Positions 1-64,000 of a stretch of DNA of 64,000 nt are shown here, piece by piece. The notes under the pieces were generated by a model. The model searched no databases. It had not been told where the DNA came from and saw only the letters and a list, made by a program, of their open reading frames with translations. How positions within the stretch are numbered: the stretch's first letter is position 1; each line of letters opens with the position of its first letter. The translations under genes and the position numbers were made by a program. The stretch lies in the NCBI GenBank assembly GCA_029266835.1, contig JAQSWD010000017.1, forward strand, positions 1 through 64,000. Direction: 5' to 3'. This stretch comes from Steroidobacteraceae bacterium. Its GTDB lineage: Bacteria > Pseudomonadota > Gammaproteobacteria > Steroidobacterales > Steroidobacteraceae.

Positions 1-1263
1 TTCGAGAAAGCCATAGAACGCGAATGTCCACGGTCCGTATTCGCGCAGGCGTTGCTTGAGCGCCGCGCCGTAGCCGGGCATCGAGACTCCATCCGTCCAA
101 TTGGCGCGCGATGCGCTGCCCTCGTAACTGAACCCGCGCAGGAACGGCGCGGTCTGCCGCTCGACGTTGTGAAAGCGCGGCATCCACACCCCTGCCGGCC
201 GGTTGCCCACGGTGAACTTGTCTAACAATCCCGGGATCACGCCACTCACCGTGAGATAAGGGTGATCCATCAGGTAGTGGCCCAGCACCCCGCTGCGATT
301 GCCGATGCCATTGGGGAAACTTTCGCTGGTTGAATTCAGCAGGATCTGCGTCGAGCCCAGCGTGGACGCGTTGAGGAACACGACTCGCGCGCTGTAGCGC
401 TTGCCGACTCGGGTGTTCTGATCGATGACGCGAACGCCGGCGACCTTGCGTGCCTTCGGGTCGTAGTCGAGCCCGGCCACCACGCTGTCGGTGACGATGG
501 TGAGATTGCCGGTAGCCTTCGCGGCAGGCAGCGTCGAACTGATCGAGCTGAAATACGAGCCGGTGGAGCAGCCCCTCTCGCACGGCCCGCAGAAATGACA
601 GGGCGCGCGACCATGAAGCGGCCTGGTGAGGACTGCGGTCGGCGCGATGGTCAGACGACGGTCCGGGAATTTCTTGCGAATGCTCTCCGCGACGAAACTC
701 TCGCAGGCATTCATCGCCATGCCGGGCTGGAAGCGGCCGACGGGCGCGAACGGCGAGTCGTACTCGGTCTGCCCGGACACCCCGATGAACTCTTCGACAT
801 GGTCATACCAGGGTCGAAGGTCGTCGTAGCGAATCGGCCAGTCGACGCCATGGCCATCCCGCTTGTTCTCTTCGAATGTGGCGGGGCCCCAGCGAGGCGA
901 GGTGCGTCCCCACATGAGCGACTTGCCGCCCAGATGATTACCGCGGATCCAGCGAAACGGACGCGCGGGATCCTGTCCGTAGGGATGTTCGGAGTCCTTG
1001 ATCCAGAACTGCTCGGTCGGCTCGCCGAAGGCATAACAGGTGCTCTGGATCGGGTAGTCGCGCTCGTAGCGCTTGCGATCGCCGAGCTGGCGAAACGGAA
1101 ACTGCCAGGCCGGTTTGTGTTCGCCCTGGTAGTCCGCGGGAGTGATCGAACGCCCCCGTTCGAGCAGCAACACCTTCAGGCCTTTCTCGGTGAGTTCCTT
1201 GGCCGCCCAGCCTCCGGAAACGCCGGAGCCCACGACAATGGCGTCGAAATCGTGTTGGGACAT
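1..1263 (-). CDS. GMC family oxidoreductase, FAD subunit (partial at left edge)
   Basis: 421 residues are visible and the C-terminus lies beyond the left edge. The N-terminus has the FAD Rossmann motif GSGVSGG (residues 12-18) followed by LLLERG. GGKSLMWGR is typical of the glucose-methanol-choline family. Around residues 222-232 there is a C-x2-C-x2-C-x3-C cluster (CHFCGPCERGC), as in gluconate/glucoside dehydrogenase FAD subunits. The family oxidises a sugar hydroxyl and passes electrons to a c-type cytochrome or quinone. The ATG at 1263 lies just past the stop (1268-1270) of the small-subunit gene, so the two are probably co-transcribed; the small subunit carries a Tat-like signal and this one has none, as expected for piggy-back export. 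The substrate cannot be read from sequence; gluconate and 3-position glucoside oxidation are both possible. The catalytic His/Asn region is outside the window. Confidence 0.9.
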   Translation of the reverse strand, partial: MSQHDFDAIVVGSGVSGGWAAKELTEKGLKVLLLERGRSITPADYQGEHKPAWQFPFRQLGDRKRYERDYPIQSTCYAFGEPTEQFWIKDSEHPYGQDPARPFRWIRGNHLGGKSLMWGRTSPRWGPATFEENKRDGHGVDWPIRYDDLRPWYDHVEEFIGVSGQTEYDSPFAPVGRFQPGMAMNACESFVAESIRKKFPDRRLTIAPTAVLTRPLHGRAPCHFCGPCERGCSTGSYFSSISSTLPAAKATGNLTIVTDSVVAGLDYDPKARKVAGVRVIDQNTRVGKRYSARVVFLNASTLGSTQILLNSTSESFPNGIGNRSGVLGHYLMDHPYLTVSGVIPGLLDKFTVGNRPAGVWMPRFHNVERQTAPFLRGFSYEGSASRANWTDGVSMPGYGAALKQRLREYGPWTFAFYGFLE

Positions 1264-1267
1264 GGCG

Positions 1268-1876
1268 TCAGCCCGCGTTGAACCAGTACATGGCGCCGGG
1301 AAGCCCGGAATCCGCGCGATCGCCCGGTTTGACCACCGCCGCGGGTTCGTACTGCGCCGTTGAAATGTGCTGACGCAACTCCGTCGTGGCCCCGAGTTCG
1401 CTGGTGTAGTAGCCGAAGATCGTGAGGCGCTTCATCAGCACCACGAAGGGCGTACGCGGTGCAGGCGCGCCTCCTTCTGCCGCCGTGAGCAATTCACCGA
1501 AGTATTGATCCTTCTGGCTCGAGGTCAGCGCCGCGAATTGCTTGCCGTATCTCTTGAACGCGCCAGACGAAAAATCGCGCATGCCGGCAATGAAATTCTC
1601 GCGCTCCGCGGCGCTGAACCAGCCTGACAACATTGTTTTCACGAAGGCCGGCACGCCGGCCGCGATCGCACCGCCGGTGTCGGTAGTGGGAATGATCAAA
1701 TCCGACACCTCGCCGATGAGCGTCCATTCATCCGCCGCCAGGTTGGCGCCCGGCGCCTTCGCTGCGAGACCCGGCACGGTCAGCGACAGGCCGAAGGTCG
1801 CCGCCAGCTGCACGAAGGCACGACGATCGAGCGAGTGTCGTCCCGGCGCGAGGGATTCCGGTGCCTGTTTCATCAT
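1268..1876 (-). CDS. gluconate 2-dehydrogenase subunit 3 family protein (internal start of the fused frame)
   Basis: This is the likely functional product of the 3' part of the fused frame: 202 residues starting at ATG 1876 (or 1873). It has a Tat-type N-terminus, LDRRAFVQLAATFG followed by LSLTVPGLA, then the subunit-3 signature region: DEWTLIGEVSDLIIPTTDTGGAIAAG, FVVLMKRLTIFGYYTSELG and a C-terminal PGAMYWFNAG. In the family this small subunit is exported by Tat together with the GMC flavoprotein, whose ATG lies at 1263, five bases past this gene's stop. No Shine-Dalgarno sequence precedes 1876, but a -35/-10 pair does, spaced so that transcription would begin at or next to the ATG. The domain call is firm; independent expression is inferred. 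Confidence 0.7.
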   Translation of the reverse strand: MMKQAPESLAPGRHSLDRRAFVQLAATFGLSLTVPGLAAKAPGANLAADEWTLIGEVSDLIIPTTDTGGAIAAGVPAFVKTMLSGWFSAAERENFIAGMRDFSSGAFKRYGKQFAALTSSQKDQYFGELLTAAEGGAPAPRTPFVVLMKRLTIFGYYTSELGATTELRQHISTAQYEPAAVVKPGDRADSGLPGAMYWFNAG

Positions 1877-3184
1877 GAACGAGTATAGGACGGGCACGGC
1901 GGCGAACCAACAGCCGGCAGATCCACTGCCGGCACGCAAGCCGGTGGCCACCACGGGCCAGGCATGCCAGGGCGCATCTTTCGGCGCCGTCGCCACGGTG
2001 AGGTTCAGCGTGGGCACCACCCAGCTGACGTCACCCACGTCGGTGGATCCACCCTCCTGCGGCTGGCCCTCGAGTGAATGGATGGTGTCGACCATGCCCT
2101 TCTCCGGCACGTCGGTCGTGCGCTGAATCTTCTTCGCGAAATCCTGCTCCGCCGCGGTGAACTTCGGCGCGCCCACCCAGCGCAAGTTGGCGTCCAGCAA
2201 TTTCGCGCCGGTTTCGTTGACGAGGATTTCCCAGCTGCCGGCCTGCACCTGCACGTCGACCTGCGTCTCCGTCATCAACGCCGCGCCGTCGGCGATCTTG
2301 CGGATCCGCGCCAGCAGCAACTCGACCTCGCTGCGCTTCCAGTCACGCGCCCACAGCCACACCGCGGCGTGCTCGGACACCACGTTGGGCACGTCACCGC
2401 CATCGGTGATGACGTAGTGCACGCGCGAGCTCAGCTTCATGTGTTCGCGCATGAGGTTCACGCCATGCGTGAACGCCTCGACGCCATCCACGGCGCTACG
2501 CCCGTTCCACGGATCGCCGGCCGCATGCGCGGCCTTGCCCTTGAACTTGATCATGAGGTCGACCATGGCCTGGCTGGACACCATGTCGGCCTGGGTCTCA
2601 TCGCCCGGATGCCAGGCGAACATGACGTCGACATCGTCGAACACGCCATCGCGCGCCATGTAGGTCTTGCCGCCGACAGCTTCCTCGGCGGGCGTTCCAT
2701 AGAATCTGATGGTCCCCTTGAGTTTGCCCGCCGCGATCTGCTCCTTGAGCGCCAGCGCCGCGCCAAGACTGGCGGCGCCAAACAGGTTGTGGCCGCAAGC
2801 GTGGCCGGCGCCGCCTTCCACCAGCGGGCTCTTCTCGGCGATGGCCTTCTGCGACACGCCGGGCAGCGCGTCGTATTCGCCCATGATGCCGATGACGGGC
2901 TTGCCGCTCCCGTACGAGGCGACGAACGCCGTGGGCATGCCCGAGAGGTTCCGCGTCACCGTGAAACCCTGCTTTTCCGCAAAATCCGCGAGCAGCGTGG
3001 ATGAGCGAGTCTCGAGCAAGGCGGTTTCGGCGAAAGCCCAGATCTGATCGGAGATGTCGGTCAGCGCCGCGGCGTGTTTGTCGATCGAAGCGACAGCGGC
3101 GCGTTTGGTGGCGCTGGGAGCAGCGGCCGTAGCAGCATGAGTAGTGCATGCGAATGACAGCAGCAGGAGTCCGATCGCTCTCAT
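1268..3184 (-). CDS. M20 amidohydrolase (AbgB-like, C-terminally truncated) fused in frame to gluconate 2-dehydrogenase subunit 3-like domain
   Basis: The start ATG at 3184 has AAGGAG six bases upstream. Residues 1-18 are a signal peptide. Residues about 25-436 are an M20/AbgB-type amidohydrolase: GEYDALPG, GHACGHN, PAEE, HAAGDPWNG and EGGSTDVGDVSW hold the expected metal and catalytic residues. After PWHAW, where family members continue for about 50 residues, the frame runs without a stop through an unrelated linker into MMKQAPES, the natural start of a subunit-3 protein with its own twin-arginine signal (DRRAFVQLA). A Tat signal in the middle of a Sec-exported protein makes no biological sense, so the fusion is probably the result of a deletion that removed the end of the M20 gene and its stop. 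The small subunit can also be made alone from 1876. Whether the fused protein is stable is unknown. Confidence 0.75.
   Translation of the reverse strand: MRAIGLLLLSFACTTHAATAAAPSATKRAAVASIDKHAAALTDISDQIWAFAETALLETRSSTLLADFAEKQGFTVTRNLSGMPTAFVASYGSGKPVIGIMGEYDALPGVSQKAIAEKSPLVEGGAGHACGHNLFGAASLGAALALKEQIAAGKLKGTIRFYGTPAEEAVGGKTYMARDGVFDDVDVMFAWHPGDETQADMVSSQAMVDLMIKFKGKAAHAAGDPWNGRSAVDGVEAFTHGVNLMREHMKLSSRVHYVITDGGDVPNVVSEHAAVWLWARDWKRSEVELLLARIRKIADGAALMTETQVDVQVQAGSWEILVNETGAKLLDANLRWVGAPKFTAAEQDFAKKIQRTTDVPEKGMVDTIHSLEGQPQEGGSTDVGDVSWVVPTLNLTVATAPKDAPWHAWPVVATGLRAGSGSAGCWFAAVPVLYSFMMKQAPESLAPGRHSLDRRAFVQLAATFGLSLTVPGLAAKAPGANLAADEWTLIGEVSDLIIPTTDTGGAIAAGVPAFVKTMLSGWFSAAERENFIAGMRDFSSGAFKRYGKQFAALTSSQKDQYFGELLTAAEGGAPAPRTPFVVLMKRLTIFGYYTSELGATTELRQHISTAQYEPAAVVKPGDRADSGLPGAMYWFNAG
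1876..1910 (-). promoter_or_regulatory. Candidate promoter giving a leaderless mRNA for subunit 3
   Basis: On the minus strand TTGGTT (1910-1905) and TATACT (1887-1882) are separated by exactly 17 bp. A start site about seven bases after the -10 box falls on the ATG at 1876. There is no Shine-Dalgarno sequence there. The element lies inside the open frame that joins the M20 and subunit-3 parts. Confidence 0.45.
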
Positions 3185-3315
3185 GAGATCTCCTTGTAAT
3201 TCTTGTCCGTGAACGATCCACTTCCACGGCGCGCGCGTCAACTCCACGACTGCGGCTCGCGCTCGCGGGCAGGCGCTCGACCGGGTAGGGTTGAGGACTG
3301 GATTCAGGAGACGAC
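3185..3315. other. Divergent intergenic region, M20 gene / yghU
   Basis: 131 bp between divergent starts. It holds the Shine-Dalgarno sequence of each gene (AAGGAG on the minus strand, GGAG at about 3307 on the plus strand). I see no convincing operator or convincing -35/-10 pair. Confidence 0.5.
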
Positions 3316-4179
3316 ATGCCCGATTACGTTCCACCACGCGTCTGGCAGTGGACCAAGCCCGGCGGTGGCGCTTTCGCCAACATCAATCGCCCGGTGTCCG
3401 GCGCGACACATGAGAAGACGCTGCCCGTGGGCAAGCACCCGATGCAGCTGTATTCGCAGGGCACACCGAATGGTCAGAAGGTCACCATCCTGCTGGAAGA
3501 ACTGCTGGAGCTGGGACACGCCGGCGCCGAATACGACGCCTGGCTGATCCGCATCCAGGAAGGCGACCAGTTCGGCAGCGGGTTCGTGGCGGTGAATCCC
3601 AACTCGAAGATTCCCGCACTGCTGGATCGCAGCGGCCCCGAACCCCTGCGCGTGTTCGAGTCGGGGGCCATCCTGCTGCACCTGGCCGAGAAATTCGGCG
3701 CATTCCTGCCGCGCGATGCCGCGAAGCGCGCGGAAACGCTTTGCTGGCTGTTCTGGCAGATGGGCAGCGCGCCCTACCTCGGCGGAGGGTTCGGGCATTT
3801 CTATGTGTACGCGCCCGTGAAGATCGAATACGCCATCGATCGTTTCACCATGGAAGCCAAGCGCCAGCTCGACCTGCTGGACAAGTTGTTAGCCACGCGG
3901 CGTTACATCGCGGGCGATGAATATTCCGTCGCCGACATCGCCATCTGGCCCTGGTACGGCGCTGTCGCGCTGGGTGATGTGTACAACGCCGCCGAATTCC
4001 TGCAGACGCAGGACTACGAGCATCTGCAGCGGTGGGCAACCGAGGTCGGCTCCCGACCGGCGGTGAAGCGCGGCCGCATCGTCAACAAGACGACGGGCGC
4101 GCCTTCGGAGCAGCTGCGTGAACGTCACGATGCCAGCGATTTCGACACTTCGACCGAAGACAAGCGAGCCAGCAAGTGA
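3316..4179 (+). CDS. yghU: Glutathione-dependent disulfide-bond oxidoreductase YghU
   Basis: 287 residues, the usual size of YghU. It is a glutathione transferase-fold protein of the Nu class that reduces small disulfides using bound glutathione. The N-terminal extension YVPPRVWQWTKPGGGAFANINRPVSGATHEK is characteristic. The thioredoxin-like domain (about residues 45-130) contains TPNGQKVTILLEEL, NPNSKIPALLD and the glutathione gamma-glutamyl site ESGAILLHLAEK. The helical C-terminal domain contains YSVADIAIWPW. It is cytoplasmic, with no signal peptide. GGAG lies nine bases before the ATG. Its stop overlaps the next gene's GTG by four bases, so the two are translationally coupled. Confidence 0.93.
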   Translation: MPDYVPPRVWQWTKPGGGAFANINRPVSGATHEKTLPVGKHPMQLYSQGTPNGQKVTILLEELLELGHAGAEYDAWLIRIQEGDQFGSGFVAVNPNSKIPALLDRSGPEPLRVFESGAILLHLAEKFGAFLPRDAAKRAETLCWLFWQMGSAPYLGGGFGHFYVYAPVKIEYAIDRFTMEAKRQLDLLDKLLATRRYIAGDEYSVADIAIWPWYGAVALGDVYNAAEFLQTQDYEHLQRWATEVGSRPAVKRGRIVNKTTGAPSEQLRERHDASDFDTSTEDKRASK

Positions 4180-5255
4180 ACAGACACGTGAACCGGCTTT
4201 CCATTTTCGCGCTGGCGATGCTGCTGCCCGTGTTGGTCGGCGCCGCGGAGTATCCCGCGCCGGTCGAGGGCGACTTCGTGATCCGCGACTTCAAGTTCGC
4301 CAGCGGCGAAACGCTTTCCGAACTCAAGCTCCACTACCGCACGCTGGGCAAACCGGTGAAGGACCGGAAGGGCATCGTGCGCAATGCCGTGTGGATAGGC
4401 CATGGCACCGGCGGCAGCGGCGCGCAGTTCATACGTCCTGAGTTCGCGGGCGAACTGTTTGGCGCGGGCCAGCCTCTCGACGCTAGCAAGTACTTCATCG
4501 TACTGCCCGACGGCATCGGTCACGGCAAGTCGTCGAAGCCCAGTGACGGGCTCAGGGCGAAATTTCCGGAGTACGGTTACAACGACATGGTGGACGCGCA
4601 GCACCGTCTGCTCACCGAAGGACTGGGCGTGAATCACCTGCGCCTGGTGATGGGCACGTCCATGGGCGGAATGCACAGCTGGGTCTGGGGCGAGCGTCAC
4701 CCGGATTTCATGGACGCGCTGCTGCCGCTGGCCAGCCTGCCGACACAGATTTCCGGCCGCAACCGCGTCTGGCGCAAGACGCTCATCGACGCCATCCGCA
4801 ACGACCCGGCCTGGAACGGCGGCGACTACGACAAACAACCTCCGTCCTTGCGCACGGCCAGCGCGCTCATCTTCTTCATGGGCAGCAACCCGCCATTGCG
4901 CCAGGACCAGATGCCCACCTTCGCGAAAGCGGACGAAGTGCTGGAGCAGTCCATGTCCAGCGCCATGCAGAACCTGGACGCGAATGACCTGCTCTACCAG
5001 GTGAGCGCCTCCCGCGATTACGACCCCGGCCCGCAGCTTTCGAAAATCCGCGCGCCCCTGGTGGCGGTGAATTCGGCCGACGACCTGATCAACCCACCCG
5101 AGCTCGGCATCCTCGAGCGAGAGATCAAGCGCGTGCCGCGCGGCGAAGCCGTCACCATCCCGTTCGGGCCTGAGACGCGCGGACATGGCTCACACACGGT
5201 CGCGAAACTCTGGAAGGCCGAGCTGGAAAGGCTGCTCCGCACGACGGAACACTGA
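4176..5255 (+). CDS. Secreted alpha/beta hydrolase, homoserine acetyltransferase (MetX)-like fold
   Basis: 359 residues with a clear signal peptide (residues 1-23, ending LVGAA). The alpha/beta hydrolase triad is visible: nucleophile Ser162 in GTSMGG, acid in NSADDLINPPE, and His in TRGHGSH near the C-terminus. The early HYRTLGKP and GTGGSG segments match the MetX-like subgroup of periplasmic esterases rather than true homoserine acetyltransferase, which is cytoplasmic. It starts at GTG 4176, overlapping the yghU stop by four bases. The substrate is unknown. The gene that follows is convergent and ends 17 bases away. Confidence 0.82.
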   Translation: MNRHVNRLSIFALAMLLPVLVGAAEYPAPVEGDFVIRDFKFASGETLSELKLHYRTLGKPVKDRKGIVRNAVWIGHGTGGSGAQFIRPEFAGELFGAGQPLDASKYFIVLPDGIGHGKSSKPSDGLRAKFPEYGYNDMVDAQHRLLTEGLGVNHLRLVMGTSMGGMHSWVWGERHPDFMDALLPLASLPTQISGRNRVWRKTLIDAIRNDPAWNGGDYDKQPPSLRTASALIFFMGSNPPLRQDQMPTFAKADEVLEQSMSSAMQNLDANDLLYQVSASRDYDPGPQLSKIRAPLVAVNSADDLINPPELGILEREIKRVPRGEAVTIPFGPETRGHGSHTVAKLWKAELERLLRTTEH

Positions 5256-5272
5256 TCGGGCGGCCATCCCTG

Positions 5273-5788
5273 TCAGGTCACGCCCCGGAACTCCCGCACC
5301 ATCGCCGACAGCTCGCGCAGGAAATCGTCGCTGCGTGAAGTGCCGGGCGCACCCGAGGTGAACGGCTCGCGGTACCAGGGCCACGGGTATTCGACGCTGC
5401 GCTGTGGACGATTGCCTCGTGACAGCGTGAATTTTCGCGTGCTGAAGCCGCGCTGGATGTCGGTCTCTATCTTCTCCGACTGCACGCCGTACACGGCGCC
5501 GTCCACCAGCACGTATAACGCCTGCCGGTAGTCAGGATAGACATCGAAGCGCTCGCGGTTGCCGGCGAAATACGCCGCGAACACGGGCCCATTCACGGCC
5601 TCGATCTGCGCACCGACGCCGAGCACGTGGTGCGGATTGCGGGGTTCGGCCATGGGTTCCACCTGCGCGCGCGCGGCGTTGATCAGCACGCTGTAGTACT
5701 TGCGCTCCCCCGACTGGCCGGGGGGCTGGAATCCCATTACGCAAACCCGGCCAGACTCTGGGAGTCTACCGGTGTCATTTATGAACAT
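5273..5788 (-). CDS. Hypothetical protein, unrecognised
   Basis: About 171 residues from ATG 5788; a TTG at 5812 and an ATG at 5737 are alternative starts and none has a good Shine-Dalgarno sequence. There is no signal peptide, membrane segment or known motif. The sequence looks like a real compact protein: alternating hydrophobic strands such as YYSVLINAARAQVEP, FDVYPDYRQALYVLVDG and AVYGVQSEKIETDIQ, a basic patch (RGFSTRKFTLSRGNRPQR), and an aromatic stretch EYPWPWYREPF. Codon use matches the neighbours. It ends convergently with the hydrolase gene. I cannot assign a function. Confidence 0.55.
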   Translation of the reverse strand: MFINDTGRLPESGRVCVMGFQPPGQSGERKYYSVLINAARAQVEPMAEPRNPHHVLGVGAQIEAVNGPVFAAYFAGNRERFDVYPDYRQALYVLVDGAVYGVQSEKIETDIQRGFSTRKFTLSRGNRPQRSVEYPWPWYREPFTSGAPGTSRSDDFLRELSAMVREFRGVT

Positions 5789-6042
5789 GGTTAGCCCGCG
5801 CCATCGCGGCAAAGTCTTGTGTTGGGGTGATTATTGTCCCGCGCGAGGCCACGAGACAATGACGACATTGCAATCTTCGCGTGGAAATTTGGAGTCAATA
5901 TGTCCAGCGGTGGCCCATGCGGTGTCCCGGCCCCGTGACACGTCGTCAGCAAGCCGGCATCTCCTGCCCCGAAAACATTCCTGCGTAGTGCGCATGACGC
6001 GCCACGCGCAATCTTCCGTTAGCTCATCCCTCACTACTCGCT
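5789..6042. other. Intergenic region without a recognisable gene
   Basis: 254 bp between two minus-strand genes. Short open frames cross it on both strands, but their residue composition (Arg, Ser and Cys rich) looks like shadow translation. The base composition is more AT-rich than the flanks, so it probably holds the promoter of the 5273-5788 gene, but I see no strong -35/-10 pair, terminator or repeat. Confidence 0.4.
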
Positions 6043-7335
6043 CTAACTTTCGACGGCTGCGGTCGGCTTTCCAGCACCGCCCTGCTCGCCCCGGCGCACG
6101 GTTTCCGACCTGCCGAACCCGAACACCGGCTCGAGCGGATGTTCCCGTCCCTCGATACCGGCGCGAACGATGTCGCCAGCATGCACGGCAAACGTGATGC
6201 CGTTCCCGCCGTAACACAGCGCGAATTGCAGGCGCGGATTCCAGCCGGGAACGCGGCCGATGAATGGCAGGCCGTCTGGTGTGGTGGCGAAACTGCCTGC
6301 CCAGGCATGTGCGATTGGCGGCAACTTCTCGCCGAACAGGTCTTCGTAGGCCGCGGCGAGCTTGCGCACCTGCCGCGGCAGCAGCGCTTCGCGCGTCATC
6401 GCATTCTTGAAGGGCACATCGGCGCCACCCAGCATCACGCGGCCGTCGCGCGTGCCGCGCAAATAGAGATAGGGCCGCGCGCTTTCCCAGATCTGCGGCA
6501 GGGCTGCCGCGCGTCGCGTGTCCGCCAGTGGGTCGGTGACCAGCGCGAAAGTGTTGTCGATGTCGGCCACCGGTGGCGCGAAGCGCATCGATTCGTATCC
6601 CGCCGCCACCACGACGTGGCCCGCGCGCACGTTTGCTCCGCCCGCGACGTGCAACAGCAAGGCGTCAGCAAGCTCCTCGATCCGTTCCACCCTGGCACGC
6701 GAATACACCCGGACACCGTGGCGAACACAGGCAGACAACACGCCGCGGGTGAACCGCAGGGGATCGAGCGTGGCCGCCAGTGGCGACACGATGGCACAAG
6801 GCCTGCGGCACCCGTGAAGGCGGCGCAACTCGGCTTCATCGAGCCAATCGACGTGAATTCCGATCGCGCGCCGCGCGGCGACCTCCGTCCGCAACGCGTC
6901 GACGGCTTTCTCGTCGGCCGCCAGGTAGACACTCTCGCGTCGCTGGTAATCGCTCTCGGCCAGCAGTTCCGGGAACCGCTCCTCGAGCAACGTGAAACTG
7001 CGGACGCAGGCGCGATACGCGAGAGTGGCACGCTCCGCACCGAGCATCTGCGCAAGGTCGGTGAGGTGCGTGTCATTTTCATACTGCAACAGCGCGGTGC
7101 TGGCCGCCGTGCTGCCCAGCGCGGGCTCCCGCTGATCCAGCACCAGCACGCGCAGACCGGTGGCCACCAGCGCGTCAGCAATCAGCGCGCCGGTGATTCC
7201 GGCGCCGACGATGGCGACATCACAGTCCAGGGGACCTGGCAACGCCGGCCCGGCGTCGCCCATGCCATCGCGCAGCAGCCAGTAGGGCTGGGATGATCGA
7301 ACATCGAAGGCGCTGCTCCGGCGGAATGGCCACAT
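6043..7335 (-). CDS. FAD-dependent oxidoreductase, DAO family (glycine/D-amino-acid oxidase type)
   Basis: 430 residues from ATG 7335. The Rossmann motif is at residues 44-49 (GAGITG), followed by LVLDQREPALGSTAASTALLQYE, the second FAD contact typical of the DAO family. Near the end, AWAGSFATTPDGLPFIGRVPGWNPRLQFALCYGGNGITFA is the conserved C-terminal FAD-binding segment. Such enzymes oxidise secondary or tertiary amines or D-amino acids. An N-terminal lead with QPYWLLRDG is common in gammaproteobacterial members sometimes annotated as gamma-glutamylputrescine oxidase-like. It is not adjacent to any amine catabolic gene, so the substrate is open. It is divergent from the glucan synthase gene. 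Confidence 0.85.
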   Translation of the reverse strand: MWPFRRSSAFDVRSSQPYWLLRDGMGDAGPALPGPLDCDVAIVGAGITGALIADALVATGLRVLVLDQREPALGSTAASTALLQYENDTHLTDLAQMLGAERATLAYRACVRSFTLLEERFPELLAESDYQRRESVYLAADEKAVDALRTEVAARRAIGIHVDWLDEAELRRLHGCRRPCAIVSPLAATLDPLRFTRGVLSACVRHGVRVYSRARVERIEELADALLLHVAGGANVRAGHVVVAAGYESMRFAPPVADIDNTFALVTDPLADTRRAAALPQIWESARPYLYLRGTRDGRVMLGGADVPFKNAMTREALLPRQVRKLAAAYEDLFGEKLPPIAHAWAGSFATTPDGLPFIGRVPGWNPRLQFALCYGGNGITFAVHAGDIVRAGIEGREHPLEPVFGFGRSETVRRGEQGGAGKPTAAVES

Positions 7336-7563
7336 GGGGCCCAGCCTAGAAAGTGCGCGCACTACCGCTTGTCAGAACCCATGTCCGCAACAGGTGCGCC
7401 TGCGATCGAGCGGCCGTGCGCCGGCGCCGACATCTAACTACCGAGTGGCGCCAGCCCCCGGGTGCAACTCTCCGCCAGCCGGCCGTCGCCGGCTGGTGTA
7501 AGATCATTCCCACACCGCCCTTGGGCCGGCAATATATGGCGCTGGAGCCGCGGTTTACGCGTA
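7336..7563. other. Divergent intergenic region upstream of the glucan synthase gene
   Basis: About 230 bp between the DAO-family gene and the giant plus-strand gene. Near the right end is AATATATGG at about 7530, a possible -10 area for the plus strand, without a good -35. The plus-strand frame stays open from 7462, so the true translation start could be upstream of 7564. Confidence 0.35.
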
Positions 7564-10500
7564 ATGCGGATTGCCCACCTTCGTCCCGGACAGCACCCCT
7601 TGCACCCATTTCTGAGTGGAATCCTGGAGAGCCTCTCTCTCGGCTCGCATTGGAACAACGAGCAGATCCTGCGCGAGGAGATCTTCAGCACCGAGCGCCT
7701 GGAGCAGCACGCCCAGACGCTCGCGGCCGCGCAGGGCATCGCGCGCCGGCCGGAATTCCGCCGTTCGCTGCGCGCCCGCCTGCGCAACAACGAAAAGGTG
7801 ATGCTGGCCGCCTACCGGTCCATTGCCAGGGCCGTGGACGAGGGCCGCAGCATCACGCCCGCCGCCGAGTGGGTGCTCGACAACTACCATGTGGTCGAGG
7901 AGCAGATCCGCGAGATCCGGGAGGATCTGCCGCCCGGCTTCTACCGCCAGTTGCCCAAGCTGGCCGAGGGCCCGTTCGCCGGGTTCCCGCGGGTGTTCGG
8001 CATCGCCTGGGCCTACGTTGCCCATACCGACAGCCGGTTCGAACCGGAGACGCTGCGCCGTTTCGTGCGCGCCTATCAAAGTGTCGCGCCGCTGACCATC
8101 GGCGAGCTCTGGGCGGTCGCGATCACGCTGCGCATCGTTCTCGTCGAAAACCTGCGCCGCGTCGCGCAGCGCATCGTCACCAGCCGCGCCGCGCGCCAGG
8201 AAGCCGACACGATTGCCGACCGCCTGCTGGGAGTGAACGGGCAGAAGCTCGATCCGCAGGCGCTGGCGAACTGGCGCGGCGCCGGCAAGTCGCTGACGCC
8301 GGCCTTCGCGGTGCAGCTGGTGCAGCGGCTGCGCGACCAGGATCCGAATTTGGTGCCGGCACTGCAATGGCTGCAAGCGCGCATCACCGCGCAGGGCGCA
8401 AGCCCCGAGCAGTTGGTCAGCGAAGAGCACCAGCGCCAGGGCGCGTCGAACGTCACGGTGCGCAACATCATCACCAGCATGCGCCTGATGTCCGATGTGG
8501 ACTGGGCCGAGTTCTTCGAAAGCGTGAGCCTCGTCGACGAGGTGCTGAACAGCTCATCGGATTTCGATGCCATGGATTTCGCCACGCGGAATCTCTACCG
8601 CACGGCCATCGAAGAGCTGGGACGCGGCTCGCGGCTCTCCGAGCTGCAGATCGCCCGCCAGGTTCTCACCACCGCCAGCACCGCGCGCAACGAACGCGAA
8701 CGTGACCCCGGTTTCCACCTCATCGGTGACGGCCGCCAGAAACTGGAGCGCGCCATCGGCTTCCGCGCGCCGCTGCGCGACTGGCGCAAGCGCATTGCCT
8801 TCACCGTCGGCGCGCGCGACTACGTGGCGTCCATCGGCTTCGTCTCCGCACTGGTGCTCGCGGTGCCATTGGCGCTGCTGCAGCAGTCGGGTGTCCACGG
8901 CGGCATCCTGTGGTTGTTAGGCCTTCTGGGCGCGGTGCCCGCCATGGACATCGCCGTGGCGCTGGTCAACCGCGCCGTGACGCGCGGCGTGGGCGCCAGC
9001 CGGCTGCCAGGCCTCGCACTGCGCGACGGTGTCCCGGAGGAACTGCGCACCCTGGTCGCCGTGCCGGTGATGCTGAATTCGCGTGCGGCCGTCGAGAAGC
9101 ACCTGCACAGCCTGGAAATCCACTACCTGGCCTCGCCCGACGACCAGCTGCACTTCGCGCTGCTGTCCGACTGGATAGACTCGGATACCGAGACCCAGCC
9201 GGGCGATGATGCCCTGCTGGATATTGCCGTCCTCGGCATCGCGAGGCTCAACCGCCGCTACGGCCTGGCCAAGGGAGGTGACCGCTTCCTGCTGCTGCAT
9301 CGCAAGCGCGTGTGGTGCGAGAGCGAGCAGCGGTGGATGGGCTGGGAGCGAAAGCGCGGCAAGTTGCAGGAGCTGAACCGGTTGTTGCGCGGCGACGCCG
9401 GCACTACCTACGTCACCAGCACGGGCAAGAGCCCGTGGGTTCCGTCCGGCGTGCGCTACGTGCTCACGCTGGACGCCGACACCCGCGTACCCCGCGAAAC
9501 TCCGCGGCGGCTCATCGGCAAGATGGCGCATCCTCTCAATCGCCCGTTGTTCGATGCGAAGTCGGGCCGCGTCATCGACGGTTACGCCATCCTGCAACCG
9601 CGCGTGGCGTTCTCGCTGCCGGTGGACGTGGAAGCCACGCCTTTCCAGCGCGTGTTTTCCGGCGCCGCCGGCGTCGACCCCTACGCCGCCGCGGTCTCCG
9701 ACGTGTACCAGGACTTGCTGGGCGAAGGCAGCTTCGCCGGCAAGGGCATCTACGACGTGGATGCCTTCGAGGCGGCGCTCGCCGATCGCGTGCCCGAAAG
9801 CACGCTGCTGTCGCACGATCTCTTCGAAGGCATCTTCGCGCGCGCCGGCCTCGCGTCCGACGTGGAGGTGGTCGAGGAATTCCCCTCGCGTTACGACGTG
9901 GCCTCGCTGCGCCAGCACCGCTGGGTGCGCGGCGACTGGCAGCTGTTGCCGTGGATATTCGGCCGCAAGGACGCGGGCGCCGCCACTCACAAGCGCGGCC
10001 ACAGCCGCATGCCGCTCATCGGCCTGTGGAAGATGCTGGACAACCTGCGCCGCTCGCTGTCCGCGCCCTCCAGTCTCGCCGCACTGGTGGCGGGTTTCAC
10101 GCTGCCCGCCGCGGCCGCGTGGCAGTGGTGCCTGTTCCTCCTGCTCGCGCTGTCACTGCCCACCTTGCAGCCGCTGTTGGGCGCCGTCATTCCGCGCCGG
10201 TCCACGGTCACCTGGCGCAGCCACCTGCGCGCGTTGCGCGTGGACATCCTGCTGGCCATCGAACAGACCGCGCTGCTCGTGACCATGCTGCCCTATCAGG
10301 CCTGGCTGATGACCGACGCCATCATCCGCACCGGCTGGCGCATGCTGGTGAGCCGCCGCAATCTTCTCGAGTGGATCCCGGCCGATCTGCTGAGCTCGGC
10401 GCGTTCGGATTTCCTGAGCTTCTACTCGCGCATGCTGCGTGGCGTGGCCGTCGCGGCCTTGGCCGGGCTGGTCGTGGTGCTGGTCGACGGGCCTTACGCC

Positions 10501-13500
10501 ACGGGAACCTTGCCACCTCTCGCGGTGCCTTTCCTGCTGGCCTGGCTGGCGGCACCGGCCGTGGCCTGGCGCATCAGCAAGGTTCCGGTGGCCGCGGCCA
10601 AGTCCGACCTCGAACCAGAAGACCAACGCGCGCTGCGACTGATCGCGCGTCGTACCTGGCGGTTCTTCGACACCTTCGTGACGGCGGAAGACCATCACCT
10701 GCCTCCCGACAACTACCAGGAAGATCCGCGCGGCGTGGTCGCGCACCGCACTTCCCCCACCAACATCGGTCTCTATCTACTTTCCATCGTCGCGGCGCGC
10801 GATTTCGGCTGGTGTGGCCTGCGCGACGCGCTCGACCGCATCGAGGCCACGCTGGGCACCTTGGGCCGAATGCAGAAGTACCGGGGCCACCTGTACAACT
10901 GGTACGACACCCAGGACCTCCGCCCGCTCGACCCGCGCTACGTGTCCTCCGTGGACTCGGGCAACCTCGCCGCGCACCTGATCGCGCTGGCGGGCGCGTT
11001 CCGCGAATGGCAGGAGCACCCCAACCCGCGGCGTGAAGCCCTGGCCGGGCTCGCCGATTCGCTCGACCTCGCGCGCGAGGCGCTGCGCCAGTTCCAGTTC
11101 CTTCCGGGCTTCACCATCACGCGTGGCATCGTCGAGACCGCGTTCTCCGATCTCGAAAGCGCGTTGCGTCCCGCGAACGCCGAGCCGCACGCCGGCAAGG
11201 ACGCGCTGGGCACGGCCGCCGAACGCGCGGCCACGCTCGTGGACATGATCAGAACGCTGGCCAGCGAAGCGCATCTCGACCGCGAGCACGACCTGCTGTA
11301 CTGGGTGGAAGCCACCAAGCGATCCATCGACAGCTGGCGCAGCGACCTGCTGGCGCGCGATCCGGCGGGTTTCATCGTCGAGTATCTCGAGACCCTGGCG
11401 AACACTTCACTGGAACTCGCCGATGCCATGGAGTTCGACTTCCTCTACGACCGCCAGCGCAAACTGCTGTCCATCGGCTTCCGCTGCAGCGACGGCACCC
11501 TGGACGACAGCTGTTACGACCTGCTGGCCTCCGAGGCGCGCCTCGCGAGCTTCATCGCCATCGCCAAGGGCGACCTCCCCGCGCGGCATTGGTTCCGACT
11601 CGGCCGCACGGTCACGCCCATCGGCTCCGGCGCCGCGCTGGTGTCCTGGTCGGGTTCGATGTTCGAGTACCTCATGCCCGACCTGGTGCTGCGCGCGCCC
11701 GGCGGTAGTTTGCTGGCGCAGACCAGCAGGCTCATCGTCAAGCGGCAGATCCAGTACGGCCGCGAGCTCGACATGCCCTGGGGCATCTCCGAGTCCGCGT
11801 ACAACGCGCGCGATCTCGAACTGACCTATCAATACTCCAACTTCGGCGTGCCGGGACTGGGCCTCAAGCGCGGCCTGTCCGAGAACAAGGTGATCGCGCC
11901 CTACGCCACCGGGCTCGCCGCCATGGTCGATGGCGACTCCGCACTGGCCAACTTCCGCACGCTGGAAAACCTGGGTGTCCGCGGTCCCTATGGTTTCTAC
12001 GAAGCCGTGGACTTCACGCCTTCGCGCGTGCCGGAGGGTCAGCGCTTCGTACCCGTGCGCGCGTACATGGCGCACCACCAGGGCATGACGGTGGTATCCA
12101 TTGCCAACGCCCTGCTCGACGGACGCATGCGCGAACGATTCCACCGGGATGTGACAGTGCAGGCCACCGACCTGCTGCTGCAGGAACGCACGCCGCGCGA
12201 CGTCTCCGTGGCGCATCCGCGTGCCGAGGAAGTGGGTACCGCGTCGCGCATCACCGAAATGCAGGTGCCCGACGTGCGCCGCCTCAAGAGCCCGCACGAT
12301 TCGGCACCCCAGACTCATCTGCTCTCCAATGGCCGGTACTCGGTCATGGTCACCGCGGCAGGCTCGGGCTACAGCCGCTGGAACGATCTGGCGGTCACGC
12401 GCTGGCGCGATGACAGCACGCGCGACGACACCGGCAGCTTCATCCTGCTGCGGGACATCGACACCGGCCGCGTGTGGTCGGCGGGTTACCAGCCTTGCGC
12501 CGGCCAGCCTGGTTCTTACGAAGCGAGCTTCACCGAGGACCGGGCGGAGATCATCCGCACCGATGGCGAACTGACGACCACCCTGGAAGTGCAGGTCTCG
12601 CCGGAAGACGATGCCGAGGTACGGCGTGTTTCGATCAGCAATTCCTCGACCAAGGCGCGCGAGGTGGAAATCACCTCCTATGCCGAACTGGTGCTGGGAT
12701 CGCAGTCGGCGGACATCGCCCACCCCGCGTTCTCGAAGATGTTCGTGCGCACCGAAATTCTGGCCGCGCAATCCGCCATCATCGCCAACCGCCGGCGCCG
12801 CGCGCCGGATGAGCCCGAACTCTGGGCTTCGCACAATGCAGTGATCGAAGGCAGCGTTATTTCCGGCCCCGAGTTCGAGACGGATCGCGCGCGTTTCATC
12901 GGCCGCGCGCGCGAACTTCGCGCGCCGCTGGCCATGCTCGAAGGCAGCACGCTGTCCGGCACCGCTGGCACGGTGCTCGACGCGGTGTTCGCGCTGCGCT
13001 ATCGCCTGCGTGTGCCGGCCGGCGGCACCGCGCGCATCGCCTACTGGACCTGCGTCGGGCAAAGCCGCGCGGCCGTGCTCGAGCAGATCGACAAGCATCG
13101 GGATGTCAACGCACATACCCGCACTGCCACGCTGGCCTGGACTCACGCTCAGGTGCAGCTGCGCCACTTCGGCATCGACGCCTCGCAGGCCAATCTGTTC
13201 CAGCAGCTCGCCGGCCGCATCCTGTATGTGGACGCCGCGGCGCGGCCGCCCGCGGACCAGGTCCGCCGCGGTCTCGAAGGGCCGCAGGGATTGTGGGCGC
13301 ACGGCATTTCCGGCGACCTGCCCATCGTCCTGCTGCGCGTCGAGGAGATGGACGACCTGGCCATCGTGCGGCAGCTGCTCCAGGCGCATGAGTACTGGGG
13401 CATCAAGCGGCTGTCGGTGGACCTGGTGCTGTTGAATGAACGCGGCGTCAGCTACATCCAGGACCTGCACCAGGCGCTGGAATCACTGGTACGCGTGAGC

Positions 13501-16206
13501 CAGGCGCGGCCGCGTATCGCGGGCGCCGATGCGCGCGGCAAGGTTTTCGTATTGCGCAATGACCTGGTGTCTGCCGAGAGCCGCGCGCTGCTGTCATCGG
13601 TGGCCCGCGTGGTGCTGTCGGGACGAAGCGGCAGCCTCGCCGACCAGGTGCAACGCATGCAGCCCGTCCCGACGGCCGCGCCACGCCCGCTGCGACGCGG
13701 ACCGCCGACCGCCGTCGCCCCCGGCGCTGCTGAAACCGATGGCACGCGTGACCTGGAGTTCTTCAATGGACTCGGTGGCTTTGGCTCGCAGGGCCGCGAG
13801 TACGTCATCGCCACCGGCGGCCAGCCCACGCCGCTGCCCTGGATCAACGTCGTCGCCAACCGCAGCTTCGGCTTCCAGGTCAGCGCCGAGGGCGGCGGCT
13901 ACACCTGGGCGCGCAACAGTCGCGACAACGCGCTCACGCCCTGGAGCAACGACGCGGTCACCGACCGTCCGGGCGAGGCTATCTACCTGCGCGACGAGGA
14001 GACCGGCGAGCTCTGGACGCCGACGCCCTCGCCGATCCGTCACGAGCAGGCTCACTACCGCTGCGCGCACGGCGCGGGATACACGCGTTTCGACCAGCGC
14101 TCGCACGGCATGTCGTTGTCGCTGGTGATGTTCGTGCCCGCCGACGACCCGATCAAGATCTGCCGGCTCACGGTGCACAATGACAGTCCGCGGCGCCGCA
14201 CGATCTCGGTGACCGGCTACGTCGAGTGGGTGCTCGGAGCCTCGCGCGGCGTGGGCGCGCCGCACGTGTTCACCGAAATCGACGAGATCACCCGGGCCAT
14301 ATTCGCGCGCAATCCCTGGAACACGGCCTTCCCCGGCGTCGCGTTCGCAGATCTCCATGGCCTGCAGACCGAGTGGACCGGCGACCGCCGCGAATTCCTG
14401 GGCCGTCATGGAACGCTGGATGCGCCGGCGGCGCTGTTGGCCGGAGGCGCCTTGTCCGGGAACACGGGCGCCGCGCTCGATGCCTGCGCGGCATTGCGCA
14501 CGCGCCTGGAAATGGAAGCCGGCGCCACCACCGAGGTGGTCTTCCTGTTAGGCCAGGCTTCCGACGCGCAACAGGCGCGCGAGCTGGTGAAACGTTATCG
14601 CCTCGCGCCGCTCGACAAGGAGCTCATCGCCATCGGCAAGCAATGGCAGGACCTGGATTCACACCTGCAGGTCAAGACGCCGGATCGCGCCTTCGATCTC
14701 ATGATGAACCACTGGCTGCTGTACCAGACGCTGGCCTGCCGCACCTGGGCACGTGCCGCGTTCTACCAGGCCAGTGGTGCCTATGGTTTCCGTGACCAAT
14801 TGCAGGATGCGATGGCCCTCGGGCTGGCACGGCCCGCGCTGCTGCGCGAGCAGATCCTGCGCGCGGCCTCGCGGCAATTCCCCGAGGGCGACGTGCAACA
14901 CTGGTGGCTGCCTCACAATGGCAGCGGCGTGCGCACGCATATCTCCGACGACCGTGTGTGGCTGGCCTACGTCACCGCGCAATACGTGGCGCTTACCGGT
15001 GACCGCGGCATCCTCGACGTCGAATTACCCTTCATCGAAGGGCCGCCGCTGCCGCGCGAGCGGCACGACAACTTCTTCGAGCCCCAGGTCAGCCACGAAA
15101 CCGCGACGCTGTTCGAACACTGCCGGCGCGGCCTGGAAGGCGCCTACCTGGGCGCGCACGGCCTGCCGCTGATCGGCACGGGCGACTGGAACGACGGCAT
15201 GAACCGCGTCGGCGAACATGGCCGTGGCGAGAGCGTCTGGTTGGGCTGGTTCCTGCACGCCACGCTGAACTCCTTCGCGCCGCTGGCGCAGGCGCGCGGC
15301 GAGCTCGCGCTGGCCACGACATGGCTGGGTGAAGCCAGCAAGTTGCGCGCCGCGCTCGAGACGCACGCCTGGGATGGCGAGTGGTATCGCCGCGGCTTCT
15401 TCGACGACGGCACCCCGCTGGGTTCCGCGGCCAGCGATGAGTGTCGCATCGACGCCATCGCGCAGTCCTGGAGCGTGATCTCCGGCGCCGCGCAGCCGCA
15501 GCGCGCCGAGAAAGCCATGGAATCGCTGGAGACCCACCTGCTCAGGCGCGATCCTCCGCTGGCGGTGCTGTTCACGCCGCCATTCGATCGATCGATGCAG
15601 GAACCCGGTTACGTGAAGGCGTACCCGAAGGGCATCCGTGAAAACGGCGGCCAGTACACGCATGCCGCCGTATGGACTTCCATCGCCTTCGCCATGCAAG
15701 GCAAGGCCGAGCGCGCCATGGAAGTGTTCAACATGCTGAACCCGATCAAGCGCGCGCCCACGCGCGCGGACGTGCAGCGATACAAAGTCGAGCCCTACGT
15801 GGTTGCGGCCGATGTGTACTCCGAAGCTCCACACGCCGGACGCGGAGGCTGGACCTGGTACACGGGTTCCGCGGGCTGGCTGTATCGCGCGGGCCTCGAG
15901 TGGATCCTCGGTTTCCGCCTGCGCGATGGCAGGCTGACCTTGTCACCCTGCGTGCCGCCCGACTGGGATGGCTTCAGCATCCAGTTCCGTTATCGCAGCA
16001 CCAGCTACGACATCCTCGTGGACAAACAACCTTCACCCACGTCGCTGCCGCAGTTCACCATCGATGGGCTCGTGCAGAAGCCGGGCCGAAACGTGGTGGA
16101 CCTGGTGGACGACGCGGGCCGCCACACCGTGCACGTGGCGTGGCCCTACGCCAGCGAACAGGCGGCTACAGCAGCTGAGGATTCCTCTGCCACACGGAAT
16201 AATTGA
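7564..16206 (+). CDS. ndvB: Cyclic beta-1,2-glucan synthase-like protein (NdvB/ChvB family, GT84-GH94)
   Basis: About 2,880 residues from ATG 7564 (frame open from 7462; start uncertain, no clear Shine-Dalgarno). NdvB/ChvB proteins of this size sit in the inner membrane and build cyclic or linear beta-1,2-glucan from UDP-glucose. Order seen: helical N-terminal region; membrane segments about 420-470; glycosyltransferase domain with LDADTRVP (about 635) and QHRWVRGDW (about 785); further membrane segments about 836-1004; glycoamylase-like domain from about 1065 (TSPTNIGLYLLSIVAARDFGW) with MPWGISESAYN at about 1405; two carbohydrate-binding/GH94-type beta-sandwich regions (about 1590-1850 and 2060-2330); and a C-terminal GH94 phosphorylase domain with GTGDWNDGMNRVG at about 2538. 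All catalytic blocks look intact. It is monocistronic. The product is probably periplasmic or exported glucan for osmoadaptation or host contact. Confidence 0.9.
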   Translation: MRIAHLRPGQHPLHPFLSGILESLSLGSHWNNEQILREEIFSTERLEQHAQTLAAAQGIARRPEFRRSLRARLRNNEKVMLAAYRSIARAVDEGRSITPAAEWVLDNYHVVEEQIREIREDLPPGFYRQLPKLAEGPFAGFPRVFGIAWAYVAHTDSRFEPETLRRFVRAYQSVAPLTIGELWAVAITLRIVLVENLRRVAQRIVTSRAARQEADTIADRLLGVNGQKLDPQALANWRGAGKSLTPAFAVQLVQRLRDQDPNLVPALQWLQARITAQGASPEQLVSEEHQRQGASNVTVRNIITSMRLMSDVDWAEFFESVSLVDEVLNSSSDFDAMDFATRNLYRTAIEELGRGSRLSELQIARQVLTTASTARNERERDPGFHLIGDGRQKLERAIGFRAPLRDWRKRIAFTVGARDYVASIGFVSALVLAVPLALLQQSGVHGGILWLLGLLGAVPAMDIAVALVNRAVTRGVGASRLPGLALRDGVPEELRTLVAVPVMLNSRAAVEKHLHSLEIHYLASPDDQLHFALLSDWIDSDTETQPGDDALLDIAVLGIARLNRRYGLAKGGDRFLLLHRKRVWCESEQRWMGWERKRGKLQELNRLLRGDAGTTYVTSTGKSPWVPSGVRYVLTLDADTRVPRETPRRLIGKMAHPLNRPLFDAKSGRVIDGYAILQPRVAFSLPVDVEATPFQRVFSGAAGVDPYAAAVSDVYQDLLGEGSFAGKGIYDVDAFEAALADRVPESTLLSHDLFEGIFARAGLASDVEVVEEFPSRYDVASLRQHRWVRGDWQLLPWIFGRKDAGAATHKRGHSRMPLIGLWKMLDNLRRSLSAPSSLAALVAGFTLPAAAAWQWCLFLLLALSLPTLQPLLGAVIPRRSTVTWRSHLRALRVDILLAIEQTALLVTMLPYQAWLMTDAIIRTGWRMLVSRRNLLEWIPADLLSSARSDFLSFYSRMLRGVAVAALAGLVVVLVDGPYATGTLPPLAVPFLLAWLAAPAVAWRISKVPVAAAKSDLEPEDQRALRLIARRTWRFFDTFVTAEDHHLPPDNYQEDPRGVVAHRTSPTNIGLYLLSIVAARDFGWCGLRDALDRIEATLGTLGRMQKYRGHLYNWYDTQDLRPLDPRYVSSVDSGNLAAHLIALAGAFREWQEHPNPRREALAGLADSLDLAREALRQFQFLPGFTITRGIVETAFSDLESALRPANAEPHAGKDALGTAAERAATLVDMIRTLASEAHLDREHDLLYWVEATKRSIDSWRSDLLARDPAGFIVEYLETLANTSLELADAMEFDFLYDRQRKLLSIGFRCSDGTLDDSCYDLLASEARLASFIAIAKGDLPARHWFRLGRTVTPIGSGAALVSWSGSMFEYLMPDLVLRAPGGSLLAQTSRLIVKRQIQYGRELDMPWGISESAYNARDLELTYQYSNFGVPGLGLKRGLSENKVIAPYATGLAAMVDGDSALANFRTLENLGVRGPYGFYEAVDFTPSRVPEGQRFVPVRAYMAHHQGMTVVSIANALLDGRMRERFHRDVTVQATDLLLQERTPRDVSVAHPRAEEVGTASRITEMQVPDVRRLKSPHDSAPQTHLLSNGRYSVMVTAAGSGYSRWNDLAVTRWRDDSTRDDTGSFILLRDIDTGRVWSAGYQPCAGQPGSYEASFTEDRAEIIRTDGELTTTLEVQVSPEDDAEVRRVSISNSSTKAREVEITSYAELVLGSQSADIAHPAFSKMFVRTEILAAQSAIIANRRRRAPDEPELWASHNAVIEGSVISGPEFETDRARFIGRARELRAPLAMLEGSTLSGTAGTVLDAVFALRYRLRVPAGGTARIAYWTCVGQSRAAVLEQIDKHRDVNAHTRTATLAWTHAQVQLRHFGIDASQANLFQQLAGRILYVDAAARPPADQVRRGLEGPQGLWAHGISGDLPIVLLRVEEMDDLAIVRQLLQAHEYWGIKRLSVDLVLLNERGVSYIQDLHQALESLVRVSQARPRIAGADARGKVFVLRNDLVSAESRALLSSVARVVLSGRSGSLADQVQRMQPVPTAAPRPLRRGPPTAVAPGAAETDGTRDLEFFNGLGGFGSQGREYVIATGGQPTPLPWINVVANRSFGFQVSAEGGGYTWARNSRDNALTPWSNDAVTDRPGEAIYLRDEETGELWTPTPSPIRHEQAHYRCAHGAGYTRFDQRSHGMSLSLVMFVPADDPIKICRLTVHNDSPRRRTISVTGYVEWVLGASRGVGAPHVFTEIDEITRAIFARNPWNTAFPGVAFADLHGLQTEWTGDRREFLGRHGTLDAPAALLAGGALSGNTGAALDACAALRTRLEMEAGATTEVVFLLGQASDAQQARELVKRYRLAPLDKELIAIGKQWQDLDSHLQVKTPDRAFDLMMNHWLLYQTLACRTWARAAFYQASGAYGFRDQLQDAMALGLARPALLREQILRAASRQFPEGDVQHWWLPHNGSGVRTHISDDRVWLAYVTAQYVALTGDRGILDVELPFIEGPPLPRERHDNFFEPQVSHETATLFEHCRRGLEGAYLGAHGLPLIGTGDWNDGMNRVGEHGRGESVWLGWFLHATLNSFAPLAQARGELALATTWLGEASKLRAALETHAWDGEWYRRGFFDDGTPLGSAASDECRIDAIAQSWSVISGAAQPQRAEKAMESLETHLLRRDPPLAVLFTPPFDRSMQEPGYVKAYPKGIRENGGQYTHAAVWTSIAFAMQGKAERAMEVFNMLNPIKRAPTRADVQRYKVEPYVVAADVYSEAPHAGRGGWTWYTGSAGWLYRAGLEWILGFRLRDGRLTLSPCVPPDWDGFSIQFRYRSTSYDILVDKQPSPTSLPQFTIDGLVQKPGRNVVDLVDDAGRHTVHVAWPYASEQAATAAEDSSATRNN

Positions 16207-16684
16207 GCGCGGCGGCGAAACACACCCACGCCAGGTAAGGCACGAGCAGCCAGGCCGCCAGCATCCGGATGCGCGCGAATGCCACGAGCGTCGCGACGAG
16301 CAGGGCCGCGAGAATCACGATGTCGAGCATCGCCAGCCCGCCGCGGTGCCAGGCGAAGAAGAACCAGGACCAGGCCGCGTTGACCGCCAGCTGCAGCACG
16401 AACAAGCCCAGCGCGCCACGCGCGCGTGACCAGCCGCGTTCGCGCCAGACCAGCCAGGCGGACACGCCCATCGACACATATAAGAGAGTCCACACCGGGC
16501 CGAACACATTCGACGGCGGAGCCCAGGACGGCCTGTCCAACCGGATGTAGAAATCGCCCGCGTTCGCCGACGCGATTGCGCCAATGGCGCCTGCGGCTCC
16601 GCACAGCGCGATCCATAGCGCCAACGCCAGCCACGGCGAGACGGGTGAAGGCAGGGTGCGCAGCGACCTATCGGGGGTGTTCAT
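16166..16684 (-). CDS. tspO: TspO/MBR family protein (tryptophan-rich sensory protein)
   Basis: 172 residues from ATG 16684 with five predicted membrane helices (ALALWIALCGAAGAIGA, VWTLLYVSMGVSAWLVW, LFVLQLAVNAAWSWFFFAW, MLDIVILAALLVATLVA, LLVPYLAWVCFAAALNYSVW). Signature TspO residues are present: RPSWAPPSNVFGPVWTLLY, NAAWSWFFF, and PYLAWVCFAAALNYSVWQ. The family binds porphyrins and tetrapyrroles and modulates stress responses. The gene is convergent with the glucan synthase gene and overlaps its 3' end by 41 bases. Confidence 0.93.
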   Translation of the reverse strand: MNTPDRSLRTLPSPVSPWLALALWIALCGAAGAIGAIASANAGDFYIRLDRPSWAPPSNVFGPVWTLLYVSMGVSAWLVWRERGWSRARGALGLFVLQLAVNAAWSWFFFAWHRGGLAMLDIVILAALLVATLVAFARIRMLAAWLLVPYLAWVCFAAALNYSVWQRNPQLL

Positions 16685-16782
16685 GCACACATACTCGCGT
16701 CCGCTGCGATCGTGCGCTACCGGGGGCGCGGTGTAGGAATTCTCTGTCACGACAATCCCTGCCGAGCCTTCTAAAGTGGGAT

Positions 16783-18558
16783 ATGGCCGTCAAAATCCCG
16801 CCGTCGGCGACCGACCTGGAAGCGGCGAACGCGCACCTGCGTTACACACTCGACCTGATGCGCGCCGAGCACCACCAGGCGCAGGCCGCCTTGCGCGAGG
16901 AGTCACGGCTGCTCGAGGTTCTCAACCAGACCGGCCAGTCCATCGCGTCGCAGCTCGAGATCGAGAAGCTGCTGCAGACGGTCACCGACTCGGCCACCGA
17001 ACTCACCGGCGCCAGGTTCGGTGCGTTCTTCTACAACCGCGTCAACGAGAATGGCGAGGACTATCTACTCTACACGCTCTCGGGCGCGCCGCGCGAAGCC
17101 TTCGACAAGTTCGGACATCCGCGTCCCACGGCGGTGTTCGCGCCAACGTTTCGCGGCGATGGACCGGTGCGCAGCGATGACATCACGCGCGACCCTCGGT
17201 ACGGACGGATGAGTCCGCACCATGGCATGCCGCCCGGCCATCTGCCGGTGCGCAGCTACCTGGCCACCGCGGTGAAGTCCCGGTCCGGCGAAGTGTTCGG
17301 CGGACTTTTCTTCGGCCATCCCGATGCCGGCAAATTCACGGAGCGCAGTGAACGGCTGGTGGTCAGCGTGGCCGCGCAGGCAGCCATCGCCATCGAAAAC
17401 GCGCGCCTCTACGAAGCGGCGCAGCGCGAGCTGGCGAATCGCCAGCGCGCCGAGGAGGCGTTGCGCGACAACGACCGGCGCAAGGACGAATTCCTCGCCA
17501 CGCTGGGGCATGAGTTGCGCAATCCGCTGGCGCCGATCCGGCAGGCGGCGAAGATCATCAGCTCCGACTCCGCCGACGAGCAGCAGAAGGCCTGGGCACA
17601 CGAGGTGATCTCGCGGCAGGTGCAGAACATGTCGTTGTTGCTGGAAGACCTGCTGGACATCTCGCGCATCACGCGCGGCACGCTCGAGCTGCGCAAACGG
17701 CATGTGACGCTGGCGCACATCATCGAATCCGCGGTGGAAACGGCCCGCCCCGCCATCGACACCAAGCGCCATAAGCTCGAAGTCGTACTGCCCAGCGAAA
17801 ACCTCGACCTCGAGGCGGATCCGCTGCGGCTGTCGCAGGTGCTGTCCAACCTGCTGACCAACGCCGCCAAGTACACCGACCCCGAGGGCAATGTACGGCT
17901 CCTCGCCGAAGTTCGCGGCGACCAGGTGGTGATCGCCGTGCGCGACGATGGCATCGGCATCGCCGCCGACGCGCTGCCCAACGTCTTCACCATGTTCTCG
18001 CAGGTGGCGTCGTCACGGTCCGGTGGAGGGCTGGGCATCGGACTGGCGTTGTCCAAAGGACTGGTCGAGATGCACGGCGGAACCTTGTCGGCCCACAGCG
18101 CGGGCCTGGGCCACGGCAGCGAATTCACGGTCCATCTGCCGGCGCAAGTCGTGTCGCGCACGCCGCGTGATCCGCCTCCCGCGGGGCCACCCCCGCCCTC
18201 CCGCCGCCGCCGCGTGCTGGTGGCCGACGACAACCGCGATGCCGGCGAAAGCCTCGCCATGCTGCTGCGTCTCGACGGTCACGAAGTCGAGATCGCCTTC
18301 GACGGTCCCGAGGCCTTGTCCCTGTTCGACCGCATGAAGCCGGAAGTGGCCATTCTCGATATCGGGATGCCTGGCCTCACCGGCTACGAAGTGGCGCAAC
18401 GCATCCGTGCGTTGCGTCCGGTGCGGCCGGTCACGCTGATCGCCGTGACCGGCTGGGGCCAGGATGCCGACAAAGAGCGGGCCGCGGAATCGGGCTTCGA
18501 TCACCATTTCACCAAGCCACTCGAACCCGACGCGCTGTCGGCGCTGCTGGTCAGCTGA
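16783..18558 (+). CDS. Hybrid sensor histidine kinase, GAF-HisKA-HATPase-REC
   Basis: 591 residues from ATG 16783. It has no membrane segment, so it is a soluble sensor. A short coiled coil (about 10-45) leads into a GAF domain (about 48-205, containing GARFGAFFYN and RSYLATAVKSRSGEVFGGLFFGHP). The dimerisation domain carries phospho-acceptor His243 in GHELRNPLAPI. The ATPase domain has N-box NLLTNAAKYTD, DDGIGI and GLGIGLALS. A proline-rich linker (463-474) precedes a receiver domain with phospho-acceptor Asp526 (ILDIGMPG) and Lys in FTKPLEP. There is no output domain and no adjacent response regulator, so phosphotransfer goes to an unlinked partner. The GAF ligand is unknown. Confidence 0.9.
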   Translation: MAVKIPPSATDLEAANAHLRYTLDLMRAEHHQAQAALREESRLLEVLNQTGQSIASQLEIEKLLQTVTDSATELTGARFGAFFYNRVNENGEDYLLYTLSGAPREAFDKFGHPRPTAVFAPTFRGDGPVRSDDITRDPRYGRMSPHHGMPPGHLPVRSYLATAVKSRSGEVFGGLFFGHPDAGKFTERSERLVVSVAAQAAIAIENARLYEAAQRELANRQRAEEALRDNDRRKDEFLATLGHELRNPLAPIRQAAKIISSDSADEQQKAWAHEVISRQVQNMSLLLEDLLDISRITRGTLELRKRHVTLAHIIESAVETARPAIDTKRHKLEVVLPSENLDLEADPLRLSQVLSNLLTNAAKYTDPEGNVRLLAEVRGDQVVIAVRDDGIGIAADALPNVFTMFSQVASSRSGGGLGIGLALSKGLVEMHGGTLSAHSAGLGHGSEFTVHLPAQVVSRTPRDPPPAGPPPPSRRRRVLVADDNRDAGESLAMLLRLDGHEVEIAFDGPEALSLFDRMKPEVAILDIGMPGLTGYEVAQRIRALRPVRPVTLIAVTGWGQDADKERAAESGFDHHFTKPLEPDALSALLVS

Positions 18559-18564
18559 GCCGAC

Positions 18565-20805
18565 TCAATCGGCGCCGATGGTGCCGCCATCGTCTCGCGT
18601 GATCACGATGGTGGCCGAGCGCGGGCGCGCCACACCGCCGTCCGGCCAGTGGCTGCCAAACTCGCTGGTTGCGTAGTTCGGCGCCGTATTCTCGCCGGGA
18701 TGCTGGATGTTCACGAACAGTGCCTTGCCATCCGGCGTTTCGGCGATGCCGGTGAGTTCGCACTCCTTCGGGCCCACGAGGAAGCGCCGCAATTTCTTCT
18801 CGCCGCCGGAACTGCCGACGTAGGTGGTGACCGTGGAACTGGACGCGCCGTCCACGTTGGTGAGGGTGCGCGCCTTGCCGTCGCCGGTCTGCCCGGGCAA
18901 CGCGGCCAGCATCATGCAATTGGTGACATCGGTGAACGCGCCATCGTCGGTCTGCAGCCAGAGCAGGCCGGGCGTGGCGTAGCTGAACCACAGGCCGTCA
19001 GGGCTGGAAAAATCGTTGGCGTCCGACAGGCCGGAGAGGTTCACGTTGTCGGGCGAAGCCGTGGACCGCGCGCCAAATAGATAGACATCCCAGTCGAACG
19101 ACAACGCGTCGGCATAGCCGCCGCCTTCCTTGAATCGGATGACGTGTCCATTGGGGTTGCCCTTCTGATCCTGTCCCGTGAGGCGCTTGTCGTTGTAGAA
19201 ACGCGGGTTCGACGGCGTCACCGCGGTGATGGGTCGCTGCGCGGCCCCGTTGTTGGTCAGCGTGAAGTACACCTCGCCGTTGGACGGGTGAACGGCGGCC
19301 CATTCCGGGCGATCCATTTTGGTGGCGCCCACCGAATCCGCCGCGAAACGCAGGTTGATCAGCACGTCGGCCTGGTCGGCGAAGGGATAGACCGGGTTGC
19401 CGGGGCCGATGCCGTTCTTGCCGAAGGCCAGCTCTATCCACTGCCCGCTGCCATCGGGCAGGAACTGCGCCACGTACAAGGTGCCCTCGTCCATGTACTT
19501 GTCGCCGGCTTCGATGCCACGGCCCGCATCGCGCGGATCCCACACCGCTCGCGAAACGAACTTGTAGAGGTATTCGTTGCGGGCGTCGTCACCCATGTAG
19601 AACACGATGGGCTCGCCGGCCCGCACCGGGCCGAGCTCCGCGCCTTCATGACCGAAACGGCCCAGCGCCGTGCGCTTGCGCGGTGCGCGCTTCGGATCGA
19701 ACGGATCGATCTCCACCACCCATCCATAGGTGTTCGATACGTTGCGGAAGTCGTCGCTGCCATCGACCGACACACCCAGCTTTTCGGTGTTCCAGCGACC
19801 GAACAGATTGTCGCTGGTGTCGGGGGTCACGGTGGCCCAGAGTTCGCGGCCCGCTCCGGCTACACCGTATCGCGAGAAGGAAGCGATTTCCTTCGCGGAA
19901 CGCCGGGGGTTGTCCGTGGAAACGACACGCCGGAAATAACCCGCGAAGTTCTCCTCGCAGGTGAGATAGGTACCCCAGGGCGTGTAGCCATTGGCGCAAT
20001 TGTTCACAGTGCCGCGCGTGGCCGAGCCGTCCGGTGAATAACGCGTGACCATGTACTTCGTGCGCGCCGCCGGGCCGGAGAGTTTCATTGGGGTCAGCGT
20101 GTGGACACGGCGGTTGAAGCGCGAAGCCTGTTCGTAGTCCCAATCCACCGAGCGGTTGCCGGGGCGCAGGAACTTGCGAAACGAAGCGCTCCAGTGCTGC
20201 GGCTTGCGACGCCGCTCGCGCACGATCTCGAGCACGCTGACGCCATGGGCGTAGAACTCGCGGATCACCTCGTCACGAACCGTACGCACGCCGCCCACCA
20301 CGGTCTGGCCGGTGGGATGCAGATAGGCCGGCGTGATCGCTTCATGATTCATGCACAACAAGCCGCGTGACGACTCGTGCTTGTGGTAGCGCCCATTCGC
20401 GCCCATCCCGAAGAAATACATGCCATCGTGATGATCGCCGGCGCGGAACTGGTAGCTGGCAGCTTCGTCGGTGCCGTCATTGCGGAAGTCATCGACGTGC
20501 CGAGCGATGGGGTCGCCCAGCGCATATAACACGTCGTAACTGTAACCCTCGGGCAGCGTCACGGCGTCCTCGAGATTCTTGGCGACGGCATTGAAATTCA
20601 GCCGCAGCTTGCGCTGCGGGTACCCGTGGCCATTGCCATGGCCATGGGAATAGCCGTGCGCATTGGCCGTGGAAACGGCGCCGCCCATCGCGGCCAGCGC
20701 GACCGCGCCGCCGAGCATGGTCCGGCGCGAGAGTCTCTGGTCGAGTACGGACTCGAACGTGGGGTTGGAGGAATTGTTGTGCTCTTCGACATGATCGTGT
20801 GACAT
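18565..20805 (-). CDS. phoX: PhoX-family (DUF839) phosphatase, Tat-exported
   Basis: 746 residues from ATG 20805, which has AAGGGAG six bases upstream. A twin-arginine signal is present (SRRTMLGG, Arg27-Arg28, then AVALAAMGGAVSTANA). The rest is the DUF839/PhoX beta-propeller seen in Ca-Fe dependent alkaline phosphatases: LLCMNHEAITPAY, TPWGTYLTCEENFAGYF, GHEGAELG, YMGDDARNEYLYKFVSR, PEWAAVHPSNGEVYFTLTNN, SPDGLWFSY, TPDGKALFVNIQHPGEN. The length is normal for the family. It acts in the periplasm, releasing phosphate from organic esters. A candidate Pho box lies 56-73 bp upstream on the same strand, supporting induction by phosphate starvation. The gene is divergent from ggt. Confidence 0.88.
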   Translation of the reverse strand: MSHDHVEEHNNSSNPTFESVLDQRLSRRTMLGGAVALAAMGGAVSTANAHGYSHGHGNGHGYPQRKLRLNFNAVAKNLEDAVTLPEGYSYDVLYALGDPIARHVDDFRNDGTDEAASYQFRAGDHHDGMYFFGMGANGRYHKHESSRGLLCMNHEAITPAYLHPTGQTVVGGVRTVRDEVIREFYAHGVSVLEIVRERRRKPQHWSASFRKFLRPGNRSVDWDYEQASRFNRRVHTLTPMKLSGPAARTKYMVTRYSPDGSATRGTVNNCANGYTPWGTYLTCEENFAGYFRRVVSTDNPRRSAKEIASFSRYGVAGAGRELWATVTPDTSDNLFGRWNTEKLGVSVDGSDDFRNVSNTYGWVVEIDPFDPKRAPRKRTALGRFGHEGAELGPVRAGEPIVFYMGDDARNEYLYKFVSRAVWDPRDAGRGIEAGDKYMDEGTLYVAQFLPDGSGQWIELAFGKNGIGPGNPVYPFADQADVLINLRFAADSVGATKMDRPEWAAVHPSNGEVYFTLTNNGAAQRPITAVTPSNPRFYNDKRLTGQDQKGNPNGHVIRFKEGGGYADALSFDWDVYLFGARSTASPDNVNLSGLSDANDFSSPDGLWFSYATPGLLWLQTDDGAFTDVTNCMMLAALPGQTGDGKARTLTNVDGASSSTVTTYVGSSGGEKKLRRFLVGPKECELTGIAETPDGKALFVNIQHPGENTAPNYATSEFGSHWPDGGVARPRSATIVITRDDGGTIGAD

Positions 20806-20860
20806 GAACGCTCCCTTGAGCTGGCTTTGGCTGGCAAGGAGCGCAACGTAAACAACGTCC

Positions 20861-20878
20861 ATGACAGGACGAGGACAG
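20861..20878 (-). promoter_or_regulatory. Candidate Pho box upstream of phoX
   Basis: On the minus strand, CTGTCCT-CGTC-CTGTCAT: two 7-bp direct repeats with a 4-bp spacer, the 11-bp period of the PhoB site. The second repeat matches the CTGTCAT consensus exactly and the first differs at one base. The spacer is not AT-rich as in E. coli. A TACGTT that could serve as -10 lies 10 bp further downstream, matching the usual layout where the Pho box replaces the -35. Confidence 0.6.
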
Positions 20879-20906
20879 GCGACGAGCCGGCGCATAGACT
20901 CATCGC

Positions 20907-22616
20907 ATGAAAAAACTGTTGTCCTGCCTGTTGCTGACGCTGATAACCGGCGCCGCGGTCGCCGCGTCCCCCGCCCCCATCGCCGCCGAACGGGGCATGG
21001 TGGTCACCGCCCAGCAATACGCGACGCGCATCGGTGTCGATGTGCTCAAACAGGGCGGCAATGCCATCGATGCGGCCGTGGCCGTGGGCTACGCGCTCGC
21101 CGTGGTGTATCCCGCGGCCGGCAATCTCGGCGGCGGCGGCTTCATGACGGTGATGTTTGCCGATGGCCGGCGTGCATTCATCGATTTTCGCGAGAAGGCG
21201 CCGCTGGCGGCCACCGCGAACATGTTCCTGGACGCACAAGGCAATGTCGTGCCCGACCTCAGCACGCGCGGTCACCTGGCGGTGGCGGTGCCGGGCACCG
21301 TGGCGGGGCTCGAGTACATTCGCGCGAAATACGGCACGCGGCCCCTGCGAACGTTGATAGACCCGGCGATCCGCCTCGCCGAACGCGGTTTCGTGCTGGC
21401 CCAAGGCGACGCGGAGATGTTGTGGGAGGGTTCCGCGGATTTCCGCAAGGACGCGGCATCGGCCGCGATCTTCCTCCACGCCGGCAAGCCGTGGCAGCCC
21501 GGCGACACGCTCAAGCAACCTGATCTCGCGCGCACGCTGAAATTGATTCGCGCCAGGGGCGCGCCCGGCTTCTACCAGGGCGAAACCGCCGCGAAACTCG
21601 TCGCGGCCAGCCGTGCTGGCGGTGGCATCCTGAGCCAGGCCGACCTCGACGCCTATGACGTGCGCGAGATGCCGCCGCTGGAGTGCGACTACCGCGGGTT
21701 TCGCATCGTGTCGGCGCCACCGCCCAGCTCGGGTGGCGTGGTGATCTGCGAAATCCTCAATGTGCTGGAAGGTTACCCGTTGCCGGATTACGGCTGGGGC
21801 TCGGCCCGCGCGATCCACGTGCAGATCGAGGCCATGCGCCAGGCGTACATCGACCGCAACCAGTTGTTAGGAGACCAGCGGTTCGTGAAGAACCCGGTGG
21901 ACCAGATGCTGGACAAGGCCTATGGCGCGCGCATCCGCGCCGGCATCGACCCGCAGCGGGCCGGCATTTCGACGAAGCTGGTGCCGGGTGCGGGCTTCAA
22001 CGAAGGCAGCCACACCACGCACTACTCCATCGCCGACTCGTTCGGCAACGCGGTGGCGGTCACCTACACACTGAACGACTGGTTCGGCGCGCGCGTCACC
22101 GCCGGCGGCACCGGCGTACTGCTCAACAACGAGATGGACGATTTCACCGCCAAGGTGGGCGTGCCCAATCTCTACGGACTGGTGCAGGGCGAGAACAACA
22201 GGATCGAGCCCGGCAAGCGACCGCTGAGCTCCATGGCGCCCACCATCGTGGTGAAAGACCGCAAGCCGTGGATGATCCTGGGAACGCCCGGCGGCAGCCG
22301 CATCATCACCGCGGTGACGCTCACGCTGCTCAACGTCATCGATTACGGCATGGACTTGCAGGAGGCCGTGGACGCGCCGCGCATCCACCAGCAATGGCTG
22401 CCTGAAGAAACCTACGTGGAAGCGCGGGCGCTGAGCGCCGACACGCGCGCGATCCTGGAGTCCATGGGCCACAGGCTCACGGTGCCGCAGCCCGAGAACC
22501 ACGTCGCGGCGATATTGATCGGCGCGCCCGCGCTCAATGCGAAGCCGGTGGGCGGCAACAGGTTCTACGGAGCGATAGACCCGCGGCGGAACACGGGTCT
22601 CGCGGCGGGTTATTAG
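20907..22616 (+). CDS. ggt: Gamma-glutamyltransferase (glutathione hydrolase) proenzyme
   Basis: 569 residues with a signal peptide (1-20, ending AVAA), so periplasmic. It cleaves the gamma-glutamyl bond of glutathione and conjugates. The N-terminal large subunit contains GGNAIDAAVAVGYALAVV, GNLGGGGFM and DFREKAP. Autoprocessing and catalysis use Thr370 in GSHTTHYSIAD. The small subunit contains LNNEMDDF, KRPLSSMAPTIV (substrate Ser-Ser pair) and GTPGGSRI. The length is normal. It lies 101 bp from the divergent phoX start. The 3' end overlaps the convergent methyltransferase gene by four bases. Confidence 0.94.
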   Translation: MKKLLSCLLLTLITGAAVAASPAPIAAERGMVVTAQQYATRIGVDVLKQGGNAIDAAVAVGYALAVVYPAAGNLGGGGFMTVMFADGRRAFIDFREKAPLAATANMFLDAQGNVVPDLSTRGHLAVAVPGTVAGLEYIRAKYGTRPLRTLIDPAIRLAERGFVLAQGDAEMLWEGSADFRKDAASAAIFLHAGKPWQPGDTLKQPDLARTLKLIRARGAPGFYQGETAAKLVAASRAGGGILSQADLDAYDVREMPPLECDYRGFRIVSAPPPSSGGVVICEILNVLEGYPLPDYGWGSARAIHVQIEAMRQAYIDRNQLLGDQRFVKNPVDQMLDKAYGARIRAGIDPQRAGISTKLVPGAGFNEGSHTTHYSIADSFGNAVAVTYTLNDWFGARVTAGGTGVLLNNEMDDFTAKVGVPNLYGLVQGENNRIEPGKRPLSSMAPTIVVKDRKPWMILGTPGGSRIITAVTLTLLNVIDYGMDLQEAVDAPRIHQQWLPEETYVEARALSADTRAILESMGHRLTVPQPENHVAAILIGAPALNAKPVGGNRFYGAIDPRRNTGLAAGY

Positions 22617-23311
22617 GCGCGCTCGCTCTTGATGGCCATGATGCTCTTCGTGAGCCCCAGCCACTTTTCGTCGCGGATTTCCGCGCCATCGAACATGCCG
22701 GCCAGCTCGCGCTTGTTCAGCAGGTACCAGTCGGGATGGGTGCGCGAAGGCCAGAACGGGCGCACCATCTGCAGCGCCGGGATCAGCAACCGCCGCGGCA
22801 GCCAGCCGTAGAAAGGCAGCCAGCTGTGGCTTTCGATCACGAACCAGCGATACGGCGTCTGCACGAAAAACTGCCTGCCCACGCGCTGTATCTCGCGCGC
22901 GAACTCGCGCTGGTGCTTCAACGAGCGTTCGCGGAACACCTTGCCCGAACGCGTGGCATAGACCTGGTCCTTGGGCACGGTGACGTGTTCGATGACCGAT
23001 GAGCAGTAGACGATGTCGAAGAATCCATCTGGGAACGGCAGTTTGCCGTCTTCGCCCACCAGCACCGGCACGTAGCCGAATTCCTGGCGACCCCGCTCGA
23101 GGAACTTGGGGTGGATGTCGGCGATATAAGTGTTTTCCGGTTTGACCGGCGTGCCGTCGAGAACCGAGTGAATGGCGGCGCCCCACTGGGAACCCAGATC
23201 CAGGATGCGCGTGTCCGCGGTCAACCGAAAGTGCTCGCGAAACTCCTTTGCGCGGCGCTGACGCGCACGGGTGGACAGGTTTCCCACGAACTTGCTGATG
23301 ATGTTGGCCAC
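22613..23311 (-). CDS. Class I SAM-dependent methyltransferase
   Basis: 232 residues with methyltransferase motif I ILDLGSQWGAA (about 36-46), acidic post-I residue in TYIADIHPKFLERG, and FPDGFFDIVYCSSVIEHV (motif IV region). The substrate is unknown. The C-terminal half has RQFFVQTPYRWFVIESHSWLPFYGWLPRRLL, an aromatic-rich region often seen in methyltransferases of sugar or lipid-linked substrates. It lies 69 bp downstream of the efflux operon on the same strand and may be read through from it. Confidence 0.82.
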   Translation of the reverse strand: MANIISKFVGNLSTRARQRRAKEFREHFRLTADTRILDLGSQWGAAIHSVLDGTPVKPENTYIADIHPKFLERGRQEFGYVPVLVGEDGKLPFPDGFFDIVYCSSVIEHVTVPKDQVYATRSGKVFRERSLKHQREFAREIQRVGRQFFVQTPYRWFVIESHSWLPFYGWLPRRLLIPALQMVRPFWPSRTHPDWYLLNKRELAGMFDGAEIRDEKWLGLTKSIMAIKSERA

Positions 23312-23380
23312 GCCCGGATTGTGGCCATCGGCGCGGTGCCGTGGCGGTTGTGGGCGCCGCCGGAAGGTGTCAGCGCTCTC

Positions 23381-24805
23381 CTACTCCTTCCAGCCGCCAC
23401 CCAGTGCAGCGTACAGCTGTACCAGATTGCTCGCGCCGGCCAGGCGCGTCTCGATCAGCGCACGCTGCGAGGAATAGAAGTCGCGCTGGGCGATCAGTGA
23501 ACTCAGATAGCTGTCGACGCCGCCGCGATAACGCACGTCGGCCAGCCGGTAGCTGTTCTCCGACGCCCTGGTCAACGCCTCTTGGGCGCGGATCTGGTCG
23601 GTGAACGTGGCCCGCGCCGCCAGCGCATCGGCCACATCGCGGAATGCCGCCTGGATGGACTGCTCATACCGCGCCACTTCGATGCGCTTGCGCACATTGG
23701 CGAGGTTGAGCCCCGCGATGTTGGCGCCGCCAGAGAAGACGGGCAGCCGCAACTGCGGCGTGAAACTCCAGCTGGTGTGGCCGCTCTGGAACAGTGCCGA
23801 CAGATCGTCGCTGGCATTGCCGTAGAAACCGGTGAGCGAAATGCTCGGGAAAAACGCCGCGCGCGCCGCGCCGATATCCGCGTTGGCCGCCTTGAGCGCA
23901 TGCTCGGCGGCGCGTACATCGGGCCGCCGCGTGAGCAATTCGGCGGGCAGGCCCGCCGGCAGTTCCTTCGAGAAAGTCTGCGCATGGATGCTGTGTTCGC
24001 CAACGCCCACTTCCGGCGGCAGCGGCTCGCCCACCAGCAGCGCCAGCGCGTTGCGGTCCTGGGCCACGCGGCGGGTCTGCGCGGCGATGTCCACTTCGGC
24101 TTCGCGCCACGCGGTCTCGGAGCGATGCAGGTCGATCTCGCTCGAGACACCCTGGTCGAAGCGGAGCCTGGTGAGATCGTAGGACTTGCGCTGGCTGTCG
24201 CGCGTGCCCTGTGCCAGCGCCAGCAATTCGCGGTCGGCGATCAGTGTCAGCCAGGCATTGGCCACTTCGGACACCAGCGTGAGCTGGGCCGCGGTGCGGT
24301 TCTCCTCGAACCCGAAATATTCCTCGAGCGCCGCGCGACGCAGACTGCGTACGCGGCCGAACAGATCCAGCTCGAACGCCGGGACACCGACCCCCGCCGA
24401 ATACGTGCGGTTCAGCTCGCTCTCGCCGGTGGCGGACAGTGACGCCGGCACTCGCTGATTGTTGGCCTGACCCTGCGCATCGATCGATGGCACGAGGTCG
24501 GAGCGCCGGATCCGATACTGGGCGCGTGCCGCCTCGACATTGAGCGTGGCGATACGCAGGTCGCGATTGTTGTCGAGCGCGCGGCGGATGAGATCCTGCA
24601 GCTCCGCATCCGGGAAGAATTCCCGCCAGCCGATCTCCGAGGCGGGGACTGCCGCCGCTTCGGGCGTCACACTCGAGTTCGCATCGAAGACCGCGGGCAC
24701 GGGCGGATCCGGCTGCCGGTAGCGCGGCGCCATGGTGCAGGCGCCCAGCATCGCGGCAAGCGCCGCGACCGTGGTCAGGGTGATCGGATTGCGTCGCGCG
24801 CTCAT
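23381..24805 (-). CDS. oprM: RND efflux outer-membrane lipoprotein (OprM/NodT family)
   Basis: 474 residues. A lipoprotein signal with lipobox LGAC (Cys23) precedes two outer-membrane-efflux (TolC-like) repeats (about 60-250 and 270-465). Typical strings are [73 protein letters not shown] and [22 protein letters not shown]. It forms the outer-membrane channel of the tripartite pump. The start overlaps the RND pump gene's stop by four bases. It is the last gene of marR-MFP-RND-OMF. Confidence 0.93.
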
Positions 24806-27800
24806 GCGTTGCTCGCGTAAGGCGCGTCCGCCGGAGTCTCATCGACCTTCATGGCCGTGGGTTTCACCTTGAAGTAGCGCAGCACGACGACGAAGAACAC
24901 CGGCACGAAGAAGATGGCCAGGAAAGTGGCGGCCAGCATGCCGCCGATCACGCCCGTACCCACCGCATGCTGCGCGCCCGAACCCGCGCCACTGGAGATG
25001 GCCAGAGGCAACACGCCGGACATGAACGCCAGCGACGTCATGATGATGGGACGCAGACGCTGTTTCGCCGCGTGCACCACCGCCTCGATGAGGTCCATGC
25101 CGCGGTCGAAATTCTCCTTGGCGAATTCCACGATGAGAATGGCGTTCTTGGCCGAGATGCCGATGGTGACCAACAGGCCCACCTGGAAATAGGCGTCATT
25201 GGTGAGCCCGCGTATCAACGTGGCCGCTACGGCGCCGAGCACACCCAGTGGCACCACCAGCAGCACCACCGAGGGAATCGACCAGCTCTCGTACAGCGCC
25301 GCCAGGCACAGGAACACGATGGCCAGCGAAAGCACGTACAGCAACGGCGCCTGCGAACCCGCGGCGCGTTCCTCGAACGACAGGCCGTTCCACTCCAGGC
25401 CCACGCCGGCCGGTAGTTTGGCCACCATCTGCTCCATGGCGTCCATGGCCTCGCCCGAGCTGCGTCCGGCGGCGGGCGCGCCCTGGATCTGGTAAGCCGG
25501 CACGCCGTTGAAGCGCACCAGCTTCTGCGGACCGTAGGTCCACTCGCCGCGGCCGAAGGCCGAGAACGGGACCATCTCGCCCTTGTTGTTGCGCACGTAC
25601 CAGCGGTTGAGATCCTCGGGCTGCATGCGCGAGGCCGGGTCTCCCTGCACGTACACTCGCTTCACGCGGCCGCGGTCGATGAAATCGTTCACGTAGGTGG
25701 ATGCCCAGCCGGTCTGCAGTGTCTGGTTGATGTCCGTGATGGAGATGCCCAGCGCGCTGGCCTTCTCGCGGTCGATGTCCAGCTTGAACTGCGGGGCGTC
25801 TTCCACGCCATTGGGACGGACATTGGTCAGCGCCGGGTTTTCCGCCGCCATGCCCAGCAACTGGTTACGCGCGGCGAGGAAGGCCTCGCGCGTGAGTCCG
25901 CCGCGGTTCTGAAGCATGAGGTCGAAGCCGCCGGTGTTGCCGAGCTCGAGCACGGCGGGAGGCGGCACCGCGATGACATTGGCTTCCTTGATGCTCGAGA
26001 AGAACTTGTTGGTGCGTCCCAGGAAAGCCTGCATGGACTGCGAGGACTTGCTGCGTTCATCCCAGTCCCGGAGCTTGATGAAGATGAGGCCGGCGTTCTG
26101 GCCCGTGCCGGCGAAGCTGAAGCCGTTCACCGTGAGCACACCTTCGACCACGTCCTTCTCCTGTTCCAGCAGGTACTCGCGCGCCTTGTCGAGCGCCACC
26201 CAGGTGCGCTCCTTGGACGCCCCCGGTGGCGCCTGCACCTGGCCATACGCGAAGCCCGGATCCTCGGGCGGAAGGAACGAAGTGGGCACCCGTGAAAGCA
26301 GGAACGCGGTCACGACGACGATGGCGAGGAAGGCCAGCATCGATCGGCCCGGCCGGCTCAGCATCGCGTCGAGGCCCGCGCCGTGCCGCGCCCGGCCGCG
26401 ATCGAACCAACGGTTGAACCACCTGAAGAAGCCCTTGTGCTCCACGTGCCCACTCGAGGGAAGCGGCTTCAGGATGGTCGCGCACAGCGCGGGCGTGAGC
26501 ACCAGCGCCACCAGCACGGACAACGCCATGGCCGACACCAGGGTGATCGAGAACTGCCGGTAGATAACGCCAATGGAGCCGCCGAAGAAAGCCATGGGCA
26601 CGAACACCGCGGCCAGCACCAGCGCGATCGCCACCAGCGCGCCCGTGATCTGGTCCATGGACTTGCGCGTGGCTTCACGCGGTCCGAGACCCTCCTCGCT
26701 CATCACGCGCTCGACGTTCTCCACCACAACGATGGCGTCGTCGACGAGCAGGCCGATGGACAGCGCCATGCCGAACATGGTCAACGTGTTGATCGAGAAT
26801 CCGAATGCCGCCAGCACGCCGAAGGTGCCCAGCAGCACCACGGGCACCGCGATGGTCGGAATGAGCGTGGCGCGCGCGTTCTGCAGGAACAGGTACATCA
26901 CCAGGAACACCAGCACCACGGCTTCACCCAGCGTCTTCACGACTTCGAAGATGGAGGTGCGCACGAACGGCGTGGTGTCGAGTGGATAGACCACCTCGAG
27001 CCCGCGCGGGAAGAAGGGCTGCAGCCGGTCGATGGTCTCGTGGATGGCCGTCATCGTGTCGAGCGCGTTCTGCCCCGCCGCCAGGCGGATGGCGACACCC
27101 GCGCCGGGTTTGCCGTTGTACTTGGTGTCGCGGGTATAACTTTCGGAGTTCAGCGCCACGCGCGCCACGTCGGCGACGCGCACCTGCGAACCGTCGGGAT
27201 TCACGCGCAGCAGGATGTCGCGAAACTCCTCGGGCGTGGAGAAACGGGTCGGACCGATGATGGCCGCGGAGAACGCCTGTCCTTCGGCCGCCGGCAAGCC
27301 GCCCAGCGAGCCCACCGACACCTGCACGTTCTGCGCGCGAATGGCCGCGACCACGTCGCCGGTAGTGAGACCGTAATTGTTGAGCTTGGCCGGGTCCACC
27401 CAGATGCGCATGGCGTACTGCGCGCCGAAGATGGTGACGTCGCCGACGCCGCGGGTTCGGTTCAGCGGGTCGAGGATATTGGTGGCGACGTAGTCCGTGA
27501 TCTCCTCGCCGTTCATGCTGTCGTCGGCGGAGATGAAACCCATGACGGTGAGGAAATTGCGCGCCGGCTTGTTGACGCGCACGCCCTGCTGCTGCACTTC
27601 CTGTGGCAGCAGCGTCAATGCCGTCGACAGCTTGTTCTGAACCTGTACCTGCGCGGTGTCCGGGTCGGTCCCCTGCGCGAACGTGAGCGTAATGCCGGCC
27701 GAACCATCGGCCTGCGCTTCCGAGGTGATGTACGTGAGGTTGTCGATGCCATTGAGCTGTTGCTCGATGACCTGGATGACCGTGTCCTGAACGGTCTGCG

Positions 27801-27963
27801 CCGACGCGCCCGGGTAGTTGACGTTGATGCCCACGGTGGGCGGCGCGATGGCCGGGTACTGCCGCACGGGCAACGTGGCGATGGAAAGACCGCCGGCGAT
27901 CATGATGATGATCGCGATGACCCAGGCGAAGATCGGCCGATCGATGAAGAATCGTGACAGCAT
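24802..27963 (-). CDS. acrB: RND multidrug efflux permease (AcrB/MexB, HAE1 family)
   Basis: 1,053 residues, the full length of HAE1 pumps. The N-terminus [18 protein letters not shown] is diagnostic. Twelve membrane helices flank two large periplasmic loops. The proton-relay aspartates sit in [18 protein letters not shown] (about residue 407) and the partner Lys region is in [15 protein letters not shown] and [16 protein letters not shown]. It exports drugs and detergents by proton antiport with the adjacent adaptor and channel. Its ATG lies six bases after the adaptor's stop. Confidence 0.96.
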
Positions 27964-27969
27964 GGGTAG

Positions 27970-29178
27970 TTAGCGCGCCGCCACGTCGAGGGCGTTAGCG
28001 GCCGTGTTGCCGGCATGACGTTCCGCTTCCTGCTCTTCAGCCGATGGCACGGGCTTGACCACCGCGCCAGGCCTGACCTTCTGCAGGCCATCGAGCACCA
28101 CGCGCTCGCCGGGCTTCAGGCCCGCCGTGATCAACCACTCGCCGGCGATGGCGCGGTCCGCGGTGACCACGCGCTCGGCCACCTTGTTGTCGCTCTCCAC
28201 GACGACCACGGTCGCCTCGCCCCGGGAGTTGTGCGAGACGCCCCGCTGCGGAACCAGCAGCGCCGCCTGGCGCGTGCCACGCGTGAGCTGCGCGCGCACG
28301 AACATGCCCGGCAGCAGCTCGCGCTGCGGATTCGGGAACACCGCCCGCAAGGTCACCGAGCCCGTCGACGGGTCGACCGACACCTCGGACACCTTGAGCC
28401 GGCCGCGTTCGGCATAGGCCGTGCCGTCTTCGAGCGTGAGCGCGACTTCGGCTTCGTTCTTCTCGTTCTTCACCAGTTCACCATTGGCGAGCTGGCGCTG
28501 CAGGCGCAACAGGTCGGTGGAGGACTGCGTGATGTCCACGTAGATGGGGTCGAGCTGCTGCACGGTGGCGAGCGCGGCCTGTTGACCCGAGGTGACCAGC
28601 GCGCCTTCGGTGACCAGCGCGCGGCCGATGCGCCCGTTGATGGGTGACAGCAGCTGCGTGTAGACGAGATTGATGCGCGCGCTGTCGACCTGCGCACGGG
28701 CGGCGGCGACATCGGCTTCGGCTCGCGCGCGCGCGGCGATGGCCTCGTCGTTCTCCTGCTTCGACACGGCGTTGGCCGCGATCAGCGGCGCATATCTTTC
28801 CTCGAGCAGCCTGGCGGTGACCGCCTGGGCCTCGGCGCGCTTGAGCGCCGCTTCGGCCGACGACAACGCGGCGCGGTAGGCGCCCGCGTCGATCTGGAAC
28901 AACTGCTCGCCGGCCTTCACTTCAGCGCCTTCGGTGAACAGCCGGCGTTGCACGATGCCGGTGACCTGCGGACGCACTTCGGCCACGCGGAAGGCGGTCG
29001 TGCGCCCTGGAAGCTGGTCGGTGATCGCGATGTTGCGCGGCTGCAGAGTGATCACGCCGACTTCGGCTGGCGGCGGAGGGCCTTCTTCCTGCTTCCCGCA
29101 GGCGGCCAGCAGCAGGGAAACCGCCAGCAGCGAAACTCGGGCGACTTCAATTCCTCTGCTCTCAATTGTCTTGGGCAT
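27970..29178 (-). CDS. acrA: RND periplasmic adaptor lipoprotein (AcrA/MexA family)
   Basis: 402 residues from ATG 29178, chosen because GGAG lies seven bases upstream; the ATG at 29190 lacks one. Lipobox LLLAAC gives acylated Cys27. The barrel-sandwich (lipoyl) halves are seen at RTTAFRVAEVRPQVTGIVQRRLFTEGAEVKAGEQLFQID and LSPINGRIGRALVTEGALVTSG, with the alpha-hairpin between them (about 95-165). Then come the beta-barrel and membrane-proximal domains. It links the pump to the outer channel. The start lies inside the 3' end of marR (17-base overlap), so synthesis is coupled to the repressor. Confidence 0.94.
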   Translation of the reverse strand: MPKTIESRGIEVARVSLLAVSLLLAACGKQEEGPPPPAEVGVITLQPRNIAITDQLPGRTTAFRVAEVRPQVTGIVQRRLFTEGAEVKAGEQLFQIDAGAYRAALSSAEAALKRAEAQAVTARLLEERYAPLIAANAVSKQENDEAIAARARAEADVAAARAQVDSARINLVYTQLLSPINGRIGRALVTEGALVTSGQQAALATVQQLDPIYVDITQSSTDLLRLQRQLANGELVKNEKNEAEVALTLEDGTAYAERGRLKVSEVSVDPSTGSVTLRAVFPNPQRELLPGMFVRAQLTRGTRQAALLVPQRGVSHNSRGEATVVVVESDNKVAERVVTADRAIAGEWLITAGLKPGERVVLDGLQKVRPGAVVKPVPSAEEQEAERHAGNTAANALDVAAR

Positions 29179-29653
29179 CACGCGCTCCATTGGCCAGCAT
29201 GCGACCCAGCAGGTCGTTGAGCTGGTTGAGTTCTTCTTTCTTGAAACCTTCGAGATGCACGTTCATGCCCTCGACCACGATGGGCCAGATCTTGCTGGCC
29301 ACCTTCCTGCCCTTGGGAGTGAGATGCAGATTGACCACGCGCCGATCGAGCTCGCTGCGCTCGCGCCGCAACAGGTCTTTCTGCTCCAGGCGGTCGAGCA
29401 TGCGGGTCATCGACGGGACCCCTACCTGACTGACGCGGGCCAGGGCCGCCACCGTATCCGCCCGTTTGAGCCACACCAGCATCAACGGTTCCCACTGCAT
29501 GCCGGTGAGCTCCAGCGGCTGCATGTGCGAATCGACGCGCCGGGTAAGCGAACTCATGACCAGCTTGATCTGCCGGCAGATCATTCGGTGGGTCCCGTCC
29601 TCGGGCGGCGGTACGGGGTCGACGTCGCGAAGACGCCTGGCGGAGGTGGTCAT
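29162..29653 (-). CDS. MarR family transcriptional regulator of the efflux operon
   Basis: 163 residues with a winged helix of the MarR family: LTGMQWEPLMLVWLKRADTVAALARVSQVGVPSMTRMLDRLEQKDLLRRERSELDRRVVNLHLTPKGRKV. The recognition helix is VGVPSMTRMLDRLEQKDLL and the wing is RRERSELDRRVVNLHL. It is first in the operon and overlaps the adaptor gene, so it probably represses its own operon and is released by a small ligand. An inverted repeat 52-73 bp upstream of its start is the likely operator. Confidence 0.93.
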   Translation of the reverse strand: MTTSARRLRDVDPVPPPEDGTHRMICRQIKLVMSSLTRRVDSHMQPLELTGMQWEPLMLVWLKRADTVAALARVSQVGVPSMTRMLDRLEQKDLLRRERSELDRRVVNLHLTPKGRKVASKIWPIVVEGMNVHLEGFKKEELNQLNDLLGRMLANGARDAQDN

Positions 29654-29704
29654 GGGGTTCCGGGTGCGAAGGTGACGCGGGAAATCTCGGCCACCGCGAA
29701 ATAT

Positions 29705-29726
29705 TTGTCAAGGCAACTATTGGCAA
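29705..29726. promoter_or_regulatory. Candidate MarR operator/promoter region
   Basis: TTGTCAA-(8 bp)-TTGGCAA: on the opposite strand the right arm reads TTGCCAA, so the arms match at six of seven positions. The site lies 52-73 bp upstream of the marR start, in a locally AT-rich patch (AAATATTTGTCAA). On the minus strand TTGACA within it could be a -35 box. A MarR dimer on such a palindrome would block the operon promoter. Confidence 0.4.
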
Positions 29727-29955
29727 CGGAAGCCCGGGACGGGGTCTACGGGCACCAGCGCGCATGCGTTGGAGCGCAGTCTGCTGGGCGGCAAGGGAAA
29801 ATCCATGGTACGGCGCCGCCATCCTCCCGGGCCGGCGAAAGCCCGGCTTAACAGTGGCTAAGAAATCCCGATGAACTGTCACTGGCACCGGCGCGGTGCG
29901 TCGCAGATGATCCAAGCATCACTTGCCGGGTTCGATTGCACCAAGGGAGCATGGA
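29727..29955. other. Intergenic region upstream of the MFS gene
   Basis: About 230 bp. It contains a GC-rich inverted repeat near 29827-29848 (CGGGCC...GGCTT and AAGCCCGGCT segments) and, at the right end, AAGGGAG (29943-29949), the Shine-Dalgarno sequence of the MFS gene. No gene is seen. Confidence 0.4.
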
Positions 29956-31113
29956 ATGACACGCCGCGAGAGCGTTGGCCTGAGCCGAAAGCACCTCTGG
30001 GTCATGGTCGCGGCCGCCGCCGTGCTCTACGCGTCGATGAGTTTCGCGCTGGCCGTGGGACAACTCATGTGGGGCGCGGCGCAGCCGGTGTTCGGCGCCA
30101 TCGCCGAACGGCACGGCGCGCAACGCGTGCTGGTGATCGGCGCCCTGCTGTTGGCCGGTGGCTATGCGCTCACGCCCTTCGCGGGCAGCGAGTGGGCCGT
30201 GCTCGTCACCTTCGGCGTGCTCACGGCCGCGGGCGCCGGCGCCGGCAGCTTCGCCGTGCTCATCGGCCAGGTGGCGCAGCGCGTACCGCCCGAAAAAAGA
30301 TCCTTCGCGTCCGGCTTCGTGAACGCCGGCGGCAGCCTCGGTCAATTCGTTTTCGCGCCATTGACCCAATTGTTGATTTCGACACTGGGGTGGATGACCG
30401 CCATGTGGACCATGGCGGTGGCCGCATTGGCCACTCTGCCGCTGGCGAGGCCGCTGCTGCGCAAGGATGCGGACGTCTCCGCCGCTTCGAGCGCCGGCAG
30501 CGCCACGACGCTGCGGGAACAGCTGCGCATCGCCGCGCGTGAAAAGAGTTACTGGCTGCTGCACGCAGGGTTCTTCACCTGCGGGTTCCACATCGCTTTC
30601 CTGGTCACGCATCTGCCGGGCGAGGTGGGCCTGTGCAGCCTGCCGGCCTCGGTGGCCGCGACTTCATTGGGCATCATCGGATTGGCCAACGTCGCCGGCT
30701 CACTCACGGCGGGCTGGGCCGGCGGCGTCATGCGCATGAAGTGGCTGCTGTTCATCATGTATTTCAGTCGAGCGGTCGCGGTACTCATCTACATGGCCGC
30801 GCCGAAGAGCCCGATGACTTTCTACCTGTTCGCCGTCGTCCTCGGTTTCACCTGGCTCGCCACCGTTCCGCCGACCGCGGGCCTGGTCGGCAAGTTGTTT
30901 GGCGTGCGTTACCTGGGCACCTTGTTCGGCCTCGCCACGTTCACTCACCAGATCGGCGCCTTCTTCGGAGCCTGGCTGGGCGGCATCGCGCTGACGAAGT
31001 TCGGCGACTTCACCTGGATGTGGTACGCGGACGCCGCGCTCGCCGCTGCCGCGGCTTTCATCAACCTACCTATTCGCGAAGCCAAGCTGAAAACGGTTAC
31101 CGCACCCGCCTGA
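29956..31113 (+). CDS. MFS transporter with apparent in-frame deletion between TM1 and TM2
   Basis: 385 residues from ATG 29956, chosen over an upstream TTG because AAGGGAG lies six bases ahead. It belongs to the MFS group with a LLWGAAQPxFGAIAER motif after TM2 (here LMWGAAQPVFGAIAERHGAQRVL). About 11 helices can be counted. TM1 (WVMVAAAAVL, residues 15-24) runs directly into ASMSFALAVGQLMWG, which in relatives is TM2; the rest of TM1 and the first periplasmic loop, about 30 residues, appear to be missing without a frame change. Downstream all segments look normal (RYLGTLFGLATFTHQIGAFFGAWLGG). Substrate unknown; family members carry monocarboxylates among others. Probably non-functional as drawn. 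Confidence 0.8.
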   Translation: MTRRESVGLSRKHLWVMVAAAAVLYASMSFALAVGQLMWGAAQPVFGAIAERHGAQRVLVIGALLLAGGYALTPFAGSEWAVLVTFGVLTAAGAGAGSFAVLIGQVAQRVPPEKRSFASGFVNAGGSLGQFVFAPLTQLLISTLGWMTAMWTMAVAALATLPLARPLLRKDADVSAASSAGSATTLREQLRIAAREKSYWLLHAGFFTCGFHIAFLVTHLPGEVGLCSLPASVAATSLGIIGLANVAGSLTAGWAGGVMRMKWLLFIMYFSRAVAVLIYMAAPKSPMTFYLFAVVLGFTWLATVPPTAGLVGKLFGVRYLGTLFGLATFTHQIGAFFGAWLGGIALTKFGDFTWMWYADAALAAAAAFINLPIREAKLKTVTAPA

Positions 31114-31166
31114 CAAGAGGGCATTCACCGATTCCCGGGAACCGGCCTGCCCCGGCCTGATGACGC

Positions 31167-32473
31167 TCAGCCGCGCACCAGCCCTGCCAGCGGCTTCGCC
31201 GACGCGCTGTCCGGAAACACCGTGGATTCCAGCGCCGCGGACGACACACCCAGGTGATCGCCCAACACGCCCTTGATCACCGAGCGCAGGTCGCGCGTGG
31301 GCTTGAGGTCGCGGCTCTCCAGCAGGTTGGCGCGCGAGAGCCCCGGCCAATCGGCGATGACGCGGCCGCCGTTCACGGCGCCGCCTAACAGGAATGCCGC
31401 GGCGCCGGTGCCGTGATCCGTACCGCGCGTGCCGTTGACCGCGGCCGTGCGGCCGAACTCGGTGGCCACGAGCACCACGGTCTTTCGCCACACGGGCCCC
31501 AGCGAGTCCTTGAGTGATTCGAGCGCGGCGTCCAGCCCGCGCAGTCGCATCGCCAGCTGGCCGATGTCGCCGCCCTGGTTGGCGTGCGTGTCCCAGCCGC
31601 TGGTGTCGAACATGGCCACGCGTGGGCCATCGTCGCGCTTGAGAAATCCCGCCGCGGCGCGCGCGGTCTCGGCGTAACGCGCGTTGTAGTTACGTTTCGC
31701 CCTGGCGTCCTCGGCCACGACGTCGGTCGTCGACATCATCGGCGCAGAGTCCGCGTCGGCCTGGGCGAGTCCGCGTCGGCCTGGGCTTCGGCCTCGGCGG
31801 CCTTCTGCGCTTCCATGGCGATGGCGTCGCTCTCGAGCGCATCGCCCAGGCGCTGCGCCAGCAGCGGGTCGCGTGCATACAGGTCGGTGATGCGCGCCAG
31901 GGTCGATTCGTCCAGCGCCCCTGTCTTCATGGGCGACCAGGACGCCACTTCCGCGGGTCCCCGCATGGCCAGGGGCACATTGGCGCCCAAGGCAACGCCG
32001 GCTTCCCGCGATCTGCCCGCGCTGGATTTTCCCGCCGGCAACGAATTCAGCGCGCGGTTGATCCACCCGCTGGTGGAACCCTGCGGCCGGTTGTCACCGC
32101 TCTCCAGAACGTTCTGCGCGTCGAAATGCGAGCGCTCGCGGTACGGCGTCGCCACGGCATGCAGCACGGCCAGCTCCCTGGCCGCGAAACTGCGATGCAG
32201 GAATGTCAGCGCGGGATGCAATCCGAAATCGGCGGTGAGTGGCAGCGCGGCGCCCGCGCCGCTTCCCGCGATGGCAATCTGCCCGCGAAGGCCGGCATAG
32301 TCGGCATCGCCGATGGGTGGCACGGCGTTGAGCCCATCCAGCGCGCCTCGCAGCAACACGAAGACGAATCGCGAGTCGGTGTTCGCCGAGGCGAAAGCCA
32401 GGCGCGACGCCATCATGCTGGTCGCGCCCGCGAACAGCGAGGTTTCGAGAAAACGCCGACGTGTCAGTGACAT
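31167..32473 (-). pseudogene. DUF1501 family protein, frameshifted by a 20-bp tandem duplication
   Basis: The start ATG at 32473 has AGGAG six bases upstream. The first frame (32473 to 31736) encodes a Tat signal (LTRRRFLETSLFAG) and the N-terminal half of a DUF1501 protein (FVFVLLRGALDGLNAVPP, FGLHPALTFLHRSF, ERSHFDAQNVLESG). The second frame (from about 31790 to 31167) encodes the C-terminal half (FDTSGWDTHANQGG, VVLVATEFGRTAAVNGTRGTDHGTGAAAFLLGG). The frame changes at two perfect adjacent 20-bp copies (31747-31766 and 31767-31786). Removing one copy changes phase by exactly the amount needed to join both halves into one frame of 428 residues, the normal family size. DUF1501 proteins are exported and usually paired with DUF1800, as here. 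Function unknown. Real mutation and assembly error are both possible. Confidence 0.9.
31747..31786. repeat. Perfect 20-bp tandem duplication inside the DUF1501 gene
   Basis: Two identical, directly adjacent 20-bp units, 31747-31766 and 31767-31786, beginning GAGTCCGCG. The bases flanking the pair do not extend the repeat. 20 is not a multiple of three, so the second copy shifts the reading frame. Confidence 0.97.
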
Positions 32474-32482
32474 CCGCTTCTC

Positions 32483-33743
32483 CTAGCGCCGCATGAATTC
32501 AGGTGATGCCAGCAACAGCGTGAGCGCCTGCGAACCACTCTCGGCGCGCGCAATCGCCCTGGCGGTGTCGTCGCTCAGTGAGCCACCCAGCAACTGCGGC
32601 GCCAGTTCGCGCGCGTTGCGCGCATCGCCCATGCGCTGCGCCACCAGATCGGCCCAGGTAATGCGTTTGAGCAGCGCGGATGAGCCATCCCAGTCGGCGC
32701 TGGTGTCCGGCCACCCCGCCGGCGACCCGGGACTCAGCGCCCGCTGTCCCAACACCTCGAAGCCGCGCAGCGCACGGCGTTTGTCACGCAACGGCAGGCC
32801 GAGGCCGCGATAGGCCGAGTGCAGGTAGTCCGCCGGCGTCTTGAACTTGGTCAGCGGCGTTTCCCACGCCTCCGGCGATTCGACGAGCGCTTGATAGACC
32901 GTCGGCAAATGCGCGCGCGAATCCAGCCACGCGCGTGTCAGACGTTCGACGGCGGCCTTGGGTGGATCGTCCGCGACGAAATGCCGCACCAGCTTGGCAC
33001 AGACGTGCCGCGCGGTCTGCGGGCGCAATGCCAGGTCGCGCAGGATGGCCTCACCCTGTTTGACGCCATCCTCGCCGGGTGTAGCCGCCATTCACGCCCA
33101 GCGTGTGCAGTTCGAGAATCTCACGCGCGAGGTTCTCATTGATGTCGAGTTTGCGGCTGGACCTGCGCGCGACGACTTCCGCGGCGCGGGAGTTGGGCCC
33201 GATGGAGGTCTGGTTATCGAGATACAGCAGCATGGCCGGGTGTTTTTCCACGGCCAGCAGCAGGTCGGTGAAATTGCCGGTGACGTACGGACGGATGGCC
33301 TCGCGCTCGAACGCACCCGCAAGGCCCAGCACCACGACCTTGTCGATGGACACGGCGAAGTGATTGGTCCAGAACTGCGTCAGCCGTTCGAGGAATGGCC
33401 GCTCGGTGCCGACCGCGTGCGCGAAACGCGCATGGGCCTCGTCGATGTAGATAGGCCGGTAAACGGCAGGAAGCTTAAGCGCCGCCTTTGCCGGGTTGGC
33501 ATCTGCCGCTTCTTTCTTGTCCTCGCGGCGCTTCTCCACGACTTCACGCCGCAACTGGATGGCGCGCGCCAGGGTCTCGGCCGACGGTTTGAGATCCGGG
33601 TCGCCGAGCACGGGCGCCGGGCCCTTCAGCTGGTCCAGCAGCCAGCCCGCCGGGTCAGCCAGGTTCTCCAGCTCACCCGGCCGCGCACCGAGCCCGAATC
33701 GGTTGGCGGCGATGGCGGCGGCGGTTTTTGGCGTCCCGATCAT
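32483..33743 (-). pseudogene. DUF1800 family protein, internal deletion with frameshift
   Basis: The N-terminal frame (33743 to 33051) has the DUF1800 hallmarks: AANRFGLGARPGEL, LTQFWTNHFAVSIDK, EREAIRPYVTGNFTDLLLAVEKHPAMLLYLDN, NENLAREILELHTLGVNGGYT. It then runs into nonsense (RRGWRQTG, stop). The C-terminal frame (33091 to 32483) takes up at EDGVKQGEAILRDLALRPQTARHVCAKLVRHFVADDPP and ends SPEFMRR, also typical. In relatives the two blocks are separated by a segment of several dozen residues containing the ALARxLTGW motif; here they meet within about 15 bases and in different frames, so a deletion not divisible by three has occurred near 33060-33085. The gene ends nine bases before the DUF1501 start, the usual operon arrangement. 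Confidence 0.87.
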
Positions 33744-33794
33744 GCCTGGGGGTTAACGCGGCGGCGGCTGGCTGGTTGACGTGACCCGGTGATT

Positions 33795-34514
33795 TCAGCG
33801 CGGCGGCGTTCGCAGCAGCCCGTCCACCCAGCGCTTGAGCGCCGGCCCGAGAGTCGCTGCCTCGAATTCATCTTTCACACCGCCTGCGCGCATGCCCAGC
33901 AGCCGGCCCTGCGCGTCGAACAGGGCCAACATGGGATAACGCTTCACGGCCACGCGGTCGATGAAATCGCGCGCGTCGGGCACCACACGCCACTGGAATT
34001 CGTAGCGCTGAACGAAGGCGCGCGCTTCGGCCGGTTCATCGAAAGTCACCGCCAGGAAGTTGAGATCCTTGCGCGCAGCGGCGAATTTGTTCAGCGGCCC
34101 CACCTCGAGGATGCAGGGCACGCAGGCCGCGAAGTAGAAATTGACCAGCGTGGGTTTGCCGCGCAAATCGGCCGAGGTCACGCGTTTGCCGGCGAGATCC
34201 GCGAGGTCGAACGCCGGCATTTCCCGGATGGCGCCGAATGGCGAAGGACAGGACGGCCCGCCGCGCCGATGCAATGACAACGCGACCGCGCTGCCATCGG
34301 GCGCGCGCGTCATCTCGGACGTGAGGCCGGGCTGCAGCATCGCCGCCGCGAATTCGTCGAAGGTGATGGCCTTGCACTGCAGGTCGCGATAGCCGAGTTG
34401 CACGCCGGCGCCGAGACCCAGGCTGCTGCGGAATTCCGCTTCAGTCAGCGGCCCTTCCTGCGCGAAACACGGCGCGACTGCGAAACAGAGCAGGATGACG
34501 GAAACCAGGCGCAT
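33795..34514 (-). CDS. TlpA-like thioredoxin-fold protein, secreted
   Basis: 239 residues from ATG 34514 (ATG 34523 is an alternative). Signal peptide MRLVSVILLCFAVAPCFAQ. The second half (about 95-235) is a TlpA/ResA-type thioredoxin domain: FDLADLAGKRVTSADLRGKPTLVNFYFAACVPCILE with a CVPC active site, then NFLAVTFDEPAEARAFV and a cis-Pro in VKRYPMLALFD. The first half is unrelated to known domains. The likely role is reduction of periplasmic disulfides, such as apocytochrome c; two c-type cytochrome genes lie nearby, but the link is inferred. Ends 51 bp from the DUF1800 start. Confidence 0.82.
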   Translation of the reverse strand: MRLVSVILLCFAVAPCFAQEGPLTEAEFRSSLGLGAGVQLGYRDLQCKAITFDEFAAAMLQPGLTSEMTRAPDGSAVALSLHRRGGPSCPSPFGAIREMPAFDLADLAGKRVTSADLRGKPTLVNFYFAACVPCILEVGPLNKFAAARKDLNFLAVTFDEPAEARAFVQRYEFQWRVVPDARDFIDRVAVKRYPMLALFDAQGRLLGMRAGGVKDEFEAATLGPALKRWVDGLLRTPPR

Positions 34515-34532
34515 GCCCGCCATTATGGCCCA

Positions 34533-35108
34533 TCAGGGCGGAAAGCTGACGAAAGGACTGTCCCGCGCCAGGAAACGCAGCCGGCGATGCTGGTCGCGCG
34601 ACAGGCCGATGCGCGTGCTCACGGCGATGCGCGTATCCACGTCGCTGCTCTCCAGCCAGAGTACCCGGCTGGTGGTGAGGTCTTCGCCCGTCAGGTTGCG
34701 CCCGATGGCCAGCGCCGCGCACAAGCGGCCGGGGCCGCGCGCCAGGTCCCGCAACTTCGAGCCCGGGCGGTGCGCGCACATGAGGTCGATGCCCACCGTG
34801 GGTTCGAGCGCGCGGATCAGCACCGCGGCGCCGACGCCCTCTTTCTCCGCGGCCAGGTCCAGCGTGAGGCATGTGCCGTACACCATGCGCACATAGGCGG
34901 TGCCGGGCGCGGCGAACAACGGCGCATTGCTGCTAGTTAGGCCGAAGCGCGCGTATCCCGTGGGGTCGCCGGGCGGGTACGCCTCGGTCTCGACGATGCG
35001 CCCGGCCATGCGCCCGCGGCCATGCGCGTGCACCAGTCGCTTGCCGATGAGAAAACGCGCCAGTGCGATGGTGGCGGACGGCAGATCGCCACGATTCAAG
35101 CGGGCCAT
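34533..35108 (-). CDS. mpg: DNA-3-methyladenine glycosylase (AAG/MPG family)
   Basis: 191 residues, normal for bacterial Mpg. It removes alkylated and deaminated purines. Family blocks: ALARFLIGKRLVH, GRIVETEAYPPGDPTGYARFGLTSSNAPLF, GTAYVRMVYGTCLTLDLAAEKEGVGAAVLIRALEP, GPGRLCAALAIGRNLTGEDL. The catalytic Glu and following Tyr lie in VETEAY. The usual SHAYRG string after it is changed to TGYARFG, so the damaged-base pocket may differ. It starts 27 bases from the divergent cytochrome gene start and precedes the TlpA-like gene on the same strand. Confidence 0.88.
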   Translation of the reverse strand: MARLNRGDLPSATIALARFLIGKRLVHAHGRGRMAGRIVETEAYPPGDPTGYARFGLTSSNAPLFAAPGTAYVRMVYGTCLTLDLAAEKEGVGAAVLIRALEPTVGIDLMCAHRPGSKLRDLARGPGRLCAALAIGRNLTGEDLTTSRVLWLESSDVDTRIAVSTRIGLSRDQHRRLRFLARDSPFVSFPP

Positions 35109-35134
35109 TCCGGTCAGTATTACACTGCGCGCCC
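35109..35134 (+). promoter_or_regulatory. Possible promoter of the di-heme cytochrome gene
   Basis: TATTAC at 35118-35123 with TTCAAG 17 bp upstream (inside the mpg start region). The ATG follows 11 bases after the -10 box, so the leader would be very short. The -35 match is poor. Confidence 0.3.
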
Positions 35135-36202
35135 ATGGGGAACACCTTGTACAAGTTGCATCTCGCTCGCATCGTTCCGGTTCTTTGCCTCGTCACCAGC
35201 GTCACTTGGGCCGCGGACCCGCCCAAGCCGGCTACCGCCATGGCCGCGCCGGCCAGTGCCGCGCCGATGACCGCGATCGAGTATCCCGACTGGCTGTTCC
35301 CGCTCATTCCCAAAGAGCTTCCGGCGCCGCCGCCGGCCAAGCCCGCGGCGGACAAGGCGGATGCGCCCAAGCCCGAGGAAGAACTGCTCGACATCCCCGG
35401 CAGCACGGAAAAGTTTCCGCTGTCGCGGATCAACGATGCGTTCAACCCTCCCGACTGGCGTCCGGCCTCTCACGGCCCCATGCCCGACGTGGTGGCCAAG
35501 GGCCGCAAGCCCGACGTCATGGCCTGCGCGTTCTGCCACACGCCCACCGGCCAGGGGCGTCCCGAGAACTCGGCGCTGGCGGGGCTGCCGGCGGCCTACA
35601 TCAAGCAGCAATTGCTCGACTATCGAAGCGGGCGCCGCAAGGGCGTGGGCCCGGACACCTATCTCCCCGTGCAGAACATGCTCAAGATCGCCAAGGCGAT
35701 GACCGACAAGGAGATCGACGAGAGCGCCGAGTACTTCTCGCAGCAGAAGCTCAAGCGGCGCGTGTACGTCATCGAGAGCCTGCGCATTCCGCGCGCCGAA
35801 CCGGCGGCCTGGATCTATTACGAGCATGGCGGCACCGAGGATCTCGGCGATCGCATGCTCGAAGTCACGCAGGATCTCACGCGCCACGAGCGGCGCGACG
35901 ATCGCCTCGAGTACCTGGCCTACGTTCCACCCGGCGCCATCAATCGCGGCAAGCGCATGGTGCTCGGCGGTGAAGGCAAGACCGTCGCGTGCACGCAGTG
36001 CCATCTCGCCAACCTCAAGGGAACGGATCAGATTCCGCCTATAGCCGGCCGCTCACCCACCTACCTGCTGCGTCAGATGCTGGCGTTCCGTAACGGCGAT
36101 CGGGTCAACGAACACTCGGCGCAGATGAACCCGGTGGTGGAGAAACTCACGATGGCGGACATGATCGACATCGTGGCCTACGTCTCCTCGCAATACCCCT
36201 AA
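35135..36202 (+). CDS. Di-heme c-type cytochrome
   Basis: 355 residues from ATG 35135. Signal peptide to about residue 26 (VTSVTWA). A proline/alanine-rich low-complexity stretch follows (about 28-95), then two cytochrome c domains, each with one CxxCH heme site: CAFCH and CTQCH. A Met ligand candidate for the second heme lies in SAQMNPVVEKLTMADM. Such proteins shuttle electrons in the periplasm. GLPAAYIKQQLLDYRSGRRKG and RSPTYLLRQMLAFRNGDR resemble the repeats of the c4/c553-like group. It may accept electrons from a GMC-type dehydrogenase, but that is inference. Confidence 0.87.
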   Translation: MGNTLYKLHLARIVPVLCLVTSVTWAADPPKPATAMAAPASAAPMTAIEYPDWLFPLIPKELPAPPPAKPAADKADAPKPEEELLDIPGSTEKFPLSRINDAFNPPDWRPASHGPMPDVVAKGRKPDVMACAFCHTPTGQGRPENSALAGLPAAYIKQQLLDYRSGRRKGVGPDTYLPVQNMLKIAKAMTDKEIDESAEYFSQQKLKRRVYVIESLRIPRAEPAAWIYYEHGGTEDLGDRMLEVTQDLTRHERRDDRLEYLAYVPPGAINRGKRMVLGGEGKTVACTQCHLANLKGTDQIPPIAGRSPTYLLRQMLAFRNGDRVNEHSAQMNPVVEKLTMADMIDIVAYVSSQYP

Positions 36203-36233
36203 CCACCGGAACATTCTCCCTGTTGCCGGCATT

Positions 36234-36257
36234 CCCTGTGTGGGAGCACACACAGGG
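36234..36257 (+). promoter_or_regulatory. Hairpin overlapping the Shine-Dalgarno of the next gene
   Basis: CCCTGTGTG (36234-36242) and CACACAGGG (36249-36257) form a perfect 9-bp stem with a 6-base loop. The 3' arm contains the AGGGGA that serves as ribosome binding site for the ATG at 36266, eight bases beyond the stem. In the mRNA the stem would hide the site. No T-run follows, so it is not an intrinsic terminator. Confidence 0.5.
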
Positions 36258-36265
36258 GATGTCAC

Positions 36266-37281
36266 ATGAGACTCAAACCATTTCTGGCGGCGCTTGCCGT
36301 ATTCCCGGCGTTGGCGGCGGCCACCGGTTATCCCGGGTATCCGCCCGCTTCGACTTCCGCGTCACCGGCATCTTCGACAACCGCGGACGCCTCACATCCA
36401 TGGGCATCCAGTGCGCGTTGTGTCACTCCACCGTCGACGATGCCTTCGCTCCCGGCATCGGACACCGCCGTGATGGCTGGGCCAATCGTGACCTCGACGT
36501 CGGCGCCATCATCGCGCTCGCGCCTCGCCTCGAATCCGTGGCGTCATTGCTCGGCACCGATGTGGCGACGGTGCGCACCGTCCTGAACTCCTGGGGCCCG
36601 GGCAAGTTCGACGCCGTTCTGTTCGTGGACGGCAAGGCATTCCGTCCGGACGGCAAATCCGGCGCGGTATTGATTCCGCCCGCCTTCGGTCTCGCTGGCG
36701 TGAATCTGCACACCTGGACCGGCTGGGGCGGCGTGTCACATTGGAATGCATTCGTCGCAAACCTCGAGATGCACGGCAAGGGCACGTTCTTCGATCCGCG
36801 CCTCGACGACGCCGCGCGTTTTCCCGTGGCGGCACGCGCGGGCTTCGGCGACGTACGCGCCGAGGAAGACATGATCACGCCGCTGCTGCCGGCGCTGCAG
36901 CTCTATCAGCTGGCACTGGCTCCGCCCGCGCCACCGCGCGGCAGCTTCGATCGCATGGCCGCGAAACGCGGCGAGGACGTGTTCGCAGGCAAAGCCGGCT
37001 GCGCCCGCTGCCACGTGCCGCCGTTGTTCACCGAGCCCGGCTGGAACATGCACACGGGCGCGGAGATCGGCATCGACGAGTTCCAGGCCAACCGCTCGCC
37101 GGATCAGCGCTATCGAACCGCGCCTCTGCGTGGGCTGTGGACGCATGGCACGGGCGGTTATTACCACGACGGCCGCTTCGCGACCCTCGCGGCGGTCATT
37201 GCGCACTATGACCGGCACTTTTCATTAGGCCTGAGCGCCGGCGAGCAGAGAGACCTGGCGGAATATCTGAAATCCCTGTGA
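36266..37281 (+). pseudogene. Cytochrome c family protein, 5' part deleted and frameshifted
   Basis: ATG 36266 has AGGGGA eight bases upstream and opens a signal peptide (MRLKPFLAALAVFPALAAATG). Within about 15 codons that frame becomes low-complexity noise. The body of the protein continues in another frame (open from 36223): FDFRVTGIFDNRGRLTSMGIQCALCHSTVDDAFAPGIGHRRDGW, heme site CALCH; AGCARCHVPP, heme site CARCH; C-terminal RYRTAPLRGLWTHGTGGYYHDGRFATLAAVIAHYDRHFSL. Relatives have roughly 90 more residues between the signal peptide and this point. So the 5' part carries a deletion plus frameshift near 36330-36350. From 36223 the body could only be translated without export, and heme attachment would fail. 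Confidence 0.8.
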
Positions 37282-37332
37282 GTTGACCGTCAAAAGTTGA
37301 TCGAGTCCGCGCCGGTCTGGTAAACGGATGAC

Positions 37333-38187
37333 ATGCAAGTCATCGACCAGCGCCGGCGCGACCTGGGAGGCTTTGAAGTGGGCCGCGTGTTGCCCTATAC
37401 GCGACGCCACATGGTGGGTCCGTTCATCTTCTTCGACCACATCGGCCCCAAGCATTTTTCGCCGGGTATCCCGAAGACCATCGACGTGCGTCCGCATCCG
37501 CACATCGGGCTCGCCACGGTCACCTATCTTTTCGCGGGCGAGATCATGCATCGGGACAGCCTGGCGTTCGAGCAGGCCATCCAGCCCGACGAGGTGAACT
37601 GGATGGTCGCCGGCCGCGGCATCACGCATTCCGAGAGATTCGAAAAGGCGCGCGCCGAGGGCGGTCCGCTGCACGGAATCCAGGCCTGGGTGGCGCTGCC
37701 CGATGAACACGAGGAGACCGACCCCTCGTTCACGCATTACGGCGCGGATGCCCTGCCTGTCCACGACGACTCCGGCGTGCGCACGCGCCTGCTCGCGGGC
37801 GAAGCCTTCGGCTTGCGCGCAAACGTCAAGACGCATTCGCCGCTGTTCTACGCGCATTGGGAAGTGGACAGCGGCGCGCGCATCGCGCTGCCGGAGAATT
37901 TCCCCGAGCGTGCGGTGTACGTCGCCGCGGGCGAGATCGCGGCGGGCGGCCAGGTATTCGGCGCCGGCAAGATGGTGGTTTTCGACACGGGAGAAGACAC
38001 CACGATCGAAGCCACGGCGCGAGCCACGTTGATGTGTCTCGGCGGCGAGCCCGTGGGCGAACGGTTCATCGAATGGAATTTCGTGTCCTCGTCGAAAGAT
38101 CGCATCGAACAGGCCAAGTCCGACTGGAAGGCCCGGCGCTTCAAACTACCGGACTTCGACAACCAGGAATTCATTCCGCTGACATGA
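37333..38187 (+). CDS. Pirin family protein
   Basis: 284 residues, a bicupin. The four iron ligands of the pirin fold are present: His55 and His57 (RPHPHIGL), His99 and Glu101 (GRGITHSERF). Other family strings: FIFFDHIGP, IMHRDSLAFEQAIQPDEVNWMVAG, GIQAWVALP, FYAHWEVDSG, CLGGEPVGERFIEWNFVSS. Bacterial pirins include quercetinase-like enzymes and regulators of central metabolism; this one cannot be placed. Its stop overlaps the next ATG (ATGA), so the two genes are coupled. Confidence 0.93.
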   Translation: MQVIDQRRRDLGGFEVGRVLPYTRRHMVGPFIFFDHIGPKHFSPGIPKTIDVRPHPHIGLATVTYLFAGEIMHRDSLAFEQAIQPDEVNWMVAGRGITHSERFEKARAEGGPLHGIQAWVALPDEHEETDPSFTHYGADALPVHDDSGVRTRLLAGEAFGLRANVKTHSPLFYAHWEVDSGARIALPENFPERAVYVAAGEIAAGGQVFGAGKMVVFDTGEDTTIEATARATLMCLGGEPVGERFIEWNFVSSSKDRIEQAKSDWKARRFKLPDFDNQEFIPLT

Positions 38188-39542
38188 AAGCCCTCGTACT
38201 CATCACCGCCGCGGTACTGGCGGGATGCGTGTCGTCTCCCGTGGCCATGAACAGCAAGTTCAGCGTCCGGCAGGTACCGTACACGCCGGACAGCGGCTCG
38301 ATCGCCATCCGGTGCGGCAGGTTGATGGACGGCCTGGGCAATGCGCCGTTGAACAACGCGCTCGTGGTCATACGCGATGGCCGCGTGAAAAGCGTGAAGG
38401 CCGATGCCAGCCGCGGCGATGAGGCGGCGCCGCGCGTGCCGGTGCTGAACCTCGGCGCCTACACCTGCCTCCCCGGCCTCATCGACATGCACACGCATCT
38501 CACGGACCGGCCAGAGGACACCGCCGACCTGCGCGTATATTTCTCGCGACCCGAAGCCGAGACGCAGCAACAGTCGCTCGAGAACGCCTCGGCCACCTTG
38601 CTGGCCGGCTTCACCAGCGCGCGCAACGTGGGCACCTACGTGATGGGCGCGGACTTCGCGCTGCGCGACGCCATCGACGCCGGCAAAGGTGTGGGGCCGC
38701 GCATCCAGGCCAGCGGGCCCTACCTGACGATCCCCCGGGGCGGCGGCGATCTCTTCGTCCCCGATTTCAAGGAGCCCGAGGACAACGAACGTTTTCACGC
38801 CGGCGTCGCGCGTGGGCCCGAGCAGTTCCGCGACCGCGCGGAAATCCTGCTGGCCACCGGTTCGGATCTGCTCAAGGTCATCGCCTCGGGCGCGGTGCTC
38901 GCCTTCGGTGGCGTACCGGGCGCGCCCGAGATGACCGAGGAGGAGATCGCCGCCGTGGTCTCCGTGGCGCATGCGGCCGGCAAGAAAGTGTCCGCGCACG
39001 CGCATGGCGCCGAGTCCATCCTCATGGCCATCGCCGCCGGGGCCGACACCATCGAGCATGCGTCCTATCTGGACGACGCCGGCATCGCGGCCGCGCTGAA
39101 TAGCGGCAAGGTGGCGATGTCCATGGACGTGTACAACGGCAGCTACATCGACACCGAGGGCCGGCGCATGAAATGGCCGGAAGAATTCCTGCGCAAGAAT
39201 CTCGAGACCACCGAGATACAGCGGCAGGCGTTCACCAGGGCCGTGAAGGCGGGCGTGCCCATCGTGTTCGGTTCGGATTCGGCGGTGTACCCGCACGGCC
39301 TCAACGCGCGGCAGTTCCCCATCATGGTGGAACGCGGCATGACGCCGCTGCAGGCGATTCAATCCGCGACGTCGCTGGCCGCGAAGTTCATGGGCTGGGA
39401 CGACCGCGTCGGCGCCCTCGAGCCCGGGCGGTTCGGTGACCTCATCGCCGTGCGCGGCGACCCGCTGACGGACATCACCACGCTTCAGAACGTGGAAGTG
39501 GTCATCAAGGGCGGGCTGATCTTCAAGCTGCCGGCGCCCTAG
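38184..39542 (+). CDS. Amidohydrolase-superfamily lipoprotein (imidazolonepropionase/Xaa-Pro dipeptidase-like)
   Basis: 452 residues from ATG 38184. Lipobox LAGC gives acylated Cys15. A TIM-barrel metallohydrolase follows with all binuclear metal ligands visible: His103 and His105 (DMHTHL), carboxylated Lys231 (LLKVIASG), His272 and His274 (VSAHAHG), His292 (IEHASYL), Asp365 (FGSDSAV). The subgroup includes enzymes that release C-terminal residues from dipeptides and N-acyl amino acids; the exact substrate is unknown. Probably periplasmic or membrane anchored. Coupled to pirin; convergent with the DUF1080 gene. Confidence 0.88.
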   Translation: MKALVLITAAVLAGCVSSPVAMNSKFSVRQVPYTPDSGSIAIRCGRLMDGLGNAPLNNALVVIRDGRVKSVKADASRGDEAAPRVPVLNLGAYTCLPGLIDMHTHLTDRPEDTADLRVYFSRPEAETQQQSLENASATLLAGFTSARNVGTYVMGADFALRDAIDAGKGVGPRIQASGPYLTIPRGGGDLFVPDFKEPEDNERFHAGVARGPEQFRDRAEILLATGSDLLKVIASGAVLAFGGVPGAPEMTEEEIAAVVSVAHAAGKKVSAHAHGAESILMAIAAGADTIEHASYLDDAGIAAALNSGKVAMSMDVYNGSYIDTEGRRMKWPEEFLRKNLETTEIQRQAFTRAVKAGVPIVFGSDSAVYPHGLNARQFPIMVERGMTPLQAIQSATSLAAKFMGWDDRVGALEPGRFGDLIAVRGDPLTDITTLQNVEVVIKGGLIFKLPAP

Positions 39543-39546
39543 CTAG

Positions 39547-40428
39547 CTACTCGAAGTATTTCGCGTACTCCGCCGGCATGGCCGGCAGCGCGCGGATCTG
39601 GAAGCGGCGATAGAACAGCTCCGCCGCCTCGCTCTGGAACTGCAGCTTGCCGCCCGTCATCGGGATCCAGCGGCCGTCCTGGTCCTTGTAGCGGGCGTTC
39701 TTCAGCGCCATGACCACCTTGCCATTGACGATGTGCAGGCAGCGGTCCTGGATGCACACCAGGTCGAGCTGGTTCCACTCGCCGGGCCTGTCTTCGTCCG
39801 AACCCGCGAGCGCATGGTTGTTGGGCGACACGAATTCCATCCAGTCCGCGGACGGATCCCACCGCGGCGCTTCCTCGCCTTCCTTTTTCGGACTGGCGCG
39901 CATGTCGATGGCCGACGTGGCCTGCGTCCAGTACTCGCCGAGGCCGTGTTCGATGACCTGGAATTCATGCGACAGCGCCCAGGACTTCCAGTAGTCGACG
40001 CCGAAGTCACCGCGGCTGTGATACAGGATGCCCGAGTCCTTGAGCTCGGTGAGCCGCGGCTCCCATTTCTTCTCGCCCCACTTGAACTGCACGCGGAAGT
40101 GATAGTCGGAGAAGGCCTCCTTCGTCACCAGGCACCCGTAGTACTCACCGGTGACGCGCAGCACGGGTTCATCGTTTTCGATGCGCGCGCTGAACACGTT
40201 CTGCCCCGGGGGATTCAGGCCCACGGGTTTCAATCCCTGCGGATTGCCCTTGAGGACGCCCATGATCTGGTCGCCGCGATAACTCAGCCAGACGTCGAAG
40301 TGCGTGAGCTTGTCGTCCAGCAGGTCGCGCCAGGCCAGAGCTTGCGAAGGAGCGTCAGCCGCGGGCGCCGCGAAGGCAAACAACATCGCGGCCAACGCCG
40401 CGGACATCTTCATCGTGTTCTGGTTCAT
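39547..40428 (-). CDS. DUF1080 secreted protein (3-keto-glycoside hydrolase-like, LamG fold)
   Basis: 293 residues from ATG 40428. Signal peptide MNQNTMKMSAALAAMLFAFAAPAADA. The rest is a DUF1080 jelly-roll: WRDLLDDKLTHFDVW, FSDYHFRVQFKWGEKKWEPR, DSGILYHSRGD, HEFQVIEHGLGEYW, GEWNQLDLVCIQDRCLHIVNGKVVMALKNARY, KLQFQSEAAELFYRRFQIRAL. Some DUF1080 proteins hydrolyse 3-keto-glycosides made by GMC-type glucoside 3-dehydrogenases; a candidate partner of that type is at the left edge of this window. The gene follows the CadC-like regulator with a 16-base gap. Confidence 0.85.
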   Translation of the reverse strand: MNQNTMKMSAALAAMLFAFAAPAADAPSQALAWRDLLDDKLTHFDVWLSYRGDQIMGVLKGNPQGLKPVGLNPPGQNVFSARIENDEPVLRVTGEYYGCLVTKEAFSDYHFRVQFKWGEKKWEPRLTELKDSGILYHSRGDFGVDYWKSWALSHEFQVIEHGLGEYWTQATSAIDMRASPKKEGEEAPRWDPSADWMEFVSPNNHALAGSDEDRPGEWNQLDLVCIQDRCLHIVNGKVVMALKNARYKDQDGRWIPMTGGKLQFQSEAAELFYRRFQIRALPAMPAEYAKYFE

Positions 40429-40444
40429 GCGGCCCGAGCATACT

Positions 40445-41311
40445 TCAACGCGCCGCTTCCAGCGCGTCAGCGATCTCGCTGGCCATGCGTTCCGGCAGCT
40501 CCGCGGCGCTGGCTTCGGTTTCAACATAGCGCGCCGACCAGCGCACCTCGCCCTGCAGGTCGACCAATTGCGCGCTGACGCGCACCTGGCCTTCGGCATT
40601 GCGCACGCTGCCCTCCACGTGGAAGGTGACGGCCAGCACTCGCGCGACTTCCCCGGGCTGCGCCAGCACGCCCTTGTAAACCGCGACGTCGTTCCAGCTC
40701 TTCACCACCAGCAATGGATTTTGCGCCAGCGCGGCGATCAGATCCTGCGTGAGGCGGTCAGCGTGCGGCGCCAGCGAGGGGTCGTCGCTCTGGTCCTGGA
40801 ATGGCAGCACGGCCACGGCCGGTATGAGATTCGCGACCGGTACCGGGGCCTTGCGCGGAGTCGCCAGCCAGATCGCAGCGAAAACCGCCGCGAGCAGAAT
40901 GGGCGCGATCACTCCGTACATCCATCGGAAGCGCAGAGGCCGCACACCGGCGGCATTGCGCCGCTCCGGTGGTGCCGCCGCCGTCTGCAGCACGGCTCCT
41001 TGCGCCGGGTCGAAAACCACCAGCCTGCCTTCGGCATCGCCGAAAACGCGACGCAATTCGCCGATGCCCTGCATCAGTTGTTCTTCAGCGCCGATCTGCC
41101 CAGGCCACACGGCCTCGAGAATCTCATCGGTGGATACCCGCTGGCCCGAACGTTCGGCCAGGTACGTGAGCACCGAGAACGTCGTGGGACGCAGCGGGAT
41201 GTCGCGCCCATCGATCACCAGCGTGCCGCGCGCGAGATCGAGCACGAACCGGCCGAAAATGATCCGGCGCTGCGTCGAGTTGCCTTCCGTCTGGCCTTCG
41301 CTCTGGGACAT
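40445..41311 (-). CDS. CadC-like membrane-anchored winged-helix regulator
   Basis: 288 residues. The N-terminus (about 15-108) is an OmpR-type DNA-binding winged helix: FGRFVLDLARGTLVIDGRDIPLRPTTFSVLTYLAERSGQRVSTDEILEAVWPGQIGAEEQLMQGIGELRRVFGD. One membrane helix (about 128-150) precedes a periplasmic domain with VAVLPFQDQSDDPSLAPHADRLTQDLIAALAQNPLLVV, the FlgO/adenylate-cyclase-associated fold common in CadC-like regulators. It senses a signal in the periplasm and acts on DNA directly, without phosphorylation. The DUF1080 gene just downstream is a likely co-transcribed target. Confidence 0.87.
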   Translation of the reverse strand: MSQSEGQTEGNSTQRRIIFGRFVLDLARGTLVIDGRDIPLRPTTFSVLTYLAERSGQRVSTDEILEAVWPGQIGAEEQLMQGIGELRRVFGDAEGRLVVFDPAQGAVLQTAAAPPERRNAAGVRPLRFRWMYGVIAPILLAAVFAAIWLATPRKAPVPVANLIPAVAVLPFQDQSDDPSLAPHADRLTQDLIAALAQNPLLVVKSWNDVAVYKGVLAQPGEVARVLAVTFHVEGSVRNAEGQVRVSAQLVDLQGEVRWSARYVETEASAAELPERMASEIADALEAAR

Positions 41312-41420
41312 CGCGACGATCTTGAACGCAACCTGCTTTGCCGCGCAATCGGCAAACTACGCGTGGTCGGATTGTCGGCTGGTGACGAGAAGTAGCGAGT
41401 TGAGGGCAGGGGCAGCCTGC

Positions 41421-41601
41421 GAAGAGGGCGGGCGCGCACTCACATCGGCGCCGTCGCTGGGCGCTCGAAGAACGCAGTCGGGTGGCGAGCTCGCGTCGAG
41501 GTGGAATGCAGCTCATCGATTCGCGGTCGCGATTCGCCTCCCGACTGCTCTCGCGCCCTTTTACGCTCCGTCGCCGATGTGAGTGCGCGCCCGCCCTCTT
41601 C
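41421..41601. repeat. Inverted repeat A: perfect 30-bp arms, 121-bp spacer
   Basis: Arms 41421-41450 (begins GAAGAGGGCG) and 41572-41601 (ends GCCCTCTTC) are exact reverse complements over 30 bp. No coding frame. No flanking target-site duplication seen. Confidence 0.95.
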
Positions 41602-41731
41602 CTCACTGTCGCGGCAATCCCAATCGCCGCTCCTCGTAGGCTTGGAAAAGAGCCGTGCTGGTGTGTGGTCGAACCTGGAGATCTTTTCCGATCCCGTCCC
41701 GCTCCATCCCAAGTCGAAGTGCGACGGTGGG

Positions 41732-41951
41732 GCGGCGGCGCGCGGCGGAAAGGGTTCCGGCGCGAAATAGAGGGCGCCGAGCGCGAAGCGTCAGCGCGAA
41801 GGTACTCTTTGGTGGTTCAACCCAAGTCCGCGTTCACCAGCAGTTCCAAGCGAAGCGCTGACAGCTCTGTCTGCGCAGCTTCGCGCTCGGGAACCCCCGA
41901 AGGGGGCGCCCGAAACTGAGCGCCGGAACCCTTTCCGCCGCGCGCCGCCGC
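41732..41951. repeat. Inverted repeat B: perfect 32-bp outer arms with nested inner arms
   Basis: Outer arms 41732-41763 and 41920-41951 are exact reverse complements over 32 bp. Nested inside are 41772-41778 with 41905-41911 (7 bp), 41779-41789 with 41878-41888 (11 bp) and 41790-41796 with 41856-41862 (7 bp). The whole can fold as one long bulged hairpin, with extra bases mostly on the right-hand arm, including a small CCCCC-GAA-GGGGG hairpin. It ends 31 bp past the metH stop, so metH transcripts on the minus strand would run into it. Confidence 0.95.
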
Positions 41952-41982
41952 TCTACCGCAACTGCCGCCGATCTACCGCGAC

Positions 41983-46612
<4,630 letters not shown>

Positions 46613-46670
46613 TTACCAGTTAGTTACGAGGTGCAATTCGGCGGGTAATCTAGCGCAATGGCCGGAGCAG

Positions 46671-46712
46671 TTTGGCGCCAAATATTGACTATCAGGGCGC
46701 GCGTTTTAGCAT
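46671..46712 (+). promoter_or_regulatory. Promoter of the Lrp-family gene with adjoining palindrome
   Basis: TTGACT (46685-46690) and TAGCAT (46707-46712) are 16 bp apart on the plus strand. Immediately upstream is the perfect 12-bp palindrome TTTGGCGCCAAA (46671-46682), and a related TTTGCGCCACCAAA follows the -10 box (46714-46727). The pair is well placed to be an operator for autoregulation or for control of the divergent metF. Confidence 0.5.
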
Positions 46713-46743
46713 GTTTGCGCCACCAAACCCACGGACATAAGTC

Positions 46744-47217
46744 ATGGCTACCCAAAAACTGGACAAGGTCGACACCAGGATCATGCAAATCCTCTCCCGC
46801 GACGGGCGGATCAGCTGGCGGGACCTGGCCGAGCAGATCGGGTTGTCACTCACCCCCACCCTGCGGCGCATCCGCCGGCTGGAGTCCGACGGTTACATCA
46901 CGGGATATAGCGCCCAGTTCGATGAACAAAAGCTGGGCTTCGGCATCACCATGTATGTCTGGGTTTCGCTGGAGCGCCAGGTCGAGGAAACGCTCAAGGT
47001 CTTCGAACGTCGCATCGCCGATGTGCCCGAGGTGATGAGCTGCTATCTCATGACCGGCGAAGCCGACTACGTGCTGCGTATCGTGGTGCCCGACCTGCCC
47101 AGCTACCAGAGATTCATGCTGGACGTGCTCACGCGCATCCCGGGGGTTTCCAGAATCCAGTCGGGTCTGGCCATCAAGCCGGTGTTTCATCGCGCGGCGC
47201 CACCGATTCCGAAATAA
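46744..47217 (+). CDS. Lrp/AsnC family transcriptional regulator
   Basis: 157 residues. N-terminal helix-turn-helix: LDKVDTRIMQILSRDGRISWRDLAEQIGLSLTPTLRRIRRLESDGYITGYSAQFDEQKLG. C-terminal RAM ligand-binding/oligomerisation domain: VEETLKVFERRIADVPEVMSCYLMTGEADYVLRIVVPDLPSYQRFMLDVLTRIPGVSRIQSGLAIK. Members respond to amino acids. Its divergent placement next to metF-metH suggests, but does not prove, control of methionine synthesis. Confidence 0.94.
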   Translation: MATQKLDKVDTRIMQILSRDGRISWRDLAEQIGLSLTPTLRRIRRLESDGYITGYSAQFDEQKLGFGITMYVWVSLERQVEETLKVFERRIADVPEVMSCYLMTGEADYVLRIVVPDLPSYQRFMLDVLTRIPGVSRIQSGLAIKPVFHRAAPPIPK

Positions 47218-47277
47218 CCGGCGGGTGCCAGGCCACCGCGGCGCCGATCGCCCACTCATCCGACAAGCAATGGCGTC

Positions 47278-47293
47278 TTCCGGCATGCCGGAA
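47278..47293. promoter_or_regulatory. Perfect 16-bp palindrome upstream of the kai operon
   Basis: TTCCGGCATGCCGGAA reads the same on both strands. It lies about 160 bp upstream of the kaiC start and 61 bp after the Lrp-family stop. A further short hairpin, CCGCCG-ATTC-CGGCGG, follows near 47327-47342. Either could be an operator; with the second stem they might also form a terminator for the upstream gene, though no T-run is present. Confidence 0.5.
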
Positions 47294-47398
47294 TCTTCTT
47301 ACAGCGCCTAACAAAGTTGTGAGACTCCGCCGATTCCGGCGGCACAAATATCCTGCGTCAATACGCATCGCTGCCCGTCTGCCGCCATGCGTGCACGA

Positions 47399-47424
47399 GC
47401 CGTCAAGTGCGAATCCTTGACGGC
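47399..47424 (+). promoter_or_regulatory. Leader hairpin just before kaiC
   Basis: GCCGTCAAG (47399-47407) pairs perfectly with CTTGACGGC (47416-47424) across an 8-base loop. It ends 10 bases before ATG 47435 and 28 before ATG 47453. In RNA it would be a stable 9-bp stem in the leader; in DNA it is a dyad that could bind a regulator. Confidence 0.5.
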
Positions 47425-47452
47425 AAGACCATTCATGCTGGCAACCGATTTC

Positions 47453-48952
47453 ATGATCACGAACCATCGCAGCGAAATTGCAAAGGCGCCCACCGGAATA
47501 CCCGGCCTCGATGAAATCACACATGGCGGACTGCCCGCGGGGCGGCCCACGCTCCTGGCGGGAGGTCCCGGCTCGGGCAAAACCCTGCTTGGCGTCAGTT
47601 TCCTGGTGGAAGGCGCGCAGCGCTTCAACGAGCCCGGCGTCCTGCTCACCTTCGAGGAAAAGGTGGACGAGCTCGCCACGGACGTGCGCTCGCTGGGCTA
47701 CGACCTGCACAAGCTCTGCGAAGAGAAAAAACTGCTGATCGACTATGTCCATGTCGACCGCGCCGAGATCGAGGAAACCGGCGAATACGATCTCGAAGGC
47801 CTGTTCGTGCGCCTCGAACACGCCATCAAGGAAATCGGCGCCAAGCGCGTCATGCTCGACACCATCGAGACCTTGTTTGGTGGCCTCAAGGACACCGGCA
47901 TCCTGCGCGCGGAATTGCGGCGATTGTTCCGCTGGCTCCGGGACCGTGGCATGACCGCCATCATCACCGCCGAGCGCGGCGAGAACCAGTTCACCCGGCA
48001 GGGGCTGGAGGAATACGTCACGGATGCGGTGATTTCGCTGGACCATCGCGTCGAAGACCAGATTTCCACGCGCCGCATCCGCATCGTGAAGTATCGCGGC
48101 TCGACGCACGGCACCAACGAGTATCCGTTCCTGATCGGCCGTGACGGCATCAACGTGCTGCCGGTCACATCACTCTTGCTGGAACACGATGCGCCCGCCG
48201 AACGTATTTCCACTGGACTGCCGGCGCTCGACGGCATGCTGGGCGGCAAAGGCTTCTATCGCGCGAGCACGGTGTTGCTCACGGGTACCGCGGGCACGGG
48301 CAAGACCACGCTCTCGGCGCACTTCGTGGACGCGGCCTGCGCGCGCGGCGAGAAGTGCCTGTACTTCCTGTTCGAGGAATCGCCGCAACAGATGATGCGG
48401 AACATGGCCTCGGCCGGCATCCACCTGAAGCGCTGGGTCGACAAGGGGCTGCTCACCTTCCACGCCGAGCGGCCCAACAAGCATGGCCTCGAGAATCATC
48501 TGCTCGAAATGCACCACGCGGTGGAGACCGTGGATCCGGACGTGGTCGTGGTCGACCCCATCACCAACCTGATGACCGTCGGTTCGAACGCCGATGTCCG
48601 TTCCATGCTCACGCGTCTCATCGATTTCCTGAAGACTCGCGGCGTCACGGCGATGTTCGCCAGCCTCACCAGTTCCACCCAGGTCGCCGAGACCACAGAG
48701 GCTCTGATTTCCTCGCTGATGGACAGCTGGGTGCTGGTCGCCGCCGACACCGAGGGCAACCGGCGCAGCCGGAAGTTGTACGTGCTGAAGTCCCGCGGCA
48801 TGCAGCACTCGGATGAAGTGCGTCACTTCATGTTCACGTCCCATGGCATCGAACTGCTGCCGTCCGAGGACAAGACTGAAGGTGCGGTCACGGTTGCCGG
48901 TCGGACCGGCAAGGCCGGGCGTTCGCCCGCACGCGCGCGCAAGGGGAAATGA
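47453..48952 (+). CDS. kaiC: KaiC-family circadian clock ATPase
   Basis: 499 residues from ATG 47453 (ATG 47435 and 47387 are in frame; none has a good Shine-Dalgarno, and the shorter product matches the family start ahead of PTGIPGLD). Two RecA-like domains. CI: Walker A GGPGSGKT (37-44), catalytic Glu pair 68-69. CII: Walker A GTAGTGKT (278-285), Glu pair 308-309. The segment aligned with the Synechococcus phosphorylation sites Ser431-Thr432 reads ISSLMD, so the acceptor pair is Ser420-Ser421. The tail is short and basic. KaiC hydrolyses ATP and autophosphorylates; here two kaiB genes follow, coupled by an ATGA overlap. There is no kaiA, as is usual outside cyanobacteria. Confidence 0.93.
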
Positions 48953-48954
48953 CC

Positions 48955-49260
48955 ATGCCAGAGAAATACCAACCAGAGAAATACGAATTGCGATTGTATG
49001 TGGCCGGCCGGACGCCGAAGGCCGTGCGCGCCTTCGCGAACCTGCGCAAGATCTGCGACGAGCATCTCTCGGGACGTTACAGCATCGAAGTCATCGACCT
49101 GGTCGAAAACCCCGCGCTCGGGCGCGGCGACCAGATCCTGGCGCTGCCGACGCTGGTGCGCAAACTACCCACGCCGATCAAGAAGATCATCGGCGACCTG
49201 TCCAACACCGAACGCGTCCTCGTGGGCCTGGACCTGCGCCCGCGCCGAGCCAGTGCGTGA
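48955..49260 (+). CDS. kaiB: KaiB-family protein, first copy
   Basis: 101 residues from ATG 48955 (AGGGGA seven to eight bases upstream; ATG 48949, overlapping the kaiC stop as ATGA, is the alternative). It matches canonical KaiB across its length: [84 protein letters not shown]. The KaiB fold-switch region, including the Pro residues of LPTL and LPTP, is retained. It is expected to bind the KaiC CI ring. Its stop overlaps the next kaiB start (GTGA). Confidence 0.95.
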
Positions 49261-49544
49261 TTCCAACCGAACAATATGTGCTTCGCCTGTACGTCACCGG
49301 CATGACGCCGCGTTCCACGCGCGCGATCAAGTGCGTGCGCGATGTCTGCGAGCAGCACCTCATGGGTCAATACGACCTGGAGATCATCGATGTCTATCAA
49401 ACTCCGTCGCGTCTCGTGCAGGACCAGATCGTGGCCATACCCACGCTGGTGAAGTGCACGCCCGCACCGATCCGGCTCATGGTCGGAGACATGTCCAATC
49501 GCGAACGCCTGCTCACGGGCCTGGGGTTGCCGCTCGATGATTAG
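49257..49544 (+). CDS. KaiB-family protein, second copy
   Basis: 95 residues from GTG 49257, overlapping the first kaiB stop by four bases. KaiB-like throughout: [83 protein letters not shown]. It is clearly diverged from copy one (Cys in place of several small residues, MVGD for IIGD), so it is not a recent duplicate and probably does a different job. Its stop overlaps the kinase ATG by eight bases. Confidence 0.92.
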
Positions 49545-51165
49545 CGCCGACATCGACGAACTCAGCGTCGAGGAATTGCGGACCCGGCTTTCCGAGGCGG
49601 AGCACAACCTGCTCGCCATCTACAGCGGCGAAATCGATGCCCTGCTGCTCGCGGACGAGAGCGGCGAGCGGCGCGTCTTCACGCTGCGCAGCGCTGACGC
49701 GCCTTATCGCGCGCTGGTGGAACGCATGCAGGAAGGCGCCGCCACACTTTCCGTGGATGGCGACATCGTCTACTGCAACCAGCGATTCGCGGACCTGGTG
49801 CGCCGGCCGCTCAACCAGGTGTTCGGCGTGCCCGTGGGCGAGTTCCTGCCGTCCACGGAAAGCGAAATCCTCAAGACCATCCTCGAGCACGGCACGGGTC
49901 GCTATGTCACGCGCCTGGTGCTCGACGGCGTGGAAGCCACCGAGGTGCAGATCACGGTGAGCAGCATCGTGCTCGATGACGTCGAGCATCGCACGCTCAT
50001 CATGAGCGACATCAGTTCGCTGGCGCGCGCGCAGCGCGAGAGCCGCTCCAAGGACGAATTCCTCGCGATGCTGGCGCATGAGCTGCGCAATCCGCTGGGC
50101 GCGATCCAGGGCGCCGTGCATGCGCTGGGCATCATCGGCCATTCGGATCCCATGGCCCTGCGCGCGACCGGGATCATCAAGCGGCAGGTGGTCCACATGG
50201 CTCGGCTGGTCGACGACCTGCTGGATGTGGGCCGCGCGGTGACGGGCAAGATAGTGCTCAAGCGGCGCCCGGTGAATCTCGGCGACTGCGTCAAGTCGTC
50301 GGTGACCGCGCTGGCCGCGGGCAACCCCAATTTCGCACGCCTGCAGGTGGAATGCGAAAACGCGTGGATACAGGGCGACGCCGTGCGGCTGGAGCAGATC
50401 ACCGGCAATCTCGTTTCCAACGCGCTCAAGTTTTCTCAATCGGAACGGCCCGTGGTCGTCCGCGTGTCCTGTGAAGGCCAGCACGCGGTGCTGCGGGTGA
50501 CCGACCAGGGCGTTGGGATTCCCGAGGAGATGCTGCCGCGGATCTTCGACCTGTTCGTGCAGGCGCACCACACCATCGACCGGTCGCGCGGCGGTCTCGG
50601 CATCGGGCTCACGCTGGTTCGACGATTGGCGGAGCTGCACGGCGGCACCGTCGAAGCCACGAGTGAAGGCGATGGGCGCGGCGCCACGTTCACCGTCCGG
50701 TTGCCGCTCACCGAGGCGCCCGACTCGCTGGCCGACGCCAAGGCCGACGCCAAGGCCGACGCGAAGGGATTGCCCGATAAGCATGTGCAGCGATACGAAG
50801 AATCGCGGCGCGTGCTGCTGGTGGATGACAACCACGATTCCCGCGAGATGTATCGCGCCGTGCTGCGTGCGCACGGCCACGACGTGCGCGAGGCCGCCGA
50901 TGGCGAGCGCGCGCTGGCCGTGATCGAGACCGCCGACCTCGATGTCGCCTTCATCGACATCGGGTTACCGGGCGGCATGGATGGTTACGAACTCGCGCGG
51001 CGGATCCGCTCGCATCCCAAGGGCCGCGCAGTGAGGCTGGTGGCGCTCACCGGTTATGGATTCCCCGAAGACCGCGCGCAGTCGCGCCAGGCCGGTTTCG
51101 CGCGCCACCTGGTGAAACCCGTCGAGCCGGATGTACTGCAGCGCGAACTCAACTCGCTGCGTTGA
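49537..51165 (+). CDS. PAS hybrid histidine kinase of the kai operon (PAS-HisKA-HATPase-REC)
   Basis: 542 residues, soluble. Order: short coiled coil; PAS domain (about 55-165; LVERMQEGAATLSVDGDIVYCNQRFADLV); HisKA with phospho-acceptor His181 (LAHELRNPLGAIQG); ATPase domain with NLVSNALKFSQ, DQGVGIPEEM and GGLGIGLTLV; a linker of three ADAK units; receiver domain with Asp474 (FIDIGLPGGMDG) and Lys in VKPVEPD. It overlaps the second kaiB by eight bases, so all four genes are made together. By analogy with SasA in cyanobacteria it is the probable output of the Kai proteins, although its sensor is a PAS domain, not a KaiB-like one. Confidence 0.92.
   Translation: MISADIDELSVEELRTRLSEAEHNLLAIYSGEIDALLLADESGERRVFTLRSADAPYRALVERMQEGAATLSVDGDIVYCNQRFADLVRRPLNQVFGVPVGEFLPSTESEILKTILEHGTGRYVTRLVLDGVEATEVQITVSSIVLDDVEHRTLIMSDISSLARAQRESRSKDEFLAMLAHELRNPLGAIQGAVHALGIIGHSDPMALRATGIIKRQVVHMARLVDDLLDVGRAVTGKIVLKRRPVNLGDCVKSSVTALAAGNPNFARLQVECENAWIQGDAVRLEQITGNLVSNALKFSQSERPVVVRVSCEGQHAVLRVTDQGVGIPEEMLPRIFDLFVQAHHTIDRSRGGLGIGLTLVRRLAELHGGTVEATSEGDGRGATFTVRLPLTEAPDSLADAKADAKADAKGLPDKHVQRYEESRRVLLVDDNHDSREMYRAVLRAHGHDVREAADGERALAVIETADLDVAFIDIGLPGGMDGYELARRIRSHPKGRAVRLVALTGYGFPEDRAQSRQAGFARHLVKPVEPDVLQRELNSLR
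50731..50766 (+). repeat. Three tandem 12-bp units encoding (ADAK)3
   Basis: GCCGACGCCAAG repeated three times, the last copy differing at one base. It codes for the charged, flexible linker between the kinase core and the receiver domain. Units are multiples of three, so copy-number change would alter linker length without frameshift. Confidence 0.9.
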
Positions 51166-51188
51166 TGCATTAGTGGAGTCACTGCCCA

Positions 51189-52511
51189 TTACCGGTCTTT
51201 GCGCAGGACGCCGATGGGGGTGCCGCCGTTGTCGGTCATGAAGAAGGTGTAGACCGAGTTGCCCAGCAGCGTGATCGACGAGCGGCTCAACACCGGCGCG
51301 GCCGTCGACGTGTTGGATACATCGAACTGGCGGTCCGACCCCGCGGTGATCTCCTCTTCATCCGAGACCTGGCCCAACAACACGCCTTCGATCACGGGCG
51401 AGAAGTCCACGGACAGGGTGATGGGCGCGGCCAGAGTCGACATGCCGTTGAGCAGCCGCAACTTGGTCATGCCCGAGCCACCCGCCGGCAGCCGGTTGTC
51501 GTCGACGATCAGGCTGGCCTGCGGCCCCTCGTTGTTGCTCCAGATCATGAGCGTGTAATCCGCGCCCGCGGTCAGTGTCACGTTGGGGACGGTGACCGCC
51601 GTGCCATTGACCGTGAGACTCACCGGCAACGAGCCGGAGTCGAACAGGCTGTACCGGCTGGCGATCACGCCCGCCGTGGCCGAGGTGAGAATGGTCTGCC
51701 CATTGAGCTGGATGGTGGCCGCCGCGCCGTTCGGCAACGCCACGGCGCCGCGCACGCGCGCCCTGGTGTTGGTGAACGCGGTGGGCTGGCCCTGCTGCGG
51801 CAGGAAAACGCCGTTCGCCAGCATGCCGCCTTGCGTGGAAGTCAGGATCAACGTGCCCACGCCCTTGTCCACGAGCTGGAAGTTGGGGATGTCGAGACGG
51901 ACGTCGGAAGTGTCACCCGATGCGACGGCGCGCAGGCGGAAGGTGCCGCTGTCGGAAATCACGGTGTTCAACTGCGCCGTGACCCCGGACAACACCGGCG
52001 TGGTGTCGTCGAGATCCGTATTCGCATCGGTCAGATAGATGTCCAACCCGCCGGCCGCGGATACGTTGGCCACGTGCAGTCGGTTCTCGCCGGCATCCGC
52101 CGGATCCAGCGACTCGTCGATACGCAGGGCGCCGAACTGCCCCACTTCGCCAAAGGCCACGTAGGCATTGATGGTGTCCTCCACCAGTTCCTCGCCCGCG
52201 AACGAACGCAGCACGCTTCCCGAACCGGAGCGCCGGAGCTTGATCGTGTAGTCGTCGGGATCGAGCGTGACGAACTCGCTGACCGTGCCCAGCGCCACGC
52301 TTTCCGCCTGCGTCTCATCGTCGTCATCCTCATCCGAGTCCAGGTTGGTCATCATGTCCAGCGAGGAATAACCGGCGCTGAGATTCAACAACCGGATCTG
52401 CGGATCATCACCCTTCTTCTCGTCACTGCCACCGCAGGAAGCCAGCGAAGCCGTCAGCAGCACCAGGCCCAGAGCCATGCCGGGCCGAATCGAAACAGTC
52501 AGCATCTTCAT
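51189..52511 (-). CDS. DUF4397 domain lipoprotein
   Basis: 440 residues from ATG 52511, with GGAG eight bases upstream (ATG 52523 also possible). Lipobox LASC gives acylated Cys26. An acidic linker (DSDEDDDDETQ) follows, then two DUF4397-like beta-sandwich repeats: IRLLNLSAGYSSLDMM with YTIKLRRSGSG, and LRLLNGMSTLAAPITLSVDFSPV. Central part is Thr/Ala/Val-rich beta structure. Function unknown; extracytoplasmic. It lies about 40 bp downstream of bamA on the same strand and is probably co-transcribed. Confidence 0.8.
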   Translation of the reverse strand: MKMLTVSIRPGMALGLVLLTASLASCGGSDEKKGDDPQIRLLNLSAGYSSLDMMTNLDSDEDDDDETQAESVALGTVSEFVTLDPDDYTIKLRRSGSGSVLRSFAGEELVEDTINAYVAFGEVGQFGALRIDESLDPADAGENRLHVANVSAAGGLDIYLTDANTDLDDTTPVLSGVTAQLNTVISDSGTFRLRAVASGDTSDVRLDIPNFQLVDKGVGTLILTSTQGGMLANGVFLPQQGQPTAFTNTRARVRGAVALPNGAAATIQLNGQTILTSATAGVIASRYSLFDSGSLPVSLTVNGTAVTVPNVTLTAGADYTLMIWSNNEGPQASLIVDDNRLPAGGSGMTKLRLLNGMSTLAAPITLSVDFSPVIEGVLLGQVSDEEEITAGSDRQFDVSNTSTAAPVLSRSSITLLGNSVYTFFMTDNGGTPIGVLRKDR

Positions 52512-52551
52512 GTATTTCTCCATCGTCTGGATTGGCGTCTTCGCCCGGGCA

Positions 52552-54975
52552 TCAGAACGCCGTGCCCACCGAAAACTGGAATTTCTCGATCTCGTCGCCG
52601 AACAGCCGGCGTGTCTGGTGCTGGTATTGCAGTGGCACCGCGTACGAAAAGCGGAACAGGCCCATGGGCGACAGCCACTGGATGGATGCGCCCGCCGAGG
52701 TGCGTACCTCGCCGAGATCGAACTTGTAGTCGGTACGGTCGCCGCGCAGGTTGCGGAACTGCGTGTCACCCAGGTAGTAAGACTGGCCGGCGTCGAAGAA
52801 CAAGCTGACGCGCGCGGATGTCCGGAATTTCTCCGGCATCGGCATGATGAGATCGAACTGCGTCGAGAAGCCCGCGTCGCCGCCGTACGGATTTCCGAGA
52901 GAATCGCGCGGGCCCAGCGAACCGTCGCGGAAGCCACGCACCGAATCGGCACCACCGGTGAAAATGTGCCGGTGCGGTGGTGTCGCGGTGGTATCCCCCA
53001 GCGCCGTGGACCAGCCGATATTGGTCGTGACCTGGATGGGAAACCTGTCGAGGAAATCCCACCCCGGAAGCCGGAAGAACTGCTGCGAGCGGAAGTTCAC
53101 CGTGGCGTATTCCACCGCGCTGCCCGGCGGCGTCACGCCGAAACTCAACCGATGCAGGCCACCGCGTGTCGGGAACAGTGAACGGTCGCGGCTTTCCCGA
53201 TACCAGCCGCCGGTGATCTCCACCGAATCGATGATGGTGCCCAGGATCGGATCGCTGCCGACACGCCTGAAATAGTAATCGCCGTTGTCACGCACCCAGT
53301 CGCGCAGCTGCGATGAACTGCTGCGCACGGTGGCGAGATTTTCGTGGCTGTAGTTGAGGCCCAGGCTCAGGTACTGGTCGTCGGAAACCGGGTACCCCAC
53401 GCTGAATCCCGCGGAATACGTCTTGGTGGTGAACTGAGAGAACGACGAGGTCAGGCGGTCGCGTTCGATGTACGACGCGCTCAACGATCGGGAAATGCCA
53501 TCGACGGTGAAAAATGAATCGGTGTGCTGGATGCTGTACACCTTGCTGTACTGTCCACCATTGAGCTCCAGCCCCAGGCGGTCGCCGCTGCCGAGGAAAT
53601 TGCTGTCGATGAAGTTACCGCTGAGAATGAAGGCCTGCCGCTCGGAGTAGCCGATGCCACCGCCGAGTTGTGAGGAAGGCCCCTCCTCGATCTTGAACTC
53701 CACGTCGACCAGGTCCGCCGAGCCCGGCACACGCCTGGTTTCCGTCTCCACGGATTTGATGTACGGCAACCGCTGCAATCTTTCCTCGGAGCGCGTGAGC
53801 GCATTGTTGGAGAGGACGGCGCCTTCGAACTGGCGCATCTCCCGGCGCAGCACTTCGTCGTCGGTCTTCTGCACGCCCGAGAACTCGATGCGGCGAACGT
53901 AGGCGCGTGCATTGGGCTCGATCACGAAAGTGAGCGCGATCTCGTGCTTGTCAGCGTCGGCGGCCGGCACTGCCGCGACGTCGGCGAAGGCGTAGCCCGC
54001 CTCGCTCAGGCGTTCACCCAGCGCTTTTTCCGTGGCAGCGATCAGGCGCTGTGAATACTGGTCGCCCGGCTGCACGAAGAGGTATTGCCGCAGGATGGCC
54101 TCGGACACGACGAAGCGGCCCGCGAGTTTCACCGCGCCGAGCTTCCAGGTTTCACCTTCGTGCACGTTGATGGTGATGAACAGGTCGTCTTTTTCGGGGG
54201 CAAGAGAGACCTGCGTCGAGGTGATCTCGAAATCCGCGTAACCCCGATCCATGTAGTGGGAGCGGATCTTCTCGAGGTCACCTTCCAGTGACTGGCGCGA
54301 ATAGCGATCGTCCTGCCGGTAGAACGACAGCAGGTTGCTGGACCGCAGCTCCAGCCCGGCGAGCAACTCTTCGTCCGGGTAACGCTGGTTGCCGACGATG
54401 TTGATCTGCCGGATGCGCGCGCGCTGGCCCTCCTTGATGTCGATGTGCACGTCGACCAGGTTGCCGGCCTGCTCTTCCACTTTCGTGTCCACGATCACGC
54501 CGTAGCGGCCGCGCGAGAAGTACTGATCGACCAGGAACTGGCGCACGTCCTCGAGCGTGGAACGGTCGAGGATCTTTCCCCGCGCGAGCCCGACGTTGCG
54601 CAGGGACTTGTTGAGGTCCTCGGTCTTGACCTCCTTGTTGCCCGTGATCTTGAAATCGCGGATCGAGGGGCGCTCCTGCACCACGACGATGAGCACTCCA
54701 GGCTCTTCGCGACGCAATTCGACGTCCCGGAAGAACCCGGTGTCATTGAGCGCGCGCAGCGCCTCGCGCAGCCGCTGCGGCGTGACACGGTCGCCGATGT
54801 TCACCGGCAACTGGTTGAAAACCGTGCCTTCCGTGATCCGCTGCAGTCCTTCGACGCGGATGCCGGTGACCGTGAACTCGCCGGATGCCGCCACCTGCGC
54901 GCCGGCATCTCCAGCCGCGGCGACGACACTAACTAACAGAAGGATTTGGCAGAAGGCGCCGAGACCGTTTTTCAT
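52552..54975 (-). CDS. bamA: Outer-membrane protein assembly factor BamA
   Basis: 807 residues from ATG 54975, normal for BamA. Signal peptide to about residue 27. Five POTRA domains (about 33-430; first FTVTGIRVEGLQRITEGTVFNQLPVNIGD) and a 16-strand barrel with the diagnostic VRGF of loop 6 (about 677) and C-terminal Phe (FSVGTAF). It folds and inserts outer-membrane proteins. It is not in the usual rseP-bamA-skp-lpxD cluster, so either the gene has moved or this is a second copy. Its divergent neighbour is an OmpR-type regulator. Confidence 0.94.
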   Translation of the reverse strand: MKNGLGAFCQILLLVSVVAAAGDAGAQVAASGEFTVTGIRVEGLQRITEGTVFNQLPVNIGDRVTPQRLREALRALNDTGFFRDVELRREEPGVLIVVVQERPSIRDFKITGNKEVKTEDLNKSLRNVGLARGKILDRSTLEDVRQFLVDQYFSRGRYGVIVDTKVEEQAGNLVDVHIDIKEGQRARIRQINIVGNQRYPDEELLAGLELRSSNLLSFYRQDDRYSRQSLEGDLEKIRSHYMDRGYADFEITSTQVSLAPEKDDLFITINVHEGETWKLGAVKLAGRFVVSEAILRQYLFVQPGDQYSQRLIAATEKALGERLSEAGYAFADVAAVPAADADKHEIALTFVIEPNARAYVRRIEFSGVQKTDDEVLRREMRQFEGAVLSNNALTRSEERLQRLPYIKSVETETRRVPGSADLVDVEFKIEEGPSSQLGGGIGYSERQAFILSGNFIDSNFLGSGDRLGLELNGGQYSKVYSIQHTDSFFTVDGISRSLSASYIERDRLTSSFSQFTTKTYSAGFSVGYPVSDDQYLSLGLNYSHENLATVRSSSSQLRDWVRDNGDYYFRRVGSDPILGTIIDSVEITGGWYRESRDRSLFPTRGGLHRLSFGVTPPGSAVEYATVNFRSQQFFRLPGWDFLDRFPIQVTTNIGWSTALGDTTATPPHRHIFTGGADSVRGFRDGSLGPRDSLGNPYGGDAGFSTQFDLIMPMPEKFRTSARVSLFFDAGQSYYLGDTQFRNLRGDRTDYKFDLGEVRTSAGASIQWLSPMGLFRFSYAVPLQYQHQTRRLFGDEIEKFQFSVGTAF

Positions 54976-55082
54976 TGCGCAATACGACCCGCAGCCGGCC
55001 TTGCGGTTCGTCGGAAATTGTTTCCAAGTGTTTCGAAAGGTTACGGAATTTGTGCATGGAACCTTTCGCGCGGTTCGTGGCA
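54976..55082. promoter_or_regulatory. Divergent bamA / response-regulator control region with 9-bp inverted repeat
   Basis: Contains CGAAAGGTT (55034-55042) and AACCTTTCG (55060-55068), perfect 9-bp arms with a 17-base spacer, and a smaller GGAAA-TTG-TTTCC (55013-55025). The larger repeat lies 15-49 bases upstream of the regulator start at 55083 and could be an operator or an mRNA hairpin. Confidence 0.45.
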
Positions 55083-55808
55083 ATGAGCAGGATGGCCGCC
55101 GGCAAACACATACTCATCGTCGACGAGGACCGCGAAGCGCGGGCCGCACTGGCCGGGCACCTCGAGCACCACGGCTTCCGGGTCACGGCGGCCGCCAGCG
55201 GCGTGGCCATGCAGCGCGCGCTGGAACGCGCACGCATCGACCTCGTAATCCTCGATCTGCATCCCGGTGAAGATGGAGCGCGAGTCACGCGCTCATTGAG
55301 GGCGGGCGGCGATCTGCCGTTCATCATCCTGGCGCGGCGCGACGACGCCGTGGACCGCATCGTCGGCCTGGAGATGGGCGCCGACGACTACCTCACGAAA
55401 CCGGTGAATCCACGCGAGCTGCTGGCGCGCATGCGCAACATCCTGCGCCGGTCGGGCGGCGCCAGCGCGATTCCGGCCGCACGCACGCGCGTGTATCGAT
55501 TTGGCGGCTGGCAGCTGGACGTGGTCACCCGCGAGCTCTCGTGCCCCGAAGGCCGCCCGCCCGCGCCCCTGCGCAATGCGGAATTCCGCGTCCTGTCCTC
55601 ACTACTGGCGCATGGCAACCGCGTGGTCGCCCGCAGCAAGCTCATCGAGCTCGCACGCGGCCGCGACGCCGGGCCGTTCGACCGGAGCATCGACGTGCGC
55701 ATCAGCCGGCTGCGCCAGATCCTCGGCGACGATGCGCGGGGTCCACGCATCATCAAGACGGTCCACGGTGAAGGTTATGTCATTGGCGTCCTGGTCGAGC
55801 GCGCCTGA
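55083..55808 (+). CDS. OmpR/PhoB-type response regulator with atypical receiver
   Basis: 241 residues from ATG 55083 (55056 and 55092 are alternatives). Receiver domain (1-120): acidic pocket DED (14-16), phospho-acceptor Asp58, Lys106 in LTKPVNP. C-terminal winged helix (about 140-238): RFGGWQLDVVTRELSCPEGRP, LRNAEFRVLSSLLAHGNRVVARSKLIELARGRDAGPFDRSIDVRISRLRQILGDDARGPRIIKTVHGEGYVIG. Two oddities: the loop after Asp58 reads DLHPGEDG, one residue shorter than the usual DxxxPGxDG, and the switch Thr/Ser is Ala84 (IILARRDDAVDR). No kinase gene is adjacent. Confidence 0.88.
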   Translation: MSRMAAGKHILIVDEDREARAALAGHLEHHGFRVTAAASGVAMQRALERARIDLVILDLHPGEDGARVTRSLRAGGDLPFIILARRDDAVDRIVGLEMGADDYLTKPVNPRELLARMRNILRRSGGASAIPAARTRVYRFGGWQLDVVTRELSCPEGRPPAPLRNAEFRVLSSLLAHGNRVVARSKLIELARGRDAGPFDRSIDVRISRLRQILGDDARGPRIIKTVHGEGYVIGVLVERA

Positions 55809-55837
55809 AGTGTCGGCGCGCGATCAGCGGGCCGACA

Positions 55838-55864
55838 GGAACTTTTGGCGCTCGCGTCATCCAA
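55838..55864 (+). promoter_or_regulatory. Sigma-E-like (ECF) promoter of the sigma factor operon
   Basis: GGAACTT (55838-55844), 15 bases, then TCCAA (55860-55864). The GGAACTT matches the RpoE-type -35 exactly and the spacing is right. It lies 39 bp before the sigma-factor ATG at 55903, the usual place for an autoregulated ECF promoter. Confidence 0.55.
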
Positions 55865-55902
55865 TCGATGGCGCCCGAAGAACGAGGACGGTAGCGGTCC
55901 AG

Positions 55903-56502
55903 ATGCAAAACGATGGCGACGATTCCGAATACATGGCGCGACTGGCTACCGGAGATGCCACCGCGCTGCGTTGCCTCTACCAACGCCATGGCCGCGCGCT
56001 GCTGCGCTTTTCCACGGCGATGTGCCGTTCGCCACAGGTGGCCGAAGACCTCGTGCACGATACCTTCGTTGCCCTGCTGCGCGAGCCGTTCTCCTTCGAC
56101 CCGGCGCTGGGCTCGGCCTACGGCTACCTGTGCGGCGTCCTGCGTCATCGCGTCAGCCGCCACTTCCGGCAGGAGAGGCGCTGGGTGACGCTCGATCCGG
56201 AAGACGAGGGCACCGAAGCCAGATCCGAGACGCAGAACCCCGTGGACGAGATCGCGCGCTCCGAGGTCACGGCCGCGTTCCGGCGCGCCATGCTCGAACT
56301 ACCGTTGCAGCACCGCGAGATCATCGCGCTCTGCGATCTCGAGGAACTTCCGTACGCCACCGTGGCAACCATCCTGGGGGTTCCGCTGGGCACTGTGCGG
56401 TCCCGGCTGCATCGCGCGCGCGCCCTGCTGAGCATCCGCCTGGTTTCCATGGAACTCATCGCCGACGATCCCTTGCCGGTGGTGCAACGAGGTCTGACAT
56501 GA
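55903..56502 (+). CDS. ECF RNA polymerase sigma factor
   Basis: 199 residues from ATG 55903. Region 2: YMARLATGDATALRCLYQRHGRALLRFSTAMCRSPQVAEDLVHDTFVALLREPFSFDPALGSAYGYLCGVLRHRVSRHFRQERRW. Region 4: AAFRRAMLELPLQHREIIALCDLEELPYATVATILGVPLGTVRSRLHRARALL, the helix-turn-helix that reads the -35. Its stop overlaps the next ATG (ATGA). An ECF-type promoter upstream suggests autoregulation. Confidence 0.93.
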   Translation: MQNDGDDSEYMARLATGDATALRCLYQRHGRALLRFSTAMCRSPQVAEDLVHDTFVALLREPFSFDPALGSAYGYLCGVLRHRVSRHFRQERRWVTLDPEDEGTEARSETQNPVDEIARSEVTAAFRRAMLELPLQHREIIALCDLEELPYATVATILGVPLGTVRSRLHRARALLSIRLVSMELIADDPLPVVQRGLT

Positions 56503-57059
56503 GAGACGACCTGAATCCGCGCATCGCGGAGCTGATGAAAAAATACGCGCGTGATCTCGGGCAGATCACGCCCAGTGATGCATTGGATGCGCGGATCGAG
56601 CAATTGGTCGCAGCACAGCCACGCCTTGCCCCTGCGGAGATGAAGCGAACCCGATCGGCACGCCACTGGCGGCGCCCGTTCGCATGGGCCGCCGCCGCCT
56701 GCCTGGCCGTACTGGCCATCAGCGCGGGGATCATCATCGGCATGCGCCTCGAGCGCTCGACCAACGTGGCCGCGGTCAATTCACTGGCTCGCGAAGCCGC
56801 CCAGCAGGTTGCCTGGGCGCCGGAAGATCTCGGCATGTGGCCCAGCGACTCCGTGGCATTGACCATTCCGGCGGAATATTCGGCGCAGGGAACCCTGGTG
56901 GCGGTGAATCCCAATGCCAAGAGCACCGGCAAGCGTTATTGGATCGACGTGGTGGTTTCGAACGACGGCACGGTGCGCATCGACCGCATCGTTCCGGCCG
57001 AAGGAATCACCTCGCATCAGCAGGCGGAAGAAGATGGCCAGAAGTTGCAGATACAGTAA
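56499..57059 (+). CDS. Single-pass membrane protein, probable anti-sigma factor
   Basis: 186 residues, coupled to the sigma gene by ATGA. An N-terminal cytoplasmic part of about 58 residues (helical, RIAELMKKYARDLGQITPSDALDARIEQLV) lacks the HxxxCxxC zinc motif of ZAS anti-sigma factors. One membrane helix (about 61-82) and a periplasmic domain with YWIDVVVSNDGTVRIDRIV follow. Position and topology support an anti-sigma role; sequence alone does not prove it. Confidence 0.75.
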   Translation: MRDDLNPRIAELMKKYARDLGQITPSDALDARIEQLVAAQPRLAPAEMKRTRSARHWRRPFAWAAAACLAVLAISAGIIIGMRLERSTNVAAVNSLAREAAQQVAWAPEDLGMWPSDSVALTIPAEYSAQGTLVAVNPNAKSTGKRYWIDVVVSNDGTVRIDRIVPAEGITSHQQAEEDGQKLQIQ

Positions 57060-57864
57060 GCCCGCCCGGCCGCCGCGACACGCGGCACTGCTGGCGATGT
57101 CACTGGTGTCCGCCGGCGTGGCGGCACAGGTCCAGGCGCAGGATTCCGCCGGCTTTCCTGTGTGTCCGCCGGCGCCGGCGAACACCACGGTACGCCCGAC
57201 GCCCGACAATGTGCGCCTGGTCACGGGCGCACCGTACTCGGCTTACGGCACCAGCGAGACGGTGACGACCACGCCCGATGGCGGCAAGGTGGTCCGGCAC
57301 AACTCCGTGCGCGTATGGCGCGACAGTGATGGACGCACGCGCTCGGAATACGATCTGACTTCCATTGGCGGCCCCACTCCGGTCGAAATCAACTCCCGTC
57401 TCACCGTCATCGACGACCCGGCCGCGCGCGAACGCTACATGTTGCAACCCGATGGCAAGGTGGTCACGTTGCCGATAGCGCCCTGCCGCGCCGCCAATGA
57501 GCCCGACATCACCGTCGGTCCGCCGCGTCCGGCCGGCTTGCCGCTCAAGGTGTCGCGGCCCGTGAAGCTCGGTGAACGCCAGGTCGATGGCGAGACGCTC
57601 ACCGGCAGGCGTGTCGAAGCCACGATTCCCGCGGGGGCCATGGGCAATGAGCAGCCGGTGAAAATGTCCGCCGAACAGTGGTATGGCAAGGACCTGCAGG
57701 TGGTCGTCGAGGCGACGTACAAGGATCCCCGCACCGGCGAAACCCGGTACCGGCTGCGCGAGATCCAGCGCGACGAGCCCGATGCCAGCCTGTTCCGGCC
57801 GCAGGTCGACGGCGAGAGCGGCGCAAATCCCATGGGCATGCCGGCGCCGCGCAAGCGCCGCTGA
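57034..57864 (+). CDS. Secreted hypothetical protein of the sigma operon
   Basis: 276 residues from ATG 57034, overlapping the anti-sigma-like gene by 26 bases. Signal peptide: basic N-terminus, then HAALLAMSLVSAGVAAQVQAQ. The mature part is beta-rich with YGTSETVTTTPDGGKVVRHNSVRVWRDSDGRTRSEYDL, a repeat-like pattern seen in other secreted proteins of ECF operons that carry variable surface patches, and a C-terminal basic tail APRKRR. No known catalytic motif. Possibly a target or sensor of the sigma system. Confidence 0.72.
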   Translation: MARSCRYSKPARPPRHAALLAMSLVSAGVAAQVQAQDSAGFPVCPPAPANTTVRPTPDNVRLVTGAPYSAYGTSETVTTTPDGGKVVRHNSVRVWRDSDGRTRSEYDLTSIGGPTPVEINSRLTVIDDPAARERYMLQPDGKVVTLPIAPCRAANEPDITVGPPRPAGLPLKVSRPVKLGERQVDGETLTGRRVEATIPAGAMGNEQPVKMSAEQWYGKDLQVVVEATYKDPRTGETRYRLREIQRDEPDASLFRPQVDGESGANPMGMPAPRKRR

Positions 57865-57898
57865 TCCGAGGGGAGCGCGCGGGGGTAGTTAGCCCGCC

Positions 57899-58171
57899 TC
57901 AACAGGCTTCGAGTCTTTCCTCGAGGTCATCGATGATTCCGCGGAGCCGCGAACAGCGCGCCGCCACGGCTTCGAACTTCGTGCGCGCCGCCCGGATGGC
58001 CGCCGGCCGCTGAGCCGCCTGCGTCATGAGCGTCCGCAACTCGTTCCGCGCCTGCTCGGCGGCGTGGCGCGCCTCCGCGTAATGTTTCTCGACGAGACGA
58101 AGCTGACGCTCCAGCTCGAGGGCAAGCGAGACGGGAGCGGCCGCGCTGACCGCCGTTTCGAGACCATCCAT
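57899..58171 (-). CDS. Small coiled-coil protein, unrecognised
   Basis: 90 residues from ATG 58171, with GGGGAAG just upstream; an in-frame ATG at 58225 would add 18 residues. Almost entirely helical with heptad-like spacing: LALELERQLRLVEKHYAEARHAAEQARNELRTLM, then AAIRAARTKFEAVAARCSRLRGIIDDLEERLEAC. Cytoplasmic. No function assigned. Convergent with the sigma operon (34-base gap). Confidence 0.55.
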   Translation of the reverse strand: MDGLETAVSAAAPVSLALELERQLRLVEKHYAEARHAAEQARNELRTLMTQAAQRPAAIRAARTKFEAVAARCSRLRGIIDDLEERLEAC

Positions 58172-58343
58172 GACTTCCCCAATCGACTCCCCGGCCCGGG
58201 AGTATGGCCGCCCTGCCGGCTTCACATGCAGGCCGCGCCCTCCTTCGATTTGTGGGAATGAGCCGCGTCAGCGCGTGACCCACATCGCGGCCGCGATCCC
58301 TCGCGGCACGCGTCGGAACCGTCGTACCTCGCGGCCCGCGCCG

Positions 58344-59642
58344 TCAGATTTTTCCCAGGGCCTGCTCGAGGTCGGCGATGAGATCGTCCGCGTTTTCGAT
58401 ACCCACCGATATCCGTATCAATGCCTCGGTGACACCCATGCGGTCACGCGTTTCCTTGGGCACACCGGAGTGCGTGGTGGACGCCGGATGCGAAATCAAC
58501 GTCTCGGTGCCGCCCAGGCTCACCGCCAGCTTCATGACCTGCAGCGCGTCCAGCATGCGGAAGGCCTCCGCCTCCCCGCCGCGGATCGAAAACGCGAACG
58601 TCGAACCCGCGCTCTTGCATTGACGCGCGAAGACCTCGGCACGCGGGTCGCCGGCCTTCAGATGGCCGAGATAGTTCACGCTGGCCACCTTGGGGTGCTG
58701 CGCCAGGTACCCCGCCACGCGCGAAGCATTGTCCGACGCGGCGCGCATGCGCAGCGCCAATGTTTCCATCGATCGCATGATCATCCAGGAGGTGTTCGGG
58801 TCGAGCTGCGTGCCCAGCGCCGACCGCAGTTGCCGCACCGGCAACACCATGGACTTGGGACCGACGACGCCGCCAGCCACGAGGTCCGAGTGCCCGCCGA
58901 CATATTTGGTCAGCGAATACATGACGAGATCGGCGCCATGCTCCAGCGGCTTCTGGAACACCGGGCCGAGGAAGGTGTTGTCCACGGCTACCGGCGGCCG
59001 CGCACCCTGCTGCCCGCCTATCCACTCGGACACTTCGCGCCACAGCGCGAGGTCCACGAGACTGTTGGTGGGGTTGGCCGGAGTTTCCGTCACCAGCAGG
59101 CCCACCTTGCCGCCCCTGGCCTTCGCTTTTTCCAGCGCAGACTTCGCACCCGCCATCACGGCGTCGCGTGAGATGGCGTCGGCCACGCGCACCGCGCCGA
59201 TGCCGAAAGGAGGCAATGTCTTGTCGATGAGGGTCTCGGTGCCGCCGTACAGGGGTTCGCTCATGAGCAGCATGTCGTTGGGCTTCAGGTACGCCCACAA
59301 CGTGGTGGAGATGGCGGACATGCCGCTGGAAAACACCGCCGCGGCCTCGCCGCCCTCCCACAACGCGAGGCGGTCCTCGAGCACCTCGAGGTTGGGATTG
59401 TTGAAGCGCGAGTACACGAGGCCCGGCGCCTCGCCCGGCGGCGGTTGGCGCCGACCCGAGGTGTAGTCGAAAAAATCCTTGCCGTCCTGCGCGCTGCGGA
59501 AGACGAACGTGGAAGTGAGGAAGATCGGCGGCTTCAGCGCGCCTTCGGACAACGCCGGATCGAAACCAAAACCCATCATCTGCGTTTCGGGCGACAACGT
59601 CCGGTTGCCGACCTTGCGCTTGTGGTAGCTGTCAACGCTCAT
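58344..59642 (-). CDS. Cys/Met metabolism PLP-dependent enzyme (cystathionine gamma-synthase/methionine gamma-lyase type)
   Basis: 432 residues; AGGAG seven bases before the ATG. PLP Lys246 in MYSLTKYVGGHSD; other family blocks: YSRFNNPNLEVLEDRLALWEGGEAAAVFSSGMSAIS (phosphate-binding SSGMSA), EPLYGGTETLID, ETPANPTNSLVDL, VDNTFLGPVFQKPLEHGAD, SLGGTETLISHPASTTHS, RISVGIENADDLIADL. It performs beta/gamma elimination or replacement on sulfur amino acids; the exact reaction is not resolvable. An insert GRRQPPPGEAPGL near residue 63-75 is characteristic of a proteobacterial subgroup. It lies nine bases downstream of phzF. Confidence 0.9.
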   Translation of the reverse strand: MSVDSYHKRKVGNRTLSPETQMMGFGFDPALSEGALKPPIFLTSTFVFRSAQDGKDFFDYTSGRRQPPPGEAPGLVYSRFNNPNLEVLEDRLALWEGGEAAAVFSSGMSAISTTLWAYLKPNDMLLMSEPLYGGTETLIDKTLPPFGIGAVRVADAISRDAVMAGAKSALEKAKARGGKVGLLVTETPANPTNSLVDLALWREVSEWIGGQQGARPPVAVDNTFLGPVFQKPLEHGADLVMYSLTKYVGGHSDLVAGGVVGPKSMVLPVRQLRSALGTQLDPNTSWMIMRSMETLALRMRAASDNASRVAGYLAQHPKVASVNYLGHLKAGDPRAEVFARQCKSAGSTFAFSIRGGEAEAFRMLDALQVMKLAVSLGGTETLISHPASTTHSGVPKETRDRMGVTEALIRISVGIENADDLIADLEQALGKI

Positions 59643-59651
59643 CGCGAGCTC

Positions 59652-60494
59652 CTAGAGAATCAGTTGCCCCGATCCTAGCTCGATGACATCGCCGCCGACG
59701 AATACTTCGTTGTCGGAATTCACTTCCAGCTGCAGCGTCGAAGGACGGCCGACGAATTCCCCCTGGCTGATCTCGAATGCCAGCGGCGGACGGCGGCCCA
59801 TGGCCACGAACCAGGCGCCGAGATTGGCGCAGGCCGAGCCCGTCGCCGGATCTTCGAGAATGGCGGTGCCATCCGGAAAGAAGAACCGGCTGAGAAACTT
59901 CTGCCCGCCGGTCGAGGCGAAAATGTACACCTGCCCCGCGCCATCCTGGCTCCTGATGCGGTCGAACAATTCCGGACGGGGTTTCACGCGCCGCACCGCG
60001 GCCTCGCTGGTGAGCGGCACCACGAGTTGTTCGCGCCCCGCCTTGACCCACAGCGGCTGGAACCCGACGTCGCCGGGCTCCAGGCCTAACAATCCGGCGA
60101 GTTCGCCGGCCTGCACCTCGACCAGCCGCGTGCTGCCCGGCTGCGCGCGCAGTGTCCAGTGATCGCCGCGGGACGTGACCGGGATGATGCCCGCGCGCAT
60201 TTCCAGACCGAGCTGGTCTCCACCCAGGCCCAGCGCGCGGCACACATGCGCAGTCCCCAGCGTGGGATGGCCGGCGAACGGCATTTCATAGGCCGGCGTG
60301 AAGATGCGCACCTGCGCGGCGGCGCGCTTCGACGGCAGGATGAACGTGGTTTCGGAAAGATTGAACTGGCGCGCCACCGCCTGCATCTGCGCGGCATCGA
60401 GCTGGCTGCCATCTTCGACCACGGCCAGCGGATTTCCCGAGAGCCGTGCGCCACCCGCGGTGAATACGTTGAGGATGCGATAACGGATTTCCAT
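59652..60494 (-). CDS. PhzF family protein (isomerase/epimerase fold)
   Basis: 280 residues with the two-domain PhzF fold: YRILNVFTAGGARLSGNPLAVVED, catalytic Glu48 in NLSETTFI, MPFAGHPTLGTAHV, and ILEDPATGSACANLGAWF in the second domain, with FSISQGEFVGRPS-type sequence (here FEISQGEFVGRPS). Members include isomerases of phenazine and other pathways, mostly uncharacterised. There are no phenazine genes nearby. First of a two-gene unit with the PLP enzyme. Confidence 0.9.
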   Translation of the reverse strand: MEIRYRILNVFTAGGARLSGNPLAVVEDGSQLDAAQMQAVARQFNLSETTFILPSKRAAAQVRIFTPAYEMPFAGHPTLGTAHVCRALGLGGDQLGLEMRAGIIPVTSRGDHWTLRAQPGSTRLVEVQAGELAGLLGLEPGDVGFQPLWVKAGREQLVVPLTSEAAVRRVKPRPELFDRIRSQDGAGQVYIFASTGGQKFLSRFFFPDGTAILEDPATGSACANLGAWFVAMGRRPPLAFEISQGEFVGRPSTLQLEVNSDNEVFVGGDVIELGSGQLIL

Positions 60495-60588
60495 CGCGGG
60501 GATTATTCCATATCCCCTCGATGCATCTGCTCGCCCGGACGGTACAGCGACTGGGGGAAACCCTGTTAGCTGTACTGCGGGGTCGTGT

Positions 60589-61386
60589 TCAGGCGGCGAC
60601 TTCCATCAACTCGTCGCCTTCGGGCAGGCCGCTCGCCGCGCCGAATTGCCACAGCGACAATTCGCCGCCTGGAGATTCCACCAGCGCCGTGCAGCTCTCC
60701 ACCCAGTCGCCGTCGTTGCAATAGGTGATGCCGTCGATGTCGCGCATGCCCGCGCGGTGGATGTGGCCGCAGATGATGCCGTCGAGCCCGCGCGCACGTG
60801 CCGCCTGCGCGGCGGCGGTCTCGAAAGCCTCCACGTAGCGCACGGCATTGCCGAGCCGCAGTTTCACGTAAGTCGCCAGCGACCAGTACGGCATGCCCAG
60901 CGCCCGGCGACAGAGGTTCACGCCGCGATTCATGCGCATCATGAATTCATAGGCCGCGGCACCGAACTTCGCCAGCCATCGGCTGCATTTCACGGCGGTA
61001 TCGAATTCGTCGCCGTGCATGACCAGGAACTCGCGTCCGTCCGCAGCGGCATGCACGTACTTGCGCCGGATGACGAGGTTGCCGAACTGCGAACCGCAGA
61101 ACTCTCGCAGGTCGTCGTCGTGATTTCCCGGCACGTAGATCACCTGCGTGCCTTCCCTGGCCTTGGCGAGGATCATGCGCAGCACATCGTTGTGTTCCTG
61201 CGGCCAATAGAAGCTGCGCCTCAGGCTCCAGAAGTCGATGATGTCACCCACGAGGAACAGATAGTCCGCATCCACCGAACCCAGGAACTCGAGCAGTTCC
61301 CTGGCCCGGCAATCCTTCGAGCCCAGGTGGACGTCGGAAACGAAAACCGATCGGAGGCGCAGGGACTTCGATTTGTCTGGCTTCAT
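60589..61386 (-). CDS. LpxH-like UDP-2,3-diacylglucosamine diphosphatase family metallophosphoesterase
   Basis: 265 residues. Calcineurin-like motifs in order: DVHLGS (Asp18, His20), GDIIDFW (Asp48), GNHDDD (Asn88, His89), HGDEFD (His124), GHIHRAG (His208, His210). This is the group with DxH.LGSKxCR often called LpxH-like; it is distinct from E. coli LpxH by sequence and by the C-rich helical insert (about 130-165). A role in lipid A synthesis or other pyrophosphate cleavage is possible. It follows DUF1428 on the same strand with a 58-bp gap. Confidence 0.87.
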   Translation of the reverse strand: MKPDKSKSLRLRSVFVSDVHLGSKDCRARELLEFLGSVDADYLFLVGDIIDFWSLRRSFYWPQEHNDVLRMILAKAREGTQVIYVPGNHDDDLREFCGSQFGNLVIRRKYVHAAADGREFLVMHGDEFDTAVKCSRWLAKFGAAAYEFMMRMNRGVNLCRRALGMPYWSLATYVKLRLGNAVRYVEAFETAAAQAARARGLDGIICGHIHRAGMRDIDGITYCNDGDWVESCTALVESPGGELSLWQFGAASGLPEGDELMEVAA

Positions 61387-61444
61387 GCCTCCAGAATGCC
61401 GGACCTCCGTTTCACCTTTGTTACCACGGACTTACGCCACTGTC

Positions 61445-61813
61445 TTAAACCTTCGTGAACCTCACCATCATGGTGAAGCCGCCGAAGATCATGCGCTTGC
61501 TGTCGAAGGGCATGGCCTTGGGATCCATCATGTACGCCAGGCGCGGGTCTTTCATGGCCCTGGCATTGACGCGGTCGCGGTCCTTGCGCGACTTGTAGAC
61601 GATCCACGAAAACCACACCTCTTCGCCCTTGCGAAGCTTCACGCCGCGCTGAAAGGAGGTGGACTTCCCTCTGGGCACATCGTCGGCCACGCACTCGTGG
61701 TAACCGAGCGCGCCGTGGTCCATCCAGACCTTTCCCGCCTGACTACTCACTTTCCTGTACCGGGCGCGATTGCGTTTGGGGACCGGAAGCAGGAAGCCGT
61801 CGACGTAGGCCAT
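61445..61813 (-). CDS. DUF1428 family protein
   Basis: 122 residues from ATG 61813, AGGAG about eight bases upstream. Matches the small cytoplasmic ferredoxin-like family: YVDGFLLPVPKRNRARYR, WMDHGALGYHECVADDVPRGK, EEVWFSWIVYKSRKDRDRVNARAMKDPRL, MPFDSKRMIFGGFTMMV. Function unknown. It begins 10 bases after the ABC exporter stop, in the same unit. Confidence 0.92.
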   Translation of the reverse strand: MAYVDGFLLPVPKRNRARYRKVSSQAGKVWMDHGALGYHECVADDVPRGKSTSFQRGVKLRKGEEVWFSWIVYKSRKDRDRVNARAMKDPRLAYMMDPKAMPFDSKRMIFGGFTMMVRFTKV

Positions 61814-61823
61814 GGAAGCTCTC

Positions 61824-63581
61824 CTAGGTACCGAATTGCAGCGCCGCGAGCCGCGCGTACAACGCGTTGTCACGGGACAGTTGTTCGTGCCGCCCGATGC
61901 CGACGATGCGCCCGCGATCGATCACCACGATGCGGTCGGAGTTGATGGCGGTGGCCAGCCGGTGCGCGATCACCAGTGTGGTGCGCTGACGCATCAATTG
62001 CTCCAGCGCATCCTGCACCAGCCGCTCGCTCTCGGAATCCAGCGAACTCGTGGCCTCGTCCAGCAGCAATATCGGCGGATTCTTGAGGATGGCGCGCGCG
62101 ATGGCAATACGCTGCTTCTGCCCTCCCGACAACCGCGCGCCCTTCTCGCCCAGAAAGGTCTCGTACCCTTCGGGCAACTTGCGGATGAACTCGTCGGCGG
62201 CGGCGGCCCGCGCGGCCGCTTCGATGTCCGCGTCGCTGGCGCCCGGGCGGCCGTAGCGGATGTTCTCGCGCGCGCTGGCCCCGAAGATGATGGTTTCCTG
62301 AGGTACGAGGCCGATGTGCGCGCGCACTTCGCCCGGGTCCGCCTGCGCGATGTCCACGCCATCGATGACGATACGTCCCGACGCGGGGTCATAGAACCGC
62401 AGCAGCAGCTGGAACACGGTGCTCTTGCCGGCGCCCGACGGGCCGACGAAAGCCACGGTTTCACCCGGCGCGATCTGCAGGTGGAAATCATCGAGCGCGC
62501 GCGTATCCGGCCGCGAGGGATAGCTGAACGACAGGTGCTCGAAGGAAATGGCCCCACGGGATTCGGAATTCAGCGGCGTCGGCTTGTCGGGCACGACGAT
62601 GGACGGCTCCGAATTCAGCAGTTCCACCGTGCGTTCCATGGCGCCCGCCGCGCGCTGCAGTTCGCCCCACATCTCCGACAACGCGCCCACCGACGTGCCC
62701 ATGAAGATGGCGTAGCTCAGGAATTTCGCGAGATCGCCGCCGGTCATCGAGCCATCGAGCACGGCGCGCGCGCCCAGCCACAGCACCAGGGTCACGGCGC
62801 CGAAGGTCATCATGATGGCCACGGCGATGAGCCACGCGCGCACGCGCGTCCGCTGGATGGCGGTGGTGAAACTGTCTTCCACCGCATCGTCATAGCGGCG
62901 GCCATGCAGTTCCTCCAGCGTGAACGCCTGCACCGTCTGGATGGCATTGAGCGTCTCGCCGGCAAGCCCCGAAGTGTCGGCGACGCGGTCCTGCGAGGCG
63001 CGCGACAACCGGCGCACGCGGCGTCCGAAGATCATCATGGGCAGCAGTACCGTCGGCACCAGGACCAGGATGATCAGCGCCAGCTTGAGGCTGGTCAGCA
63101 GCAGCAGCACCAGCGAGCCGATGAAGCTCACCGTCGAGCGCAGCAGGACGGACAGGCCTATGCCCGACAACGACTGGATCAGCGTGGTGTCGGTAGTCAG
63201 CCGGGACAGCACCTCGCCGGTCTTGGTCACCTCGAAGAACGCCGGGTCCATGAGCAGCACGCGTTTGTAGACCGCGCTGCGCAGGTCGGCGACCACACGT
63301 TCACCTATCCAGTTGACCAGGTACATGCGCAGCGAAGCGAACGCGGCGAACACCGCGGCCGCCAGCAGCAGCCAGAGGAAGTACCGGTCGATGGCGGCGG
63401 CATTCGCCGCGGTGAAGCCCTGGTCGATGACGTTCTTGAGGGCCTGCGGCAGCGCCAGCATGGCCGCCGCCGCGATGGCGAGCGCGCCCAATGCCCACAA
63501 CATCCGCCCCGTATAAGGGGCAAGAAAGGGAATCAGTGCGCGGAGGGGTTTTAGGGAAGAGCCCTTGGGTCTTTCAGACAA
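61824..63581 (-). CDS. ABC exporter, fused membrane and ATPase domains (MsbA-like)
   Basis: 585 residues from TTG 63581, nine bases from the DUF962 stop; no better ATG near the N-terminus. Six membrane helices (about 25-300) followed by ATPase: Walker A GPSGAGKST (380-388), Q-loop VPQET, signature LSGGQ (484-488), Walker B ILLLDEATSSLD (504-515), H-loop IAHRL. It works as a homodimer. Similar to lipid or multidrug exporters; adjacency to an LpxH-like enzyme suggests an envelope lipid substrate, which is inference. Confidence 0.93.
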   Translation of the reverse strand: MSERPKGSSLKPLRALIPFLAPYTGRMLWALGALAIAAAAMLALPQALKNVIDQGFTAANAAAIDRYFLWLLLAAAVFAAFASLRMYLVNWIGERVVADLRSAVYKRVLLMDPAFFEVTKTGEVLSRLTTDTTLIQSLSGIGLSVLLRSTVSFIGSLVLLLLTSLKLALIILVLVPTVLLPMMIFGRRVRRLSRASQDRVADTSGLAGETLNAIQTVQAFTLEELHGRRYDDAVEDSFTTAIQRTRVRAWLIAVAIMMTFGAVTLVLWLGARAVLDGSMTGGDLAKFLSYAIFMGTSVGALSEMWGELQRAAGAMERTVELLNSEPSIVVPDKPTPLNSESRGAISFEHLSFSYPSRPDTRALDDFHLQIAPGETVAFVGPSGAGKSTVFQLLLRFYDPASGRIVIDGVDIAQADPGEVRAHIGLVPQETIIFGASARENIRYGRPGASDADIEAAARAAAADEFIRKLPEGYETFLGEKGARLSGGQKQRIAIARAILKNPPILLLDEATSSLDSESERLVQDALEQLMRQRTTLVIAHRLATAINSDRIVVIDRGRIVGIGRHEQLSRDNALYARLAALQFGT

Positions 63582-63590
63582 GTCGGCCGA

Positions 63591-63935
63591 TCAGTCGTGC
63601 TCACGGAACTTGAGTTTGCCCAAGTTCAGCTCCCACCACATGCGGAAATCGCTTGCCAGGCTGTAGAACGGGTAACGAAACGTGGCCGGCTTGTTGCGCT
63701 CGAACCGGAAGTGCCCGACCCAGGCGAAGGCGTAACCACCCACGAGCGCGCCCAGCAGCCATTCGGGTTCGCCGGTGATGGCCAGGGCCGCGAGGCAGAG
63801 CACGGCGCACCAGGTGCCGATGTAGTGAAGAGCCCGCGAGACCGGGTGCCGGTGTTCGCCGAGATAGAAAGGATAGAACTCGGCGAAGCTGCGGAATCCC
63901 GAATCCTTGGGAGTGCTGGCGAGGCGTGTTTCCAT
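63591..63935 (-). CDS. DUF962/Mpo1-like membrane protein
   Basis: 114 residues with FAEFYPFYLGEHRHPVSRALHYIGTW, the conserved DUF962 N-terminus including the His residues that in yeast Mpo1 bind iron for fatty-acid alpha-oxidation. Two membrane segments (about 42-54 and 60-72) and GHFRFERNKPATFRYPFYSLASDFRMWWEL follow. First gene visible of DUF962 / ABC exporter / DUF1428 / LpxH-like. Alpha-oxidation of 2-hydroxy fatty acids is an inference from the eukaryotic homologue. Confidence 0.9.
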   Translation of the reverse strand: METRLASTPKDSGFRSFAEFYPFYLGEHRHPVSRALHYIGTWCAVLCLAALAITGEPEWLLGALVGGYAFAWVGHFRFERNKPATFRYPFYSLASDFRMWWELNLGKLKFREHD

Positions 63936-64000
63936 GCGTCCGCATCATCCGGTACTTTGCAGTCCCTCCGCAATGCCCGCGGTGCAGGCCAGCAGTGCTT
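63936..64000. other. Right edge, upstream of the DUF962 gene
   Basis: 65 bp to the end of the window. Nothing can be called in it; it may hold the promoter of the minus-strand unit. Confidence 0.3.

What the first reader, a model, noticed from the sequence alone, without database searches (positions are those of the whole stretch)
47453..51165. Complete coupled kaiC-kaiB-kaiB-kinase operon in a gammaproteobacterium
Four genes with overlaps of a few bases at the two downstream junctions and an ATGA overlap or 2-base gap between kaiC and the first kaiB (depending on the start used), encode a double-domain KaiC, two diverged KaiB proteins and a PAS hybrid kinase. kaiA is absent. Kai homologues are known outside cyanobacteria, but two KaiBs feeding one PAS-REC kinase is a compact, testable timing or stress system: each KaiB may bind a different KaiC state or one may bind the kinase.
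Basis: partly seen in the sequence, partly recalled or inferred. Interest (0 to 1): 0.75.

Follow-up and report, generated by a model that had tools for sequence, protein, structure and literature searches.

The report
Clock-like kaiC operon with two KaiBs
This bacterial genome carries a four-gene clock-like switch (one KaiC, two different KaiB proteins, one sensor kinase); the same set recurs in many bacteria and archaea, and the second KaiB resembles the domain that passes the clock signal on in cyanobacteria.

Summary
Window 47453-51165 encodes a double-domain KaiC, two diverged KaiBs and a PAS-HisKA-HATPase-REC kinase on one strand with touching or overlapping genes; no KaiA was found. The arrangement is not peculiar to this organism: a kaiC1-kaiB2-kaiB1-kaiR1 cluster is in print for Methylobacterium extorquens AM1, and of 80 named loci kept from a scan 77 have KaiB1 then KaiB2, 69 all four genes, in Bacteria and Archaea. 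(1) By sequence profiles KaiB2 is closer than KaiB1 to the cyanobacterial SasA sensor domain. (2) The kinase begins with a ~50-residue module that no Pfam or NCBIfam family shown covers; in 398 Pseudomonadota genomes it occurred in 9, each time directly behind a kaiB. (3) The KaiC belongs to a KaiC2-lineage group without the C-terminal tail that holds the Rhodobacter sphaeroides hourglass together. Most likely reading: a KaiA-free, nucleotide-driven hourglass or stress switch, KaiB1 resetting KaiC and KaiB2 acting as a detached SasA-type adaptor to the kinase. The adaptor role is inferred, not shown.

The parts
47278..47293 (.). perfect 16-base palindrome TTCCGGCATGCCGGAA between the Lrp/AsnC gene and kaiC; possible terminator of the upstream gene or operator (role unknown)
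   Evidence: only copy in the window (0.02 expected, up to 2 mismatches); its 12-base core is absent from L213 and L214 of the same genus
47453..48952 (+). kaiC: double P-loop KaiC, KaiC2-type lineage, tail-less (alternative starts 47435, 47387)
48710..48715 (+). codons of the Ser-Ser pair that aligns with the KaiC phosphorylation sites (S426 S427 counted from the ATG at 47435)
48955..49260 (+). kaiB1: canonical-type KaiB, same group as R. sphaeroides KaiB (alternative start 48949)
49257..49544 (+). kaiB2: second KaiB type, closer by profile to the SasA domain, start GTG, overlaps kaiB1 by 4 bases
49537..51165 (+). hybrid histidine kinase, overlaps kaiB2 by 8 bases
49564..49728 (+). N-terminal Kai-associated module of the kinase (residues 10-64: helix, beta-hairpin, lead into PAS; SGEIDALLL...VFTL)
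49705..50016 (+). PAS domain of the kinase (residues 57-160)
50050..50238 (+). HisKA dimerisation/phosphoacceptor domain
50374..50712 (+). HATPase_c catalytic domain
50812..51147 (+). REC receiver domain

Best explanation
A KaiA-free KaiBC switch of the KaiC2-type lineage with a dedicated kinase output. KaiC forms a double-ring ATPase that phosphorylates its own Ser-Ser pair without KaiA. KaiB1, the canonical KaiB, binds the post-hydrolysis CI ring when ATP/ADP falls and drives KaiC back to the unphosphorylated state. KaiB2, mostly in the thioredoxin-like (SasA-like) state, docks on the same CI surface and brings the ring state to the kinase, whose N-terminal helix-hairpin module receives it; phosphate then passes to the REC domain and on to an unlinked response regulator. 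Shown here: gene set, domain content, conserved order, catalytic and phosphosite residues, KaiB1 and KaiB2 as two old types, KaiB2's profile likeness to SasA, the kinase module found only behind kaiB in a Pseudomonadota sample, absence of the KaiC tail. Taken from the R. sphaeroides work: autophosphorylation without KaiA, KaiB binding to the ADP-bound CI ring. Inferred: KaiB2 as adaptor, its state, the direction of signalling, the target.
For: Both Walker A motifs, the Glu pairs (the residues mutated in R. sphaeroides KaiC) and the Ser-Ser pair are intact. Nearest solved KaiCs are the R. sphaeroides ones (E 1e-168), which phosphorylate without KaiA and bind KaiB in the ADP state (PMC10076222). 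KaiB1 groups with R. sphaeroides KaiB (96/83). A KaiB2 profile finds the SasA domain in the PDB (6x61 28.1 bits, 1t4y 26.9 bits); a KaiB1 profile gives 12.6 bits for 6x61 and does not list 1t4y up to E 10; the best thioredoxin scores 20.1 and 20.5 bits (different chains) and canonical cyanobacterial KaiBs differ by under 5 bits. In 60 of 60 resampled profile pairs each of 4 Nostocales SasA domains preferred KaiB2, by 17-19 bits on average; 4 canonical KaiBs preferred neither. The SasA family model NF006800 matches KaiB2 (2.8e-6) and is not listed for KaiB1 at E 0.01. Legionella KaiB (87.6 against 69.5 bits) and KaiB TV-4 (77.3 against 67.3), described as fold-switched in PMC10808063, lean to the KaiB2 profile. 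KaiB2 was modelled in the thioredoxin-like topology. Kinase module: 9 genomes of 398, 9 of 9 directly behind kaiB; the R. sphaeroides kai kinase has it.
Against: No KaiB2-kinase fusion was seen; the one apparent case (L148) was two different frames. The kinase module also occurs with one KaiB1-type KaiB (R. sphaeroides L059, L061, L043), so it does not need KaiB2. By single sequence KaiB2's best solved match is a canonical KaiB and SasA does not appear at E 0.01. By structure the KaiB2 model is nearer to fold-switched KaiB (Z 14) than to SasA (1t4y Z 11.0), and SasA scores no better than thioredoxins (Z 10-12). The SasA branch could not be placed in the tree. KaiB2s mostly keep the fold-switch residues G88 (83%) and D90 (75%), so they need not be locked; the window's has G90. 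The KaiB2 profile is broader (mean identity 0.68 against 0.79 in the resampled subsets), and 4 N-extended cyanobacterial KaiBs also prefer it in 60 of 60. No KaiB1 control structure was predicted. No timing, phosphorylation or interaction was measured.
Confidence: 0.45

Rival explanations
1. KaiB2 does not touch the kinase. It is a second KaiC ligand that competes or cooperates with KaiB1 on the CI ring and sets threshold or speed; the kinase reads KaiC (or KaiB1-KaiC) directly through its N-terminal module.
For: The kinase module occurs with a single KaiB1-type KaiB in R. sphaeroides and others. KaiB2 keeps most KaiB-typical residues and passes the KaiB Pfam cut-off. L085 and L146 carry three and four KaiBs in a row, which fits tuning by dosage.
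Against: KaiB2's profile likeness to the SasA domain and its place before the kinase gene are unexplained.
Confidence: 0.32
2. It is a stress or energy-state switch without any timing role: KaiC phosphorylation reports ATP/ADP and the kinase raises stress resistance. (This can hold together with either view of KaiB2.)
For: In M. extorquens AM1 KaiC1, whose gene heads the two-kaiB cluster, promotes temperature-dependent UV resistance (PMC8069551). The operon is patchy in this genus and family, and methanogens carry the set.
Against: Compatible with an hourglass; the R. sphaeroides relative is described as following day-night nucleotide changes (PMC10076222).
Confidence: 0.4
3. The kinase is the input, not the output: its PAS domain senses redox or oxygen and sets KaiC.
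For: Proposed for the R. sphaeroides operon kinase (PMC5520375, passage; PMC10931921, passage).
Against: The kinase carries its own REC and the KaiC has no receiver domain; cyanobacterial SasA is an output factor (PMC5520375).
Confidence: 0.2
4. KaiB2 is a decaying or redundant duplicate of KaiB1.
For: KaiB2 is less conserved (63% against 76% mean column identity).
Against: KaiB2 keeps its own nearly invariant residues (Y47, Q48, K66 in over 90%) and its place over many phyla.
Confidence: 0.04

Closest known systems
kaiC1-kaiB2-kaiB1-kaiR1 cluster of Methylobacterium (Methylorubrum) extorquens AM1
   Same: Four genes, one KaiC with two phosphorylated serines, two KaiBs, a fourth gene kaiR1 (PMC8069551, passages)
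KaiBC hourglass of Rhodobacter (Cereibacter) sphaeroides
   Same: KaiC lineage and Ser-Ser pair, KaiB of the KaiB1 group, downstream kinase with the same N-terminal module; no KaiA (PMC10076222)
   Different: One KaiB in the operon; kinase annotated as HWE-type; KaiC carries 103 residues after the CII core by my alignment against 29 here
Cyanobacterial KaiABC-SasA clock
   Same: KaiB and KaiC homologues, a histidine kinase; KaiB2 resembles the SasA sensor domain by profile
   Different: No KaiA found, Ser-Ser instead of Ser-Thr, kinase without a KaiB match, second KaiB as a separate protein
kaiC-kaiB gene context ('orange group') of the Ramlibacter genome paper
   Same: kaiC and kaiB clustered, mostly with a kinase or GGDEF/EAL gene downstream outside cyanobacteria, SS or ST sites (PMC3164672, section 17 read, legends)
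   Different: The text read does not mention two KaiBs; its figures were not held

Membership tests
KaiC2 subgroup (R. sphaeroides type) | two P-loop domains with Walker A and Glu pair in each | tested here: met
KaiC2 subgroup (R. sphaeroides type) | two serines at the phosphosites | tested here: met
   SS in the window; SS in 70 of 75 KaiC rows of the named loci, the rest 2 SA, 1 AS, 1 masked, 1 gap
KaiC2 subgroup (R. sphaeroides type) | groups with R. sphaeroides KaiC rather than other KaiC types | tested here: met
   98* in a FastTree tree without bootstrap, midpoint root; best PDB matches 8db3, 8dba, 8fwi
KaiC2 subgroup (R. sphaeroides type) | C-terminal extension ('predominantly' in the kaiC2 subgroup, PMC10076222) | tested here: not met
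   29 residues after the CII core against 87-129 in 82 of 96 KaiC rows of all types
Cyanobacterial KaiABC clock | KaiA | tested here: not met
   no PF07688 match at E 0.001 in the own genome, 87% complete; KaiA3-like proteins not searched separately
Cyanobacterial KaiABC clock | SasA: kinase with N-terminal KaiB-like domain | tested here: not met
   no KaiB match in this kinase at E 0.01; other kinases of the genome not examined for it, but no further KaiB match in the genome
Cyanobacterial KaiABC clock | 24-hour phosphorylation rhythm | not testable with these tools
   needs experiment
KaiB family (Pfam PF07689) | score above the curated cut-off | tested here: met
   90.9 and 85.7 bits against 27
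KaiB equivalog (NCBIfam NF006798, TIGR02654) | score above the curated cut-off | tested here: not met
   KaiB1 102.7 of 110 and 97.2 of 145.3; KaiB2 92.1 of 110 and 88.3 of 145.3
Two-KaiB cluster (M. extorquens kaiC1 cluster) | one kaiC, two kaiBs and a fourth regulator gene in that order | tested here: met
   against PMC8069551; nature of kaiR1 not verified
Two-KaiB cluster (M. extorquens kaiC1 cluster) | UV-resistance phenotype through KaiC | not testable with these tools
   needs experiment
R. sphaeroides hourglass | KaiC dodecamer through the coiled coil | tested here: not met
   the sequence lacks the tail that forms the coil; the oligomeric state itself was not testable

The most novel reading that the evidence does not exclude
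The KaiB1-KaiB2-kinase set is an old, domain-crossing output system: KaiB2 is the free-standing form of what became, by gene fusion, the SasA sensor domain of cyanobacteria, and the helix-hairpin module is its kinase receptor. In the tail-less group of the window, KaiB1 binding would take the KaiC hexamer apart (as it does for tail-deleted R. sphaeroides KaiC, PMC10076222), making ring assembly itself the timed signal.
Probability: 0.18. Interest if true: 0.85.

Novelty: new variant of a known kind. Interest (0 to 1): 0.5.

Why it matters
How KaiBC systems without KaiA and without SasA pass on their state is open as far as I know. If KaiB2 is the detached SasA domain and the kinase module its receptor, the output path of many non-cyanobacterial Kai systems becomes testable with four purified proteins, and the origin of SasA gets a concrete candidate. 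The tail-less KaiC group is a natural version of the tail deletion made in R. sphaeroides and would show whether KaiB-driven ring disassembly is used in life.

Tried and rejected
Fusion of KaiB2 to a kinase in L148: suggested by overlapping open frames, rejected when the frames were read. KaiB2 as a protein locked in the fold-switched state for the whole family: not supported, most keep G88 and D90. Kinase module as a KaiB2-only partner: rejected, it also follows single KaiBs. A link to the OmpR-type regulator at 54975-55808: rejected as Kai-specific, because most of that stretch (from 55056) aligns with G002, which lacks the operon at this place. SasA's place in the KaiB tree: unresolved; its one-clade test did not finish. 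A count not chosen that way: 38 of 398 Pseudomonadota genomes, the window's included, have KaiB, and 4 of the 38 (the window's included) have two KaiB matches within 200 bases of each other; some others have two about 0.9 kb or more apart. In the order sample 12 of 396 have KaiB and 5 of 12 a pair within 200 bases, one of them with a fragment. Kinase counts were too strict and were redone. L123 (masked letters) and L124 (broken frame) look tail-less for that reason and are not counted; L066 and L067 are another KaiC type; L150 and L161 are single short-tailed cases outside the window's group. The Foldseek rows for the kinase N-terminus are PAS and LOV proteins; the helix-hairpin part was not folded or searched alone. 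Confidence in the best explanation was lowered from 0.50 to 0.45 on re-reading, because single-sequence and structural comparison do not single out SasA; that of the first rival rose from 0.30 to 0.32, and the probability of the novel case fell from 0.20 to 0.18.

Papers: PMC8069551, PMC10808063, PMC5520375, PMC6627678 and PMC10931921 by passages; PMC3164672 passages and section 17; PMC10076222 outline, passages and sections 5, 9 and 10; all others only as search listings. That the KaiB1-KaiB2 pair across phyla, the KaiB2-SasA likeness and the kinase module were not seen in print rests on searches of open papers, none of them aimed at the module; subscription papers (Iguchi 2018 and Loza-Correa 2014 among them) were not read.
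Full report
Observation. The four genes are present at the stated coordinates on the + strand. kaiC (47453 or 47435 to 48952) and kaiB1 (48949 or 48955 to 49260) overlap by 4 bases or lie 2 apart; kaiB2 (GTG 49257 to 49544) overlaps kaiB1 by 4 bases and the kinase (49537 to 51165) overlaps kaiB2 by 8. Pfam gives two KaiC domains, one KaiB domain in each small protein, and PAS, HisKA, HATPase_c and REC in the kinase. The NCBIfam cut-off is passed by KaiC for NF006799 (667.8 against 408 bits) but not for TIGR02655 (318.3 against 546.25), and by neither KaiB for the two KaiB equivalogs. The own genome (87% complete) gave no other KaiB match, no other place with two KaiC domains and no KaiA match.

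Context. Upstream lie genes that read as metH and metF (names recalled from the sequence, not searched) and an Lrp/AsnC regulator, downstream a DUF4397 protein and an Omp85 protein. In the same-genus genome G002 both flanking blocks align, and the 1.6 kb between them holds a hydrolase-like frame (class recalled, no family search) instead of the kai operon. In G001 the operon is present, with a relative of that hydrolase between Lrp and kaiC, and different sequence downstream. So the operon follows the Lrp gene in two of these genomes and is absent there in the third. It is patchy: KaiB was found in 9 of 196 relatives and 12 of 396 genomes of the order sample, the window's genome included in both.

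How common the arrangement is. A scan of species genomes with a KaiB1 alignment confirmed 551 loci and kept the best 80. Of these 80, 77 hold a KaiB1-type gene followed by a KaiB2-type gene; 69 of the 77 have KaiC upstream and a kinase downstream. Five lack KaiC upstream (L083, L109, L113, L141, L148; in L109 and L113 it lies behind the kinase) and three lack the kinase (L115, L117, L153, whose stretches end soon after). Record titles name Acidobacteria, Chloroflexi, Deltaproteobacteria, Planctomycetes, Nostocales, Methylococcaceae, methanogens and other archaea among others. A plasmid of Pararhizobium qamdonense has kaiC, two kaiBs and a gene annotated 'response regulator' that matches the window kinase, with the same 8-base overlap. 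The set was chosen by similarity to KaiB1, so 77 of 80 is not a frequency in nature: in the phylum sample 38 of 398 genomes have KaiB and 4 of the 38 a close pair. In print, M. extorquens AM1 has kaiC1-kaiB2-kaiB1-kaiR1 (PMC8069551), so the arrangement is known.

Two old KaiB types. In a tree of 93 KaiB domains the 32 KaiB1s fall with six single KaiBs, R. sphaeroides' included, in one supported group (96/83); the KaiB2s cluster apart but not as one clade, and the set has few columns for its size. The window's KaiB1 and KaiC each group with the same-genus copy and then with the Acidobacteria locus L084 (98/92; 98); its KaiB2 groups with the same-genus copy (100/99) and then, below the star level, with other Acidobacteria. 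The set seems to travel together. The types differ most at positions (S. elongatus numbering) 47 (L/V/M against Y), 41 (I against L), 16, 24, 66 (R against K) and 48 (E/K against Q) in 85 sequences each.

KaiB2 and SasA. A KaiB2 profile (60 sequences) matches the SasA sensor domain in the PDB at 28.1 and 26.9 bits; a KaiB1 profile (40 sequences) gives 12.6 bits for one and does not list the other up to E 10. The best thioredoxin scores about the same with both (20.1 and 20.5 bits, different chains), canonical cyanobacterial KaiBs within 5 bits; R. sphaeroides KaiB prefers KaiB1 by 8. Four Nostocales SasA domains preferred KaiB2 in 60 of 60 resampled profile pairs, by 17-19 bits on average; four canonical KaiBs preferred neither; three R. 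sphaeroides-type KaiBs preferred KaiB1 in 60 of 60. Against this: four N-extended cyanobacterial KaiBs also preferred KaiB2, the KaiB2 profile is broader, so part of the effect may be breadth; the single KaiB2 sequence does not reach SasA; and the KaiB2 model is nearer to fold-switched KaiB (Z 14) than to SasA (Z 11), which does no better than thioredoxins. Legionella KaiB and KaiB TV-4, which PMC10808063 describes as fold-switched, lean to the KaiB2 profile. The KaiB2 model (pLDDT 80.6) has the thioredoxin-like topology. AlphaFold's choice of state for KaiB depends on the alignment, and no KaiB1 control was run.

The kinase module. Before the PAS domain lies a conserved stretch (EAEETLxAIxSGEVDALVV...GEQVFTLxGAD..YR), seen by a loose pattern in 73 of 74 kinases. 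No family shown covers residues 1-46 of the window kinase: Pfam matches begin at 57, the 25 NCBIfam rows shown of 156 at 47 or later, and in the N-terminal part alone at 55 or later. The model shows a long helix and a beta-hairpin before PAS. A consensus of it was found once in each of 9 of 398 Pseudomonadota genomes at E 1e-8, and all 9 places lie within 100 bases behind a kaiB (coordinates); 29 of the 38 KaiB genomes had no such match. In the own genome the first 100 residues match only this kinase at E 0.01. The R. sphaeroides operon kinase has it as well, so it goes with one or two KaiBs.

The tail-less KaiC. After the CII core the window KaiC has 29 residues; 82 of 96 KaiC rows of all types have 87-129. 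It shares the short end with G001 (the same sequence as L082), L073, L084, L120, L126 and L156, one group in the KaiC tree (support 100, FastTree, no bootstrap); two single cases lie elsewhere (L150, L161). In R. sphaeroides the tail forms a coiled coil that joins two hexamers; without it KaiC still phosphorylates itself, but KaiB binding breaks the hexamer into monomers (PMC10076222). The same is predicted, not shown, for the window KaiC.

Mechanism and verdict. The best reading is a KaiA-free hourglass or energy switch: KaiC phosphorylates itself, KaiB1 resets it at low ATP/ADP, KaiB2 links the ring to the kinase. The last step is inference from profile likeness to SasA and gene order; against it stands that the kinase module does not need KaiB2. 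The finding is real, its arrangement is known, and the tail-less, two-KaiB form is a variant of a known kind.

Noticed in passing
L085 and L146: Three and four KaiB genes in a row in one operon, in a Chloroflexi and a Planctomycetota record.
   Followed up: no
L062 and L071 (same family as the window genome): KaiC (and in L071 KaiB1) is split or incomplete while KaiB2 and the kinase stay open; decay or assembly error.
   Followed up: no
Nostocales loci L110, L118, L128, L142: The two-KaiB operon stands in the same genomes as a canonical-type KaiB, an N-extended KaiB and a full SasA.
   Followed up: partly
window 47278-47293: Perfect palindrome upstream of kaiC, single copy in the window; its core is absent from the two same-genus stretches examined.
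   Followed up: partly
L213 8352-9884 and L214 about 8165-9700: Hydrolase-like gene next to Lrp, where the window has the kai operon.
   Followed up: partly
window 7462-16206: 2914-residue protein with GH94 and putative glucoamylase domains, cyclic-glucan-synthase-like (name recalled; domains).
   Followed up: no
window 16426-18558: A second hybrid kinase, with a GAF domain; the Kai-associated module was not found in it at E 0.01.
   Followed up: no
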